Shown one piece after another: positions 1-64,000 of a stretch of DNA of 64,000 nucleotides (positions are counted from its first letter, which is position 1; every line of letters starts with the position of its first letter). Source of the stretch: Streptomyces sp. PCS3-D2 (GTDB lineage Bacteria; Actinomycetota; Actinomycetes; Streptomycetales; Streptomycetaceae); contig NZ_CP097800.1 in the NCBI RefSeq assembly GCF_000612545.2, positions 5,716,501 to 5,780,500 on the forward strand, written 5' to 3'. The notes under the pieces are model-generated. The model worked only from the letters and a program-made list of their open reading frames with translations. It searched no databases and was not told the origin of the DNA. Made by a program: the position numbers and the translations under genes.

Positions 1-910
1 GGGCGCGGTCCGCCACGCCCTGATCGAGCAGGACCACGGTCTGGAGAAGGCCCTCGACAACGAGCTGATCGAGCTCGCGGCCGACGCGCTGAACGCCGAG
101 ACCGCCGAGGCGGCCCAGCCGGTCCGCGCCCAGGTCGCCATCCGGAACATCAACCGGACCGTCGGTACGATGCTCGGCCACCACGTCACCAAGCGGTTCG
201 GCGGCGCGGGCCTGCCCGACAACACGATCGACCTGACCTTCACGGGCAGCGCCGGCCAGTCCTTCGGCGCCTTCGTCCCGAAGGGCGTCACCCTCCGCCT
301 GGAGGGCGACGCCAACGACTACGTCGGCAAGGGCCTGTCCGGCGGCCGGATCGTGGTCCGCCCGGACCGCGGTGCCGACCACCTCGCCGAGTACTCCACC
401 ATCGCCGGCAACACCATCGGCTACGGAGCCACCGGCGGCGAGATGTTCCTGCGCGGCCGCACCGGCGAGCGCTTCTGCGTCCGCAACTCCGGTGCCCTGG
501 TCGTCTCGGAGGGCGTGGGCGACCACGGCTGCGAGTACATGACCGGCGGCACGGCAGTCGTCCTGGGCGAGACGGGCCGCAACTTCGCGGCCGGCATGTC
601 GGGCGGCGTCGCGTACGTCGTCGACCTCGACCCGCACAACGTCAACGTCGGCAACGCGGGCGCGGTCGAGGCCCTGTCCGACACCGACAAGCAGTGGCTG
701 CACGATGTGGTGCGCCGCCACGAGGAGGAGACCGGCTCGACCGTGGCCGCGAAGCTCCTGGCTGACTGGTCCGCCGCGGTGGACCGCTTCAGCAAGATCA
801 TCCCGACCACGTACAAGGCAGTGCTCGCCGCCAAGGACGCCGCTGAGCTCGCCGGACTCTCGGAATCCGAGACCACGGAGAAGATGATGGAGGCGGCGAC
901 CCATGGCTGA
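1..910 (+). CDS. gltB: Glutamate synthase large subunit, C-terminal part (partial)
   Basis: The reading frame is open from base 2, so the 5' end lies outside the window; about 302 C-terminal residues are present. This is the GXGXG beta-helix domain of glutamate synthase: Gly-rich turns such as [20 protein letters not shown] and GMSGGVAYV recur at regular spacing. The enzyme makes two glutamates from glutamine and 2-oxoglutarate in the cytoplasm, and the large subunit carries the amidotransferase and FMN synthase sites (not visible here). The stop overlaps the start of gltD by 8 bases, so the two subunits are co-translated. The identity is secure from the domain and the adjacent gltD. Confidence 0.95.
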
Positions 911-2363
911 CCCGAAGGGCTTCCTCACCACCACGCGCGAGACCGCCTGCTCCCGTCCCGTCGCCGACCGGCTGAAGGACTGGAACGAGGTCTACGTCCC
1001 GGGCTCGCTGCTGCCGATCATCAGCAAGCAGGCCGGCCGCTGCATGGACTGCGGCATCCCGTTCTGCCACAACGGCTGCCCGCTCGGGAACCTGATCCCC
1101 GAGTGGAACGACTACGCCTACCGCGATGACTGGGCGGCGGCGTCGGAGCGGCTGCACGCGACGAACAACTTCCCGGAGTTCACCGGCCGCCTGTGCCCGG
1201 CCCCGTGCGAGTCGGCGTGCGTCCTCGGCATCAACCAGCCCGCCGTCACCATCAAGAACGTCGAAGTCTCGATCATCGACAAGGCGTGGGACAACGGGGA
1301 CGTCACCCCGCAGGCCCCGGAGCGCCTGTCCGGCAAGACCGTCGCCGTGATCGGCTCCGGACCGGCCGGCCTGGCCGCCGCCCAGCAGCTGACCCGGGCC
1401 GGCCACACCGTCGTCGTGTACGAGCGCGCCGACCGCATCGGCGGTCTGCTGCGCTACGGCATCCCCGAGTTCAAGATGGAGAAGGTGCACATCAACCGCC
1501 GCATCGAGCAGATGCGCGCGGAGGGCACCAAGTTCCGCACCGGCATCGAGGTCGGCCGGGACATCACGGCGACCGACCTGCGCAAGCGGTTCGACGCGGT
1601 GGTCGTCGCGGCCGGCGCCACGGTCTCGCGCGACCTGCCGGTACCGGGCCGCGAGCTGAACGGCATCCACTTCGCGATGGAGTACCTGCCGCTCGCGAAC
1701 AAGGTCCAGGAGGGCGACTTCCTGGCCCCGCCCATCACGGCCGAGGGCAAGCACGTGGTCGTCATCGGCGGCGGCGACACCGGCGCGGACTGCGTGGGCA
1801 CCGCCCACCGCCAGGGCGCGGCCTCGGTCACCCAGCTGGAGATCATGCCGAAGCCGGGCGAGGAGCGGAACGCCAACCAGCCGTGGCCGACCTTCCCGAT
1901 GCTCTACAAGGTCACCTCGGCCCACGAGGAGGGCGGCGAGCGGGTCTACTCCGTCTCCACCACCCACTTCGAGGGCGACGAGGACGGCAACGTCCAGGCC
2001 CTGCACCTGGTCGAGGTCGAGTTCGTCGACGGCAAGCTCGTCCAGAAGCCCGGCACCGAGCGCGTCCTCCCCGCGCAGCTGGTGACCCTGGCGATGGGCT
2101 TCACGGGCACCGACCAGGCGAACGGCCTGGTCCAGCAGTTCGGTGTGGAGCTGGACGCCCGCGGCAACATCGACCGCGACGCCTCGTACGCGACCAACGT
2201 CGACGGCGTCTTCGTCGCCGGCGACGCGGGCCGCGGCCAGTCGCTCATCGTCTGGGCCATCGCGGAGGGCCGCTCGGCCGCCCGCGGCGTGGACCGCTAC
2301 CTGACCGGCAGCAGCACCCTCCCGTACCCGGTCAAGCCGACGGACCGCTCGCTGACCGTGTAG
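903..2363 (+). CDS. gltD: Glutamate synthase small subunit, NADPH-dependent
   Basis: A 486-residue flavoprotein that passes electrons from NAD(P)H through FAD and iron-sulfur clusters to GltB. Near residue 46 there is a Cys cluster ([14 protein letters not shown]) and near residue 98 a second (CPAPCESAC); both are typical of the [4Fe-4S] sites. A Rossmann FAD motif ([13 protein letters not shown]) lies near residue 150, a second nucleotide motif (GGGDTGADC) near residue 288, and a C-terminal [14 protein letters not shown] segment binds FAD. Length matches the family. The ATG overlaps the gltB stop and a GGAG-like site precedes it, so translation is coupled. A strong hairpin follows the gene. 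Confidence 0.96.
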
Positions 2364-2440
2364 GCACCGGCAAGCACCCCCGCCTCGCGAAGGGCGGGAC
2401 CCCTCATACGGTCCGTACAACGGCGTACGGAACACCCGAC

Positions 2441-2482
2441 GCAGCGCCCGCCACGTCCCCGACCAGGGGTGGCGGGCGCTGC
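2441..2482 (+). terminator. Hairpin terminator after gltBD
   Basis: A 14-bp perfect stem (2441-2454 with 2469-2482) encloses a 14-nt loop, about 80 bases after the gltD stop. There is no U-run, as is common for Streptomyces terminators. It separates gltBD from the next gene. Confidence 0.7.
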
Positions 2483-2583
2483 GGCGTCGGGTGGTCGTAT
2501 CCATGCGTTCCGCTGAACCGTCGGGGAGGCGAGGACTACGCTTTTCACGGAACGAGGGCACTGCGGGAGCGGGGAGTTGGCTC

Positions 2584-3420
2584 ATGGCCAAGCCGAATGA
2601 CGAGGACGGGGCACAGACGCCGGAGGAGTTCGCCCGTGAGGAACTGCGGGGCAAGCGGGAGGCCGCGGGCTTGACCCAGGAGGGGCTGGGCGAGCGGATC
2701 TTCGCCACGGGGGCCTACGTCGGGATGATGGAGAGCGGGCGGCGCCGACTGCGCCCGGAGATCGCCAAGCTCATCGACAGAGAGCTGAACACAGGGGACT
2801 ACTTCTTCCGCCTGGCCCGGGCCTTCAAGTCCAAGCACATCGAGTACTTCGCCGCCGTGGCCGAGCTGGAAGGGCTGGCGACGGCCACCTACGAGTACGC
2901 CTGCATGCTGGTTCCCGGACTGCTCCAGACGGACGATTACGCGCGGGCGGTCATCCGGGCAGCCAGCCCGACCGCGCTGTCAGAGCGCGTTGAAGCCCTG
3001 GTCGCGGCGCGCACCGAACGTGCTCGACTCCTCGTCGATCCGGAGACGCCCGAGATGTGGGTGGTTCTGCACGAGTCGGTGCTCCGGACGACCGTCGGAG
3101 GGCCTGCTGTGATGGCCGCACAGTTGCGGCACATCGCTTCGTACGTCCGGGCGCACCGGATCACCGTGCAGGTGGTGCCGTTCTCGGCCGGCGCCCATGG
3201 CGCCCTGAACTCGATGGTGCGCATCATCCAGTTCCCGGACGCGCCCGATGTCGCCTATACGGAGGGACCCCATGCGGGGCAACTGCTCGACTATCCGGCC
3301 CTGGTTCAGCGCTACTGGAGGTCATACGATCTTGCCAGGGCTGCTGCGTTGTCACCGGAGGTGTCCCTGAACCTGATCGAGTCGGTGGCGGAGGAGTACG
3401 CGACATGCGCGCAGACGTGA
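2584..3420 (+). CDS. XRE-family regulator with DUF5753 (Scr1-type)
   Basis: A 278-residue protein. Residues about 18-75 form an XRE helix-turn-helix (LRGKREAAGLTQEGLGERI, then YVGMMESGRR). The rest matches the DUF5753 domain found in many Streptomyces regulators: the segment LVPGLLQTDDYARAVI near residue 100 is the hallmark. The open frame extends upstream to 2491, but ATG 2584 is chosen because GGGGAG lies about 8 nt before it and homologues start at the helix-turn-helix. It overlaps the following DUF397 gene by 16 bases, the usual pairing for this family. The target is unknown; such pairs are often linked to development or secondary metabolism. Confidence 0.88.
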   Translation: MAKPNDEDGAQTPEEFAREELRGKREAAGLTQEGLGERIFATGAYVGMMESGRRRLRPEIAKLIDRELNTGDYFFRLARAFKSKHIEYFAAVAELEGLATATYEYACMLVPGLLQTDDYARAVIRAASPTALSERVEALVAARTERARLLVDPETPEMWVVLHESVLRTTVGGPAVMAAQLRHIASYVRAHRITVQVVPFSAGAHGALNSMVRIIQFPDAPDVAYTEGPHAGQLLDYPALVQRYWRSYDLARAAALSPEVSLNLIESVAEEYATCAQT

Positions 3421-3740
3421 ACGGCCTGTCCTGGCGCAAGTCCTCGTACAGCAACGGCGAAGGAGGCGACTGCGTCGAGGTGTCAGACGACCTTCCCGGC
3501 CCGATCCGCGTCCGTGACAGCAAGCTGGCCGACACCGGCCCGGTTCTCGCGTTCCCCGCCGCCTCATGGGCGTTGTTCGTCGCGGCCGTGCGGTTCCCGG
3601 TTCCTCTCCCGTTCCACCGAGCAGGAGCGGGCGCGCGCTCCGTTCCGCCGGGCGGTGCGGAGCGGGGACCCGGCCGGGGCGGCTCGGTGCCGGTCGGGAT
3701 TCCGGCAGGCGCCGGCGCGGAGGCACGGGCCGCCTACTGA
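3405..3740 (+). CDS. DUF397 protein with long C-terminal extension
   Basis: A 111-residue protein starting inside the end of the XRE gene. The first 65 residues are a classic DUF397 domain: LSWRKSSYSNGEGGDCVEV, then VRDSK and a final WALFVAAVR. DUF397 proteins normally stop a few residues after this point. Here the frame runs on for about 50 Pro/Gly/Ala-rich residues with no recognisable fold, which suggests a lost stop or a small frameshift near 3590. The gene ends convergently, overlapping the stop of the HIT gene by 7 bases. It probably works with the upstream regulator as an antitoxin-like or signalling partner; function is inferred only from pairing. Confidence 0.72.
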   Translation: MRADVNGLSWRKSSYSNGEGGDCVEVSDDLPGPIRVRDSKLADTGPVLAFPAASWALFVAAVRFPVPLPFHRAGAGARSVPPGGAERGPGRGGSVPVGIPAGAGAEARAAY

Positions 3741-4201
3741 GCGTCCGGGTATCCGTTCAGCCGGTCACGGAGGGAGAGGGCCATCCGGTCGGCCTGCCCG
3801 GTCGTCACCCGCTCGTGCTCCGGTCGCCGGAGCAGCTCGAAAACACCCGGCCCGCGATGCTCGGGCGGCAGATCCGCTGTGCGCGGAACGATGTGGAAGT
3901 GAACGTGCGCGAAGCCTTCGGCCTCGGCGAACTGGACGACGTAGGTCTTGGCGCAACCGGTCACGCTCCGCAGCGCCCGGGAGAGTCTCACCTGCCACAC
4001 CCCCAGGGACGATGCCTCGGCGGCGGTGAGGTCGTGAACCGTGAGGACGTGGCGCCGCGGCAGCAGCACCAGCCAGCCGGGCAATGCGGTGTTGAAGGCG
4101 TGCGCCACCCGCCATTGCCGGTCGTGTGCCACGCACTCGCGTGGTGGAAGGTCGTCGAACACGGCCTCCTGGCTGCACGCATAGCAGTGGGGAGTCGTCA
4201 T
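3734..4201 (-). CDS. HIT-family hydrolase
   Basis: A 155-residue protein with the histidine-triad motif HVHFHIVP near residue 105, the catalytic loop of HIT nucleotide hydrolases/transferases. An N-terminal CYACSQE segment resembles the start of actinobacterial HIT proteins and could bind zinc together with later residues. ATG 4201 starts right at this segment. A TAGGCT hexamer lies 8 nt upstream on the same strand (4210-4215), so the message may be leaderless. The substrate is not evident; nucleoside phosphoramidates or dinucleotide polyphosphates are usual. The 185 bases upstream contain no gene. Confidence 0.85.
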   Translation of the reverse strand: MTTPHCYACSQEAVFDDLPPRECVAHDRQWRVAHAFNTALPGWLVLLPRRHVLTVHDLTAAEASSLGVWQVRLSRALRSVTGCAKTYVVQFAEAEGFAHVHFHIVPRTADLPPEHRGPGVFELLRRPEHERVTTGQADRMALSLRDRLNGYPDAQ

Positions 4202-4386
4202 GGACCGAGAGCCTACGACCCGGGAGCGGTGCTCGTCCGGTCCGCCCGGCAGGTCTGGGGCCGCGCGGACCGGGAAGCGGACCCCTTCGGCCGCTTCACC
4301 ACCTCCGGCCTCCGCACGGATCGCCCACCGGCCCGCCCGACCGCTACTGGTTCTGCGCCCGGCCGCTGCGCCGCCGCCCCGCCGGC

Positions 4387-4950
4387 CTACGCACCGGGGG
4401 CCGCGCCGCTCCGGGGCAGGCCCCCGCCGCCCGGCTCGTCCTCCGGCGCCGGGTCCTCGCGCGGTGGTTCGTCGTCGGTTCCCCGGCGCTGGGTGCGCAG
4501 GCTGTGGTCCGGCAGCCAGGTCCGCACCACCAGGTCGTCGCCCTCGATGCCGATGTGGACGACCTCCGTGAGGTCGGCGTAGAAGAGGTGGAAGGGGTGC
4601 GGGGTCTCCGTCTCCTCCGCGTACCGGTGGAGTTCGGGCGGGTCCACGAGCTCCACCGCGCGCCCGGAGATCCGTACGTCCCCGTCCGGCATGGTCTCGC
4701 CCTCGCCCGGATTGGTGTGCAGGGCGAAGCGCGGGTCGCGCTGGAGGTCTCTGGCCTTCATCGAGCCGGCCATCATCCCCAGCCACAGCTCGCCGCCCCG
4801 GATGTCGACGTTCAGGCCGGTCACCCGCGGGGAGCCGTCCTTGCGCAGGGTGGCCAGGACGTGGTGCGGGTACTGCGCGAAGCGGGCCTGGACGGCCGCC
4901 GCGAGGTCCGGTTCCGCCTTCTCGAAGACTGCCCAACTGGTATGCGTCAT
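4387..4950 (-). CDS. Pyridoxamine 5'-phosphate oxidase-family flavin/F420 protein
   Basis: A 187-residue protein with the split-barrel fold of the PNPOx family: HHVLATLRKDGSPRVTGLNV near residue 29 and a later GMMAGSMKARDLQRDPR segment form the usual flavin or F420 phosphate-binding strand and helix. It is longer than PdxH-type catalytic signatures require and lacks the PdxH C-terminal motif, so it is more likely a flavin or F420-dependent reductase than true PNPOx. The last 30 residues are charged and disordered. It lies 35 bases after the vWA gene on the same strand and may be co-transcribed with it. Confidence 0.82.
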   Translation of the reverse strand: MTHTSWAVFEKAEPDLAAAVQARFAQYPHHVLATLRKDGSPRVTGLNVDIRGGELWLGMMAGSMKARDLQRDPRFALHTNPGEGETMPDGDVRISGRAVELVDPPELHRYAEETETPHPFHLFYADLTEVVHIGIEGDDLVVRTWLPDHSLRTQRRGTDDEPPREDPAPEDEPGGGGLPRSGAAPGA

Positions 4951-4985
4951 ACGTCCATCAAAGCGCGGGCACCCGCGCACCCCGG

Positions 4986-5714
4986 TCAGGCGCGCACGAT
5001 GCCCGCACCGCGTGCCGCCGCCAGCCAGGCCGGGAACTCCCTGACGAGGCGGTCGTACAGTTCGCCGTCCGGCACGGTGCGCGGGTCCGGGCCCGCGTGG
5101 AAGTAGCCGGCGTTGTCCACGGGCCGTCGGGCGGGCACGGGCAGCTCGTCCAGCCGGCGCAGGAAGTCGAACTGGGTGCTGCGGGTGTTGCCGAAGCCGA
5201 CGAACTGCCAGAAGAGCGGCAGCCGGGCCGCCTTGCACAGGTACTTCTCGGCCAGGGGCTTGTTGATCGGCCCGCCGTCGGTCTGGAAGACGACGAGGGC
5301 GGGGGCCGTCGCGCCGGAGTCGAGGTAGTGGTCGATCACCGCGTCCATCGCCGCGTGATAGGCCGTCTTGCCCATGTGGCCCAGGCGGGAGGCTATCTCG
5401 GTGACCCGGCCCTCGTGCCCGGCCAGGGAGATCTCCTCGACCGCGTCGACCTCGGTGGAGAAGAAGACCACCGGCACGCGGCCGTCGTCGTCCAGGTGCG
5501 CGGACAGCCCCAGCACGCGGTCGGCGAGGGCCTGCACGCTGCCGTCCTGATAGTAGGGGCGCATCGACCCCGAGTAGTCCAGGACCAGGTAGACGGCGGC
5601 GCGTCCGCCCTCCAGGCCGTACGTGCGCAGGGACACCCCGGCCGTCTTGTAGAGCTTCACGAGGGCCGGAGCCGACTCCTCGACCTTGCGGAGGCTGATG
5701 GCGCTGCTCGTCAT
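4986..5714 (-). CDS. vWA-domain protein, TerF-like
   Basis: A 242-residue cytoplasmic protein that is almost all one von Willebrand factor A domain. The metal-ion-dependent adhesion motif is DYSGS at about residues 46-50, with a conserved Thr in MGKTAYH and an Asp in FQTDGGP completing the site. The start KVEESAPALVKLYKTAG matches the vWA part of tellurium-resistance TerF-like proteins. No Ter-family neighbours are present, so it is probably a stand-alone relative whose role is unknown. ATG 5714 is the first start before this conserved region; the 225 bases upstream separate it from the divergent methyltransferase. Confidence 0.85.
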   Translation of the reverse strand: MTSSAISLRKVEESAPALVKLYKTAGVSLRTYGLEGGRAAVYLVLDYSGSMRPYYQDGSVQALADRVLGLSAHLDDDGRVPVVFFSTEVDAVEEISLAGHEGRVTEIASRLGHMGKTAYHAAMDAVIDHYLDSGATAPALVVFQTDGGPINKPLAEKYLCKAARLPLFWQFVGFGNTRSTQFDFLRRLDELPVPARRPVDNAGYFHAGPDPRTVPDGELYDRLVREFPAWLAAARGAGIVRA

Positions 5715-5905
5715 GGGGTGAGGGTATGCCGAACGCTCCGCGGCCGTGACTGCTCCGGCGGTCGACGCCGGTCGCCCCGTGCGGCCTCCGCTGCTCAGAC
5801 CCGTCCTCGTATGCGACGGCGCGGAGAGCGTCGGTGCGGTCCTGCGCAACGGCCCGCGTCTGACGGGGGAGTCCGGTGCGATCCGGCCCTGACACCTCGA
5901 TCCTG

Positions 5906-5933
5906 TTGCCCGGCCCATGTGATCGAAAACAAT
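5906..5933 (+). promoter_or_regulatory. Probable promoter of methyltransferase (leaderless)
   Basis: TTGCCC (5906-5911) and AACAAT (5928-5933) are 16 nt apart. The hexamer ends 6 nt before ATG 5940, which would place the transcription start at the A of the start codon. No ribosome-binding site is visible. Confidence 0.5.
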
Positions 5934-5939
5934 GGACGC

Positions 5940-6668
5940 ATGACGACACGTGCCCGTTCCTTCGACGCCGCTGCCGCTTCCTACGCCGCCCACCGCCCCG
6001 GCTACCCGCCGGCCCTCTTCGACGCCGTCGAGGAGCTCGCCGGGCGCCCGCTCGCCGGGGCGCGCGTGGCCGACGTGGGCGCGGGCACCGGGATCGCCAC
6101 CGCCGTGCTGCACGAGCGGGGCGCCGACGTCCTCGCCGTGGAGCCCGGGGACGGGATGGCCGCGCAGCTGCGCCGGGCGCATCCCGGGATCCCGGTCGTA
6201 CGCGGGGACGGGGACCGGCTTCCGCTGGCCACCGCCGCGTTCGACCTCCTGACCTACGCCCAGGCCTGGCACTGGACCGACCCGGCCCGCTCCGTCCCCG
6301 AGGCCCGCCGCGTCCTGCGCCCGGGCGGCGCGCTCGCCCTCTGGTGGAACGACCCGGACCTCACCGTGCCCTGGATCGCCGAGCAGGAGGCCCGGCTGGC
6401 GGCGTTCTTCGGGGCGGCCGGCGGGCAGGGCTTCCGTACCCTGCCCCGCGGCTTCGGCGGGTTCACCTCCCGCACCGTGCGCTGGTCCCGGCGCATCCCG
6501 CTGGACGCGCACCTCGCCAACCTGGCCAGCCACTCCGCCTTCCTGATGCTGGGCGAGGCCGGCACCCGCGACTACTTCGCGGCGGAACGGGAGCTGCTGG
6601 CCCCGCTCTTCCCCGACGGCACGGTCGAGGAGAACTACGTGGTCGGACTCCACGTCAGCCGGGTGTGA
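5940..6668 (+). CDS. Class I SAM-dependent methyltransferase
   Basis: A 242-residue protein. The SAM site is VADVGAGTGIATAVL near residue 42, followed by the acidic strand LAVEPGDGM and motif III-IV around AFDLLTYAQAWHWTD. The motif FDAAAASYAAHRPGYP at the N terminus is characteristic of this large Streptomyces methyltransferase group. The substrate is unknown. Its end overlaps the convergent acyl-CoA dehydrogenase gene by 14 bases. An ATG at 5932 opens only a three-codon frame, so 5940 is the start. Confidence 0.87.
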   Translation: MTTRARSFDAAAASYAAHRPGYPPALFDAVEELAGRPLAGARVADVGAGTGIATAVLHERGADVLAVEPGDGMAAQLRRAHPGIPVVRGDGDRLPLATAAFDLLTYAQAWHWTDPARSVPEARRVLRPGGALALWWNDPDLTVPWIAEQEARLAAFFGAAGGQGFRTLPRGFGGFTSRTVRWSRRIPLDAHLANLASHSAFLMLGEAGTRDYFAAERELLAPLFPDGTVEENYVVGLHVSRV

Positions 6669-7647
6669 CCGACCGCAGCACCTCCGCCCGGCACGCCGAC
6701 GGCGTGCCCCAGGCGTCCCGCAGCGGGCGTGCCTTGCGCAGCCACAGCGACAGGTCCAGCTCCTCGGTGTAGCCGACCGCGCCGTGGAGCTGGAGGGCTG
6801 TCATGGCCGCCCGGTACGCCGCCTCTCCGCACCGCAGCTTCGCCGCCGCCACGTCGCCGGGGGCGAGCGACAGCGCCGCCGCCCACAGCAGCGGGCGGGC
6901 GAACTCCAGGGCCAGGAGGGTGTCGGCCAGCCGGTGCTTGACCGCCTGGAAGGAGCCGACCGGCACCCCGAACTGCGTGCGCTGCCGGACGTATCCGACC
7001 GTCCGCTCCAGCAGTGCCTCGCCCACGCCCAGGCACTGGGCCGCCGTCAGCAGCCGGGCCCAGCGCCCGGCCGCCCCGGCCGCGCGCGCCACAGCCGGCC
7101 CCGCGGCCAGGAGTGTGCCCCCGGCCGCCGTGGGGCGCGACAGCCGCCGCGCCGGGTCCGTCGACCGCAGGACTTCCCCCGGCGCGGGGGCGGCCAGCCG
7201 CAGCTCGCCGGCCGCCGACACGGTGAAGCAGTACGTGGCCGCGTCCGCGTCCAGGGCGTACGGCCCGCCGTCCGGCAGCGTCAGGGTGGCCCAGGCCTCA
7301 CCCGCGACCAGGCCGGGCAGGAACCGCTCGGCGAGCTTTTCGTCCCCCAGTTCCGACAGCAGCACCGACGCGGCGGCGCTCTCCACCACCGGCCCCGGCA
7401 TCCCGGCCCGGCCCAGCTCCACGAAGCCCAGCGAGAGCTCCGCCGGGAGCAGGCCGGCCCCCTCGTAGGCCTCGGGGGCGGCCAGCGCGAACAGGCCCGT
7501 CGCCGCGAGCCGGGAGCGCAGCGCCAGCCCGGGCGCGTACGCGCCGTCCGCCCAGGCCCGTACCGTCGCCGGAACCCGGGCCGAGCCCAGCAGGGAGCGC
7601 AGGGTGCGGGCGAAGTCCGACTGCTCGTCGGTCGGCAGGAAGCGCAT
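6655..7647 (-). CDS. Acyl-CoA dehydrogenase, small subunit of a heteromeric pair (steroid type)
   Basis: A 330-residue acyl-CoA dehydrogenase-like protein. The N-terminal helical domain begins MRFLPTDEQSDFARTLRSLL and the C-terminal domain has the family signature LHGAVGYTEELDLSLW. It is shorter than the usual 380 residues and follows the larger dehydrogenase with a one-base stop/start overlap (TGATG), the arrangement of alpha2beta2 steroid enzymes such as the FadE31-33 (IpdE) group of Mycobacterium. It should introduce a double bond in a steroid ring C/D acyl-CoA. The exact step is inferred from the neighbouring ipd genes. Confidence 0.85.
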   Translation of the reverse strand: MRFLPTDEQSDFARTLRSLLGSARVPATVRAWADGAYAPGLALRSRLAATGLFALAAPEAYEGAGLLPAELSLGFVELGRAGMPGPVVESAAASVLLSELGDEKLAERFLPGLVAGEAWATLTLPDGGPYALDADAATYCFTVSAAGELRLAAPAPGEVLRSTDPARRLSRPTAAGGTLLAAGPAVARAAGAAGRWARLLTAAQCLGVGEALLERTVGYVRQRTQFGVPVGSFQAVKHRLADTLLALEFARPLLWAAALSLAPGDVAAAKLRCGEAAYRAAMTALQLHGAVGYTEELDLSLWLRKARPLRDAWGTPSACRAEVLRSVTPG

Positions 7648-8792
7648 CAGCGGCGGCCCTTCGGCAGGCCGAGCAGCCGCTCGGCGATGATGTCGCGCTG
7701 GATCTCGTTGGTCCCGGCGTAGATCGGCCCGGCCAGCGAGAAGACCCACGGCTCGGCCCACTCCCCGTCCGCGAGCTCGGCGTCCGCACCCAGCAGGTCC
7801 AGTGCCGTCTCGTGCAGGGCGATGTCGTACTCCGACCAGAACACCTTGTTCAGGCTGGACTCGGCGCCGACGGCCCCGCCCGCGGCGAACCGGGAGGCGC
7901 CGGCCCAGGTGAACAGCTCGTAGGCGCGCGCCCCGACCACCGCGTCGGCCACCCGGTCGCGCAGCGCCGTGTCGGCCGGGTCCCCCTGCGCGCGCCACAG
8001 CGCGGCCAGCCGGTCCGCCGCCGCGAGGAACCGGCCGGGGGAGCGCAGGGTCAGCCCGCGTTCGCTGCCGGTGGTGGACATCGCGATCCGCCAGCCCTGC
8101 CCGGGCTCCCCGATCACGTCCTCGTCCGGGACGAAGACCTCGTCCAGGAAGAGTTCCGCGAAGGCCGGCTTGCCGTCGAGACGGCCGATCGGCCGCACCG
8201 TGACCCCCGGCGCCCGCAGGTCGAACATCAGGTACGTCAGCCCCTGGTGCGGTTTCGGGGTGTCCGGGTCGGTGCGGAAGATACCGAAGGCCCGGTCCGC
8301 GAAGGCCGCCCGCGAGGACCAGGTCTTCTGCCCGGACAGCAGCCAGCCGCCCTCGGTGCGGACCGCACGCGACGTCAGCGAGGCCAGGTCGGAGCCCGAC
8401 TCCGGCTCCGACCAGGCCTGCGCCCAGACCACCTCGCCGCTCGCCATCGGCGGCAGTACGCGGGCCCGCTGTTCGGCCGTCGCATGGTCGAAGAGCGTCG
8501 GCGCGAGGAGGCTGATGCCGTTCTGCGAGACCCGGCCCGGCGCGCCGACCGCCCAGTACTCCTCCTCGAAGACCAGCCACCTCACCAGGTCGACGCCCCG
8601 GCCGCCGTACTCCTCGGGCCAGGACACCACCGCCCAGCGGTCCGCGTGCAGCCGGGCCTCCCACTCCCGGTGCGCGGCGAAGCCCTCCCGGGTCTCCAGC
8701 GAGGGCAGGGGGGAGGCGGGTACGTGGTCGGCCAGCCAGGCGCGCGCTTCGGCCCGGAAGGCCTCCACTCCGGCCGTCTGGGTCAGGTCCAT
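7647..8792 (-). CDS. Acyl-CoA dehydrogenase, large subunit of a heteromeric pair (steroid type)
   Basis: A 381-residue FAD-dependent dehydrogenase. It shows the flavin-binding middle segment (QAWSEPESGSDLASL near residue 130) and the C-terminal GPIYAGTNEIQRDIIAERLLG motif, typical of the FadE family acting on steroid side chains and rings. ATG 8792 is chosen: the frame opens 39 bases earlier, inside the operator at 8827-8840, and the first conserved residues come after MDLTQT. It is the first gene of the leftward arm of the HIP locus and is translationally coupled to the small subunit. Confidence 0.87.
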   Translation of the reverse strand: MDLTQTAGVEAFRAEARAWLADHVPASPLPSLETREGFAAHREWEARLHADRWAVVSWPEEYGGRGVDLVRWLVFEEEYWAVGAPGRVSQNGISLLAPTLFDHATAEQRARVLPPMASGEVVWAQAWSEPESGSDLASLTSRAVRTEGGWLLSGQKTWSSRAAFADRAFGIFRTDPDTPKPHQGLTYLMFDLRAPGVTVRPIGRLDGKPAFAELFLDEVFVPDEDVIGEPGQGWRIAMSTTGSERGLTLRSPGRFLAAADRLAALWRAQGDPADTALRDRVADAVVGARAYELFTWAGASRFAAGGAVGAESSLNKVFWSEYDIALHETALDLLGADAELADGEWAEPWVFSLAGPIYAGTNEIQRDIIAERLLGLPKGRR

Positions 8793-8826
8793 CGGGTGCC
8801 CGCCTCCTCGAACGCCACACTTCCCT

Positions 8827-8840
8827 AACAAGTGTTTGGT
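8827..8840. promoter_or_regulatory. KstR2-type operator, copy 1
   Basis: The 14-mer AACAAGTGTTTGGT lies between the divergent dehydrogenase and ipdF genes. It fits the KstR2 consensus AnCAAGnnCTTGnT at every fixed position but one. An almost identical copy is in the other divergent gap of the locus (18355-18368). The regulator gene lies 1 kb away at 9840. The assignment rests on sequence match plus gene context. Confidence 0.75.
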
Positions 8841-8856
8841 AGGTTAACGTACGGCC

Positions 8857-8883
8857 ATGAGCAGCGTCGAGGAGTTCGTATGA
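8857..8883 (+). CDS. Possible 8-codon leader peptide before ipdF
   Basis: ATG 8857 opens a frame encoding MSSVEEFV, whose TGA overlaps the ipdF start as ATGA. The ribosome-binding GGAG of ipdF (8871-8874) lies inside it. It could couple translation to ipdF or be chance; nothing else supports it. Confidence 0.25.
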   Translation: MSSVEEFV

Positions 8884-9662
8884 ACGAGCCCCGGTACACC
8901 GCCGGCCACCACTTGCTGCACGGCCGCACCGCCGTCATCACCGCCGCCGCCGGTGCCGGCATCGGCGGGGCCACCGCCCGCCGCTTCCTGGAGGAGGGCG
9001 CCCGCATCGTCATCGGAGACGCCCACGTCCGCCGGCTCAAGGAGACCGAGGACGCGCTCATGGCCGAGTTCGGTGCCGGCCGCATCACCTCCCTGCCCTG
9101 CGACGTCACCGACGAGGACCAGGTCCGAGCCCTGTTCGCCCACGCCGAACAGGCCCACGGCCGCCTCGACATCGTCGTCAACAACGCCGGGCTCGGCGGC
9201 ACCGCGGCCCTCGCCGACATGACCGACGAGCAGTGGAACCGCGTCCTCGACGTCACCCTGAACGGCACCTTCCGCTGCACCCGGGCCGCCCTGCGCTCCT
9301 TCAGGGCCACCGGCACGGGCGGAGTCGTCGTCAACAACGCCTCCGTCGTCGGCTGGCGCGCCCAGACGGGCCAGGCCCACTACGCCGCGGCCAAGGCCGG
9401 GGTCATGGCGCTCACCCGCTGCGCGGCCCTGGAGGCCGCGGAGTTCGGTGTACGCGTCAACGCGGTCGCCCCGAGCCTGGCCATGCACCCGCACCTGGTG
9501 AAGGTCACCAGCGGGGAACTCCTGGCCGAACTCACCGCCCGCGAGGCCTTCGGCCGCCACGCCGAGCCCTGGGAGGTCGCCAACGTCATCGTGTTCCTGG
9601 CCAGCGGCTACGCGTCGTACATGACGGGCGAAACCGTCTCCGTCAGCAGCCAGCGCGCCTAG
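8880..9662 (+). CDS. ipdF: Short-chain dehydrogenase of HIP ring degradation (IpdF-like)
   Basis: A 260-residue SDR. It has the NAD(P) motif TAAAGAGIGGATARR near residue 22, NNAG near residue 102, and the catalytic Ser plus YAAAK near residue 165. The stretches ASVVGWRAQ, HYAAAKAGVMALTRC and EPWEVANVIVFLAS match IpdF of Mycobacterium (Rv3559c), which interconverts the 5-hydroxy and 5-oxo forms of HIP-CoA. ATG 8880 is preceded by GGAG at 5 nt. The 180 bases to kstR2 hold only the latter's promoter region. It is the first gene of the rightward arm and is presumably repressed through the operator at 8827. Confidence 0.9.
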   Translation: MNEPRYTAGHHLLHGRTAVITAAAGAGIGGATARRFLEEGARIVIGDAHVRRLKETEDALMAEFGAGRITSLPCDVTDEDQVRALFAHAEQAHGRLDIVVNNAGLGGTAALADMTDEQWNRVLDVTLNGTFRCTRAALRSFRATGTGGVVVNNASVVGWRAQTGQAHYAAAKAGVMALTRCAALEAAEFGVRVNAVAPSLAMHPHLVKVTSGELLAELTAREAFGRHAEPWEVANVIVFLASGYASYMTGETVSVSSQRA

Positions 9663-9827
9663 GCCGGGTCCGGTGGATCGGGACGTACCGGCTCGCGGCC
9701 TCCGCCGCCGCGGGCCGCGGCACGGACGGGGGAGCCCCCGCGGGGGATCGGCGACCGGGGGCGGCGCGGCGCGACCCGGCGCCGGACGCCGCGGGCCCGC
9801 CCGGATCCGCCGGACACGACCTGGCCC

Positions 9828-9833
9828 GACAAT
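9828..9833 (+). promoter_or_regulatory. -10-like element of kstR2 (leaderless)
   Basis: The hexamer GACAAT ends 6 nt before GTG 9840, and there is no ribosome-binding site. The same ACAATGGACGC string occurs before the methyltransferase start at 5940. No convincing -35 is visible. Confidence 0.4.
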
Positions 9834-9839
9834 GGACGC

Positions 9840-10505
9840 GTGCCAACGAACCAGCCGGAAGCCACGCCCCGAGCCACGCCGCGAGCCAGGCCGGCGGCCA
9901 GGAAGAAGCAGCAGGTGACGCCCTCGCCCGAGCGGCGCCGCGAACTCCTCGACACCGCCGCCGAGGTCTTCGCCGCACAGGGCTACGACGCCACCACCGT
10001 CCGCAAGATCGCCGACGCCGCCGGGATGCTCGCCGGCAGCCTCTACTACCACTTCGATTCCAAGGAATCGATGCTCGACGAGATCCTCTCCGCCTTCCTG
10101 ACCGAGCTGTGGGACGGGTACGACGCCGTCCTCGCCGCCGGACTCGGCCCCAGGGAGACCATCGAGGCCCTCGTCACCGAGTCCTTCCGCGAGATCGACC
10201 GGCACCGCGCCGCCGTCGCGATCTACCAGAAGGAAGCCCGCACCCTCTCCGCCCAGCCCCGGTTCCACTACCTGTCCGACTCACAGCAGAAGTTCGAGAA
10301 GGCCTGGCTGGGGACGCTGGAACGAGGAGTCGCCGCCCAGGTCTTCCGGGCCGACCTCGACATCCGCCTCACCTACCGCTTCGTGCGCGACACGGTGTGG
10401 GTGGCGGCGTCCTGGTACCGGCCGGGCGGACAGCACAGCCCCGAAGAGATCGCCCGCCAGTACCTGTCGATGGTCCTGGACGGGATCGCCCTGCGCCCCA
10501 CCTGA
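9840..10505 (+). CDS. kstR2: TetR-family repressor of HIP catabolism, KstR2-like
   Basis: A 221-residue regulator. After a 30-residue basic, disordered N terminus, a TetR helix-turn-helix covers about residues 45-78 (TTVRKIADAAGMLAGSLYYHF). The ligand domain keeps the signatures IYQKEARTLSAQPRF and YRFVRDTVWVAASWYRPGG, which I recognise from KstR2, the HIP-CoA-responsive repressor of steroid ring C/D genes in Mycobacterium and Rhodococcus. The neighbours are exactly KstR2 regulon genes and two fitting operators are present. GTG 9840 is the only start that gives the full domain. fadA6 begins 26 bases downstream, so they are likely co-transcribed. Confidence 0.9.
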   Translation: MPTNQPEATPRATPRARPAARKKQQVTPSPERRRELLDTAAEVFAAQGYDATTVRKIADAAGMLAGSLYYHFDSKESMLDEILSAFLTELWDGYDAVLAAGLGPRETIEALVTESFREIDRHRAAVAIYQKEARTLSAQPRFHYLSDSQQKFEKAWLGTLERGVAAQVFRADLDIRLTYRFVRDTVWVAASWYRPGGQHSPEEIARQYLSMVLDGIALRPT

Positions 10506-10531
10506 CCGGTCCGACCGTCTGAGGAGTCCCG

Positions 10532-11689
10532 ATGCCCGAGGCCTACATAGTCGACGCCGTACGCACCCCCGTCGGGCGGCGCGGCGGGGGCCTGTCCGCC
10601 GTCCACCCGGCCGACCTCGGCGCGCACGTCCTCAGGGAGCTCGTCGGACGGTCCGGGGTGGACCCGGCCGCCGTGGAGGACGTGGTCTTCGGCTGCCTCG
10701 ACACGGTCGGCCCGCAGGCCGGGGACATCGCACGCACCGCGTGGCTCGCCGCCGGCCTGCCCGAGGAGGTGCCCGGGGTCACCGTCGACCGCCAGTGCGG
10801 CTCCTCCCAGCAGGCGGTGCACTTCGCCGCTCAGGGCGTGCTCTCCGGCACCCAGGACCTCGTGGTCGCCGGCGGCACCCAGAACATGTCGATGATCCCG
10901 ATAGCCTTCGCCTCCCGGCAGGCCGCCGAACCCCTCGGCCTCACGGAAGGCCCCTACGCCGGCTCGGAAGGCTGGCGCGCCCGGTACGGCGACGCCCCGG
11001 TCAACCAGTTCCACGGCGCGCAGCTGATCGCGCGGAAGTGGGGCATCTCGCGCTCCGACATGGAGGAGTACGCGCTCCGCTCCCACCGGCGGGCCGTGCG
11101 GGCCGTCGACGAGGGGCGCTTCGAACGCGAGATCGCACCCTACGGGGACGTGGCCGCGGACGAGGGGCCGCGCAGGGACACCACCCTGGAGAAGATGGCC
11201 GCCCTCAAGCCCGTCGTCGAGGGCGGGACCATCACCGCCGCGGTCTCCTCCCAGGTCTCCGACGGCGCCGCCGCCCTGCTGATCGCCTCCGGGCGGGCGC
11301 TGCACGAACACGGCCTGCGGCCGCGTGCCCGCATCCACCACCTCTCGGTGCGCGGCGAGGACCCCGTCCGCATGCTCTCCGCGCCCATCCCGGCGACGGC
11401 GTACGCGCTGAAGAAGACCGGCATGTCGCTGGCCGACATCGACCTGGTCGAGATCAACGAGGCGTTCGCCCCGGTGGTGCTGGCCTGGCTGAAGGAGACC
11501 GGGGCCGATCCGGAGCGCGTCAACGTCAACGGGGGGGCCATCGCCCTGGGCCACCCGCTGGGCGCGACCGGGGTCAGGCTGATGACCACCCTCCTGCACG
11601 AACTGGAGCGCACCGGCGGCCGGTTCGGCCTCCAGACCATGTGCGAGGGCGGCGGCCAGGCCAACGTGACGATCATCGAACGGCTGTAG
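10532..11689 (+). CDS. fadA6: Steroid thiolase, FadA6-like acetyl-CoA acyltransferase
   Basis: A 385-residue thiolase. The nucleophile Cys lies in DRQCGSSQQAV near residue 89, and the other catalytic signatures are EINEAFAP, GGAIALGHPLGATG and the C-terminal Cys of MCEGGGQA. It cleaves a 3-oxoacyl-CoA to release acetyl-CoA or another small thioester. The KstR2-region context makes it the counterpart of FadA6, which acts late in HIP breakdown. ATG 10532 has GAGGAG 6 nt upstream. It is the last gene of the left half of the locus; cold-shock genes follow. Confidence 0.87.
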   Translation: MPEAYIVDAVRTPVGRRGGGLSAVHPADLGAHVLRELVGRSGVDPAAVEDVVFGCLDTVGPQAGDIARTAWLAAGLPEEVPGVTVDRQCGSSQQAVHFAAQGVLSGTQDLVVAGGTQNMSMIPIAFASRQAAEPLGLTEGPYAGSEGWRARYGDAPVNQFHGAQLIARKWGISRSDMEEYALRSHRRAVRAVDEGRFEREIAPYGDVAADEGPRRDTTLEKMAALKPVVEGGTITAAVSSQVSDGAAALLIASGRALHEHGLRPRARIHHLSVRGEDPVRMLSAPIPATAYALKKTGMSLADIDLVEINEAFAPVVLAWLKETGADPERVNVNGGAIALGHPLGATGVRLMTTLLHELERTGGRFGLQTMCEGGGQANVTIIERL

Positions 11690-11816
11690 CCGGTCGGCGG
11701 TCCACCGCCCCCGCCGACAGCGCGGGGGCACAGGTCACACCGGCCGGTCCGCACACCGGGGCGTACATGTGCTAACTTAAGCGGCGTTGCAGTTGTGGTA
11801 CCCATAAACTCTATGT

Positions 11817-11857
11817 GCGCCTGACGGGAATGTTCCTCAGGCGCTTTTATTGTTTTT
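11817..11857 (+). terminator. Intrinsic terminator or attenuator in the csp leader
   Basis: An 8-bp perfect stem (11817-11824 with 11837-11844) and a 12-nt loop are followed at once by TTTTATTGTTTTT. This is the only textbook U-rich terminator in the window. It sits 128 bases after fadA6 and 48 before csp. A possible promoter hexamer TAACTT (11773-11778) upstream would place it inside the csp leader as an attenuator; otherwise it ends the fadA6 message. Confidence 0.75.
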
Positions 11858-11905
11858 CCCGGAATCTCCGGATGGGGCCCTTGCCGCCTATTCAGGAGAT
11901 TCAAC

Positions 11906-12109
11906 ATGGCACTTGGCACCGTGAAGTGGTTCAACTCGGAAAAGGGCTTCGGCTTCATCGAGCAGGACGGCGGCGGCCCGGACGTCTTCGCCCACTACTC
12001 GAACATCGCCACCCAGGGCTTCCGTGAGCTCACCGAGGGCCAGCGCGTGTCCTTCGACGTGACGCAGGGCCAGAAGGGCCCCCAGGCGGAGAACATCATC
12101 CCCGCCTAA
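11906..12109 (+). CDS. Cold-shock protein, CspA family
   Basis: A 67-residue single cold-shock domain. It has the RNA-binding motifs RNP1-like KGFGFIEQ near residue 13 and RNP2-like VFAHYS near residue 28, starting with the canonical [10 protein letters not shown]. Such proteins bind single-stranded RNA and act as RNA chaperones. AGGAG lies 7 nt before the ATG. The gene is preceded by a strong terminator-like hairpin and followed by a 15-bp hairpin and a DEAD-box helicase, a typical cold-response pairing. Confidence 0.96.
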
Positions 12110-12121
12110 TTCCTTCAGCAT

Positions 12122-12155
12122 GCCGGGGTCCGCACCGCGAGGTGCGGGCCCCGGC
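12122..12155 (+). terminator. Hairpin between csp and helicase
   Basis: A 15-bp stem with one G-U pair (12122-12136 with 12141-12155) is closed by a GCGA (GNRA-type) loop and followed by TTGTCT. It starts 12 bases after the csp stop. It may end the csp message or stabilise its 3' end while letting some read-through reach the helicase. Confidence 0.7.
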
Positions 12156-12210
12156 TTGTCTGCTGTCTCGACCTGTGTTTCACCTGCCGGTTTCAGGAGG
12201 GCTTTCTCGC

Positions 12211-13863
12211 ATGACCAGCTCCAGCTCCGCACGTCCCAGCCGCCGCCCCGCCCGGGGACGAGGAGCGGCCCAGGGGCGTCCGAAGACTGGTGCGGGACGG
12301 CAGAAGTCCGCCCCGCCCGCACCCCGGCCCCAGGAATTCACCATGCCCGAGCCGACCGTCCCGGCACTGCCGCCGGTCGCCGCGTTCGAGGACATGGACA
12401 TGCCCGAGGCGCTGCTGAAGACCCTCGCGGCCCAGGGCGTCACCGAGCCGTTCCCCATCCAGGCGGCGACCCTCCCGAACTCCCTCGCCGGCCGTGACCT
12501 GCTCGGCCGCGGTCGCACCGGCTCCGGCAAGACCCTCGCCTTCGGCCTGGCGCTGCTGGCCCGTACCGCCGGCCGCCGCGCGGAGCCGAGGGCGCCGCTC
12601 GCGATGGTCCTCGTACCGACCCGCGAGCTCGCGCAGCAGGTGACCGACTCCCTGGCTCCGTACGCCACGGCCGTCAACCTGCGCATCGCCACCGTCGTCG
12701 GCGGCATGTCGATCAACCGGCAGGCGGGCGCCCTGCGCCGCGGCGCCGAGGTGCTCGTCGCCACCCCCGGCCGCCTGAAGGACCTCATCGACCGCGGCGA
12801 CGCGGACCTGTCGCAGGTGTCGATCACGGTCCTCGACGAGGCCGACCAGATGACCGACATGGGCTTCATGCCGCAGGTCACCGCGCTGCTCAAGCAGGTC
12901 CGGCCCGAGGGCCAGACCATGCTCTTCTCGGCGACCCTCGACAAGAACATCGACAAGCTGGTCAAGATGTTCCTGAGCGACCCGGTCGGCCACTCCGTCG
13001 ACCCCTCGGCCGGTGCGGTCACCACCATGGAGCACCACGTCCTGTACGTCATGGACGAGACCGACAAGAAGGCCGTGGCGACGCGCATAGCCGCTCGCGA
13101 CGGCCGGGTGATCATGTTCGTGGACACCAAGCGCGGCGTGGACCGCATGGTCAAGAAGCTCCTGGCGGACGGTGTGCGCGCCTCCGGCCTGCACGGCGGC
13201 CGCTCGCAGCCGCAGCGCAACCGCACCCTGGACTGGTTCAAGACGGGCGAGGTCACCGCGCTGATCGCCACCAACGTGGCGGCCCGCGGCATCCACATCG
13301 ACGACCTCGACCTGGTCGTCAACGTGGACCCGCCCACCGACCACAAGGACTACCTGCACCGCGGCGGCCGCACCGCGCGCGCCGGCGAGTCCGGCAGCGT
13401 GGTCACCCTGGTGCTGCCCGACCAGAAGCGGGACATGACCCGGCTCATGTCGGACGCCGGGATCACCCCGCGCACCGCGCAGATCAAGTCCTCCGACGAG
13501 GAGCTGGCCCGGCTGACCGGCGCCAAGGAGCCCTCGGGCATCCCGGTGGTGCTGGAGGTGCCGCAGCAGCCCGCGCCGAAGGCGCGCAGCGGCTCCGGCT
13601 CCGGCTCCGGTTCCGGCTCGCGCCGCCGCTCGGGCGGCCCCCGCACCGGCACCGCTACCGGCGGCGCCCCGGCGGCCGCGGGCCGGGGCCGCCGCTCCGG
13701 CGGCGGGTCCGGGCAGGCCCCGGCCGCGTCCGGCTCGGGCCAGGGCCGTCGCGGCGGCCAGGGCGGCTCGGCCGGCGGCTCCGGCGCCGGAGCCGGAGCC
13801 GCGGCGGCCTCCGCGCGCAGTCGGGTCGGCACCGGCGGCCAGGGCCGCCGCCGCACCGGCTGA
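12211..13863 (+). CDS. DEAD-box RNA helicase with basic Gly-rich tail
   Basis: A 550-residue helicase. A basic N terminus of about 60 residues precedes the core: Q motif (FPIQAATLP), Walker A (GRTGSGKT) near residue 107, PTRELAQQ, the DEAD box in LDEADQMTDMGF, SAT in LFSATLD, and motif VI HRGGRTARAG. The last 110 residues are Gly/Ser/Arg-rich repeats like the RNA-binding tails of cold-induced helicases (CsdA/RhlE type). It should unwind structured RNA, which fits the neighbouring cold-shock gene. AGGAGG lies 10 nt before ATG 12211. A convergent terminator follows. Confidence 0.95.
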   Translation: MTSSSSARPSRRPARGRGAAQGRPKTGAGRQKSAPPAPRPQEFTMPEPTVPALPPVAAFEDMDMPEALLKTLAAQGVTEPFPIQAATLPNSLAGRDLLGRGRTGSGKTLAFGLALLARTAGRRAEPRAPLAMVLVPTRELAQQVTDSLAPYATAVNLRIATVVGGMSINRQAGALRRGAEVLVATPGRLKDLIDRGDADLSQVSITVLDEADQMTDMGFMPQVTALLKQVRPEGQTMLFSATLDKNIDKLVKMFLSDPVGHSVDPSAGAVTTMEHHVLYVMDETDKKAVATRIAARDGRVIMFVDTKRGVDRMVKKLLADGVRASGLHGGRSQPQRNRTLDWFKTGEVTALIATNVAARGIHIDDLDLVVNVDPPTDHKDYLHRGGRTARAGESGSVVTLVLPDQKRDMTRLMSDAGITPRTAQIKSSDEELARLTGAKEPSGIPVVLEVPQQPAPKARSGSGSGSGSGSRRRSGGPRTGTATGGAPAAAGRGRRSGGGSGQAPAASGSGQGRRGGQGGSAGGSGAGAGAAAASARSRVGTGGQGRRRTG

Positions 13864-13883
13864 TCCCCTCCCCGCTCCCTGCA

Positions 13884-13916
13884 CCGACGGGCAGTGCTCC
13901 GCGCACTGCCCGTCGG
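13884..13916. terminator. Bidirectional terminator, helicase/phosphatase
   Basis: A 13-bp perfect stem (13884-13896 with 13904-13916) with a 7-nt loop lies in the 61-base gap between two convergent genes, so it can serve both strands. Confidence 0.8.
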
Positions 13917-13924
13917 CGCGTCCG

Positions 13925-14851
13925 CTACCGGACCAGCCTGCTCTGCAGCTGCGCCAGCGTCCGCAGGTCCAGGCCGAGGCCCTGCGTCAGGTAGCCGTAG
14001 AAGCTGCCGTAGTCGGCCTCCATCTGCGCCGTCGCCGAGTCCAGGTAGTCCTGGCGGACCTCCTGGAGTGGGATCAGCAGATCCGGGTTCTGCATGAGGC
14101 CCGACTGCTTGAGGCCCGCCCGCACTGATGCGTCGTAGGCGGCGCGGAAGGTGTTCGAGGCCAGGTAGTCGCGCTCGGCGGTGTCCTCGGGGACGGCGAG
14201 GGCGCGCAGCAGCACGTAACTCATCCAGCCCGTCCGGTCCTTGCCGGACGTGCAGTGGTACAGGACCGGGCCCTGCCGGCCGTCCGCGAGCTCCCGCAGC
14301 GTTGCGGCGAACTGCGCCCGGTTCCCGGCGTCCGTCACGAACGTGCGGTAGATGGCGCGCATGTAGGCCTCGGCGCGGCCGCCGCCGAGCATCTGCTCCT
14401 GGATGACCGGGTCCCCGCTGCCGATGGCCCCGACGAGCGTCCCGTAGAGACCGAGGTCGCTGACCGGGCGGGCGGTGGCGGAGAGTCCGGCGGGCAGCCG
14501 GTCGGCGCCGTCGTACTGGACCTCCATGGGGATCCGGAAGTCGATGACCTTCGTGAGGCCGAGACCGGAGACGGTGGTGACGTCGGCGTCGGTCAGCTTG
14601 CCCAGTGCGTCGGAGCGGTAGACGAGCCCGTGGCGGACCTGGCCGCCGGTCCAGGTGCGGTGGCCGCCGAGGTCGCGGACGTTGACGGCGCCCTGGAGGG
14701 TGATCCGGGAGTACGTCTCGGCCCGCTGGTGGTGCCGGGCACCGGACGCGGCTGCGGGCGCCGCCGCCGCATACGCGGCGGACGGCAGGGCGGCGAGGGT
14801 GAGGGCGGCGACGGCTGCTGCGGCCGCTCTGCGGATTCTGACACGGCTCAT
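13925..14851 (-). CDS. Secreted tyrosine/serine phosphatase
   Basis: A 308-residue protein with a signal peptide (RIRRAAAAAVAALTLAALPSAAYA, cleavage near residue 28-30). The region VNVRDLGGHRT near residue 56 and the phosphatase loop HCTSGKDRTGW near residue 199 (Cys nucleophile, invariant Arg) identify the Y_phosphatase3 family. It acts outside the cell on phosphotyrosine, phosphoserine or possibly phosphoinositide substrates. It sits inside the HIP locus, 30 bases upstream of the ipdC end on the same map but transcribed leftward, and has no evident link to steroid breakdown. Confidence 0.9.
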   Translation of the reverse strand: MSRVRIRRAAAAAVAALTLAALPSAAYAAAAPAAASGARHHQRAETYSRITLQGAVNVRDLGGHRTWTGGQVRHGLVYRSDALGKLTDADVTTVSGLGLTKVIDFRIPMEVQYDGADRLPAGLSATARPVSDLGLYGTLVGAIGSGDPVIQEQMLGGGRAEAYMRAIYRTFVTDAGNRAQFAATLRELADGRQGPVLYHCTSGKDRTGWMSYVLLRALAVPEDTAERDYLASNTFRAAYDASVRAGLKQSGLMQNPDLLIPLQEVRQDYLDSATAQMEADYGSFYGYLTQGLGLDLRTLAQLQSRLVR

Positions 14852-14881
14852 GGAGGCGACTCCTGTGACGGAGAAGGGGGA

Positions 14882-16000
14882 TCACCCTGGTGGTGGCAGG
14901 GCGTCGAGCGGGTGCGGTTCGTGCGGTTCGTGCGGTTCGTGCGGTTCGTGCGGGCCGTGCAGACGGTCCAGCACGGAATGGGCCTCGGCCATGAGGCGCG
15001 TGACGAGCTCCGCACAGGACGGGAGATCGTCGATCACCCCCGCGACCTGGCCCGATGCCATGACCCCGAGGTCCGTTCGGCCCTCGACCATGGACGCCTT
15101 GAGGAGCATCGGAGTGTTCGCGGCGAGCAGCACCTGGCTCCAGGACAGGTCCTTGCCGTGCTTCATCGCCAGGCCGTCGCGGACCATCTGCGGCCAGCTC
15201 AGACCGGACTGCTCCCGCAGGGCCGCCGCGTGCCGGACCGCCCGCACCAGCGCCCGGGCACGGCCCGCCCGTTCCAGGGAGTCGACCAGCTCCGTGCGGA
15301 GCATGCGGTGCGGGAGCCCGTCGACGGCCCGGGTCACGGTGACGTCCCTGACGGTCGCCGTCAGGTACTCGGCCTTCACCGCGTCCGGGACGGTCGAGTC
15401 CGAGGTCAGCAGGAACCGCGTGCCCATCGCGATGCCCGCCGCCCCGTAGGCCAGGGCGGCGACCAGACCGCGGCCGTCGGCAAAGCCGCCCGCCGCGACC
15501 ACCGGGATGTCCACGGCGTCCACGACCTGCGGCAGCAGCACCGTCGTGGCCACGTCCCCGGTGTGCCCGCCGCCCTCGCCGCCCTGCACGATCACCGCGT
15601 CGGCGCCCCAGGCGGCCACCTTCTCGGCATGCCTCCGGGCCCCGATCGAGGGGATGACGACCACCCCGGCGTCCTTCAGCCGCCCGATCAGCTCCTTGGA
15701 GGGCGCGAGCGCGAACGAGGCGACCCGCACCCCCTCGTCGACGATCAGCCGGACGCGCTCGGGTGCGTCCCCGGCGTCCGCGCGCAGATTGACGCCGAAG
15801 GGGGTTCCCTCCGGTAGGCGGGACCTGACCTCGCGGATCGCCGACCGCAACTGCTCCGTGGTCATCGTGGCCGAGGCGAGGATGCCCAGGGCGCCGGCGC
15901 CCGCCGCGGCCGACACCAGCCGGGGGCCCGCAACCCAGCCCATGCCCGTCTGCACGATGGGGTGCTCCACCCCGACCAGCTTCGTGAACGCCGTTTCCAC
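14882..16000 (-). CDS. ipdC: IpdC-like flavin reductase (nitronate monooxygenase family)
   Basis: A 372-residue TIM-barrel FMN protein of the nitronate monooxygenase fold. It has VGVEHPIVQTGMGWVAGP at the N terminus, GGEGGGHTG near residue 142 and AAGGFADGRG near residue 170 for FMN phosphate binding. In Mycobacterium IpdC is a NADH-dependent reductase of a steroid ring C intermediate, encoded after ipdA and ipdB exactly as here. The start is GTG 16000, 4 bases after the ipdB stop. The C terminus ends in four His-Glu-Pro repeats made by a 9-bp tandem repeat, absent from usual family members. Confidence 0.88.
   Translation of the reverse strand: METAFTKLVGVEHPIVQTGMGWVAGPRLVSAAAGAGALGILASATMTTEQLRSAIREVRSRLPEGTPFGVNLRADAGDAPERVRLIVDEGVRVASFALAPSKELIGRLKDAGVVVIPSIGARRHAEKVAAWGADAVIVQGGEGGGHTGDVATTVLLPQVVDAVDIPVVAAGGFADGRGLVAALAYGAAGIAMGTRFLLTSDSTVPDAVKAEYLTATVRDVTVTRAVDGLPHRMLRTELVDSLERAGRARALVRAVRHAAALREQSGLSWPQMVRDGLAMKHGKDLSWSQVLLAANTPMLLKASMVEGRTDLGVMASGQVAGVIDDLPSCAELVTRLMAEAHSVLDRLHGPHEPHEPHEPHEPHPLDALPPPG
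14912..14956 (-). repeat. 9-bp tandem repeat in the 3' end of ipdC
   Basis: Four perfect copies of GTGCGGTTC (plus strand, 14912-14947) and one imperfect copy encode HEP tripeptides at the IpdC C terminus. Unit number is likely to vary by slippage without shifting the frame. Confidence 0.9.
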
Positions 16001-16004
16001 CGGA

Positions 16005-16739
16005 TCAGCCCCGCACTTCCCGGTCGCGCAGACCCTTCGGATCGATCACCTCGCGGATCAGCCGCAGCTCGTCCCCGGCCGGCTCCCGGGTGTACGGGAC
16101 CTCCTCGGGCAGCGCCAGCTCGAAGCCGGTCGCGGCCCGGACCTGCTCGACGGTGACCCCGGGGTGCAGGGAGGCCAGCCGCATCGTGCGGCCGGGGCCG
16201 GTGAAGTCGAAGACGCCCAGGTCGCTGACCACCCGGGGCAGCCGGTGGAACCGGGTCACCCCGGCCTCGACGGCCCGGTCGTGGCCGACCCCGCTGACCA
16301 TGTCGACGCGCTCGACGAAAACCCGAGTGGAGTGCTTGGGGATCCAGTAACTCACCGGATTGTTCAGGGTGTTCACGGGTGCGCCGCGTACCCCGAGCAG
16401 CTGGCGGGACGGCCGCTCCCAGTCGCCGATGCAGGAGATGTTCTGGTTGCCGAACCGGTCGATCTGGCTCGCGCCCATCATCACGTGCCGCCGGCCGCCG
16501 GTGACCAGGGTCAGGTGGCGCCGGTACGGGAGCCAGCCCTCGGGCGTGCCGTCGAGCCCGACGAGCATGGCCTCGCCGTCCGTCAGCAGCAGGTCGGGGG
16601 AGAAGGTCCGCTTCGCCAGCCGGGCCCCGAAGGAGGGGATCAAGCCCATCGGGCTGGCGAGCACCTCGCCGTCACCCCGCCAGGCCTCGGCACACGCGAT
16701 CACGCAGTACTCGGCGCGGGTGACGGTCGTCGTGGTCAC
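16005..16739 (-). CDS. ipdB: IpdB: COCHEA-CoA hydrolase beta subunit
   Basis: A 244-residue protein of the CoA-transferase family I beta fold. It has the conserved MMGASQIDRFGNQN near residue 95 and NNPVSYWIPKHSTRVFVERVD. In Mycobacterium IpdA and IpdB form a heterotetramer that, despite its CoA-transferase fold, hydrolytically opens the last steroid ring of COCHEA-CoA. The start is GTG 16739, overlapping the ipdA stop by 4 bases (GTGA). The order echA20-ipdA-ipdB-ipdC is the same as in Mycobacterium. Confidence 0.9.
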   Translation of the reverse strand: MTTTTVTRAEYCVIACAEAWRGDGEVLASPMGLIPSFGARLAKRTFSPDLLLTDGEAMLVGLDGTPEGWLPYRRHLTLVTGGRRHVMMGASQIDRFGNQNISCIGDWERPSRQLLGVRGAPVNTLNNPVSYWIPKHSTRVFVERVDMVSGVGHDRAVEAGVTRFHRLPRVVSDLGVFDFTGPGRTMRLASLHPGVTVEQVRAATGFELALPEEVPYTREPAGDELRLIREVIDPKGLRDREVRG

Positions 16740-17587
16740 TGCTGCTCCTCGTGCCAGGTCCGGACGGCCGACCGGTAGTCGTGCTCGGTCGCCCCGGACA
16801 GGAAGCGGGCCGAGAACTCGGTCCAGGGGGTGCTTGCGTAGAGCTTCTGGAAGGCCTCGTCGCGTCCGTAGTCGGGGGCGCAGGAGGTGAAGTGCGCACC
16901 GTTGGGGGCCTCGACCACCCCGGTGACGGAGTGCCGGCTGACGAGGAGGGACTGTGCCGGCCCGGCCTTGGCGAGCTCGGCGGTCTCCACGAGCTGCTCG
17001 CAGGAGACGTAGGCGGCTTCGGCGGCCTCGCAGAACAGGTCGTCGAAGTACGGATCCGGGCCCAGGTACTGTGCGTTGCCGAGGCGGTCGGCCCGGTTGA
17101 GGTGGACCAGGGCGGCGTCCATGCGCAGGGCGGGGACGGCGACGAGCTCCTCGCCGTCGGCGTAGGGCGAGGTCACCGTGCGCAGTTCCGGGTTGACCCG
17201 CATCACGTCGGAGCCGAGCCCCGCGCGGACCGGCAGGAAGGGCAGCCGGTTGGCCGCGGCGTGCAGGCCCCACATGAACATGGCCTCGTCGTACTCGGTG
17301 AGCACGAAGGCGGCCCGCTCGCGGGCGGCCCGGAAATGCGGCTCCAGGGCGATGGAGTCGAGGGTGGCGAAGGGGGCGACGAGCCGGCGGATCCGGCCCG
17401 CGGCCGCCAGCAGGCCGACGTCGGGGCCACCGTAGGCGACCACGGTCAGATCGGTGATCTCGGACCGGAGCAGAGCTCTGACCAGGGCCATGGGCTTGCG
17501 CCGGGACCCCCAGCCGCCGATCCCGAGGGTCATTCCGCTGCGCAGCTGCCCGACCACCTCTTCGACGGTCATGGACTTGTCGCTCAT
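16736..17587 (-). CDS. ipdA: IpdA: COCHEA-CoA hydrolase alpha subunit
   Basis: A 283-residue CoA-transferase-fold alpha subunit: the Gly-rich SGMTLGIGGWGSRRKPMALVR near residue 18 binds the CoA part, and FVLTEYDEAMFMWGLHAA near residue 100 carries the acidic residues expected at the active site. It pairs with IpdB to cleave the final steroid ring. The start ATG 17587 overlaps the echA20 stop (ATGA), and its end overlaps ipdB, so the three are co-translated in equal amounts. Confidence 0.9.
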   Translation of the reverse strand: MSDKSMTVEEVVGQLRSGMTLGIGGWGSRRKPMALVRALLRSEITDLTVVAYGGPDVGLLAAAGRIRRLVAPFATLDSIALEPHFRAARERAAFVLTEYDEAMFMWGLHAAANRLPFLPVRAGLGSDVMRVNPELRTVTSPYADGEELVAVPALRMDAALVHLNRADRLGNAQYLGPDPYFDDLFCEAAEAAYVSCEQLVETAELAKAGPAQSLLVSRHSVTGVVEAPNGAHFTSCAPDYGRDEAFQKLYASTPWTEFSARFLSGATEHDYRSAVRTWHEEQQ

Positions 17588-18333
17588 GCGCGCTCTTCCT
17601 TCCCGAAGGTGTCGCGGACCCGGTCGGCCACCCCGCTGAGGTTGGCCTCGAAGGTGAAGCCCTGTTCGAAGCGGTAGCTGCGGCGCACGTCCACGGGGTC
17701 GATGCCGTTGATGGCCGCCTTCGCCAGCCGGATCAGGCAGCCGTCCTTCCTCGCGATCTCGGCGGCCAGTTCCAGGGCGGCGCCGCGCAGCGCCCCGGGC
17801 GGGACCACCTTCCAGACCGAGCCGTGGGCGCGCAGTTCCTCGGCGGTGGCGGTGCGCGAGGTGTAGTAGAGGGCGCGCATCAGGTGCTGGGGGACCAGCC
17901 GGGCCAGGTGGGTGGCGGCGCCGAGCGCGCCCCGGTCGAGCTCGGGCAGACCGAAGACGGCGTCGTCGGAGGCGATGATCGCGTCGGCGTTGCCGACCAG
18001 GCCGATCCCGCCCCCCAGGCAGAAGCCGTGCACGGCCGCGACGACCGGCACCTCGCACTCGTAGACGGCGGCGAACGCCTCGTAGCAGCCGCGGTTGGCG
18101 CCGATCAGGGCCGCGTGGCCGGTGGCGCGCTGCAACTCCTTGATGTCGACGCCCGCGTTGAAGCCGCGGCCTTCGGCGGCGAGGACCACGCAGCGGACCT
18201 TGGGGTCGCGGCCCGCCGCCCGCAGGGCGTCGGCCAGGTCGTACCAGCCCCGTACGGGCAGTGCGTTGACGGGTGGGAAGTCGACCGTGACCAGTGCGAC
18301 GCCCTTGTCCGGTCCGGAGGTGGAGACACCCAT
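17584..18333 (-). CDS. echA20: EchA20-like ring-opening hydrolase (crotonase family)
   Basis: A 249-residue crotonase-fold protein. VTVDFPPVNALP near the N terminus, EGRGFNAGVDIKEL near residue 62 and HGFCLGGGIGLVGNADAI near residue 106 match EchA20, which hydrolytically opens ring D of the HIP-derived CoA ester. The frame opens at 18363, but that ATG lies inside the operator at 18355-18368, so ATG 18333 is chosen; it also gives the family length. It is the first gene of the four-gene leftward operon echA20-ipdA-ipdB-ipdC. Confidence 0.9.
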   Translation of the reverse strand: MGVSTSGPDKGVALVTVDFPPVNALPVRGWYDLADALRAAGRDPKVRCVVLAAEGRGFNAGVDIKELQRATGHAALIGANRGCYEAFAAVYECEVPVVAAVHGFCLGGGIGLVGNADAIIASDDAVFGLPELDRGALGAATHLARLVPQHLMRALYYTSRTATAEELRAHGSVWKVVPPGALRGAALELAAEIARKDGCLIRLAKAAINGIDPVDVRRSYRFEQGFTFEANLSGVADRVRDTFGKEERA

Positions 18334-18354
18334 GAGAGGATCAGCTACCTTTCC

Positions 18355-18368
18355 ACCAAACATTTGTT
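18355..18368. promoter_or_regulatory. KstR2-type operator, copy 2
   Basis: The 14-mer ACCAAACATTTGTT (reverse complement AACAAATGTTTGGT) differs from copy 1 at one base and lies in the 56-base gap between divergent echA20 and the SDR gene. A 19-bp extended block shared with copy 1 has two differences. It departs from the KstR2 consensus at two symmetric positions. Confidence 0.72.
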
Positions 18369-18389
18369 AGGCAGGGAAGGTAGCAGCCC

Positions 18390-19154
18390 ATGGAGCTCGA
18401 CGGGAGGGTTGTCGTCGTCACCGGCGGCACCAGGGGCGTCGGCGCCGGCATCGCCCGGTCGTTCCTCGCGGCCGGCGCGCAGGTGGTCGTCTGCGCCCGG
18501 CGTCCCCCCGGTGAACCGGTGGCGGCGGACGGCCGCGAGGCGTCCTTCGCCGCGCTCGACCTGCGCGACCCGGCCGCCGTACGGGACTTCTTCGCCACGG
18601 TCGCCCGCCGCTACGGGCGCCTGGACTGCCTGGTCAACAACGCGGGCGGGACCCCCTACCGGCTCCTCGGGGAGGGCGACGCCGAGCGCCACGCACGGGT
18701 CGTCGAGCTCAACCTCCTCGCCCCCATGACGGCCTCGCTGGCGGCACGCCCCTGGCTCGGGCGGGCCCGGGGCTCGGTGGTGATGATCGGCAGCGTCAGC
18801 GGGACCCGCCCCTCACCGGGCACGGCGGCGTACGGGGCGGCCAAGGCGGGCCTGGAGAACCTCGCCCGGTCCATGGCCGTCGAGTGGGCGCCCGAGATAC
18901 GGGTGAACTGCCTGGTCCTCGGCATGGTGCGGACCGAACGCGCGCACCTGCACTACGGGGACGAGGCCGGGATCGAAGCCGTCGGCGCGACCGTCCCGCT
19001 GGGGCGGCTCGCCGAACCGGCCGACGTGGGCGACGCGGCGGTCTTCCTCGCCTCCGACCGGGCGCGGTACGTGAGCGGAGCGAGCCTGCTGGTGCACGGC
19101 GGCGGGGAGCGCCCGGCGTTCCTGGATGCGGCAACTGTCAACAAGGAGAGCTGA
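18390..19154 (+). CDS. SDR of the steroid ring C/D locus (Rv3549c-like)
   Basis: A 254-residue short-chain dehydrogenase with TGGTRGVGAGIARSF near residue 11, NNAGG near residue 82, catalytic Ser in IGSVSG and YGAAKAG near residue 149. Its position, divergent from echA20 and followed by a larger SDR, is the same as Rv3549c in the Mycobacterium KstR2 regulon. The substrate is not established; a hydroxy or oxo steroid-ring CoA ester is likely. GGGAAGG lies about 9 nt before the ATG. Confidence 0.87.
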   Translation: MELDGRVVVVTGGTRGVGAGIARSFLAAGAQVVVCARRPPGEPVAADGREASFAALDLRDPAAVRDFFATVARRYGRLDCLVNNAGGTPYRLLGEGDAERHARVVELNLLAPMTASLAARPWLGRARGSVVMIGSVSGTRPSPGTAAYGAAKAGLENLARSMAVEWAPEIRVNCLVLGMVRTERAHLHYGDEAGIEAVGATVPLGRLAEPADVGDAAVFLASDRARYVSGASLLVHGGGERPAFLDAATVNKES

Positions 19155-19155
19155 G

Positions 19156-20073
19156 ATGGCGGGACTGTGCGAGGGCCGGGTCGTGATCGTGACGGGTGCG
19201 GGGCGGGGGCTGGGCCGGGCCCATGCGCTGGCCTTCGCCGCGGAAGGGGCGAAAGTCGTCGTCAACGACCTCGGCGTGGGCCTGGACGGGCTTCCCGGGC
19301 CGCACAGCCCGGCGGCCCAAGTGGTCCGCGAGATCGAGGAGCTCGGCGGCGAAGCCGTCGCGCACGGCGGGGACATCGCGACGCGGCAGGGCGCGGACTC
19401 CCTCGTGGAGGCAGCCCTCGACGCCTTCGGGAGCCTGGACACGCTCGTCAACAACGCCGGTTTCCTGCGGGACCGGATGCTGGTGAACCTGGACGAGGAC
19501 GACTGGGACGCGGTCGTACGGGTCCACCTGAAGGGCCACTTCCTGCCGCTGCGGGCCGCCGCCGGGTGGTGGCGGGCGGAGGCGAAAGCCGGCCGCCCGG
19601 TGGCGGCCCGGGTGGTCAACACCTCCTCCGGGGCCGGGCTGCTGGGCTCCGTCGGCCAGGGCAACTACAGCGCCGCCAAGGCGGGCGTCCTCGGCCTGAC
19701 CCTGGTCGCCGCCGCCGAGATGGGCCGGTACGGGATCCAGGTCAACGCGATCGCCCCGGCCGCCCGGACGCGCATGACCCAGCGGACCTTCGCACAGACC
19801 ATGGCCGCCCCCGAGGACGGCGGCTTCGACGCGATGGCCCCCGAGAACGTGTCACCGCTCGTGGTCTGGCTGGGCGCGGACGCATCGGCCGGGGTGACCG
19901 GTCGGGTCTTCGAGACCGAGGGCGGACGGATCACGGTCATGGAGGGCTGGCGGCCGGGCCCCGCTGCCGACCGCGGAGCCCGGCGCACTCCCGCGGAGGC
20001 GGGCGAGACCGCCCTGAAGCTCCTCGCGCAGGCCCGGCCCCCGCTCCCGGCGTACGGCTCCGGCCGAGGGTAG
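19156..20073 (+). CDS. SDR of the steroid ring C/D locus (Rv3548c-like)
   Basis: A 305-residue short-chain dehydrogenase. TGAGRGLGRAHALAF near residue 13 binds the nucleotide, NNAGFLRDRML near residue 98 and YSAAKAGVLG near residue 172 complete the active site, and the 40-residue C-terminal extension is typical of MFE-type 3-hydroxyacyl-CoA dehydrogenases. The frame opens at 19126, but ATG 19156 has AAGGAG 7 nt upstream and lies one base after the previous stop. It ends the rightward two-gene operon. Confidence 0.87.
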   Translation: MAGLCEGRVVIVTGAGRGLGRAHALAFAAEGAKVVVNDLGVGLDGLPGPHSPAAQVVREIEELGGEAVAHGGDIATRQGADSLVEAALDAFGSLDTLVNNAGFLRDRMLVNLDEDDWDAVVRVHLKGHFLPLRAAAGWWRAEAKAGRPVAARVVNTSSGAGLLGSVGQGNYSAAKAGVLGLTLVAAAEMGRYGIQVNAIAPAARTRMTQRTFAQTMAAPEDGGFDAMAPENVSPLVVWLGADASAGVTGRVFETEGGRITVMEGWRPGPAADRGARRTPAEAGETALKLLAQARPPLPAYGSGRG

Positions 20074-20298
20074 GGCCTGCCCGCCCTGCCCGCCCTGCCC
20101 GCCGGGCGGCCGGCGCTACCGCGCGGACACCGCCCTGGCCATGTCCGCGGACGGCTTCTCCAGGCCCAGCATCTCCAGGGCCGAGTCCGTCTCCGCCTGG
20201 AGGGGAGGCTCGGTCGCCTCACCTCGCCTCGCCTCGCCTCGCCTGCGACGCGGGCGGCCCGGCGGGGACCCGCCTGCGGCGGAGGCCGGGAACGGAAG

Positions 20299-20331
20299 CG
20301 GGCCCGGCCCCCTGGCGAGGGGTCGGGCCCG
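20299..20331. terminator. Hairpin terminator
   Basis: A 13-bp stem with one G-U pair (20299-20311 with 20319-20331) and a 7-nt loop lies between the converging SDR and acid phosphatase genes. Confidence 0.6.
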
Positions 20332-20406
20332 AGTCTTCGTTGGTGCGTTGAGGTATGACTACCCGCTGGGCCCACCGGCTGAACCGCCGTCGGACCATCA
20401 TGTTGT

Positions 20407-20473
20407 GCGCGGGGTCCGCGCGGGGTCCGCACGGGGTCCGCACGGGGTCCGCACGGGGGCCGCACGGGGGTCC
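20407..20473. repeat. 11-bp tandem repeat
   Basis: About six head-to-tail copies of GCACGGGGTCC with small variations (GCGC in the first two, an extra G in the last two). It lies outside genes. Confidence 0.85.
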
Positions 20474-20532
20474 GCGCGCGGATCCGGGCGCGCGGACCGC
20501 GTGCGGGGGAACCGGGCGGTTCCGTCCGCGCG

Positions 20533-21210
20533 TCAGGAGAGCTTGCCGCCGTAGTCCGGCAGCTTGACGGTGCGCTCGGCGTGGCCGCCGACGAGGTCGG
20601 TGGGGCTGTTGCCGATGTTGGCGATGATCGTGTAGCCGCGCGCCTCGATCTCCGCGCGCTTGGCCGTCTTGTAGGTGCTGACCTCCTCGAAGAGGTCGGG
20701 CAGGTCGCGGACGTAGAGCCCCGACACGGGGTAGCCGACGGCCTTGAGGTTGTACTCGGTGAGGGAGTGGATGATGCCGGGGCGGGCCGTGACGAAGAAG
20801 ACGGCCACGCCGTGCGCGTGGGCGTACTGGGTGAGTGCACGGACCTTGGTGATCGCCGGCGTCGGGAAGGTCCAGAACCAGTGGAAGTCCGTCTCCAGCG
20901 AGGTGTTGTCGATGTCGAGGACGAGGGCCGGCTTTTCCCCGGCGGGCGCGTTCGCGATGCGCTGCTCGATGCCCGGCCGGGCCGCGTCGACGATGGCGGC
21001 CACCTCCCGCTGCCAGGCGGTGTAGTCGATGCCGAGGAGCACCGCGTTCCCGCCCGGCGCGGAGGCGTTCACCGATGCGGAGACGGGTGCGGGTGCGGCG
21101 GCGGGGGCCGCCTCGGCCGCCGTGGCCGGAACGAGCGTCAGGACGGCGGCCGCCGCGGCGAGGCCGGCGGCGGCGGTACGGGGCGTTCGAATGCGGCGGG
21201 ACAGGGGCAT
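20533..21210 (-). CDS. Secreted HAD-family acid phosphatase
   Basis: A 225-residue protein with an N-terminal signal sequence (RRIRTPRTAAAGLAAAAAVLT, cleavage near residue 35). The HAD motif I is LDIDNTSLETD (catalytic Asp pair) and motif II is FVTARPG; GNSPTDLVGG near the end fits motif IV. This is the class B/plant-type acid phosphatase group, acting outside the membrane on phosphomonoesters. ATG 21210 is preceded by GAGGAG; the frame extends 60 bases further upstream but without a better site. Confidence 0.9.
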   Translation of the reverse strand: MPLSRRIRTPRTAAAGLAAAAAVLTLVPATAAEAAPAAAPAPVSASVNASAPGGNAVLLGIDYTAWQREVAAIVDAARPGIEQRIANAPAGEKPALVLDIDNTSLETDFHWFWTFPTPAITKVRALTQYAHAHGVAVFFVTARPGIIHSLTEYNLKAVGYPVSGLYVRDLPDLFEEVSTYKTAKRAEIEARGYTIIANIGNSPTDLVGGHAERTVKLPDYGGKLS

Positions 21211-21362
21211 GTGGGGTGCTCCTCGGTCACGAATTGACATGGACGTGACCAGAGTTGGCGAGAACCGCATCCGTGTCTACTGGCCGGTAGGAAACTTTTC
21301 GCGACCGATCGGTGAATGATCAAGCCAGGTCCGCCCGGACCGGCCCCCGGGGGCCGTCGGGA

Positions 21363-23184
<1,822 letters not shown>

Positions 23185-23202
23185 CCCCCACGGGCCCCGC
23201 AT

Positions 23203-23249
23203 CGCCCCGTCCTTCCGGCCCGGTGCGAACCGGTCGGGAGGACGGGGCG
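23203..23249 (+). terminator. Hairpin terminator after sprT
   Basis: An 18-bp stem with two G-U pairs (23203-23220 with 23232-23249) and an 11-nt loop starts 19 bases after the stop. Confidence 0.75.
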
Positions 23250-23828
23250 CACCTCCTTCCGGGCGGCGCACACCGGCCGTCGCGGTCGTCGCGGACGACC
23301 GGCGGACGGCCGCAGCCGTCGGCCGGACCGCCCTCGTGAGCCGAGCCGGCCGGACACCGGAGCCCGCGCCGCCGACGACGGGAGGGCCGCCCTGGCGGCG
23401 GTCGCAGCATCGGCCCGGCGCCCCGCTGTCCGGCGCCCCGCTGTCCGGCGACCGCGGGCCGGAGCGGGACGGCCGCCGCGTCACCCGGTGCCGCCCGTCC
23501 GGCAGCGGCCGGCCACGCATCGTCATCGTCGCCGCCTCCGCCCTCCACGCGTACGTCACGCGGCGCTCCACCGCGGAGCGCCCGGTCTCGCCCTCGAAGA
23601 CGCGTGCCGGGCCGTCGCGGTTGAAGCCGTTCGGGCAGCGGCTGCCGGAGACCGTCCCGCCGCACCCGCCAGCACCCTGCGGCCACCGCGCGGGCCGTCC
23701 CGAGCCTTGAGCCGTCACCGCCGTCCGGCGCCTGCGGCCCGGCCCCTGCCCGACGCCGCCCCGGCCGCCGTCTCACAGGCCGACTACCCCCGCGACCTGC
23801 GGCCCCGCGCCACGTATTCTCGGGGACC
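23250..23828. other. Gene-free intergenic region
   Basis: Open frames exist on both strands but none shows a domain, ribosome-binding site or coding pattern I can support. A 15-bp direct repeat (GGCGCCCCGCTGTCC) occurs twice near 23418-23450. The only signal is the TATTCT hexamer (23815-23820) 8 nt before the chorismate mutase start. Confidence 0.6.
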
Positions 23829-24185
23829 ATGAACACCAGCGACCTCGACAACGGCACGGGCGACCGCCGCGACGGCACCGCCGACGGCATCGACGAGAGC
23901 GTCACCGCCGAACTCGCCCGCCTGCGGGACAGCATCGACAACATCGACGCGGCCGTGGTCCACATGCTCGCCGAACGCTTCAAGTGCACCCAGCAGGTCG
24001 GCCACCTCAAGGCCCGCCACCAGCTGCCTCCCGCCGACCCCGGCCGCGAGGCCAGCCAGATCGCCCGGCTCCGCCAGCTCGCCGAGAACGCCAAGCTCGA
24101 CCCCGCCTTCGCCGAGAAGCTCCTCAACTTCATCATCGCCGAGGTCATCCGCCACCACGAGACGATCGCCGCCGGCGAGGAATAG
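23829..24185 (+). CDS. Chorismate mutase, AroQ type
   Basis: A 118-residue all-helical protein. LARLRDSIDNIDAAVVHMLAERF near residue 30 and the following KCTQQVGHLKARHQLPPADPGRE carry the conserved Arg, Lys and Asp residues of AroQ chorismate mutases, with the closing helix near residue 95. It converts chorismate to prephenate for phenylalanine and tyrosine. The first 25 residues are acidic and disordered. TATTCT 8 nt before the ATG suggests a leaderless message. pepN follows 41 bases later. Confidence 0.9.
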   Translation: MNTSDLDNGTGDRRDGTADGIDESVTAELARLRDSIDNIDAAVVHMLAERFKCTQQVGHLKARHQLPPADPGREASQIARLRQLAENAKLDPAFAEKLLNFIIAEVIRHHETIAAGEE

Positions 24186-24226
24186 CCACTCGGGGTCCGG
24201 CCGCCCCCTGGGGCAGCATGGGCCCC

Positions 24227-26749
24227 ATGTCCGCACTCACGCGCAACGAAGCGCAGCTCCGAGCCCAGCTCCTCGACGTCCACCACTACGCCGTCGCCCT
24301 CGACCTCACCGGCGGCGACGAGACCTTCGACTCCACCACCATCATCCGATTCACCGCCCGCACCGCCGGCGACACCTTCGTGGAGCTGAAACCGGACGCG
24401 CTGCTCTCGGCGGCCCTCGACGGCGAACCCCTCGACCCCGCCGCCCTCGACGACAACCGGCTGCCGCTCACCGGCCTCACCGAGGGCCCCCACGAGCTGC
24501 ACCTCGACACCCGCATGCGCTACTCCCGCACCGGCGAGGGCCTGCACCGCTTCACCGACCCCGCGGACGGACAGACGTACGTCTACAGCCAGATGTTCCT
24601 CGACGACGTCCAGAGGGTCTTCCCGGCCTTCGACCAGCCCGACCTCAAGGCGGTCTTCGAGTTCACCGTCACCGCTCCCGCAGGTTGGACCGTCCTCGCC
24701 AACGGCATCACCACCCGCCTCGCCGACCGTCCCGCCACCGGCGAGCGGCCCGCGGCCGGCGTCTGGCAGTCCGCGCCCACACCCGTCATCTCCACCTACC
24801 TCGCCGCCGTCGCCGCCGGCCCTTGGCACAGCGTGACCACCCAGCACGCCGGACTGCCGTTCGGCATCCACTGCCGGCAGTCGCTCGCACCGCACATGGA
24901 CGCCGACGCCGACGAGATCCTCTCCATCACGAAGGACTGCTTCGACCGCTACCAGGCCAAGTTCACCGAGCCCTACCCCTTCGACTCCTACGACCAGGCC
25001 TTCGTCCCCGAGTTCAACGCCGGCGCCATGGAGAACCCCGGACTCGTCACCTTCCGCGACGAGTTCATCTACCGCTCCGCCGTCACCGACACCGAACGCC
25101 AGTCCCGGGCCATGGTCATCGCCCACGAGATGGCCCACATGTGGTTCGGCGACCTCGTCACCCTGGCCTGGTTCGACGACATCTGGCTCAACGAGTCCTT
25201 CGCCGAGTACATGGGCTACCAGACCCTCACCGAAGCCACCCGCTTCACCGACACCTGGACCGACTTCGGCGTCACGCGCAAGCCCTGGGGCTACGACGCC
25301 GACCAGCGCCCCTCCACCCACCCCGTCGCCCCCGCCCCCGACGACGTCCCCGACACCGCCTCCGCCCTCCTCAACTTCGACGGCATCTCCTACGCCAAGG
25401 GCGCCTCCGCCTTGCGCCAGCTCGTCGCCTGGCTCGGTGAGAAGGACTTCCTGGCCGGCATCAACACCCACTTCGCCCGCCACAAGTTCGCCAACGCCTC
25501 CCTCGCCGACTTCATCGACTCCCTCGCCGCCCACACCGAACGCGACGTACGCGCCTGGGCCGACGCCTGGCTGCGCACCACCGGCATCGACACCCTCACC
25601 CCGCGCATCGAGGACCCCGAAGGCACCAACGGCTGGACCCTCACGGTGGACCGCGACGGCAGCCGCCCCCACCACATCGCCGTCGGTGTCTACGACCGCG
25701 ACCCCGCCGACGGCCGCATCCTCGAACTGCGCGAACTGCTCGACCTCGACGTCCCTTCCGACGAGATCATCTCGGCCGGGGGCACCCGCCCCGCACTGCT
25801 CCTCCTCAACGACGCCGACCTCACCTACACCAAGGTCCGCCTCGACGAGACCTCCCTCGAAACGGTTCTGCGCGGCCTCTCCGGCATCCCCGAGGCCCTC
25901 ACCCGCGCCGTGGTCTGGAACTGCCTGCGGGACATGGTCCGCGACGGCGAACTCGCCCCGCAGGACTTCCTGGCCGCGGCGGGCGCGCACCTGCCCGAGG
26001 AGCACGACCTCGCCATCGTCCAGGGCGTCCTCGCCTTCGCCCGTACCCAGATCGCCGACCGCTACGTCGCCCCCGAGGACCGGCGCGAGGCGCTGGCCAC
26101 CCTCAGCACCATCGCCCGTGACCTGCTCCGCCGCACCGAGGACGGCTCCGAACCCGGCATGCGGCTCACCGCCGTACGCACCCTCGTGGACAGTGCCGCC
26201 CAGCCCGACACCATCGCCGCCTGGCTCGCCGACGACACGGTGCCCGGAGGCCCCGCCCTCGACCCCGAACTGCGCTGGCGCATCCTCACCCGGCTCGCCG
26301 TCCTCGGCGCCGTCGGCGAGAGCGAGATCGACGCCGCCGTCGCCGCCGACCCCAGCGCCACCGGCGAGGAAGGCGCCGCCCGCTGCCGCGCCGCCCTGCC
26401 CACCGCCGAGGCCAAGCAAGCCGCCTGGGACCGCCTCTTCCATGACGACAGCCTCTCCAACTACCTCTTCAGCGCCACCGCCCAGGGCTTCTGGCAGCCC
26501 GAACAGGCCGACCTCGTCGCGCAGTACGTGCCCCGCTACTACTCCGAGGCCGTCGCCCTCGGCGCCCGCCGCGGGCCCGCCATCGGCGAGGCCGCGGGCC
26601 GCTACGCCTTCCCGGCGCACGCCGTCGACGAGGCCAACCTCGCGGCCGGCCAGGACTGCCTCGCCGACCCCGACGTGATCCCCCTCCTGCGCCGCAAGCT
26701 CGTGGACCAGCTGGACGACCTGTCCCGCGCCCTCCGCGTCCGCCGCTAG
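24227..26749 (+). CDS. pepN: Aminopeptidase N (M1 zinc peptidase)
   Basis: An 840-residue M1 aminopeptidase, slightly shorter than Streptomyces lividans PepN. The substrate-binding GAMEN motif is near residue 265; the zinc site is HEMAHMWFGD near residue 300 with the third ligand Glu in NESFAEY; a conserved Tyr in GISYAKG stabilises the transition state. The C-terminal half is the helical ERAP1-like domain. It removes N-terminal residues from peptides in the cytoplasm. ATG 24227 is chosen; ATG 24218 is equally possible since no clear ribosome-binding site is seen. Confidence 0.95.
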   Translation: MSALTRNEAQLRAQLLDVHHYAVALDLTGGDETFDSTTIIRFTARTAGDTFVELKPDALLSAALDGEPLDPAALDDNRLPLTGLTEGPHELHLDTRMRYSRTGEGLHRFTDPADGQTYVYSQMFLDDVQRVFPAFDQPDLKAVFEFTVTAPAGWTVLANGITTRLADRPATGERPAAGVWQSAPTPVISTYLAAVAAGPWHSVTTQHAGLPFGIHCRQSLAPHMDADADEILSITKDCFDRYQAKFTEPYPFDSYDQAFVPEFNAGAMENPGLVTFRDEFIYRSAVTDTERQSRAMVIAHEMAHMWFGDLVTLAWFDDIWLNESFAEYMGYQTLTEATRFTDTWTDFGVTRKPWGYDADQRPSTHPVAPAPDDVPDTASALLNFDGISYAKGASALRQLVAWLGEKDFLAGINTHFARHKFANASLADFIDSLAAHTERDVRAWADAWLRTTGIDTLTPRIEDPEGTNGWTLTVDRDGSRPHHIAVGVYDRDPADGRILELRELLDLDVPSDEIISAGGTRPALLLLNDADLTYTKVRLDETSLETVLRGLSGIPEALTRAVVWNCLRDMVRDGELAPQDFLAAAGAHLPEEHDLAIVQGVLAFARTQIADRYVAPEDRREALATLSTIARDLLRRTEDGSEPGMRLTAVRTLVDSAAQPDTIAAWLADDTVPGGPALDPELRWRILTRLAVLGAVGESEIDAAVAADPSATGEEGAARCRAALPTAEAKQAAWDRLFHDDSLSNYLFSATAQGFWQPEQADLVAQYVPRYYSEAVALGARRGPAIGEAAGRYAFPAHAVDEANLAAGQDCLADPDVIPLLRRKLVDQLDDLSRALRVRR

Positions 26750-26772
26750 GCCTGCGGGCGGCCCGGCAGAAC

Positions 26773-26799
26773 GGGGGCGGGTCCGCACGACCCGCCCCC
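26773..26799 (+). terminator. Hairpin terminator after pepN
   Basis: An 11-bp perfect GC stem (26773-26783 with 26789-26799) and 5-nt loop lies 24 bases after the stop. Confidence 0.75.
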
Positions 26800-27119
26800 C
26801 CGCTCCCGACCCCGGCGGGGTCGCGCGTCCGGGGACGGGAGCGGGTGGGGTGCGGTCCGGGACGTAGAATGTGATGGGTTGGCGCAGCAGGAGCCCGTAC
26901 GGGCAACTCGGCCCAGGGCGCCCTACACCATGCAGTCCCGGACAGCACCCCACCGCCCCCAGCACCCCACCCTCCAGCACCACCCCCTCCCGGCATCGGC
27001 CCGTCCGCCGGCAGGGCCCCGCCTGATTCGGACAAACCCCGGCGGTTACCCCATTCGGGTCTGATCGTTGTACCGGTCGGGTGCCCCTGCCGCACCCAGG
27101 CCAGCCCCCGGAGGTTCCG
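26800..27119 (+). promoter_or_regulatory. Leader region of the decarboxylase operon
   Basis: A TAGAAT hexamer (26865-26870) resembles a -10. Downstream, 26881-26922 can form a helix (GGCGC with GCGCC) enclosing a GCCCG-TA-CGGGC hairpin, leaving about 240 nt of leader before the gene. No iron-box consensus and no known riboswitch core is recognisable. A 61-codon open frame here has no supporting signal. Confidence 0.4.
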
Positions 27120-28550
27120 TTGACAGCGCCGCACGGCACCCGGCATTCCGGCCGGCCGGAAGACCCCGTTCCGGCGCCGTACGGCACCGCGCTCGCCGGC
27201 GGAGCCGCCGGCCCCCAGGCCCTGCGCCCCCTCCTCGACACCGTCCTCGACGCCCTCCGCAGCGGAGCGGCCGAACGCCGAGGCCCGCTCCCCGCCGGCG
27301 GCCCCGACGCCGTCACCGTCCACGTCCGCAGCACGCTGGGATCCGTACTGCCCGCCCACGGCACCGGCGACCACGAAGCCCTCCGCACCCTCGTCCACGC
27401 CCTCGCCGCCGGTGCGGCGGATCCCGCCCACCCGCTCTGCGCCGCCCACCTGCACTGTCCGCCGCTGGCCGTCGCCACCGCCGCGGACCTCGCCGCGAGC
27501 GCCCTCAACCCCTCCCTCGACTCCTGGGACCAGGCCCCCGCGGCCTCCGCGATCGAAGCCCTCCTCACCCGCACCCTCGCCGCCGAGTTCTACGACACCC
27601 CCCACCCCGACGCCCTCATCACCACCGGCGGCACCGAGGCCAACCAACTCGCCCTGCTCCTCGCCCGCGAACGCCACGGCCCCCGCCTCACCGTCCTGCA
27701 CGGCGCCAACGCCCACCACTCCGTCCCCCGCGCCGCCTGGCTGCTCGGCCTGCCCCCGGCCACCGAAATCCCCACGCCCTCCGGCGTCCTCGACCCGGCC
27801 CGCCTCGCCGACGCCCTCGCCGACGCCCCCGCACCCACCCTCGTCACCGCCACCGCCGGCACCACCGCCGCAGGCCTCATCGACCCGCTCCCCGCCATCG
27901 CCGACCTCTGCGAACACCACGGCGCCGACCTCCACATCGACGCCGCATACGGAGGTCTCCTCGCCCTCAGCCCCCGCCACCGCGACCGGCTCACCGGCCT
28001 CGGCCGCGCCCACTCGCTCACCGTCGACCTGCACAAACTCGGCTGGCAACCCGTCGCCGCGGGACTCCTGGCCGTCCCCGACACCGCGCTGCTGGCCCCC
28101 CTGGCCCACCAGGCCGACTACCTCAACGCCACCGACGACACCGAAGCGGGCCTCCCCGACCTCCTCGGCCGCTCCCTGCGCACCACCCGACGCCCCGACG
28201 CCATCAAGATCGCCGCCACCCTGCGCTCACTCGGCCGCGACGGCCTCGCCCGCCTCATCGACCGTACCTGCGACCTCGCACACGACCTCGCGCAGCGGCT
28301 CGACGCCCACCCCGGCTTCGAACTCCATGCCCCGCCCACCATCAGCACCGTCCTGTTCCGGCCCACCCACGCCACCGACGGCGAGCTCGCCACCCTGCGC
28401 CGCGCCCTCCTCCACCAAGGCCGCGCCGTCCTCGGCCGCACCCACGCCGACGGCCGCCTGTGGCTCAAAGCCACCCTGCTCAACCCGCACACCACGGCGG
28501 GAGACCTGGACACCCTCATCGCCCTCCTGGAAGGCAGCACCCACCGATGA
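27120..28550 (+). CDS. PLP-dependent group II decarboxylase, DesA-like
   Basis: A 476-residue decarboxylase. GTEANQLALLLARE near residue 170 grips the cofactor, HIDAAYGG near residue 275 holds the PLP nitrogen, and VDLHKLGWQP near residue 305 carries the Schiff-base Lys. The segment LHCPPLAVATAADLAASALNPSLDSWDQ resembles lysine decarboxylase DesA and diaminobutyrate decarboxylases. TTG 27120 is preferred because GGAGG lies 5 nt upstream; GTG 27081 is an alternative. The next gene overlaps by ATGA and encodes an amine hydroxylase, so the product is probably cadaverine, putrescine or diaminopropane. The substrate is not settled by sequence. Confidence 0.82.
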   Translation: MTAPHGTRHSGRPEDPVPAPYGTALAGGAAGPQALRPLLDTVLDALRSGAAERRGPLPAGGPDAVTVHVRSTLGSVLPAHGTGDHEALRTLVHALAAGAADPAHPLCAAHLHCPPLAVATAADLAASALNPSLDSWDQAPAASAIEALLTRTLAAEFYDTPHPDALITTGGTEANQLALLLARERHGPRLTVLHGANAHHSVPRAAWLLGLPPATEIPTPSGVLDPARLADALADAPAPTLVTATAGTTAAGLIDPLPAIADLCEHHGADLHIDAAYGGLLALSPRHRDRLTGLGRAHSLTVDLHKLGWQPVAAGLLAVPDTALLAPLAHQADYLNATDDTEAGLPDLLGRSLRTTRRPDAIKIAATLRSLGRDGLARLIDRTCDLAHDLAQRLDAHPGFELHAPPTISTVLFRPTHATDGELATLRRALLHQGRAVLGRTHADGRLWLKATLLNPHTTAGDLDTLIALLEGSTHR

Positions 28551-29956
28551 CCGCCCAGCTCGATGCACCCCACGACCTCGTCGGAATCGGCATCGGACCG
28601 TCCAACCTGTCCCTCGCCGCCCTCGCCCACGGCCTCACCCGACAGGGAGTGGGCGAACTCGCCACCGCCTTCTACGAGCAGCGCCGCGACTTCCGCTGGC
28701 ACCCCGGGCTCCTCATCGACGGCACCACCCTCCAAGTCCCCTTCCTCGCCGACCTCGTCACCCTGGCCGATCCCACCAGCCCCTGGAGCTTCCTCAGCTA
28801 CCTCCGGCACCGGGAACGGCTCTACCCCTTCTACTTCGCCGAGCAGTTCCACATCCACCGCGCCGAGTACGACGCCTACTGCCGCTGGGTCGCCGGCCGC
28901 GTCCCCGGCCTCCACTTCGGCCACCAGGTCGACGCCGTCCGCTGGAACCCCGAACGCGACGTCTTCGAAGTCGACTTCACCCAGCTCGGCCCCGCCGGCG
29001 AAGCCGAAGCCCTCGGCCGCACCCACACCCGAAACCTCGTCCTCGGCATCGGCACCGCCCCTCACGTCCCCGACCCCCTGCGCCCCCTCGTCGACGCCCC
29101 CACCGTCCCGGTCGTCCACTCCGCCGACTACCTCGACAACCGCCGCCGCATCCTCGGCGCCGAACACGTCACCGTCATCGGATCGGGCCAGTCCGGCGCC
29201 GAGGTCTTCCTCGACCTGCTCCGCGCCCGCCCCATCGGCCGCGAACGCCTGACCTGGCTCGCCCGCACTCCCTCCTTCGCCCCCATGGAGTACTCGAAAC
29301 TCGGCCTCGAACACTTCACCCCCGACTACACCCGCTACTTCCACTCCCTCCCCGAACCGGTGCGCGACCACCTCGTCCCCGCCCAGTGGCAGCTCCACAA
29401 GGGCATCGACACGGCCACCATCGCCGCCATCCACGAGGAGCTCTACCGGCGCACCCTCCACGGCGGCTGGCCCGACGTGGTCCTCACCCCCGCCGTCACC
29501 GTCCGTACCGCCGGGCGCGTCGCCACCACCAAGGTCGAACTCCATCTCGAACACACCGAACAGGGCGCCCGCTCCCGCCTCACCACCGACGCCGTCGTCC
29601 TCGCCACCGGCTACCGCGAACGCCCCCTCACCCGGCTCCTCGCGGGCCTCGACCCCTACCTGCGCAAGGACTCCTCCGGCCGCCCCCGCATCGACGACCG
29701 CTACCGGATGGTCCTCGACCCCTCTGTCACCGGCAGCATCTTCGTCCAGAACGGCGAACGCCACACCCACGGCGTCGGCGCCCCCGACCTCGGCCTCGCG
29801 GCCTGGCGCAGCGCGGCCATCCTCAACACCTTGACCGGCAAGGAGCCCTACCCCCAGCCCCCGCGCACCGCGTTCACCACCTTCGGCCTCGAACAGCGCG
29901 AACACACCCGCCCCCGCCCCGCGGGCGAACTCCTCCCGCTCGTCGACCACCCGTAG
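28547..29956 (+). CDS. Lysine/ornithine/diamine N-monooxygenase, DesB-like
   Basis: A 469-residue flavin N-hydroxylase of the IucD/SidA/DesB family. GIGIGPSNLSLAAL near residue 13 binds FAD, GSGQSGAEVFLDLL near residue 208 binds NADPH, and the C-terminal ATGYRERP near residue 350 completes the family signature. It should hydroxylate the terminal amine of the product of the coupled upstream decarboxylase, giving an N-hydroxydiamine for hydroxamate synthesis. No acyltransferase or NIS synthetase gene follows; a palindrome-rich gap and a 5'-nucleotidase on the other strand come next. Confidence 0.88.
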   Translation: MTAQLDAPHDLVGIGIGPSNLSLAALAHGLTRQGVGELATAFYEQRRDFRWHPGLLIDGTTLQVPFLADLVTLADPTSPWSFLSYLRHRERLYPFYFAEQFHIHRAEYDAYCRWVAGRVPGLHFGHQVDAVRWNPERDVFEVDFTQLGPAGEAEALGRTHTRNLVLGIGTAPHVPDPLRPLVDAPTVPVVHSADYLDNRRRILGAEHVTVIGSGQSGAEVFLDLLRARPIGRERLTWLARTPSFAPMEYSKLGLEHFTPDYTRYFHSLPEPVRDHLVPAQWQLHKGIDTATIAAIHEELYRRTLHGGWPDVVLTPAVTVRTAGRVATTKVELHLEHTEQGARSRLTTDAVVLATGYRERPLTRLLAGLDPYLRKDSSGRPRIDDRYRMVLDPSVTGSIFVQNGERHTHGVGAPDLGLAAWRSAAILNTLTGKEPYPQPPRTAFTTFGLEQREHTRPRPAGELLPLVDHP

Positions 29957-29963
29957 GGGGTGT

Positions 29964-30004
29964 CCGCCGGATCCGCCGGTCCGCCGGATCCGCGGATCCG
30001 CCGG
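29964..30004. repeat. Triple CGGATCCG palindrome cluster
   Basis: Three copies of CGGATCCG (29968-29975, 29985-29992, 29993-30000) within CCGCCGG repeats can fold into alternative hairpins just after the hydroxylase stop. It may act as a terminator. The remaining 200 bases to 30210 hold nothing else I can support. Confidence 0.6.
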
Positions 30005-30209
30005 TCCCGGGCCCCGAACGGCCGGTCCGGGAACGCGCGGGGCCGGTGACCGCCGCCGCGGACACCGGCCCGTTCCGCACGCCCGCCGCGGCACGGGACC
30101 GTCCGAGCACGCCCGGCACGAGGACGGCCCTCCGCCCTGGGATCGCACCCACGCACCGGACACCGCGGGGCCCGCCCTCCGGGCGGACGGGCCACCGTCG
30201 CGCCACCCC

Positions 30210-32018
30210 CTAGAACACCGGCACGCCCGCCCGGGTCAGCCGCCAGTCCACCGAAGCGAACTGCGCCGGGTCGATCGTCCCCTTCGCCTTCACCCACTGG
30301 ATGATCGTGTTGCGGATCTCGTCCGAGTTCGACCACAGCTGCTTGGCCTGCGGCACGTGCGGGAAGTTGCCGCCGCCCGAAGCCCGGTAGTTGTTGACCG
30401 CCAGCACGAACTGCGCCGCCGGATCCACCGCCTTCCCCTGGAAGGACAGCCCCGAGATCCGCGAGCCCGCCGGCTGCGCGATGTCGATGTCGTACGCCAG
30501 CCCGTACACGGCGTCGTAGTTGTAGTCCGGAATGCCCTCGGCGTTCGTCAGCTTCGCCGGATCCACCGCCTCACCCGGCGCCGTCCGCACGAAGTACCGT
30601 GCCGAGTACTCCAGGTAGTCCTTCAGCTGCGCCCCCGTCAGCAGCCGCGCCTCCATCGTGTTCTCGAACGGGTACAGGCCGGCCGCGTCCCTGATGGTCA
30701 CCTGCCCGGCCGGGATGGCCGCCGTCCGCGAGAAGCACGATGCCTGCGACAGCACCGGCAGCGCCGCCCACTGCGAACCCGCCAGGGCCGACGTCACCGT
30801 CTCCGCCTGCACGTGGTTGATCAGGTCGATGATCGCCACGTCCTTGACCGGACCCTCCGCCGACGACATGGCCTGGGTCGAGGTGCCGATCACCTGGTTC
30901 ACGTACGCCACGACCTTGCGGTGCTCGTCCGACAGCAGCCGCGTGATCTTCGTGTCCTCGGCGACCGTGTTCGAGTTCAGCACCTTCGCCGCGACCCTCA
31001 CCACTGACCAGCGGCCCTTCTCCCACACCAGCTCGAAGTCGAACAGCGTCAGCCGCTGGCCCCACTTCAACGGCTCCGACAGCACCACGTCCTTGCCGGT
31101 GGCCTCGTTCTTCACCCGGTACTCGGGGATCTCCGTGTGCGCGTGCCCCACCAGGATCGCGTCGATCCCCGGAACCTGCTGCGCCACGAGCGCCGCCGCG
31201 TTCTCGACGTACGGCAGCTGGTCACCGTACGACGAGGTACCGCTCGACCCCGAGTGCGCCGACACGATCACCACGTCCGCCCCCATCGAGCGCAGCCGCG
31301 GCACGTACTTCGCCGCCTGCTCCTCCAGCCCCGGGAACGTCATCTTGCCCTGTACGTTCGCCTTGTCCCACAACGCGATGCCCGGGTTCGTCAGCCCCAG
31401 CACGGCCACCTTCACGTCCCGCCCGTGAGGAGTGCGCAGCCGGTGCATGCTGTACGGCGCGAAGGCCGGCTTCAGCGTCTTCGCGTCGAGCGCGTTCGCC
31501 CCCAGCAGCGGGAAGTCGCACTGCTCCTCGAACCTGCGCAACACCGGAATGCCGTAGTTGAACTCGTGGTTCCCCAGCGCCGCCGCGTCGTAGCCGATCG
31601 CGTTCATCGCCTGCGCCATCGGGTGCACCGGACCGCGCCGCGCCGTGATCGGATCGACCTTCGCGTAGTAGTACGACAGCTGTGTGCCCTGGATCGTGTC
31701 ACCCGCGTCGATGAGCAGCGTGTTGCACCGCCCCTTCTCCGCCCGCACCTCGTTCACCAGGGTCGAGATCTTCGCCAGGCCGACGTCGTTGTGCGCCTTG
31801 TCGTCGAACTCCCTGTCCGTGAAGTAGTCCCAGTTGAAGACGTTCCCGTGCAGGTCGGTGGTCCCCATCACGGTGAACGCGTACGTCCGCGGCCCCGGCC
31901 TCCTCGCGTCCGGCTGCGCGGCGGCGGCAGCGGCCGGGGTGCTCGTGGCCCCCGCCAGGGCCGCGGCCGCCCCCGTCGCGGCCGTGGTCCCTATGAAAGT
32001 CCTGCGGTCGAACGCCAT
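30210..32018 (-). CDS. Exported 5'-nucleotidase / 2',3'-cyclic phosphodiesterase
   Basis: A 602-residue protein with a twin-arginine signal (FDRRTFIGTTAATG, residues 3-16) followed by an Ala-rich segment. The metallophosphoesterase domain shows TDLHGNV, IDAGDTIQGT, LGNHEFNYG, VSAHSG and GHAHTEIPE in order, the residues that bind two metals. The C-terminal 5'-nucleotidase domain (from about residue 370) ends with NNYRASGGGNFP. It should be folded in the cytoplasm, exported, and release phosphate from nucleotides. ATG 32018 has AAGGGAG upstream. It lies convergent to the hydroxylase gene. Confidence 0.93.
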   Translation of the reverse strand: MAFDRRTFIGTTAATGAAAALAGATSTPAAAAAAQPDARRPGPRTYAFTVMGTTDLHGNVFNWDYFTDREFDDKAHNDVGLAKISTLVNEVRAEKGRCNTLLIDAGDTIQGTQLSYYYAKVDPITARRGPVHPMAQAMNAIGYDAAALGNHEFNYGIPVLRRFEEQCDFPLLGANALDAKTLKPAFAPYSMHRLRTPHGRDVKVAVLGLTNPGIALWDKANVQGKMTFPGLEEQAAKYVPRLRSMGADVVIVSAHSGSSGTSSYGDQLPYVENAAALVAQQVPGIDAILVGHAHTEIPEYRVKNEATGKDVVLSEPLKWGQRLTLFDFELVWEKGRWSVVRVAAKVLNSNTVAEDTKITRLLSDEHRKVVAYVNQVIGTSTQAMSSAEGPVKDVAIIDLINHVQAETVTSALAGSQWAALPVLSQASCFSRTAAIPAGQVTIRDAAGLYPFENTMEARLLTGAQLKDYLEYSARYFVRTAPGEAVDPAKLTNAEGIPDYNYDAVYGLAYDIDIAQPAGSRISGLSFQGKAVDPAAQFVLAVNNYRASGGGNFPHVPQAKQLWSNSDEIRNTIIQWVKAKGTIDPAQFASVDWRLTRAGVPVF

Positions 32019-32145
32019 GTCATCTCCCTTATGAGGCCTGGACAACGCGCGTAGATTCTGGCCCACCGGAAACAGGCCGCGACACCCCCGTCAGGTTTCG
32101 ATCCGGTGACCACACCCGAACGGGCGACAGTGCGAGAGTGAATCC

Positions 32146-32850
32146 ATGACCCAGGACGCATCGCACCAGCCCTACGGCACCCCCGAAGTACCCCGCGTCG
32201 CCGTCCGCGGCGAGGCCCGCCTCGAAGTCGACCCCGAGATCGCCCGCATCGGCATCACCGTCAGCGCCCGCGGCACCGACCGCCGCACCGCCCTGGAAGA
32301 CCTGACCCGGCGCAACGGCGCCGTCCTCGACCTCGTCAAGAGCTACGGCGACAGCGTCGAGAAGCTCGAAACCGGCGCCCTCTCCATCACCCCCGAACTC
32401 ACCCGCCACGGCCGCGCCGAACGCGTCCGCGCTTACCACGGGCGCGTCCACATCACCGCCGAGATCGGGGACTTCGCCGACCTCGGCGAACTCACCACCC
32501 GCCTCGCCGACCTGGAGCTCACTCAGGTCGACGGCCCCTGGTGGGCCCTGCGCCCCACCTCACCGGCCCACGGCGAAGCCCGCCGCCAGGCCGTGCTCGA
32601 AGCCGTCCAGCGCGCCCGGGAGTACGCCGAAGCCCTCGGCGCCCGCCTCGCCGCCCTCGTCGAACTCGCCGACCTCGGAGCCGAGAACGCAGCCCCCTTC
32701 GCACAGGCTCCGGGGGGTGCCGGCATGCGCACCATGGCCTTCAGCACCACCGAGGACTCCGGTCCTCCGCCGCTCGACCTCGAACCCCAGCGTCAGACCG
32801 TCTACGCCCAGGTGAACGCCCGCTTCACCATGACCCCGCCGCACCTCTGA
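32146..32850 (+). CDS. SIMPL (DUF541) domain protein
   Basis: A 234-residue protein. VAVRGEARLEVDPEIARIGITVSARG near residue 14 is the start of a SIMPL domain, and the repeats of about 40 residues with an Arg-rich middle match DUF541. There is no signal peptide, unlike many family members, so it is probably cytoplasmic. Its biochemical role is unknown. A hairpin terminator follows 24 bases after the stop. Confidence 0.85.
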   Translation: MTQDASHQPYGTPEVPRVAVRGEARLEVDPEIARIGITVSARGTDRRTALEDLTRRNGAVLDLVKSYGDSVEKLETGALSITPELTRHGRAERVRAYHGRVHITAEIGDFADLGELTTRLADLELTQVDGPWWALRPTSPAHGEARRQAVLEAVQRAREYAEALGARLAALVELADLGAENAAPFAQAPGGAGMRTMAFSTTEDSGPPPLDLEPQRQTVYAQVNARFTMTPPHL

Positions 32851-32873
32851 GACACGCGCCGAAAGGGCCCCGG

Positions 32874-32897
32874 GGGGGTGCTCATCGGAGCACCCCC
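32874..32897 (+). terminator. Hairpin terminator after the SIMPL gene
   Basis: A 10-bp perfect stem (32874-32883 with 32888-32897) is closed by an ATCG loop, 24 bases after the stop. Confidence 0.8.
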
Positions 32898-32916
32898 TCG
32901 CACATTCAACAGTTGT

Positions 32917-32943
32917 CAACAACCTTTCGCTTAAAGGTTGTTG
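32917..32943. promoter_or_regulatory. Long palindrome upstream of pyk
   Basis: CAACAACCTTT (32917-32927) and its exact complement (32933-32943) flank CGCTT. An extra GTTGTCAAC half-palindrome overlaps its left end. It is far more AT-rich than its surroundings and lies about 20 bases upstream of the pyk -35 region, the place for a regulator site. The regulator is not known. Confidence 0.55.
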
Positions 32944-32961
32944 AGAGGACACCTGGAAGCG

Positions 32962-32991
32962 ATGACCTACCCGTTGGTAGGGGAATAGGCT
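32962..32991 (+). promoter_or_regulatory. Probable pyk promoter (leaderless)
   Basis: ATGACC (32962-32967) and TAGGCT (32986-32991) are 18 nt apart, and the hexamer ends 6 nt before ATG 32998. Confidence 0.55.
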
Positions 32992-32997
32992 CGCCTT

Positions 32998-34425
32998 ATG
33001 CGCCGAGCGAAAATCGTATGTACCCTGGGCCCCGCCACCGACTCGTACGACCAGATCAAAGCACTGGTCGAAGCCGGAATGGACATCGCCCGACTCAACC
33101 TCAGCCACGGCACCTACGCCGAGCACGAGGAGCGCTACCAGCGCGTGCGCAAGGCCTCCGACGAGACCGGCCGGAGCGTCGGCATCCTCGCCGACCTTCA
33201 AGGCCCGAAGATCCGCCTCGGCCGCTTCCGCGAAGGACCCGTACTCCTTGAACGCGGCGACGCGTTCACCATCACCGTCGAAGACCGCGAAGGCGACCGC
33301 CACACCTGCGGCACCACCTACCAGGGGCTCGCCGCGGACGTCACCACCGGCGAGCGCATCCTCGTCGACGACGGCCGCGTCACCCTCGAAGTCACCGCCG
33401 TCGAAGGCCCCCACGTCCACACGCGCGTCATCGAGGGGGGCATGGTCTCCGACCACAAGGGCCTCAACCTCCCCGGCGTCGCCGTCTCCGTCCCCGCCCT
33501 CTCCGACAAGGACATCGAAGACCTCCGCTGGGCCCTGCGCACCGGTGCCGACGTCATCGCCCTCTCCTTCGTCCGCAGCGGCCGCGACATCGACGACGTC
33601 CACCGCGTCATGGACGAGGAGGGCCGCCGCCTTCCCGTGATCGCCAAGATCGAAAAGCCCCAGGCGGTCGACAGCATCGACGACATCGTGGCCGCCTTCG
33701 ACGGCATCATGGTCGCCCGCGGCGACCTCGGTGTCGAAATGCCCCTGGAGCAGGTCCCGATCGTCCAGAAGCGCGCCATCAAACTCGCCAAGCGCAACGC
33801 CAAGCCCGTCATCGTCGCGACCCAGATGCTCGACTCGATGATCGACAACTCTCGGCCCACCCGTGCCGAGGCCTCCGACGTCGCCAACGCCGTCATCGAC
33901 GGCACCGACGCCGTCATGCTCTCCGGGGAGACCAGCGTCGGCAAATACCCCGTCGAGACCGTCCGCACCATGTCCCGCATCGTCGCGGCCGCCGAGGAGG
34001 ACATCCTCACCAAGGGCCTCCCTCCCCTCACCGAACGCAACAAGCCGCGAACCCAGGGCGGAGCAGTCGCCCGCGCGGCCGCCGAAATGGGCGACTTCCT
34101 CGACGCGAAGTTCCTCGTCGCCTTCACCCAGAGCGGCGACACCGTCCGACGGCTCTCCCGCTACCGCTCACCCATCCCCCTCCTCGCCTTCACTCCCGAC
34201 CCGGCCACCCGCTCCCAACTGAACCTCACCTGGGGCGTCGAAACCTTCCTCGGCCCCCACGTCGGCTCCACCGACGCCATGGTCGCGCAGGTCGAAGAGG
34301 AACTCCTGCGCATCGGCCGCTGCGTCACCGGCGACGTCGTCGTCATCACCGCCGGCTCGCCCCCCGGCGTCAGCGGCTCCACCAACCTCGTCCGCGTCCA
34401 CCGCATCGGCGACGCCGTCCGCTGA
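32998..34425 (+). CDS. pyk: Pyruvate kinase
   Basis: A 475-residue glycolytic enzyme that converts phosphoenolpyruvate and ADP to pyruvate and ATP. MRRAKIVCTLGPATDS is the canonical start, ARLNLSHG near residue 32 binds substrate, the signature IAKIEKPQAVDSIDDIV near residue 215 carries the catalytic Lys, and VARGDLGVEMPLEQVP binds metal. The allosteric C-terminal domain ends near residue 475. The start is leaderless in appearance and lies downstream of a 27-bp palindrome, so carbon-dependent regulation is possible. Confidence 0.97.
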   Translation: MRRAKIVCTLGPATDSYDQIKALVEAGMDIARLNLSHGTYAEHEERYQRVRKASDETGRSVGILADLQGPKIRLGRFREGPVLLERGDAFTITVEDREGDRHTCGTTYQGLAADVTTGERILVDDGRVTLEVTAVEGPHVHTRVIEGGMVSDHKGLNLPGVAVSVPALSDKDIEDLRWALRTGADVIALSFVRSGRDIDDVHRVMDEEGRRLPVIAKIEKPQAVDSIDDIVAAFDGIMVARGDLGVEMPLEQVPIVQKRAIKLAKRNAKPVIVATQMLDSMIDNSRPTRAEASDVANAVIDGTDAVMLSGETSVGKYPVETVRTMSRIVAAAEEDILTKGLPPLTERNKPRTQGGAVARAAAEMGDFLDAKFLVAFTQSGDTVRRLSRYRSPIPLLAFTPDPATRSQLNLTWGVETFLGPHVGSTDAMVAQVEEELLRIGRCVTGDVVVITAGSPPGVSGSTNLVRVHRIGDAVR

Positions 34426-34614
34426 CCACCCACCGCTCGGCACCCGTTACCGCGCGGCACACCCGCACCGCGCCGGACACCCCGGTGCGGTGCGGACCGC
34501 CACCCCGACCGCGGGGCCGCTCGGTACCAACGCCCGTCGCGACACAGGCCGTTCGTCCCCGGCCTGTGACCTGCAAACGGACGAAAAGGGCTGGCGACAG
34601 GTCCCGCGGCCGAG

Positions 34615-34620
34615 TAGGAA
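34615..34620 (+). promoter_or_regulatory. -10-like element of the GNAT gene
   Basis: TAGGAA lies 7 nt before ATG 34628 without a ribosome-binding site. Confidence 0.35.
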
Positions 34621-34627
34621 AGGCGCC

Positions 34628-35206
34628 ATGCGCACCTCCCTACGCACCTTCGTCCGCACCACGCTCGACCTCGGCGACGCCGTACTCCACCCATGGGGCC
34701 GCGAGCCCGCGGGACCGGATCTCCTGGACGACCTCGTCGCCGCTGCGGCGGACCCCGCGATCGCCCTCTGGAACCCCCTCCCCACAGCCGACCACCAGGC
34801 CGCCCGCACCTGGCTCGAAGCCCGCGAGGACGGCTGGGACCGCGGCGCGGGCGCCGCCTTCGCCGCCCTGGACGCCACCGACGGAGCCCTGCTCGGCACC
34901 ATAGGCCTCCGCTGGGTCGACCGGGCCGACGGCCTCGCCAGCATCGGCTACTGGCTCCTGCCGGACGCTCGCGGCCGCGGCCTCGCCGCCCGGGCCACCC
35001 GGGCCGTCACCACCTGGGGCTTCTACACCGCCGACGCCCGCCGGATCGAGCTCGCCCACGCTGCCGGCAACGACGCCTCCTGCCGCGTGGCCCAGCGCTG
35101 CGGCTACCTCCCCGAAGGGGTCCTGCGCGAGTCCCACCTCTTCGGTGATGGCCGCCACCACGACGAACACCTCCACGCCCGCCTCGCCGGCGACCCCGAA
35201 CCGTGA
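34628..35206 (+). CDS. GNAT-family N-acetyltransferase (RimJ/RimL-like)
   Basis: A 192-residue acetyltransferase. IGYWLLPDARGRGLAARATRAV near residue 100 is the acetyl-CoA pyrophosphate loop (R-G-x-G-L/A), and RIELAHAAGNDASCRVAQRCGY followed by EGVLRE is typical of ribosomal-protein and small-molecule acetyltransferases. The frame extends 138 bases further upstream, but the alignment and the TAGGAA hexamer support ATG 34628. The substrate is unknown. Confidence 0.85.
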   Translation: MRTSLRTFVRTTLDLGDAVLHPWGREPAGPDLLDDLVAAAADPAIALWNPLPTADHQAARTWLEAREDGWDRGAGAAFAALDATDGALLGTIGLRWVDRADGLASIGYWLLPDARGRGLAARATRAVTTWGFYTADARRIELAHAAGNDASCRVAQRCGYLPEGVLRESHLFGDGRHHDEHLHARLAGDPEP

Positions 35207-35351
35207 TCAACCGGCTGTCCGCCGCCCCGTCCACCCCCGGCCACCGCCCCGGAGCGGCGCTCACGGACCGGGCCGCCCCGGAGGCCGCGCCCGCGACCCG
35301 CACGGCCTTCCGGCCGGAACGGTGCGTGCACAGGGGTGGCTGTGAGCAACA

Positions 35352-35390
35352 AAAAGCGGACGTTCACACGAAAGGTGAACGTCCGCTTTT
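35352..35390 (-). terminator. Strong terminator of the tRNA-Leu gene
   Basis: A 16-bp perfect stem (35352-35367 with 35375-35390) with a 7-nt loop has T-runs at both ends; on the minus strand it is followed by TTTTTGTT. It starts 9 bases after the tRNA end. Confidence 0.9.
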
Positions 35391-35398
35391 CGGACATG

Positions 35399-35481
35399 TA
35401 CCGGGTGCGGGATTCGAACCCGCACGTCCTTTCGGACAGATGTGTTTGAGACATCAGCGTCTGCCATTCCGCCAACCCGGC
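35399..35481 (-). tRNA. tRNA-Leu (anticodon CAA)
   Basis: An 83-nt class II tRNA without encoded CCA. Acceptor GCCGGGT pairs with ACCCGGT (one G-U), the anticodon stem GATGT/ACATC encloses CTCAAAC (anticodon CAA), the variable arm GTCC-GAAA-GGAC is long as expected for leucine, and the T-arm is GCGGG/CCCGC around TTCGAAT. Confidence 0.96.
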
Positions 35482-35496
35482 TAGGTCGCTGGTCGG

Positions 35497-35526
35497 AGTG
35501 TACCGGGTGACCATCGTGCCTTGCAG
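35497..35526 (-). promoter_or_regulatory. Probable tRNA-Leu promoter
   Basis: On the minus strand CTGCAA (35521-35526) and TACACT (35497-35502) are 18 nt apart, 15 nt before the tRNA. It overlaps the divergent pdtaR promoter. Confidence 0.4.
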
Positions 35527-35537
35527 CTAGGTAGGCT
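35507..35537 (+). promoter_or_regulatory. Probable pdtaR promoter
   Basis: GTGACC (35507-35512) and TAGGCT (35532-35537) are 19 nt apart, about 36 nt before GTG 35574. Confidence 0.45.
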
Positions 35538-35573
35538 CATCCAAGCAGCAGAGCCAGGCAAAGAGGAGCCCCC

Positions 35574-36230
35574 GTGACCGCCGAGCACGAGTCGACGCCC
35601 ACGCCCGACGCCGACCAGTCGCACGTTCCGCCGCTGACGACCCGGGTCGTCATCGCGGAGGACGAGGCGCTCATCCGTCTCGACCTCAAAGAAATGCTCG
35701 AAGAAGAGGGCTACTCCGTCGTCGGCGAGGCCGGCGACGGGCAGACGGCCGTCGAGCTCGCCCGCGAGCACCGGCCCGACCTGGTCATCCTCGACGTGAA
35801 GATGCCCGTCCTGGACGGCATCTCCGCGGCGGAGAAGATCGCGCAGGAGTCCATCGCCCCCGTCCTGATGCTGACGGCGTTCTCGCAGCGGGACCTCGTC
35901 GAGCGGGCCCGGGACGCCGGTGCCATGGCGTACCTCGTGAAGCCGTTCAGCAAGAGCGACGTGGTGCCGGCCATCGAGATGGCCGTGTCCCGGTTCGCCG
36001 AGCTGCGTGCGCTGGAGAAGGAGGTCGCGGACCTCTCCCAGCGGCTGGAGACCCGCAAGCTGGTCGACCGTGCGAAGAGCATCCTGCAGACGCAGTACGG
36101 GCTGACCGAGCCCGCTGCCTTCCGCTGGATCCAGAAGTCCTCCATGGACCGCCGGATGTCGATGCAGCAGGTCGCCGAGGTCGTCATCGAGGACGCCGAG
36201 GCGAAGAAGAAGGAGAGCGGCGGGAAGTAG
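35574..36230 (+). CDS. pdtaR: ANTAR response regulator, PdtaR-like
   Basis: A 218-residue protein. The receiver domain (about residues 24-140) has the acidic pair EDEA, the phospho-acceptor Asp in ILDVKMP, Thr in LTAFSQ and Lys in LVKPFSK. The C-terminal ANTAR domain (about 150-205) binds RNA and antiterminates transcription. The length and the start match the PdtaR (Rv1626) family, which is controlled by the histidine kinase PdtaS; no kinase gene is adjacent here. GTG 35574 has GAGGAG 5 nt upstream. A bidirectional hairpin follows. Confidence 0.93.
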   Translation: MTAEHESTPTPDADQSHVPPLTTRVVIAEDEALIRLDLKEMLEEEGYSVVGEAGDGQTAVELAREHRPDLVILDVKMPVLDGISAAEKIAQESIAPVLMLTAFSQRDLVERARDAGAMAYLVKPFSKSDVVPAIEMAVSRFAELRALEKEVADLSQRLETRKLVDRAKSILQTQYGLTEPAAFRWIQKSSMDRRMSMQQVAEVVIEDAEAKKKESGGK

Positions 36231-36250
36231 CCCGCCCCGCCCGGACATGC

Positions 36251-36286
36251 GTGAGGCCCGCCTCCCCCGAGGGAGGCGGGCCTCAC
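36251..36286. terminator. Bidirectional terminator, pdtaR/livF
   Basis: A 16-bp perfect stem (36251-36266 with 36271-36286) with a CCGA loop lies in the 64-base gap between convergent genes. Confidence 0.9.
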
Positions 36287-36294
36287 ACGTCCGG

Positions 36295-37007
36295 TCAGTC
36301 CTCGCCGAGGTAGGCCTTGCGGACGTCCTCGTTGTGAAGGAGGTCCTGGCCGGTGCCGGAGAGGACGATCTTGCCGATCTCCATGACGTGCGCCTGGTCG
36401 GCGAGGGAGAGCGCCGCCTGGGCGTTCTGCTCGACGAGCAGGATCGTCATGCCCGAGGCCTTGAGCTCGGAGATGGTCGACATGATCTTCTGCATCATCA
36501 GCGGAGAGAGGCCCATGGAGGGCTCGTCCAGCATGAGGAGCTTCGGCTGGCACATGAGCGCACGGCCCATGGCGAGCATCTGCTGCTCACCGCCCGAGAG
36601 GGTGCCGGCGGCCTGCTTGCGGCGCTCTCCCAGGATGGGGAAGAGGTCGTAGGCGCGCTGGATGTCCTTCTCGATGCCGTCCTTGTCATTGCGCAGGAAG
36701 GCGCCGAGCTGGAGGTTCTCCTCGATCGTCAGACGCGGGAAGATGTGGCGGCCCTCGGGGGAGTGCGCCAGCTTCAGGGCGACGATCTTGTGGGCGGGGA
36801 CACCGACGAGGGGCTGGCCGTCGAAGGTGACGCTGCCCGCGGTGGGCTTCAGGAGCCCGGAGAGGGTGCGCAGGGTGGTCGTCTTGCCGGCGCCGTTGGT
36901 GCCGACGAGGCAGACGATCTCGCCCTCGTTGACCTCGAAGGAGATTCCCTTGACGGCTTCGATCTTGCCGTAGGCGACCTTGAGGTCCTCGACCTTGAGC
37001 AGTGCGG

Positions 37008-37011
<4 letters not shown>
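36295..37011 (-). CDS. livF: Branched-chain amino-acid ABC transporter, ATPase LivF
   Basis: A 238-residue ATPase with Walker A GTNGAGKTT near residue 37, signature LSGGEQQMLAMGRAL near residue 137, Walker B LLMLDEP, and H-loop replaced by the usual LivF Gln-rich VEQNAQAAL. It powers uptake of leucine, isoleucine, valine and related compounds with LivG. GTG 37011 overlaps the livG stop as GTGA, so it is translationally coupled. It is the last gene of the liv operon. Confidence 0.95.
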
Positions 37012-38194
<1,183 letters not shown>

Positions 38195-38198
<4 letters not shown>

Positions 38199-39937
38199 GC
38201 CCCCGCCTTGGCGGTGGCCAGGTCCTGGGGGGCCTGGTCAGCGGTGTCTTCGTGGAACTCGAGCTGCGCACGCTTGTTGGCGATGAGGCCTTCGGGGCGG
38301 AAGCGCATGAGCAGGATGAGGGCGATGCCGAAGGCGAGGAGCTGGTAGTCCTGGAGGAAGGCCAGCTTCGCCGGGATCAGGAAGAGGAGTGCGGCGCCGA
38401 GGATGGGGCCGCGGATGGTGCCCATGCCGCCGAGGATGACGGCGGCGAGGAGGAACGCGGAGTTCGGCGGGACGGGCCCGGCGAAGACGTAGTTCTCGGG
38501 GACGACCGTGGTGTTGACGTGCGCCTGGACGGTGCCGGCGAGGCCCGCGAGGGTGGCGCCGAGGGCGAAGGCGATGAGCTTGACCTTGAAGCCGTTGATG
38601 CCCATGGCTTCGGCGGCGGTCTCGTCCTCGCGGATGGCGACCCAGGCGCGGCCGATGCGGCTGTTGCCGGCGCGGGCGAAGACCACGACGACCACGGCCA
38701 TCACCAGCAGCATCAGGAAGTAGTAGTTGGCGTAGGCGCCGAGTTCGATGCCGGCGACGGTGTGGGACTCGCCGAAGTTCCACCCGAAGAGTTCCAGGTG
38801 GGGGACGTTCGGGATGCCGTTGGGACCGTTGGTGATGTCCGGGCCGGAGGTGCCGTCGAGGTTGCCCATGGCGATGCGGAAGATCTCTCCGAAGCCGAGG
38901 GTGACGATGGCGAGGTAGTCGCCGCGCAGGCGGAGGGTCGGCGCACCGATGACCACGCCGAACACGAGCGAGACGAGGGCGCCCACGATGACCGCCGCCC
39001 AGAAGGGGAGGTGGATGCCGAAGGCGGACGCGGTGCTGCCGGAGACCAGGGCCGCGGCGTAGGCGCCGACACCGAGGAAGGCGACGTATCCGAGGTCGAG
39101 GAGGCCGGCGAGGCCGACGACGATGTTGAGGCCGAGGGCGACGGTCGCGAAGATCAGGATGTTGACCGCGATCAGCGTGTAGGTGTCGCCGCTCTGCTGG
39201 ATGAACGGGAAGGCGATGGCCGCGGCCGCGGTGCCGAGGAGGGTGACCTGGCGGTTCTTCGCGGTGAGGACCGAGAACCGGGCGAGGAGGCCCGACTTGT
39301 TCAGGGCGAGGGCCGCGAGGCCGACCGTGATCAGGTAGGCGACGAAGAGCTGCGGCTCCTTGTCATCGGTGTCGATGCCGAAGGTGATGACGAAGAGGCC
39401 GAGGGCGAAGACACCGGTGATGACGAGGATCTCGGCCCAGGAGGGGAGCTCCTTGCCGGGGGCGGCCTTGCGGCTGTCGTCGGGGAGCTTGTGCGCGGCG
39501 AGGGCCGGGACGAGCGAGCCGACGAGGGCGACGTAGGCGCCGGGTTCGAGGTTGATCACGCCGCCGAGGACGACGGTGATGGCGAGGACCGTGAACCAGG
39601 TGGCGGCCAGGTTGCCCAGAGCCAGGAACCAGATGGCCTTGCGGGAGCCGGCGGGGGTGAGCCAGGCGAAGCCCTTGACGCCGAGCGCGGAGAGCGCGTG
39701 GACGAGGGTGAGGGCCGCACCGGCGAGGGTGACGTACTGGAGGCCGGCGGGGCTGCCGTAGAAGGTGAGGTCGCCGGGGAATTCGTCGGTCCAGGTCCAG
39801 GCGAGGAAGGCGCTGAGGATGGTGAGGAGGCTGCCGCCGACGATCGCGTAGAGGAGCGTGGCCGGTGCGGGTGCCGCCTTCGCGGCCTGCGTCGGTGCCT
39901 GCGTCTGCGGGGTGGTGTTGGTGGTCATGGTTCTCAC
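38195..39937 (-). CDS. livM: Branched-chain amino-acid ABC transporter, permease LivM
   Basis: A 580-residue membrane protein, longer than E. coli LivM. The first 290 residues hold about six hydrophobic helices of an N-terminal extension seen in many actinobacterial LivM; the permease core starts near residue 300 (ALGLNIVVGLAGLLDLGYVAFLGVGAYAAAL). The ATPase-contact loop is VAIREDETAAEAMGING. GTG 39937 overlaps the livH stop (GTGA), as do livG and livF; ATG 39928 is the alternative start. Confidence 0.93.
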
Positions 39938-40866
39938 GCCCGATCCGTGACGCGCTGGCCGAGCAGGCCCTGGGGCCGCACGAGCAGGACGACGATGAGG
40001 AGTACGAAGGCCCAGACGTTGGACCAGGCTCCGCCGCCGAGCTGCTGCATGCCGGGGATCTCTTCGATGTAGGCGATCGAGAGGGCTTCGGCGAGTCCGA
40101 GGACGACACCGCCGACCATGGCTCCGTAGATGTTGCCGATGCCGCCGAGGACGGCCGCGGTGAAGGCCTTCAGACCGAGGATGAAGCCCATCTCGAAGTT
40201 GATCTGGCCCTTGTCGAGGCCGTAGGCGACGGCGGCGACGGCGGCGAACGCGGCACCGATGGCGAAGGCCATGACGATGATGCGGTCGGTGTTGATGCCC
40301 ATCAGCTTCGCGGTGTCCGGGTCCTGCGCGGTGGCCTGCATGGCGCGGCCGCTGCGGCTCTTGCGGACGAAGACGCCGAGGGCGAGCATGCACAGCGGGG
40401 CGAGGATGAGGACGAAGAGGTCCGCACGCTGGATCGCGAGGCTGTCGGAGATCTTGAAGGACGGGCCGCTGAACTCGGGGAAGCTGACAGCCTTCTTGGC
40501 GTCCGGGTAGAACTGCCAGACGAGCTGCTGGAGCGCGATCGAGAGGCCGATTGCGGTGATGAGGGGTGCGAGCCGGGGGGCGCCGCGCAAGGGGCGGTAG
40601 GCGAAGCGCTCGGCTGCGCAGGCCACGGCGACGGAGCAGAGGGCGCCGCCGACGATCATGACTGGTATCGCGATCAGCAGGGTGGTGCCGGTCGGGAGGA
40701 TGGTGTAGGCGGTGAGCGCGCCGAAGCCACCGATCATGAAGATCTCGCCGTGGGCGAAGTTGATGAGCTGGACGATGCCGTAGACCATGGTGTACCCGAT
40801 GGCGATGAGGCCATAGAGAGCACCGAGGGCCAGGCCGTTGGCCAGCTGTTGCGGCAGTTCGTGCAC
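39934..40866 (-). CDS. livH: Branched-chain amino-acid ABC transporter, permease LivH
   Basis: A 310-residue permease with about eight membrane helices. The hallmarks are GALYGLIAIGYTMVYGIVQLINFAHGE at the N terminus and the EAA-like loop QATAQDPDTAKLMGIN for ATPase contact near residue 190. The start is GTG 40866 with GGAGG 6 nt upstream; the frame opens 48 bases earlier without a better site. It is 109 bases after the binding-protein gene and separated from it by a 12-bp hairpin. Confidence 0.94.
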   Translation of the reverse strand: MHELPQQLANGLALGALYGLIAIGYTMVYGIVQLINFAHGEIFMIGGFGALTAYTILPTGTTLLIAIPVMIVGGALCSVAVACAAERFAYRPLRGAPRLAPLITAIGLSIALQQLVWQFYPDAKKAVSFPEFSGPSFKISDSLAIQRADLFVLILAPLCMLALGVFVRKSRSGRAMQATAQDPDTAKLMGINTDRIIVMAFAIGAAFAAVAAVAYGLDKGQINFEMGFILGLKAFTAAVLGGIGNIYGAMVGGVVLGLAEALSIAYIEEIPGMQQLGGGAWSNVWAFVLLIVVLLVRPQGLLGQRVTDRA

Positions 40867-40900
40867 CGCAGGGCCTCCGATGAGCGTGTCGGATATGACT

Positions 40901-40933
40901 CCGCGCGAGGGCACTGTTTGCGCCCTCGCGCGG
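40901..40933 (-). terminator. Hairpin between livK and livH
   Basis: A 12-bp perfect stem (40901-40912 with 40922-40933) with a 9-nt loop and no U-run. It lies just after livK and before livHMGF, the usual place for a partial terminator or stabiliser that keeps binding protein in excess. Confidence 0.65.
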
Positions 40934-40974
40934 CGTTGGTTCAGGTGTTGCGGGTCATGCCTGGTGCTGCGGGC

Positions 40975-42207
40975 TTACTGGTTGAAGGTGTCGCTCTTGA
41001 CGTCGATCCACTTGCCGCCCTCGACCTTGTAGACCGTGAGCTGCTTGTTGGTGGTGTCGCCGTACTCGTCGAAGGCGACCTTGCCGGTCACGCCCTCGAA
41101 GGAGACCTTGCCGAGAGCCTCGACGACCTTGGCGCGGGCGTCGTCGGGGAGCTTGCCGCTGTTGGCGGCCACGACGGCCTTGACGGCCTGGATGACGGCC
41201 CAGCCGGCGTCGTAGGAGTAGCCACCGTAGGCGGCGTACGGGTCCTTGTAGCCCTCGGCCTTGTAGTCCTCGATGAACTTCTTGGCGGTGTCCAGCTTCT
41301 CGACCGGGTAGCCGATGGAGGTGGAGAGGTCGCCTTCGTTCGGCTCGCCGGAGGCGCTGATGAACGCCGGGTCCTGGATGCCGTCGCCGCCCATGAGCGG
41401 GACGTTGGCGCCGGTCTTCTTGATCTGGTCGGCGAGCAGGCCGCCCTCGGGGTACTGGCCGCCGAAGTAGACGGAGTCGGCGCCGGAGGACTTGACCTTG
41501 TCGGCGGTGGAGGAGAAGTCGGTCTCCTTCACGGTGACGTGGTCGGTGCCGACGACCTCGCCGCCGAGCTTCTTGAACTCGTCGGAGAAGATGGCGGCCA
41601 GACCGGCGCCGTAGGTCTGCTTGTCGTCGACGACGAAGACCTTCTTCTTGCCGGCGTCCTTGAAGAGGTACTGGGCGGCGAACTTGCCCTGGACCACGTC
41701 GGTGGCGGCGGTGCGGAAGTAGGTGTCGAAGGGGCGCTTGAACTCGCCCTTGCCCCAGTTGTCGCCCTGGCTGAGCGCGGGGTTGGTGTTGGCCGGGGAG
41801 ACCTGCGCCAGCTTGGCGGAGGCGAAGACGCCCTGCATCTGCTGTGCGACGCCGGAGTTCAGGGGGCCGACGACGCCGAGGACCTCCTTGTTGCCGACGA
41901 GCTTGGTGGCGTTGGCCTGGCCGGAGGCCGGGACGGCCTGGTCGTCGAGGGCCTCGACCTTGAACTCGATGCCCGGGACCTCGTTGTTCTTGTTGGCCGT
42001 CTTGGCCGCGAGGTCGACGGAGTTCTTGATGCCCTGACCGAGAGCGGAGAGGGATCCGGTGAGCGGGGCGTCGACGCCGATGACGACGACGGTCTTCTTG
42101 CCGCCGCTGTTGTCCTTGGAGCCTCCGTCGCGCGATCCGCAAGCGGTGAGGGTCAGTGCTCCCGTGGTGATCACGGTGGTGAGGATGAGCAAAGAACGGT
42201 GTCGCAC
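40975..42207 (-). CDS. livK: Branched-chain amino-acid binding lipoprotein LivK
   Basis: A 410-residue extracellular binding protein. The lipoprotein signal is RHRSLLILTTVITTGALTL with lipobox LTAC at residue 23-26. The Leu/Ile/Val-binding Peripla_BP_6 fold follows: IGVDAPLTGSLSALGQGI near residue 48 and GVVGPLNSGVAQQM near residue 115. It delivers amino acids to LivHM. GTG 42207 has AAGGAAG upstream. It is the first gene of the operon and probably the most abundant product, given the hairpin behind it. Confidence 0.94.
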   Translation of the reverse strand: MRHRSLLILTTVITTGALTLTACGSRDGGSKDNSGGKKTVVVIGVDAPLTGSLSALGQGIKNSVDLAAKTANKNNEVPGIEFKVEALDDQAVPASGQANATKLVGNKEVLGVVGPLNSGVAQQMQGVFASAKLAQVSPANTNPALSQGDNWGKGEFKRPFDTYFRTAATDVVQGKFAAQYLFKDAGKKKVFVVDDKQTYGAGLAAIFSDEFKKLGGEVVGTDHVTVKETDFSSTADKVKSSGADSVYFGGQYPEGGLLADQIKKTGANVPLMGGDGIQDPAFISASGEPNEGDLSTSIGYPVEKLDTAKKFIEDYKAEGYKDPYAAYGGYSYDAGWAVIQAVKAVVAANSGKLPDDARAKVVEALGKVSFEGVTGKVAFDEYGDTTNKQLTVYKVEGGKWIDVKSDTFNQ

Positions 42208-42747
42208 GATTCTTCCTTTCCCTGGCGCAGCCCTCTGTCGAGGTGCCGTTGGGTCGCCGGGCCGCACTGGAGAGGTCCACGGCCGTGCTGATTCGCGCCC
42301 TGCGGCGCGGTGACTGGCCGTGACTCTAGGGCCGAGGTGGCGAGCACCGGGAGGCGGGAAAGGAGGATGTGACGCTCTTGTTATGCCAAGGCCAAGAATG
42401 TGTGGCGGGAGTTTCAACAAACCGGACATTTAGGTGCCCCTGAGATCGTCCGCATCGTGAGAAATCGCAGTTCTTCTAAGGGGCTTGAGGGCTTCATGCT
42501 CCTGTCTTTGATCAAATTGAGCCGAATGTGGCTGCGCGTACCCGAGGGAATCCTCCGGGTGGTCATTCCCAGGGGAAAAGGCGGATTCGAGCCGTCCTGG
42601 ACATTACGCAGAGTAACGATCTCGGCGTTGCGTGGAAGCCGTGAATGATCTTGGCTTGTCGGCGGAAAGGCCTCTCACCTGCGATTCATTCGGGAGAGGG
42701 GATCTGCCCGGAAGGCGGACAGCATGCACGGAATGCGGTGACGGCGG
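42208..42747. other. AT-richer intergenic region upstream of livK
   Basis: No gene can be supported. An 82-codon plus-strand frame (42400-42648) has no ribosome-binding site. The segment 42400-42660 is clearly lower in GC than the rest of the window and is likely to hold the livK promoter and possibly a small RNA. No clear -10/-35 pair stands out on the minus strand. Confidence 0.5.
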
Positions 42748-43140
42748 TCACATCGGTGGGCGCCAGTTCTCCGAACTCTCCGTCGCGCCGCCCTGGTCGG
42801 CGCAGCGCCGTGCGACGAACCGGTCGATCAGCTCAAGTGCCTTGTCCTGTCCGGCAGTTCGCTCCTCCGCGCGCCCGGCGGCCACTGCGTCCTCGTGGAT
42901 CGCGTACTGGGCGTTGGACAGCCCCTTCTGCTCCCAGTCGAGGCCGGACCACTGCGTGCCCAGCAGGGTTTCCTTCGCCCAGTAGGACACCAGGCTCGTG
43001 CACACCTGTACGGGGGAGGCGGGAGTGGGGGCGGAGCGGCTCACGGAGCCCGCCGCGGAGGGTGGTGCGGAGGATGAGCATCCGGCCAGGGCGAGCGCCG
43101 CGAGCAGGGTGTGGGCGGCGTACCGGGCCGTGCGTGGCAT
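42748..43140 (-). CDS. Hypothetical lipoprotein
   Basis: A 130-residue protein with a signal (RTARYAAHTLLAALAL) and lipobox LAGC near residue 18-21, followed by a Ser/Pro-rich spacer. The mature part has three Cys and the segment SLVSYWAKETLLGTQWSGLDWEQKGLS; I do not recognise a named domain. It looks like a conserved Streptomyces surface protein. ATG 43140 is preceded by GGGGA; ATG 43149 is the alternative. The gene is alone between livK and the thioesterase. Confidence 0.75.
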   Translation of the reverse strand: MPRTARYAAHTLLAALALAGCSSSAPPSAAGSVSRSAPTPASPVQVCTSLVSYWAKETLLGTQWSGLDWEQKGLSNAQYAIHEDAVAAGRAEERTAGQDKALELIDRFVARRCADQGGATESSENWRPPM

Positions 43141-43279
43141 GGTCCCCATGGGGGGACGGTAGGCGGTGACCGCCGGTGAGACAACGGATGTCACCGCGAA
43201 GCGTGCGGATTGGCGGATTCCGGGCGGTTGCGGAGCCGGGGTGCCCACCCCGGCTCCGCTGCTCGGGGGCGCGGCCGGA

Positions 43280-43771
43280 TCAGGCCTGTGCGTGGGCCTC
43301 GGCGCCGCCGGCGACCTGGTCGACCTCGCGCAGCAGGCAGGTCAGGCGGGCGGTGCAGATCCGCTTGTCCTGCTCGTCGGTGATGACGATCTCGAAGGTG
43401 GTGGTGGACCGGCCGCGGTGGACCGGGGTGGCAACGCCGGTCACGATGCCGCTGCGGGCGCCCCGGTGGTGGGTGCAGTTGAGGTCCACGCCGACGGCGA
43501 TCTTGCTGATGCCGCCGTGCATCATGGCGCCGATCGAGCCGAGGGTCTCGGCCAGCACGGCGGAGGCCCCGCCGTGCAGCAGTCCGTAGGGCTGGGTGTT
43601 GCCCTTGACGGGCATGGTGCCGACGACGCGGTCGGCCGAGGCCTCCAGGATGCGGAGGTCCATGCGCTCACCGAGGTCTCCGGCCGAGAACAGCGCGGGC
43701 AGGTCGACCCCCAGGGCCGCGTACTCGTCGAGGACCTCCTGCGGGAACTTCACTGCGTGCTGCTCGCCCAT
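43280..43771 (-). CDS. PaaI-type hotdog thioesterase
   Basis: A 163-residue hotdog-fold acyl-CoA thioesterase. QPYGLLHGGASAVLAETLGSIGA near residue 60 holds the family H-G-G and acidic catalytic residues, and VGVDLNCTHHRGARSG near residue 93 forms the CoA tunnel. It hydrolyses acyl- or aryl-CoA esters such as 2,4-dienoyl or hydroxybenzoyl types. It follows the oxidoreductase gene by 54 bases on the same strand, so co-transcription is possible. Confidence 0.9.
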   Translation of the reverse strand: MGEQHAVKFPQEVLDEYAALGVDLPALFSAGDLGERMDLRILEASADRVVGTMPVKGNTQPYGLLHGGASAVLAETLGSIGAMMHGGISKIAVGVDLNCTHHRGARSGIVTGVATPVHRGRSTTTFEIVITDEQDKRICTARLTCLLREVDQVAGGAEAHAQA

Positions 43772-43825
43772 GGCCAGGCTCCGTTCGTCAACGCTCGTTA
43801 ACCATCAATTCCTGAGGTCGTTCTA

Positions 43826-46096
<2,271 letters not shown>

Positions 46097-46283
46097 CGCG
46101 CTCCCCTTCGAGCGTTCGTACGGGCGCAGCACGGGTGGCCGCGTGCTTCGATCCTTGCACGACCCACGGGTATCGGGGGAGGGCGGTCCGGTGTTCGCGG
46201 CGCCCGGGCCGGTGCGCCGGGGGCGTCCGCCGGGGCCGGTGCGCCCGGGGGGACGACGGGCCGGAATTGTCGGTGGGGGCGCC

Positions 46284-46289
46284 TAGGAT
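46284..46289 (+). promoter_or_regulatory. -10-like element of polA
   Basis: TAGGAT ends 7 nt before GTG 46297; a GGGGA just before the start could instead be a weak ribosome-binding site. Confidence 0.35.
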
Positions 46290-46296
46290 CGGGGAC

Positions 46297-49020
46297 GTGG
46301 CAGATTCAGCATCGAAGAAGACGGACCAGACGACCGCAGCGGACCGCCCCCGCCTGATGCTCATGGACGGGCACTCCCTGGCGTACCGGGCGTTCTTCGC
46401 GCTGCCCGCGGAGAACTTCACGACCGCGACGGGGCAGCCGACCAACGCCATCTACGGCTTCGCGTCGATGCTGGCGAACACGCTGCGCGACGAGGCGCCC
46501 ACGCACTTCGCGGTGGCCTTCGACGTGTCCCGCAAGACGTGGCGCTCGACGGAGTTCCCCGAGTACAAGGCGAACCGCTCCAAGACGCCGGACGAGTTCA
46601 AGGGCCAGGTCGAGCTGATCGGCGAGCTCCTCGACGCGATGAAGGTGCCGCGGTTCGCCGTCGAAGGCTTCGAGGCCGACGACGTCATCGCGACCCTGGC
46701 GACGCAGGCGGAGGCCCTCGGCTTCGAGGTGCTGATCGTCACCGGCGACCGGGACTCCTTCCAGCTCGTGTCCGAGCACACGACCGTGCTCTACCCGACC
46801 AAGGGCGTCTCGGAGCTGACCCGCTTCACGCCGGAGAAGGTCGAGGAGAAGTACGGGCTGACCCCGCAGCAGTACCCGGACTTCGCGGCGCTGCGCGGCG
46901 ACCCGTCCGACAACCTCCCCGGCATCCCGGGCGTCGGCGAGAAGACCGCCGCCAAGTGGATCACCCAGTTCGGGTCGTTCGCGGAGCTCGTGGAGCGCGC
47001 CGAGGAGGTCAAGGGCAAGGCCGGGCAGAACTTCCGCGACCACCTGGAGGCCGTCAAGCTCAACCGGGTCCTCACCGAGATGGTCAAGGACGTGGAGCTG
47101 CCCAGCGGCGCCACCGACCTGGTCCGCCTGCCGTACGACCGGTCCGCGGTCACCGGTGTCCTGGACGTGCTGGAGATCCGCAACCCGTCGCTGCGCGAGC
47201 GGCTGCTGGCCGTGGACCCGGGCGCCGCCGAGCAGGAGGCCGCCCCGGCGCCCGCGGCCGGCGTCGAGCTCGACGCCTCCGTGCTGGGCACGGGCGAGCT
47301 CGCGCCGTGGCTGGAGGCCCACGCGGGCGGGCCGCTGGGCCTCGCGACCGTCGACAGCTGGGCCCTGGGCCAGGGCAGCGTCGCCGAGATCGCGCTGGCC
47401 GCCGCCGGGGGACCCGCCGCCTGGTTCACACCGGCCGAGCTCGACGAGGCCGACGAGCGGGCCTTCGCGGCCTGGGCCGCCGACGCGGCCCGCCCCAAGG
47501 TCGTGCACAACGCCAAGGGTCTGATGCGGGTCTTCCCCGAGCACGGCTGGCGCCTCGCCGGCGTCACCATGGACACCGCGCTCGCCGCCTACCTGGTCAA
47601 GCCGGGCCGGCGCTCCTTCGCCCTGGACGCCCTGTCCACGGAGTACCTGCACCGCGAGCTGGCCCCCGCCGCGGCGGACGGGCAGCTGGCCTTCGGCGCC
47701 GACGAGACGGCCGAGGCCGAAGCACTGATGGCACAGGCCCGCGCGGTCCTGGACCTCGGCGACGCCTTCTCCGGCAAGCTCACCGAGGTGGGCGCGGCGG
47801 AGCTGCTGCACGACATGGAGCTGCCGACCTCCGAGCTCCTCGCCCGGATGGAACGCGCCGGCATCGCCGCCGACCGCGACCACCTGGAGGCCATGGAGCA
47901 GCAGTTCGCGGGAGCCGTGCAGCAGGCGGTCAAGGAGGCGCACGCGGCGGTCGGCCACGAGTTCAACCTCGGCTCGCCCAAGCAGCTCCAGGAGGTCTTC
48001 TTCGGTGAGCTGGACCTGCCGAAGACGAAGAAGACCAAGACCGGCTACACCACGGACGCCGACGCACTGGCCTGGCTGGCCTCGCAGACCGACCACGAAC
48101 TGCCGGTGATCATGCTCCGCCACCGGGAGCAGGCCAAGCTGCGCGTCACCGTCGAGGGCCTGGTCAAGACCATCGCCGCCGACGGCCGGGTGCACACCAG
48201 CTTCAGCCAGACCGTCGCCGCCACCGGCCGCCTGTCCTCCACCGACCCGAACCTGCAGAACGTGCCGGTGCGCACCGACGAGGGACGCGCCATCCGCCGC
48301 GGCTTCGTCGTCGGCGCGGGCTTCGAGTCGCTGATGACGGCCGACTACAGCCAGATCGAGCTGCGCGTGATGGCCCACCTCTCCGAGGACGAGGGCCTGA
48401 TCGAGGCCTTCGCCTCCGGGGAGGACCTGCACACCACCGTCGCCTCCCAGGTCTTCGGCGTGGAACGCGACCAGGTCGACGCCGAGATGCGCCGCAAGAT
48501 CAAGGCCATGTCCTACGGCCTGGCCTACGGGCTCTCCGCCTTCGGCCTCTCCCAGCAGCTGGGCATCGAGCCCGCCGAGGCGCGCGGCCTGATGGAGACC
48601 TTCTTCGAGCGCTTCGGCGGGGTCCGGGACTACCTCCAGCGCGTCGTGGAAGAGGCACGGGCCACCGGGTACACGGCGACCGTCTTCGGCCGCCGCCGGT
48701 ACCTGCCCGACCTCAACAGCGACAACCGTCAGCGCCGCGAGGCCGCCGAGCGGATGGCGCTCAACGCCCCCATCCAGGGCACCGCCGCCGACATCGTCAA
48801 GGTCGCGATGCTGCGCGTGGACAAGGCGATCACCGAAGCCGGCCTGCGTTCGCGCATGCTGCTCCAGGTCCACGACGAAATCGTGCTGGAGATCGCCCCC
48901 GGCGAGCGCGAGCAGGTGGAGGAACTGGTGCGCCGCGAGATGGGCGCCGCCGTCGAGCTGCGCGCCCCGCTGGACGTGTCGGTGGGCGTCGGCGCCGACT
49001 GGGAGTCCGCCGCGCACTGA
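46297..49020 (+). CDS. polA: DNA polymerase I
   Basis: A 907-residue polymerase, the usual actinobacterial length. The 5'-3' exonuclease domain (1-300) shows LMLMDGHSLAYRAFFALP and GFEADDVIATLA. The middle 3'-5' exonuclease-like domain lacks its catalytic acids, as in other actinobacteria. The polymerase domain holds motif A DYSQIELR near residue 683, motif B RRKIKAMSYGLAYGLS, and motif C QVHDEIVLE. It fills gaps and removes RNA primers. The start is GTG 46297; the open frame further upstream lacks conserved residues. A bidirectional hairpin follows. Confidence 0.97.
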   Translation: MADSASKKTDQTTAADRPRLMLMDGHSLAYRAFFALPAENFTTATGQPTNAIYGFASMLANTLRDEAPTHFAVAFDVSRKTWRSTEFPEYKANRSKTPDEFKGQVELIGELLDAMKVPRFAVEGFEADDVIATLATQAEALGFEVLIVTGDRDSFQLVSEHTTVLYPTKGVSELTRFTPEKVEEKYGLTPQQYPDFAALRGDPSDNLPGIPGVGEKTAAKWITQFGSFAELVERAEEVKGKAGQNFRDHLEAVKLNRVLTEMVKDVELPSGATDLVRLPYDRSAVTGVLDVLEIRNPSLRERLLAVDPGAAEQEAAPAPAAGVELDASVLGTGELAPWLEAHAGGPLGLATVDSWALGQGSVAEIALAAAGGPAAWFTPAELDEADERAFAAWAADAARPKVVHNAKGLMRVFPEHGWRLAGVTMDTALAAYLVKPGRRSFALDALSTEYLHRELAPAAADGQLAFGADETAEAEALMAQARAVLDLGDAFSGKLTEVGAAELLHDMELPTSELLARMERAGIAADRDHLEAMEQQFAGAVQQAVKEAHAAVGHEFNLGSPKQLQEVFFGELDLPKTKKTKTGYTTDADALAWLASQTDHELPVIMLRHREQAKLRVTVEGLVKTIAADGRVHTSFSQTVAATGRLSSTDPNLQNVPVRTDEGRAIRRGFVVGAGFESLMTADYSQIELRVMAHLSEDEGLIEAFASGEDLHTTVASQVFGVERDQVDAEMRRKIKAMSYGLAYGLSAFGLSQQLGIEPAEARGLMETFFERFGGVRDYLQRVVEEARATGYTATVFGRRRYLPDLNSDNRQRREAAERMALNAPIQGTAADIVKVAMLRVDKAITEAGLRSRMLLQVHDEIVLEIAPGEREQVEELVRREMGAAVELRAPLDVSVGVGADWESAAH

Positions 49021-49043
49021 TCCCTATGACGGCCCGCGCGCAG

Positions 49044-49080
49044 CGCCCGTCCCCGTCCGCTCAGCCGGCGGGGACGGGCG
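49044..49080. terminator. Bidirectional hairpin, polA/DUF4184
   Basis: A stem of 11-14 bp (49044-49057 with 49067-49080) lies after polA and overlaps the last codons and stop of the convergent gene. Confidence 0.7.
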
Positions 49081-49921
49081 TTCGCGTCTCCTCGGTCGTG
49101 CCCCGCCGGTCGCGGTCGCGGCGCTGCCGCAGGCGTACGAGGATCCCGTAGACCAGCAGGGACACGCACAGGCCGCCACCCGCCCCGAAGCAGACGGTCG
49201 GCACGATGTCGAGGGGCGTACGGATCCGGTCGAAGAAGGTGAAGAAGCGGACCACGCGGAAGGCCACCCCGACCGCGACGCCCGCCCCGATCAGCGCCAG
49301 CGCGCCCCAGCGCTCCGCGCGGCCGAGGACCGGCACGGACGCGGGCGGCGGGGTGGCCGGCAGCCTGCGCAGCGCGGTCGCCGTGAACCACAGCAGCGCA
49401 CTGGCCGCGATCGCCGATGTGCCGTACTGCAGGAAGGTGTAGGGCGGGAAACCGAAGGCGACGGGCTCGCCCAGCCAGGGCAGTGCGTTCGTCCCCCACC
49501 GGCCCGGGTGCGTGAAGCTGTCCCACAGCACGTGCGTGAGCGAACCGGTGACCGCCGACACGTAGAACCAGGCGGCCAGCGCGGGCAGTCGGCGGCGCGC
49601 ACGCCATTCCTCACCCCGCAGGAAGGCGTGCACCCTGCCCTGCCGACGGCCCGGCAGGAGCGCCACGAGCGGCTCGCGCAGCAGCAGCCAGCATCCCGTG
49701 AGGAGCGCGGTGAGGACCGCGTCCAGCGTGAACACCCCGAGCAGCGAGTGCGTGAAGCTCCCGTACGCCATGAAGCCCTCGACGACCGCGTCGGAGAAGT
49801 AGAAGGCGTCCGGCGCGAAGGAGCCGAGGACCATCGCGGAGGCGACGAGGGGCCCCCGTGCACGCCCCGTCCGGCGGACGGCCGGAAGGACGGCAGCCGC
49901 ATGGCTGAGAGTGAACGGCAT
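49061..49921 (-). CDS. DUF4184 membrane protein
   Basis: A 286-residue membrane protein with about six hydrophobic segments. MPFTLSHAAAVLP is the DUF4184 start, and conserved His/Asp residues in GSFAPDAFYFSD and TGSLTHVLWDSFTHPG suggest a metal-binding site at the membrane. Some relatives are annotated as metal-dependent hydrolases, without biochemical proof. GAAGAGG precedes ATG 49921. Confidence 0.87.
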   Translation of the reverse strand: MPFTLSHAAAVLPAVRRTGRARGPLVASAMVLGSFAPDAFYFSDAVVEGFMAYGSFTHSLLGVFTLDAVLTALLTGCWLLLREPLVALLPGRRQGRVHAFLRGEEWRARRRLPALAAWFYVSAVTGSLTHVLWDSFTHPGRWGTNALPWLGEPVAFGFPPYTFLQYGTSAIAASALLWFTATALRRLPATPPPASVPVLGRAERWGALALIGAGVAVGVAFRVVRFFTFFDRIRTPLDIVPTVCFGAGGGLCVSLLVYGILVRLRQRRDRDRRGTTEETRTPVPAG

Positions 49922-50104
49922 GGCACCTCTTCGGGACGTTGCTGTGGTCGTTCCACACTTCGGGCCAATGCTCCCGAAGGGTGCCGACATTATGCGTGAG
50001 CTGCCCGAGGACGTGGGGATCCGGTGAAATCCGGCCCGTGGTGCGTGCCGGTTGCAGGGAGTTGACGTAGGGTCACGCGGACGTCGAGGGGGAGGGGTCC
50101 GGCC

Positions 50105-51418
<1,314 letters not shown>

Positions 51419-51585
51419 CGGCGCCCCGCGGCTCGCCGTCGACGGTCGCCGCCCGCCACCTCGCGGGCGCGCGGTCCGGCGTGTCCGCCCGCCGCGGTGG
51501 ACCGTCGACCTGACGGTTCTCATCTCGCCCCCGCGTTGCTACGGTGCCCTATCTCTGACACCTCATCAGATTCCGGAGCCCCGGC

Positions 51586-51726
51586 ATGCGCGCACTCGCC
51601 GCCGCCGCCATCGGCCTCGCGGCCGCGCTGGCCCTCGTCCTCGCCGTCACGGCCTTCGGGGTGCCCGAAGGCGAGACCTCGCCCAAGCCGCTGCTCACCA
51701 CCGCGCCCCCCGCGCCCGGAAAGTAG
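51586..51726 (+). CDS. Small membrane protein, SPW_0924 type
   Basis: A 46-residue peptide starting with a hydrophobic helix (LAAAAIGLAAALALVLAVTAF) and ending in a Pro-rich tail TTAPPAPGK. It matches the short SPW_0924-type proteins found next to DUF3068 genes in Streptomyces. GGAG lies about 9 nt before ATG 51586. The stop is 14 bases before the DUF3068 start. Function unknown. Confidence 0.75.
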   Translation: MRALAAAAIGLAAALALVLAVTAFGVPEGETSPKPLLTTAPPAPGK

Positions 51727-51740
51727 AGGAGGGCCCGGCC

Positions 51741-52736
51741 GTGCGACGCCGAGCGAGCCTTGTCCTGCTGGCCCTGGCCGTGTTCTGCGCAGCGCTCGCG
51801 CCGCTGCTGCGCTGGTACGCGTACCCGCGACTGGCGAAGATCCCGCCGAACCAGTACCAGGAGATGGTCCTGGAGGCGAGGGACGCCACCCTCCTCGACT
51901 ACGCCGGCGGCATGCAGCCCAAGAAGGTCGACAAGGTCACGATCGTGCAGACCCTCAAGGGCAACGTGGAGGCCTCCAGGGAGATCGAGGCCGACACGGG
52001 CAAGGACGTCGTCGTCTGGGACACGCTGTCCCACATCATCGGCCCGGACGGAAGCATGGTCTCCCAGATCCCCGAGCGCTACATCTTCGACGCGCACACC
52101 CAGGACCCGGTGCACGCCACCGGGGAGATGGTCGACGGCGATCCGGTCAGGCGCCAGGGCATCGAGTTCAAGTGGCCCTTCTTCACCGAACCGCGCGACT
52201 ACCTCTATTTCGACGCCCAGACCCGCACCTCCTCGCCGATCCACTACGTCGGACCGCGCCGCTTCAAGGGCATGGACGTCTACTACTTCGAGCAGACCAT
52301 CCCCTGGACCAAGGTGGCCATGCCGAAGAAGATGCCGATCGAGGGCATCGACCCGGCGACGATCGAGGCGGCCACCGGTACCACCCTCTGGTACACCGCC
52401 ACCGTGCGCTTCTGGGTCGACCCGGTGACCGGGGCGCCCGTCAACGCCGAACAGGACATCCAGCAGGAGATGCGCGGCGGCATCGCCTCGGGAGGACCCG
52501 ACGGCAGGCTCACCGCCTTCGCCGGGCACGTCACCCTGCGCGAGGACTACTCCGACCACACGGTCGACCTGGTCAAGGCGAACCGGGCGAAGGTCCTCGC
52601 CCTGCACACCTACGCCCCGGCCGGCCTGGCCGCCGGAGGCCTCGCCCTGCTCGGGCTGGCCCTGCTGCTGGAGGCCCGCGGCCGCCGCGTGCGGGACGCG
52701 CGCGCCCCGCAGGACGCGGACGGGGTCAGCGCCTGA
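51741..52736 (+). CDS. DUF3068 (PorA-family) membrane protein
   Basis: A 331-residue protein with one helix near the N terminus (LVLLALAVFCAALAPLL) and one near the C terminus (GLAAGGLALLGLALLLEA). The central extracellular region with FDAHTQDPVH and YYFEQTIPW matches DUF3068, sometimes called PorA-family. The start is GTG 51741 with GAGGAG a few bases before it. The end overlaps the convergent hrpB by 11 bases. The role is unknown, probably at the cell surface. Confidence 0.85.
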   Translation: MRRRASLVLLALAVFCAALAPLLRWYAYPRLAKIPPNQYQEMVLEARDATLLDYAGGMQPKKVDKVTIVQTLKGNVEASREIEADTGKDVVVWDTLSHIIGPDGSMVSQIPERYIFDAHTQDPVHATGEMVDGDPVRRQGIEFKWPFFTEPRDYLYFDAQTRTSSPIHYVGPRRFKGMDVYYFEQTIPWTKVAMPKKMPIEGIDPATIEAATGTTLWYTATVRFWVDPVTGAPVNAEQDIQQEMRGGIASGGPDGRLTAFAGHVTLREDYSDHTVDLVKANRAKVLALHTYAPAGLAAGGLALLGLALLLEARGRRVRDARAPQDADGVSA

Positions 52737-55245
52737 GCCGGGCGTTGGTGTGGCGGGTGGGCTCAGCCGTGGCCGGGTCCTCCGGCCAGGGATGTTTGGG
52801 GTAGCGGCCGCGCAGCTCCGCACGGACGGCGCGGTAGCCGCCCTGCCAGAAGGAGGCCAGGTCGGAGGTGACGGCCGCCGGGCGCCCGGCCGGCGACAGC
52901 AGGTGGACGAGTACGGGCACCCCCGCCACCCGGGGAGTCTCCGCCAGCCCGAACAGCTCCTGGAGCTTCACCGCCAGTACGGGCTGCTCGGGCGCGTAGT
53001 CGACGCGGATCCGGGATCCGCTGGGCACCTCGATCCGCTCGGGCGCCAGTTCGTCCAGCCGGACCGCCTCGCCGGTGGCCCACGGCAGCAGCCGGTTCAG
53101 GGCCTGCCCGGCGTCGATCCGGGCCAGGTCCGCGCGCCGCCTGGCCCGGGACAGCTCGGGCTCCAGCCAGTCGTCGGCCCGCTCCAGCAGCGCGGCGACG
53201 CCGGACACGTCGGGCCACGGGGCGCCGAGCGTCCGGTGCAGGAAGCCGAGGCGGTCCCGCAGTGCCCGCGCGTCCTGCGACCAGCGCAGCAGGTCCAGCC
53301 CCTCCGTGCGCAGCCCGTCGAGCAGGGCGGCCCGCACGAGCGCCGGGGCGGGGGCGCGCAGGGGCCGCACGGCCAGTTCGATCGCCCCGAGCCGGTGCGC
53401 TTCGCGGGCGACCACGTCCCCGCCCTCCCAGCGCACCTCCTCGGCGTCGGTGCGCAGGTGTGCTGCGGCGGCCAGGGCGGTGTCCTCGTCGATGACCGCC
53501 GCCAGCCCGATCCGCGCCGAGGCGGAGTGCGCGGGTCGGTCCGCGACGGCGACCGCCAGCCAGGGCGCCTGCCGCAGCGACGACCCGTCGCCGAGCCCGG
53601 CCCCGGTCCCGGAGGCCATCAGGAAGGCCCCCTCGCCCCTGGCCTTCGCCACCCGCTCGGGGAACGCGAGGGCGGCGACGAGGCCGGCGGCGGCATCGTC
53701 CGGGACGTCGCGCCCGAGCGGGCTGCCGGGCGCGGTCCCGGCGGCGGGGTCCGCGGCACGCTCCAGGCGGCGGGCTTCCGCACGCCAGCGGGCGGCGTAG
53801 GCATCGCCGCCCGCACGGGCCCGACGCAGGGCCGCGGCCAGGTCGTCCCCGTACTCGCGCGGCGGCTCCTCGCTCAGCAGTGCCACCAGCCCCGCCGCCC
53901 GGTGGGCGCCGAGCGCGGTGCTGCCGTCCAGCAGCGCCCGTGCCAGCCGCGGGTGCAGCCCGAGCCGGGCCATCCGCTGCCCGCGCGCGCTCGGCCGCCC
54001 GGCGGCGTCCACCGCCCCGACGGCCACGAGCACCTCCCGCGCCGCTGCCATCGCCCCGGCCGGCGGCGCGTCCAGCAGCGACAGCCCCGACGCGTCCGGG
54101 TCGCCCCAGCAGGCCGCTTGCAGGGCGAACTGCGCCAGGTCGGCGACGCGTATCTCCGGCGCAGGGAACGCCGGCAGCCGGCCGTCCTCCGCCTCCGTCC
54201 AGCAGCGGTACACCACGCCCGGCGCCTCACGCCCGGCCCGGCCCGCCCGCTGGCGCCCGGCCGCGCGGGAGGCCCGCACGGTCGCCAGCGCGCCCAGGCC
54301 GCGGGCATGGTCCACCCGGGGTTCGCGGGCCAGCCCGGAATCGACCACCACGCGCACCCCGGGGACGGTCAGGCTCGACTCCGCCACCGCCGTCGCGAGG
54401 ATCACCCGGCGGTGGTCCGAGGCCGTCAGCGCCGCGTCCTGCACGGTCGCCGGGGCCCGGCCGTGGACCTGGAGCACCTCGGCGTCCACGCCGCCCAGCA
54501 GGCCCGCCACCCGTGCGATCTCACCGACGCCGGGCAGGAAGCACAGCACGTCACCCGAACGCTCCGCCAGCGCCCGGCGCACCACCGAGGCCACGTGCGC
54601 CAGCTGCGCCGGGTCCACCCGCATCCCGTGCGGGGGCCGCACCGGCCGGGCCGGGGGAGCCCAGACGGTCTCCACCGGGTACGCCACCCCCGCGGCCTCG
54701 ACCACCGGCGCGTCCCCGAGCAGCCGGGCCCAGCCGGCGGAGTCGGTCGTCGCGGAAGCCGCCACCAGATGCAACTCCGGCCGCAAGGTCTGCCGTACGT
54801 CGAGGAGGAACGCGGCGACCGTGTCCGCGTCCAGGTGTCGCTCGTGGCACTCGTCCAGGACGACCACGTCCACGCCGGCCAGTTCCTGGTCGCGCTGGAG
54901 CCGCTGGAGCAGCACTCCGGTGGTCACCACCTCCACGAGCGTGCCGGGGCCGGCCACGCGCTCGCCGCGGACCGTGAAGCCGACCGATTCGCCGGTCCGC
55001 TCGCCCAGCAGCCAGGCCATCCGGCGCGCCGCCGCCCGGGCGGCGATCCGCCGCGGCTCGGCCACCACCACCCGGCGCCGCGGCCCGCCGTCCACCAGGC
55101 CCGCGAGCACCAGCGGCACCAGCGTCGTCTTGCCCGTCCCGGGCGGCGCGCACAGCACCGCGGTGCCGTGCGCGCCGAGCGCGCGGACGAGTCCGGGCAG
55201 GGCCCCCCGTACGGGAAGGGCGTCGAGGGCGGCCTGGCGGATCAA
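52726..55245 (-). CDS. hrpB: ATP-dependent helicase HrpB
   Basis: An 839-residue DExH helicase. Walker A APPGTGKTT near residue 33, DECHERHLD near residue 130, SATTDS near residue 165, TAVAESSLTVPGV near residue 285 and motif VI QRAGRAGREAPG near residue 335 identify the DEAH/RHA group; the winged helix, ratchet and C-terminal HrpB_C domain (ending YPKHPWPEDP) are present. Its RNA target is unknown in actinobacteria. The start is TTG 55245, four bases after the methyltransferase stop, so the two are probably co-transcribed. Confidence 0.93.
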   Translation of the reverse strand: MIRQAALDALPVRGALPGLVRALGAHGTAVLCAPPGTGKTTLVPLVLAGLVDGGPRRRVVVAEPRRIAARAAARRMAWLLGERTGESVGFTVRGERVAGPGTLVEVVTTGVLLQRLQRDQELAGVDVVVLDECHERHLDADTVAAFLLDVRQTLRPELHLVAASATTDSAGWARLLGDAPVVEAAGVAYPVETVWAPPARPVRPPHGMRVDPAQLAHVASVVRRALAERSGDVLCFLPGVGEIARVAGLLGGVDAEVLQVHGRAPATVQDAALTASDHRRVILATAVAESSLTVPGVRVVVDSGLAREPRVDHARGLGALATVRASRAAGRQRAGRAGREAPGVVYRCWTEAEDGRLPAFPAPEIRVADLAQFALQAACWGDPDASGLSLLDAPPAGAMAAAREVLVAVGAVDAAGRPSARGQRMARLGLHPRLARALLDGSTALGAHRAAGLVALLSEEPPREYGDDLAAALRRARAGGDAYAARWRAEARRLERAADPAAGTAPGSPLGRDVPDDAAAGLVAALAFPERVAKARGEGAFLMASGTGAGLGDGSSLRQAPWLAVAVADRPAHSASARIGLAAVIDEDTALAAAAHLRTDAEEVRWEGGDVVAREAHRLGAIELAVRPLRAPAPALVRAALLDGLRTEGLDLLRWSQDARALRDRLGFLHRTLGAPWPDVSGVAALLERADDWLEPELSRARRRADLARIDAGQALNRLLPWATGEAVRLDELAPERIEVPSGSRIRVDYAPEQPVLAVKLQELFGLAETPRVAGVPVLVHLLSPAGRPAAVTSDLASFWQGGYRAVRAELRGRYPKHPWPEDPATAEPTRHTNARLRR

Positions 55246-55249
55246 GGCG

Positions 55250-56098
55250 TCAGGCCCTCTCGCAGACGAAGATCGCGGTGCCGGGGATCAGGTTGCCGCG
55301 CAGCGGGGACCAACCGCCCCACTCCTGGCCGTTCCACTCGGGCCACTCGGGCTCGACGAGGTCGAGGAGGCGGAAGCCGCCCGCCACCACGTCGCGGACG
55401 CGGTCGCCGAGGGTGCGGTGGTGCTCCACGTAGACCGCGCGGCCCCGCTCGTCCTGCTCGACGTAGGGGGTCCGGTCGAAGTAGGAGGCGGAGACGGTCA
55501 GGCCCTCGGGGCCGGGCTCGTCGGGGAAGGCCCAGCGGACGGGGTGGGTCACCGAGAAGACCCAGCGGCCCCCGGGGCGCAGGACGCGGTGGACCTCCCG
55601 CATGACGTTCACCGGGTCGGCGACGAAGGGGACGGCTCCGTAGGCGGAGCAGGCGAGGTCGAAGGAGCCGTCGCGGAAGGGGAGCCGGCCGGCGTCGGCC
55701 TCGACCAGCGGGATGTCGTCGCCGATGCGCAGCGCGTGCTGGAGCTGGCGGTGGGAGAGGTCGAGGGCCACCGGGCGGGCGCCCTGGGCGGCCAGCCAGC
55801 GGGAGCACTGGGCGGCGCCGGCGCCGATCTCCAGTACGTCCTTGTCCTTGAGGGAGGCGGCGGGGCCCAGCAGGGCGGCGTCCGCCTCGTCGAGGCCCTC
55901 GGGCCCCCACACGAAGCGGTCGTCGCCGAGGAACGCGCCGTGCTCGCTCTGGTACTCGTCGGCGTTGCGGTCCCACCAGCCGCGGCTCGCGCGGCTGCTC
56001 TCCGCTTCCCCGGCGTCACGGCGCGTGGCCTCTGCGTCGTCCGCGGAGGCCGGATCGGCCGCGTACGCGTCTTCGAGGGTGTCGTCCTCTTGGTTCAT
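55250..56098 (-). CDS. Class I SAM-dependent methyltransferase
   Basis: A 282-residue methyltransferase with an acidic N terminus (residues 1-35). The SAM motif is VLEIGAGAAQCSRWL near residue 89 and motif post-I is PVALDLSHRQL; DLACSAYGAVPFV and RVLRPGGRWVFSVTHP follow. WWDRNADEYQSEHG near residue 41 is typical of this Streptomyces family. The substrate is unknown. It is divergent from rpsA across 349 bases. Confidence 0.88.
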   Translation of the reverse strand: MNQEDDTLEDAYAADPASADDAEATRRDAGEAESSRASRGWWDRNADEYQSEHGAFLGDDRFVWGPEGLDEADAALLGPAASLKDKDVLEIGAGAAQCSRWLAAQGARPVALDLSHRQLQHALRIGDDIPLVEADAGRLPFRDGSFDLACSAYGAVPFVADPVNVMREVHRVLRPGGRWVFSVTHPVRWAFPDEPGPEGLTVSASYFDRTPYVEQDERGRAVYVEHHRTLGDRVRDVVAGGFRLLDLVEPEWPEWNGQEWGGWSPLRGNLIPGTAIFVCERA

Positions 56099-56447
56099 GG
56101 GGCCCGCCGTCGTAGTCTGCGAATGTCTTGGGACGCGGCAGGGAGCGCCATCAGCGCGCGCCCGCCCGTGAATTGTGCCGGTTGTGCGGTGATCCGCCCG
56201 GGGTGTGGGCCTTCGCGCATTGACCCTGTCCGGCAGCCCCCGTATGCTACAAGTTGCGCTGCGAGCCTGTGCTCCTCAGACCTAGCAGGCTGCGCTTGCA
56301 TCTGTTGATGTCCCCTCGGTTTTCGAGGCCTCCCGCCTGTGCGGATCGGGCTTCCGTGGCTGTCCGGCTTCTTCGGCAGATGCCGATAAGGGCTCCCGGC
56401 GTAGCAGTACCTACGACTTTCTGTCCGTAACCGGAGCCCTTTCCCAC
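56099..56447. other. Divergent regulatory gap with long rpsA leader
   Basis: No gene. It holds the rpsA promoter (56220-56248) and a leader of about 190 nt up to ATG 56448, in keeping with S1 autoregulation of its own message. No riboswitch motif is recognised. Confidence 0.65.
56220..56248 (+). promoter_or_regulatory. rpsA promoter
   Basis: TTGACC (56220-56225) and TATGCT (56243-56248) are exactly 17 nt apart, an excellent housekeeping-sigma match. The start would be near 56255. Confidence 0.8.
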
Positions 56448-57956
56448 ATGACGAGCAGCACCGAGACCACCTCTACCACTCCGCAGGTAGCGGTCAACGA
56501 CATCGGTAACGAGGAAGCCTTCCTCGCCGCGATCGACGAGACGATCAAGTACTTCAACGACGGCGACATCGTCGACGGCGTCATCGTGAAGGTCGACCGG
56601 GACGAGGTCCTGCTCGACATCGGTTACAAGACGGAAGGCGTGATCCCGAGCCGCGAGCTCTCGATCAAGCACGACGTCGACCCGAACGAGGTCGTCAAGG
56701 TCGGCGACGAGATCGAGGCCCTGGTTCTCCAGAAGGAGGACAAGGAAGGCCGTCTGATCCTGTCCAAGAAGCGCGCTCAGTACGAGCGTGCCTGGGGCAC
56801 GATCGAGAAGATCAAGGAAGAGGACGGCATCGTCACCGGTACCGTCATCGAGGTCGTCAAGGGTGGTCTCATCCTCGACATCGGCCTCCGCGGCTTCCTC
56901 CCGGCCTCCCTGGTCGAGATGCGCCGTGTCCGCGACCTCCAGCCCTACGTGGGCAAGGAGCTCGAGGCGAAGATCATCGAGCTGGACAAGAACCGCAACA
57001 ACGTGGTCCTGTCCCGCCGCGCCTGGCTGGAGCAGACCCAGTCCGAGGTTCGCCAGACGTTCCTCACCACCCTGCAGAAGGGCCAGGTCCGCTCCGGCGT
57101 CGTGTCCTCGATCGTCAACTTCGGTGCCTTCGTGGACCTGGGTGGCGTCGACGGTCTCGTTCACGTCTCCGAGCTGTCCTGGAAGCACATCGACCACCCG
57201 TCCGAGGTTGTCGAGGTCGGCCAGGAAGTCACCGTCGAGGTCCTCGACGTCGACATGGACCGCGAGCGTGTCTCCCTGTCGCTGAAGGCGACGCAGGAGG
57301 ACCCGTGGCAGCAGTTCGCCCGTACGCACCAGATCGGTCAGGTCGTCCCGGGTAAGGTCACCAAGCTGGTTCCGTTCGGTGCGTTCGTCCGCGTGGACGA
57401 GGGCATCGAGGGTCTGGTCCACATCTCCGAGCTGGCCGAGCGCCACGTGGAGATCCCGGAGCAGGTCGTCCAGGTCAACGACGAGATCTTCGTCAAGGTC
57501 ATCGACATCGACCTGGAGCGTCGCCGGATCTCGCTGTCCCTGAAGCAGGCCAACGAGTCCTTCGGTGCCGACCCGGCGTCGGTCGAGTTCGACCCGACCC
57601 TGTACGGCATGGCCGCGTCCTACGACGACCAGGGCAACTACATCTACCCCGAGGGCTTCGACCCCGAGACCAACGACTGGCTCGAGGGCTACGAGAAGCA
57701 GCGCGAGGCCTGGGAGACCCAGTACGCCGAGGCGCAGGCTCGCTTCGAGCAGCACCAGGCGCAGGTCATCAAGAGCCGCGAGGCCGACGAGGCCGCTGCC
57801 GCCGAGGGCGCTGCCGCCCCGGCCGCCGGTGGCAACGCCGGTGCGGGCATCTCGGGTGGTTCCTACTCCTCGGAGTCGGACGAGACCTCCGGCGCCCTGG
57901 CGTCGGACGAGGCCCTGGCCGCGCTCCGCGAGAAGCTGGCCGGCGGCCAGAGCTGA
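56448..57956 (+). CDS. rpsA: 30S ribosomal protein S1
   Basis: A 502-residue protein with four S1 RNA-binding repeats (about residues 40-110, 125-190, 210-280, 295-365), each with a GxVxxVxxxGxFVxL-type core such as VVSSIVNFGAFVDLGGVDGLVHVSEL. The last 120 residues are acidic and Ala/Gly-rich. It helps mRNAs bind the 30S subunit and is typical in length for Streptomyces. Codon use is strongly biased to C-ending codons, as in highly expressed genes. A UUCG-loop terminator follows. Confidence 0.98.
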   Translation: MTSSTETTSTTPQVAVNDIGNEEAFLAAIDETIKYFNDGDIVDGVIVKVDRDEVLLDIGYKTEGVIPSRELSIKHDVDPNEVVKVGDEIEALVLQKEDKEGRLILSKKRAQYERAWGTIEKIKEEDGIVTGTVIEVVKGGLILDIGLRGFLPASLVEMRRVRDLQPYVGKELEAKIIELDKNRNNVVLSRRAWLEQTQSEVRQTFLTTLQKGQVRSGVVSSIVNFGAFVDLGGVDGLVHVSELSWKHIDHPSEVVEVGQEVTVEVLDVDMDRERVSLSLKATQEDPWQQFARTHQIGQVVPGKVTKLVPFGAFVRVDEGIEGLVHISELAERHVEIPEQVVQVNDEIFVKVIDIDLERRRISLSLKQANESFGADPASVEFDPTLYGMAASYDDQGNYIYPEGFDPETNDWLEGYEKQREAWETQYAEAQARFEQHQAQVIKSREADEAAAAEGAAAPAAGGNAGAGISGGSYSSESDETSGALASDEALAALREKLAGGQS

Positions 57957-58005
57957 TCGCAGCGCGCATCGCACCTCGGTGTGAGCAGAGCTGACCCAGT
58001 ACGCC

Positions 58006-58041
58006 GGTGAGGCCCGTCCCCTTCGGGGGGCGGGCCTCACC
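58006..58041 (+). terminator. Terminator of rpsA
   Basis: A 16-bp stem with one G-U pair (58006-58021 with 58026-58041) is closed by a UUCG tetraloop, 50 bases after the stop. Confidence 0.88.
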
Positions 58042-58176
58042 GCGTTCCCGGCGGGATCCCTGCGGTGGCGGTGGCCCGTGTGATCCATTCCGTTCCTGTG
58101 AAGGGGCCCGGCCGGGGAATGGCCGCGCAGCCTCGGACGTTCTTGGCAGAGAACGAGACGAGGAGGAGTGGTGGCG

Positions 58177-59115
58177 GTGCTTGATCCACAGGGCTTGTAC
58201 GAATGGGATGCCAAGGGTCTGGCGGTGGCCGACCTGGCGGTCGCCCAGGACTCGGCCGGGCTGGTCATGCTGTACCACTTCGAGGGGTACATCGACGCGG
58301 GAGAGGCCGGCGAGCAGATCGTCGACCGGCTCCTGGACACCCTGCCCCACCAGGTGGTGGCACGCTTCGACGCGGACCGGCTCGTGGACTACCGGGCGCG
58401 CCGCCCGCTGCTGACCTTCCAGCGTGACCACTGGGCGGAGTTCGAGGAGCCGCGGCTGGAGGTCCGGCTGGTCCAGGACGCCACCGGGGCGCCGTTCCTG
58501 CTGCTGTCCGGCCCGGAGCCGGACGTGGAGTGGGAGCGCTTCGCCGTCGCCGTCCGGCAGATCGTCGAGCGTCTCGGGGTCCGTCTCTCGGTCAACTTCC
58601 ACGGCATCCCGATGGGCGTCCCGCACACCCGGCCCGTCGGCATCACCCCGCACGGGAACCGGACCGACCTCATGCCCGGCCACCGCAGCCCCTTCGACGA
58701 GGCCCAGGTGCCCGGCAGTGCCGAATCGCTGGTGGAGTTCCGTCTGTCCCAGGCCGGGCACGATGTCCTCGGCGTCGCCGCACACGTGCCGCACTACGTG
58801 GCGCGCTCCCCGTACCCGGACGCCGCGCTGACGGTGCTGGAGGCCATCACGGCGGCGACCGGACTGGTGCTGCCGGCCGTGGCGCACGCCCTGCGGACCG
58901 AGGCACACCGCACGCAGACCGAGATCGACCGGCAGATCCGCGAGGGCGACGAGGAGCTGGTCGGCCTGGTGCAGGGGCTGGAGCACCAGTACGACGCCGC
59001 CGCCGGGGCCCAGACCCGGGGCAACATGATCGCCGAGCCGGCGGAGCTGCCGTCGGCTGACGAGATCGGCCGCGAGTTCGAGCGGTTCCTGGCGGAGCGC
59101 GAGGGTGAGGGCTGA
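58177..59115 (+). CDS. PAC2-family protein
   Basis: A 312-residue protein of the PAC2/proteasome-assembly-chaperone-like family (COG2047/DUF75). [26 protein letters not shown] near residue 30 and [19 protein letters not shown] near residue 150 are characteristic. Bacterial members have no proven function. GTG 58177 ([10 protein letters not shown]) is chosen because AGGAGGAG lies 8 nt upstream; in-frame GTGs at 58168 and 58171 overlap that site. The gene is cytoplasmic and single between rpsA and coaE. Confidence 0.88.
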
Positions 59116-59170
59116 ACCCGCCGTCCCCGGGTCCTCCGCCCCGCGGCTCCCGCACGGCTGTACGGGGGCC

Positions 59171-59176
59171 TAAGCT
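59171..59176 (+). promoter_or_regulatory. -10-like element of coaE
   Basis: TAAGCT ends 7 nt before ATG 59184, with no ribosome-binding site. Confidence 0.4.
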
Positions 59177-59183
59177 GCGGGTC

Positions 59184-59807
59184 ATGCTGAAAGTGGGCCT
59201 GACGGGCGGAATCGGTGCCGGCAAGAGCGAGGTCTCGCGGCTGCTGGCGGGGTACGGGGCGGTCGTCGTCGACGCCGATCGGATCGCGCGCGAGGTGGTG
59301 GAGCCCGGTACGCCCGGGCTCGCGGCGATCGTGGCGGCCTTCGGGCGGGAGGTGCTGACCCCCGAGGGCACGCTGGACCGGCCCGGGCTGGGATCCATCG
59401 TGTTCGCGGACGAGGACAAGCTCCGGACGCTCAACGCGATCGTGCATCCGCTGGTCGGCGCCCGGTCCGCCGAACTGGAAGCCGCCGCGGGCCCCGACGC
59501 CATCGTCGTCCACGACGTGCCGCTGCTCACCGAGAATGGCCTCGCACCCCTCTACGACCTGGTGGTCGTGGTGGACGCGGCCCCGTCGACGCAGCTGGCC
59601 CGGCTGACCGGGCTGCGCGCCATGGCCGAGGAGGAGGCCAGGGCCCGAATGGCCGCGCAGGCCACGCGCGAGGAGCGCCTCGCGGTGGCCACCCTCGTGA
59701 TCGACAACGACGGGCCGCTGGACGCGCTGGAGCCGCAGGTGCGCAGGGTGTGGAAGGAGCTCACGGAGCGGGCCTCGGGCCGAGCCCCGGGCGCTGGGAC
59801 TGCTTGA
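59184..59807 (+). CDS. coaE: Dephospho-CoA kinase
   Basis: A 207-residue kinase for the last step of coenzyme A synthesis. The P-loop [16 protein letters not shown] is near residue 7, [13 protein letters not shown] near residue 32 binds substrate, and the lid region [22 protein letters not shown] follows near residue 110. Length and start match the family. It appears leaderless. Confidence 0.96.
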
Positions 59808-59873
59808 CGTGTGCATGGAATAGCGGGCGGGGTGGGGGCGTTGAAGGCTCCGGCAGAGGGAAGGATCCATACC

Positions 59874-60269
59874 GTGTCCGAGACCGCGCGTCCCACACCG
59901 TCCAGCCCGGAAACACACGTCATCGACTTCCGGGCGGCCGAGCAGCTGCTCGCCGCACGCGACCCGCGCGGCGCGGTCAAGCTGCTCGACTCGGTCGTGG
60001 CCGCCCACCCGGAGAACACGGCGGCCCGCCTGCTGCGCGCCCGGGCCTTCTTCGCCGCCGCCCAACTACGCCCGGCCGAGCTGGAGTTCGAGCTCGTGCT
60101 GGAGCGCGAGCCGGACAACGCCTTCGCCCACTTCGCGCTGGCCCGCACGCACGAGCGAGCGGGGCGGCCCGAGCAGGCGCGCAAGCACTTCCGGCTGGCC
60201 GCGGCCCTCGACCCGCAGCCGGAATACCTGGCGGCGGCCCGCTTCGAGGAGCAGGCCGGACCGGCCTGA
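59874..60269 (+). CDS. Tetratricopeptide repeat protein
   Basis: A 131-residue protein with three TPR units (about residues 25-58, 59-92 and 93-126), for example AAEQLLAARDPRGAVKLLDSVVAAHPEN and HFALARTHERAGRPEQARKHFRLAAAL. Such proteins mediate protein contacts. GTG 59874 gives the conserved length and is preceded by AAGGAT; the longer frame from 59811 adds only residues that are not conserved. The partner is unknown. Confidence 0.82.
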   Translation: MSETARPTPSSPETHVIDFRAAEQLLAARDPRGAVKLLDSVVAAHPENTAARLLRARAFFAAAQLRPAELEFELVLEREPDNAFAHFALARTHERAGRPEQARKHFRLAAALDPQPEYLAAARFEEQAGPA

Positions 60270-60356
60270 TCCGGCCGAGCTGCCTGATCCGGCCGGTGCC
60301 GTGCGCCGGCCGTGGCGCCGCGCGGCCGGTCCGCCCGGTTCAGGATGCCCGCCGGG

Positions 60357-60974
60357 CTACGGGTTGAGCTTGTTCACGGCCGTGCCGGTCGTCTTCCTGA
60401 AGGCGGCGACCGGGGCCTGCGACAGGTCGCCCATCTGGCTCCACTTCACGACGGTCACGGTGGAACCGTCGCGTCCGATCCCATAGAGGTGCACGCCCGG
60501 CTCGGACTCCGGGATCGAGGTGTGGACCCCGTAGACGTGCGCGCCCTCCTCGACCGGGAGGGTCCCGTAGTCCTGCCAGGAGGCCGTGCCGCCCGGGGTC
60601 GTACGCAGCCAGTCGGCAGCGCAGCCGGCGACCCTGCGCTCCAGCCTGCCGGCGAGCTTGGCGGCCGCGGAGGGGGAGGCGGCGCGCACGGACACCTGGA
60701 CGGCGCCGGTGTCGTACTCGGTGCCGAACTCCCGGTGCCAGCCGCCCGCCCGCGGCAGCACGCCGTCCAGGCAGAACGGAGCCGTCTCGGGCAGCCCCCT
60801 GGTGATCTCGCCGGCGTACCAGGGGGACGTCGGGTGCGGCGGCAGGTCGGTGCCGGCCAGGAAGCCGGGCGCGCCGGGGGCCGCGGCGGAGGTCGGGGCG
60901 GTGAGGACGAGGGTGGCGGCCGCCGCGACCAGTGCGGTGGCGAGGGCGGCGGCGGTCTCGGTACGTCGGAACAT
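60357..60974 (-). CDS. Hypothetical secreted protein
   Basis: A 205-residue protein with a Sec signal (ATALVAAAATLVLTAPTSAAAPG, cleavage near residue 31). The mature part has two Cys (APFCLDG and AGCAAD), which could form a disulfide, and the conserved-looking GVHLYGIGRDGSTVTVVKWSQMGD. I do not recognise the family. It is divergent from the membrane-anchored HTH gene (170-base gap). Confidence 0.75.
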   Translation of the reverse strand: MFRRTETAAALATALVAAAATLVLTAPTSAAAPGAPGFLAGTDLPPHPTSPWYAGEITRGLPETAPFCLDGVLPRAGGWHREFGTEYDTGAVQVSVRAASPSAAAKLAGRLERRVAGCAADWLRTTPGGTASWQDYGTLPVEEGAHVYGVHTSIPESEPGVHLYGIGRDGSTVTVVKWSQMGDLSQAPVAAFRKTTGTAVNKLNP

Positions 60975-61144
60975 GTGGGCTCTCCCCGTGGAGGTGTCGG
61001 TGTGCCTGTCCAGGCTGTTCCCCGGCCGGGGCGCGGGGCCAGGGTTCGGGGCGAAACCGGGACACTGGAACGCCCGTACGCACTGTCACCTGGGGGAACA
61101 CCTCATGCATGGAACGGAGCGATGGGACGGGGGACGGGGACACC

Positions 61145-62458
61145 GTGAGTGAGGCCGAGGACTTCGCGCGGCGGATGCGAGAACTGAAGGACCGCGGCGG
61201 GCTGAGTTACGGCGTGCTGGCGCGCAGGCTGCACACCAGTACGTCGACGCTGCACCGCTACTGCAACGGGGCGGCGCTGCCCGCGGAGTTCGCGGTGGTG
61301 GACCGCTTCGCGCGGGCCTGCGGGGCTTCGGCGGCGGAGGCGGTGGACCTGCACCGGGCGTGGCTCCTGGCGGACGCGCGGCGGCGCGCCGCGGCCGCGG
61401 CACCGGATCCGGAAACTGCACCGGCACCCGCACCCGCACCGGCACCGGCACCCGCACCCGCACCGGCACCGCATCCGGTGCCGGACGCCCCGCCGGAGCA
61501 GGCCGCGCCGGAGGGCCCGGACGTGGTGGTGGAGCCGCCGTTGCGGTCGTCCCGGCACCGGCGCAGGGCGGCCGTGGCCGCCGCCGCGCGGCTGGCGGCC
61601 GGTGCGGTGGCCGTGACGCTGCTGGCGCTGACCGGACCCGACCCGGGGACACCGCGCACCGCACCCGGGCGGGGCCCGGCAGCCGGTACGGGCGGCCCTT
61701 CGGGATCCGCTCCGGCCGCGGCGTCCCCGTCGGAGGCGGGAGCGGCTCCGACGGGGCCGGCCACGGGACCTGCGCCGGGCCCGCCGCCGGGGGACCCGGA
61801 CGCGACCCCGCCCTCCGCCTCGCCGCCGGGCCCCGGCCGGACGCAGGCGGCCCCCCTCAGGGCGGCGGTGCGCCCGCACGTGTGGGCCGCGGGCTGCGAC
61901 CACGCCTACCTGGCCGAGCGGGGGCCCGCGGCGGTGCCCCCGCCGCCCGTGGAGGCGGACGCGCCGGCCTGGGCGTCGGCCCAGCGCGCCGTGCACGCCG
62001 GGAACCAGACCGTGGAGGTCACGCTGCACGGCACGGGCGGGGGAGCGGTGGTCCTGGAAGGCCTGGAGGTTCGGGTGGCGGCCCGCCGCACACCGCCCGC
62101 ATGGAACGTGTACCAGATGTCCCAGGGCTGCGGCGGCGGTCTCACCCCGGCCGTCTTCGCCGTCAACCTGGACGCGCCCCGCCCGCTGGCCCGGCCCGTC
62201 GCCGGTAACGACTCCGGCAAGCGACTGCCGGCCCCGGCGTTCCCGATGCGGGTCTCGGCCGCGGAACCGGTCGTCCTGCGGGTGGAGGCGGCCACCACGG
62301 GCTGCGACTGCGACTGGTCCCTGGACCTGAGGTGGTCCTCACCGGCCGGCTCGGGCACCCTGCGCATCGACGACGGTGGCCGTCCGCTGCGCACCAGCGC
62401 CGCCACCGGCCGGCCGGTCTACGGGTACGCCCTGGAACAGGGGCGCTGGGCGCGCTGA
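61145..62458 (+). CDS. Membrane-anchored helix-turn-helix protein
   Basis: A 437-residue protein. Residues 1-70 are an XRE-like helix-turn-helix (LSYGVLARRLHTSTSTLHRYCNG), then an Ala/Pro repeat linker (APAPAP, about residues 87-105), one membrane helix near 145 (AAARLAAGAVAVTLLALTG), a Pro/Gly-rich stalk, and an outer domain with two Cys pairs (CDHAY and CGGG; CDCDW). The layout suggests a one-component sensor that binds DNA inside and senses outside. GTG 61145 is chosen for its conserved start; ATG 61109 is the alternative. Confidence 0.8.
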   Translation: MSEAEDFARRMRELKDRGGLSYGVLARRLHTSTSTLHRYCNGAALPAEFAVVDRFARACGASAAEAVDLHRAWLLADARRRAAAAAPDPETAPAPAPAPAPAPAPAPAPHPVPDAPPEQAAPEGPDVVVEPPLRSSRHRRRAAVAAAARLAAGAVAVTLLALTGPDPGTPRTAPGRGPAAGTGGPSGSAPAAASPSEAGAAPTGPATGPAPGPPPGDPDATPPSASPPGPGRTQAAPLRAAVRPHVWAAGCDHAYLAERGPAAVPPPPVEADAPAWASAQRAVHAGNQTVEVTLHGTGGGAVVLEGLEVRVAARRTPPAWNVYQMSQGCGGGLTPAVFAVNLDAPRPLARPVAGNDSGKRLPAPAFPMRVSAAEPVVLRVEAATTGCDCDWSLDLRWSSPAGSGTLRIDDGGRPLRTSAATGRPVYGYALEQGRWAR

Positions 62459-62555
62459 ATTCGCAGGTCAGAGGGCTTTGTCGGCGGTCGCGCCTAGACT
62501 CGTGGGGAAGGGTCCGGCAGGTCCCGGAGGACATCGAGGGGGAGAGGGGGACGGC

Positions 62556-64000
62556 ATGACGGCGCAGACGCGGCCGATGCCGCAGGAATCCGCGCTGCTG
62601 CGCTGTGCAGCCGTCTTCCTGCCTGCCGCCGTCCCCCGGCAAGGGCGGGTCGCCTTCTGGTCGCCGGAGGGCGGCCCGCTGCCCGAGGCGGGCACACCGG
62701 ACCGGCTCACCGTCGTACGGCCGCACGGCAGCGCGGTCCGCAGCAGGACCGTGCCCGCGGTGGCCTTCGGCGTCGACGCCGCCCTGCCGCTGCTCGCGCG
62801 GGCCCCCCGCAACCCCGCCGCGCACCCCGCCACCCGGGCCTGGGGCACCGCCGCCACACAGGCCCTCACCCTGGCCGCGCGCGGCCGGCTCCTTCCCGGG
62901 CTCACCCCCGAGGGCGTCGACGCGTGGCGTGCCGGCCCGCTCGAAGCCGCCGACCTCGCCCACCTGAGGGCGGTCGCCGCCGCCCTGCCCCACGAGGGAT
63001 ACGCGACGCCGCTCGCCGGACGCCGCCCGCTCCAGCTGCCCGAACCGGAAGCGCTGGTACGCGCCTTCCTCGATGCCGTCGCCGACAGCCTGCCCCGCAC
63101 CCCGGCCGCGGCCGTCGCCGCCGGGCGGCCGTTCGCCGCCCGGGAACCGCAGCGGGTGCCCGGCCTGCGGGAGTGGGCCGCGCAGGTCGCGGCCGGGGCC
63201 GATGCCGGGGTCGGGCTCTCGCTCAGGCTGGACCTGTCCTCCTTCCGCGTCTTCGACGCGGCCGAGGGGGAGGAGACCCGCCGTGCCGGCGCCGCCGTCG
63301 TCCAGGTGCACAGCCTCGCCGACCCGACGCTGGTCACCGATGCCGGGCAGCTGTGGGCCGGGACGGCCGGCGTCGGCTTCGGCCCCCGCGCCCGGATCGA
63401 CGCCGTGCTCGCGCTGCGCCGGGCCGCGCGGGTCTGGCCGCCGCTGCTGAGGCTGCTGGACCAGGCCGTGCCCGACGCCCTGGCCCTGTCCGACCCGGAG
63501 CTGGAGGATCTGCTGGGGGTGGCCGCGGACCGCCTGGCGGCAGCCGGGGTCGTCGTCCACTGGCCGCGGGACCTGGCCCGTACGCTGTCCGCGACCGCCG
63601 TCGTACGGTCCACCGCGCCCGGGTCCGCCATCGACGGGACCGCCTTCTTCGACGCGGAACACCTCTTCGCCTTCTCCTGGGAACTGGCCCTGGGCGGTGA
63701 CCGGCTGACCCCGGGCGAGATGGACGCGCTGGCGCAGGCCCACCGACCCGTCGTCCGGCTGCGGGACCAGTGGGTGCGGGTGGACCCGGAGCTGGTCCGC
63801 AAGGCGCGCCGCCGCGAACTGGGCCTGCTGGAACCGGTGGACGCGCTGGCCGCCGTCCTGTCGGGGACGGCCGAGGCCGACGGCGAGCAGGTCGAGGCGG
63901 TGCCCGTGGGCGCGCTGGCGGCCCTCCGGGAGCGGCTGACCGGGGAACCGGTCCCGCTCCCGCAGCCCCCTGCCCTCAGGGCCACCCTGCGCGACTACCA
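62556..64000 (+). CDS. SNF2-family helicase, N-terminal part (partial)
   Basis: 481 residues are present and the frame runs off the window end. The region matches the N-terminal SNF2-associated domain of large actinobacterial SNF2/DEAD helicases, with FAFSWELALGGDRLTPGEMDALAQAHRPVVRLRDQWV near residue 368 and a downstream segment ARRRELG. The ATPase motifs lie beyond 64000. ATG 62556 is preceded by a GAGAGGGGG run. The target is unknown; chromatin-free DNA or RNA-polymerase recycling roles are possible. Confidence 0.85.
   Translation, partial: MTAQTRPMPQESALLRCAAVFLPAAVPRQGRVAFWSPEGGPLPEAGTPDRLTVVRPHGSAVRSRTVPAVAFGVDAALPLLARAPRNPAAHPATRAWGTAATQALTLAARGRLLPGLTPEGVDAWRAGPLEAADLAHLRAVAAALPHEGYATPLAGRRPLQLPEPEALVRAFLDAVADSLPRTPAAAVAAGRPFAAREPQRVPGLREWAAQVAAGADAGVGLSLRLDLSSFRVFDAAEGEETRRAGAAVVQVHSLADPTLVTDAGQLWAGTAGVGFGPRARIDAVLALRRAARVWPPLLRLLDQAVPDALALSDPELEDLLGVAADRLAAAGVVVHWPRDLARTLSATAVVRSTAPGSAIDGTAFFDAEHLFAFSWELALGGDRLTPGEMDALAQAHRPVVRLRDQWVRVDPELVRKARRRELGLLEPVDALAAVLSGTAEADGEQVEAVPVGALAALRERLTGEPVPLPQPPALRATLRDY

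Follow-up and report, generated by a model that had tools for sequence, protein, structure and literature searches.

Two Predicted KstR2 Operators at a Steroid C/D-Ring Locus Conserved across Much of Streptomyces

Two short sequence words in a 64,000-nucleotide stretch of the Streptomyces sp. PCS3-D2 genome (the window) very probably serve as switches for a known steroid-ring repressor, and genome comparison shows that they have stayed nearly unchanged across much of Streptomyces. What is new is a conserved KstR2 regulon that persists without the textbook upper pathway. The initial annotation had proposed KstR2-type operators and a KstR2-like regulator at a HIP locus in a probable Streptomyces. 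This proposal is supported by the regulator's PDB relatives, by the close resemblance of one site to a published one, and by named relatives from Streptomyces.

Position and Rarity of the Two Sites

Both 14-mers were found where they had been annotated: AACAAGTGTTTGGT at 8827–8840 on the forward strand (predicted operator site 1, within the conserved block TTCCCTAACAAGTGTTTGGTAGGTTARC) and AACAAATGTTTGGT at 18355–18368 on the reverse strand (predicted site 2, within CCTAACAAAYGTTTGGTGGAAAGGT). They share the 19 bp block described earlier, with two differences (CCTAACAA[G/A]TGTTTGGT[A/G]G), and both lie, as claimed, in short divergent gaps of the HIP (steroid C/D-ring) locus. Site 1 is 34 bp from the start of ipdE1 and 39 bp from that of ipdF, and site 2 is 21 bp from the starts of both echA20 and an SDR gene. 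Since each site sits inside a divergent pair and so has HIP genes to either side, the description of the sites as bracketing these genes had to be abandoned.

On the reverse strand next to site 1 are genes for an ipdE1-like (FadE31-like) acyl-CoA dehydrogenase (7647–8792; 61% to a protein of a mycobacterial-type locus) and an ipdE2-like (FadE32-like) acyl-CoA dehydrogenase (6655–7647), for which the top named model, IpdE2, scored 112 of 450 bits, far under its cut-off. A single fused FadE at 6655–8820 was ruled out, because the two genes overlap in different frames. The forward strand contains, between site 1 and ipdF, what is left of the 5′-end of fadE30 (8857–8877; start codon plus six codons, MSSVEEF), the SDR gene ipdF (8880–9662; PRK07831), kstR2 for a TetR-family repressor (9840–10505, alternative start 9915), and the thiolase gene fadA6 (10532–11689; PRK07801). 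At site 2, the reverse strand codes for echA20 (17584–18333; PRK07938), the CoA-transferase family members ipdA (16736–17587) and ipdB (16005–16739), and the FabK-like reductase ipdC (14882–16000), and the forward strand for two SDRs at the places of Rv3549c (18390–19154; PRK07856) and Rv3548c (19156–20073; PRK07791). Helicase and phosphatase genes (12343–14851) lie between the two arms. The HIP gene set is complete for ipdA, ipdB, ipdC, ipdF, fadA6, echA20, the fadE31/32-type genes, and the two SDR genes; neither fadD3 nor fadE30 was found within the window.

At ≤2 mismatches to the 14-mer, sites 1 and 2 are the sole matches in the window; shuffled windows gave 0.03 matches on average, and two matches in 0 of 100 shuffles. 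Since the window contains no further word at this threshold, there is also none directly before kstR2 (9663–9839). The initial annotation had named a whole-genome search as a check and random occurrence at unrelated promoters as one outcome that would speak against it. In the 7.6 Mb genome, AACAARTGTTTGGT showed no random spread: it matched 2 places at 0–1 mismatch, 5 at ≤2, and 71 at ≤3, the last number compared to a total of 65 for the reversed control. For the 18-mer CTAACAARYGTTTGGTRG at ≤2 mismatches, the genome contains 2 matching places, one on each strand, and the reversed control gave 0. The shuffles, the reversed controls, and the genome count rule out a chance origin of the sites. 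Three extra places match the 14-mer with 2 mismatches: the first falls within a called ORF; another, in a divergent gap, is a palindrome that we read as a LexA-like motif, with what is presumably a DnaE-type polymerase gene behind it; and the third has no gene called nearby.

The earlier remark that one site departs from the published consensus AnCAAGnnCTTGnT at a single fixed position holds for site 1 (1 mismatch), while site 2 differs at 2 fixed positions. As a detector the relaxed consensus was rejected as non-discriminating (18 window matches at ≤2 mismatches vs 5.77 expected). A sigma-70 scan of 6500–20500 returned no promoter-like site.

The Regulator and Its Operator Code

A PDB search with the regulator returned 2ibd (E = 2.1e-65), 4w97 (7.7e-56), and 4w1u (8.2e-56) as the closest solved relatives, the latter two being KstR2 entries. 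The next structure was 4mxm (5.9e-21) and KstR followed at 1.5e-6, so that the E-values of the top three lie about 35 orders of magnitude below that of the nearest other TetR protein. The alignment with 4w97 is gap-free over 187 residues, and this match confirms the annotated KstR2-like regulator at 9840. The search ranking together with the gene order ipdF-kstR2-fadA6 assigns the protein as a predicted orthologue of Rv3557c/ro04598, and not as KstR or another TetR protein. All NCBIfam matches of the regulator were below cut-off (best: SACE_7040, 62.5 of 250 bits; KstR, 30.7 of 280), with no KstR2 model among the matches listed. Among the best 80 of at least 553 related named records, 79 are from Streptomyces. 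The motif RDTVW, which includes Arg162 and Trp166, presumably the HIP-CoA contacts of KstR2, is kept in 78 of 78 Streptomyces KstR2 rows; this pattern gave no result for 20 of 118 rows, all from outside Streptomyces. The residue numbering follows PMC13176608.

The poor fit to the published consensus is explained if this lineage, as appears from the alignments, uses a shifted operator code. The mismatches of both sites to AnCAAGnnCTTGnT are consistent across the lineage, and the Streptomyces operator contains at least one half-site CAAA, unlike the mycobacterial code. Site 2 reads CAAA in 17 of 17 Streptomyces 20 kb loci with echA20, and the named loci agree (52 of 52). The A-for-G exchange, previously described as a change in copy 2, is therefore not a one-off: CAAA is the normal form, and it is the half-site with G in site 1 that stands out. 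Since the G/A difference is fixed per site, it is an old trait, which may possibly tune affinity. The recognition helix reads LAGSLYYHF here and LSGSLYHHF in the canonical, mycobacterial type; the Streptomyces helix comparison covers 78 rows from 68 genomes. Site 2 of the canonical type varies, with GG in 6 of 13, and the covariation between helix and operator may rest on one evolutionary event. In family f15, both helix types occur in one genome, and the canonical helix is accompanied by CAAGnnCTTG words at several of its genes. Since canonical helix and canonical words stand beside the changed type, the two operator codes would be insulated from each other. These observations open the question as to how a TetR repressor and its operators shift code together.

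We infer binding, repression, ligand, substrate, and transcription units, and consider it highly probable that the KstR2-type repressor encoded at 9840–10505 uses the two sites as its operators. A KstR2 dimer on each site would repress both divergent promoters there, so that the two sites would govern 11 genes in four transcription units: ipdE1-ipdE2 and ipdF-kstR2-fadA6 under site 1, and echA20-ipdA-ipdB-ipdC and the two SDR genes under site 2. The repressor would be released by the CoA thioester of a C/D-ring intermediate, either HIP-CoA or a close relative. Any control of kstR2, having no operator of its own, would arise by read-through from site 1.

Conservation without the Upper Pathway

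Among 246 genomes of the genus, drawn from a larger group, the extended operator word occurs in 172 of 177 KstR2-positive and in 2 of 69 KstR2-negative genomes (Fisher p = 1.5e-51), a co-occurrence in which common descent of the locus is a confounder. All 167 IpdA-positive genomes contain KstR2 and the word, and the five KstR2-positive genomes without the word are all without IpdA. The pattern of KstR2, IpdA, and operator word (167 of 246) is common, whereas an earlier survey (PMC4810484) reported 55 of 57 Streptomyces genomes to be without a steroid pathway. Since only the best 5–12 candidates per genome were scored for KstR2, FadE30, KshA, FadD3, and IpdA, absences are bounded, that of FadD3 most of all.

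The two sites hold their place and letters across Streptomyces, even where genes adjacent to site 1 have been deleted, and also in two loci from which kstR2 has moved elsewhere in the genome. Three loci, from a minority of species, have a third word ahead of an SDR paralogue. These 80 best-matching named loci, out of at least 553, share members with the sampled set and are therefore no independent replicate; after leaving out 11 of the 80 with no ipdF match above 70% identity, 3 of the remaining 69 had no site 1 word by the pattern used.

In most of these Streptomyces the enzymes of the first half of steroid breakdown seem to be missing. Both KshA and a close FadE30 were absent from 130 of the 167 genomes in which KstR2, IpdA, and operator occur together. 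KshA matches came from 21 of 246 genomes, of which 20 were kept after one weak row (29%) was dropped; true FadE30, defined by ≥77% identity, was found in 36 of 246. Searches of the PCS3-D2 genome found no KshA, no HsaC, and only paralogues of FadE30 (none above 62% identity) and FadD3 (none above 56%). A KstD homologue (55%) is encoded at C1:7009396. In the window the start of fadE30 persists as a scar behind site 1, and in many species this gene has been deleted or eroded to varying extents. On a quick tree, which counts changes and not their direction, the local fadE30 state changed at least 7 times, with 4 changes forced by well-supported branches. The remaining HIP-locus genes are under purifying selection, with dN/dS values between 0.06 and 0.56 (mostly 0.1–0.3) for 11 genes when the window is compared to nine loci that have neither KshA nor an intact close FadE30. 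The missing enzymes, the scar, and this selection together indicate that the regulon persists without the textbook upper pathway, which opens the question as to the role of a C/D-ring pathway in bacteria where KshA and HsaC were not found.

One answer, possible though short of probable, is that the regulon was repurposed: the locus would handle a C/D-ring-like acid of another source, entering via an unlinked cluster (C1, ~4302000–4354500) in which about 22 kb separate the FadE30-like from the FadD3-like genes and which also contains ChsH2-like and Ltp-like genes. The search results for KshA, HsaC, FadE30, and FadD3 in this genome are consistent with such a role. At the E limits used, FadE30-type matches occur in 153 of 177 KstR2-positive vs 2 of 69 negative genomes and FadD3-type matches in 152 of 177 vs 3 of 69, but these counts are not phylogeny-corrected, derive from the best 5–7 candidates per genome, and mix true FadE30 and FadD3 with cluster paralogues. 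The KstD homologue and the lack of an operator-like word in the cluster, by the pattern used, argue against repurposing. It is also conceivable, if not likely, that these bacteria lost ring A/B breakdown and now finish what neighbours release, taking up HIP or a later intermediate, with paralogues replacing FadD3 and FadE30. Purifying selection on the C/D-ring enzymes and the retained Arg162 and Trp166, which we take to be HIP-CoA contacts, would fit such scavenging. So would the MOODA that PMC5380842 reports from a HIP-grown streptomycete. On the other hand, close fadE30 has been lost in most genomes, yet would be needed unless replaced.

A reading in which locus and sites are what remains of an ancestral steroid pathway and are conserved only because they are young is disfavoured and very improbable: the uneven deletion and erosion of fadE30 in many species would agree with decay, but the dN/dS values of the 11 genes and a near-invariant operator beside eroding fadE30 remnants do not. 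We give even less credence to conservation of the blocks as promoter core or as another regulator's site without KstR2 binding, because, although the conserved stretch exceeds 14 bp and TAGGTT next to site 1 could be a −10 element, the same word stands at another, unrelated promoter, follows the presence of kstR2 from genome to genome, and is similar to KstR2 sites that have been proven.

Taking KstR2 control as the preferred reading, a bolder scenario combines code shift and repurposing. A specificity-switched regulon (helix S→A/G, H→Y; half-site CAAG→CAAA) in much of Streptomyces would be cut off from ring A/B breakdown and rewired to the unlinked FadD3-like/FadE30-like entry cluster for a non-steroid C/D-ring-like compound, with the two f15 codes insulated. 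As a whole, we regard this combination as speculative and rather unlikely.

Comparison with Known Systems

Over 24 bases, site 1 and its flanks show 3 differences to the KstR2 site published for Rhodococcus ro04595/04596. With the KstR2 regulon of Mycobacterium and Rhodococcus (Kendall et al. 2010, PMC3068626) the window shares the TetR repressor (50–59% identity), an operator between echA20 and Rv3549c-type genes and another at the ipdF/fadE arm, divergent control (predicted here), and the same C/D-ring enzymes. The place of site 2 equals that between Rv3549c and Rv3550 in mycobacteria. Unlike this regulon with its three operators, the window contains two predicted ones, with none before kstR2; its half-site is CAAA/TTTG and its recognition helix is changed; and its locus is without fadD3, fadE30, and fadE33, in a genome where KshA and HsaC were not found.

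The second KstR2-like regulator of f15 genomes belongs to the same protein family (41–47% identity to the window KstR2). It has the canonical helix LSGSLYHHF in 10 of 10 loci and an exact AnCAAGnnCTTGnT word close upstream of its gene in 4 of 10. A role of this copy as regulator of a canonical HIP locus was not supported, because no HIP-gene set adjoins it in these 10 loci. Finally, according to PMC7807495, Nocardioides simplex has predicted KstR2 sites that likewise lie outside the mycolic-acid bacteria, but this strain contains the full steroid pathway, unlike the genome of the window.

Operator words and the regulator

Genes were identified by codon-based gene calling, NCBIfam, Pfam and comparison with relatives. 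In the HIP locus, ipdE2-ipdE1 on the reverse strand diverge from ipdF-kstR2-fadA6 on the forward strand (site 1), and echA20-ipdA-ipdB-ipdC on the reverse strand diverge from two SDR genes on the forward strand (site 2); a helicase gene and a phosphatase gene lie between these two arms. A scan of the window for the word common to the predicted KstR2 operators in the two gaps (8827–8840, +, and 18355–18368, −), with up to two mismatches allowed, finds these two alone, against 0.03 expected, and no word directly before kstR2. The complete genome, 3 contigs totalling 7,628,241 bases, holds no other match at one mismatch or fewer; an 18-base word including both flanks occurs in it twice, its reversed control not at all. 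The initial annotation, which had described two near-identical KstR2-type operators, is supported on this point. A near-match elsewhere (G000:C1:6050828; 1501–1514 of stretch L005) lies in a divergent gap before a gene; it resembles a LexA box, and the gene behind it is probably of the DnaE type.

The encoded regulator matches the PDB entries 2ibd (2.1e-65), 4w97 (7.7e-56) and 4w1u (8.2e-56), the latter two of which carry the name KstR2; the next TetR protein follows at 5.9e-21. It scored above the cut-off of no NCBIfam model. Arg162 and Trp166 of the M. tuberculosis protein contact HIP-CoA. The window protein has RDTVW at the position of residues 162–166 of that protein, by the numbering in PMC13176608.

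Operator sequence and recognition helix

The recognition helix reads LAGSLYYHF in all 78 Streptomyces loci and LSGSLYHHF in all 20 loci of genome families f4, f16 and f22. Loci with A/Y or G/Y at the two varying helix residues have A at half-site base 6 in at least one half at 48 of 48 sites (site 1: AG 17, AC 10, AT 1; site 2: AA 20). With the canonical S/H pair, A is found at this base in 6 of 33 sites (site 1: GG 17, AG 2, GT 1; site 2: GG 6, AG 4, GT 3). This covariation suggests a change of specificity, short of proof because it may represent a single evolutionary switch.

Family f15 has two types of KstR2-like copy: the helix is L(G/A)GSLYYHF in the HIP-locus copy (10/10) and LSGSLYHHF in the other (10/10). 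Of the 10 loci with this other copy, 4 carry an exact canonical word shortly upstream of it, 4 carry one-mismatch words only (some kilobases away) and 2 carry no word. The second copy adjoins no HIP-gene set.

Distribution across the genus and the upper pathway

Among 246 sampled Streptomyces genomes, KstR2 was found in 177 and the 18-base word in 174 (both 172, KstR2 alone 5, word alone 2, neither 67); all 167 genomes with IpdA have both. Within the best 80 of at least 553 KstR2 relatives, site 1 is AACAAGTGTTTGGT in 63 of the 69 loci with ipdF, AACAAGCGTTTGGC in 3 and wordless in 3, and site 2 is AACAAATGTTTGGT in 37 of the 52 loci with echA20 and AACAAACGTTTGGT in 15. The G/A difference is thus a constant feature of each site. 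Two species (L198, L199) carry kstR2 elsewhere in the genome; it is absent from their HIP locus, which keeps both predicted operators. Two further genomes encode a kstR2 at 87% identity in 20-kb stretches from which HIP genes are absent; in one (L096), the genes upstream resemble, by eye, the window's gltBD genes (170–2363). A third word, CTAACAAGCGCTTGGTAG, precedes an SDR gene (52–55% identity to the window SDR at 18390) in loci of G115, G127 and G203, where it is a putative growth of the regulon in a few species; it was also found in G178.

Searches of the window's own genome found neither KshA nor HsaC, the HsaC query matching four loci elsewhere (L203, L206, L207, L211). A KstD homologue (55% identity) lies remote from the HIP locus, at G000:C1:7009396-7011030. 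KshA occurs in 20 of the 246 genomes, and FadE30 at 77% identity or more in 36, including 19 of the 20 with KshA. In genomes with KshA, ring A/B genes can be close to the HIP locus, as in L205 with L211, L203 with L204, L207 and L208. The 167 genomes with KstR2, IpdA and word divide into 20 with KshA, 17 with FadE30 without KshA and 130 with neither.

In three other loci, fadE30 stands directly behind site 1, with an enoyl-CoA hydratase gene on the site's other side. The window retains ATGAGCAGCGTCGAGGAGTTC (MSSVEEF) alone, at 8857–8877. Remnants in further species vary in size (L106 keeps both ends), and the adjoining predicted operator is unchanged. Mapped onto a tree built from 66 named loci, the presence of local fadE30 requires at least 7 changes, 4 of them forced by well-supported branches. 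Comparison of the window with nine loci that have neither KshA nor an intact close FadE30 gives dN/dS of 0.06–0.56, mostly 0.1–0.3, for the 11 remaining genes; the HIP locus is therefore in use.

A second cluster outside the window (C1, about 4302000–4354500), which might feed the HIP locus, contains a FadE30-like gene (62% to Streptomyces FadE30) and, about 22 kb apart, a FadD3-like gene (56%), together with ChsH2-like and Ltp-like proteins, more acyl-CoA dehydrogenases and a TetR protein particular to the cluster. With the E limits applied, FadE30-type matches occur in 153 of 177 KstR2-positive versus 2 of 69 negative genomes and FadD3-type matches in 152 versus 3, counts that pool orthologues with second-cluster paralogues and are uncorrected for phylogeny. 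The second cluster tends to co-occur with KstR2.

Relation to known KstR2 regulons

It is surprising that the regulon is widespread and maintained in genomes where a feeding steroid pathway was not found. In searches of a library of open-access papers, we found no description of KstR2 operators in Streptomyces, of the missing upper pathway or of the helix change. Over 24 bases, site 1 and its flanks (TCCCTAACAAGTGTTTGGTAGGTT) have 3 differences from the KstR2 site published for Rhodococcus (TACCTAGCAAGTGCTTGGTAGGTT). The mycobacterial regulon (PMC3068626) has an operator at the Rv3549c/Rv3550 place and a third one before kstR2; the window shares its enzymes and the former operator place but lacks the latter operator. 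The Streptomyces regulon is a lineage variant of the known KstR2 regulon.
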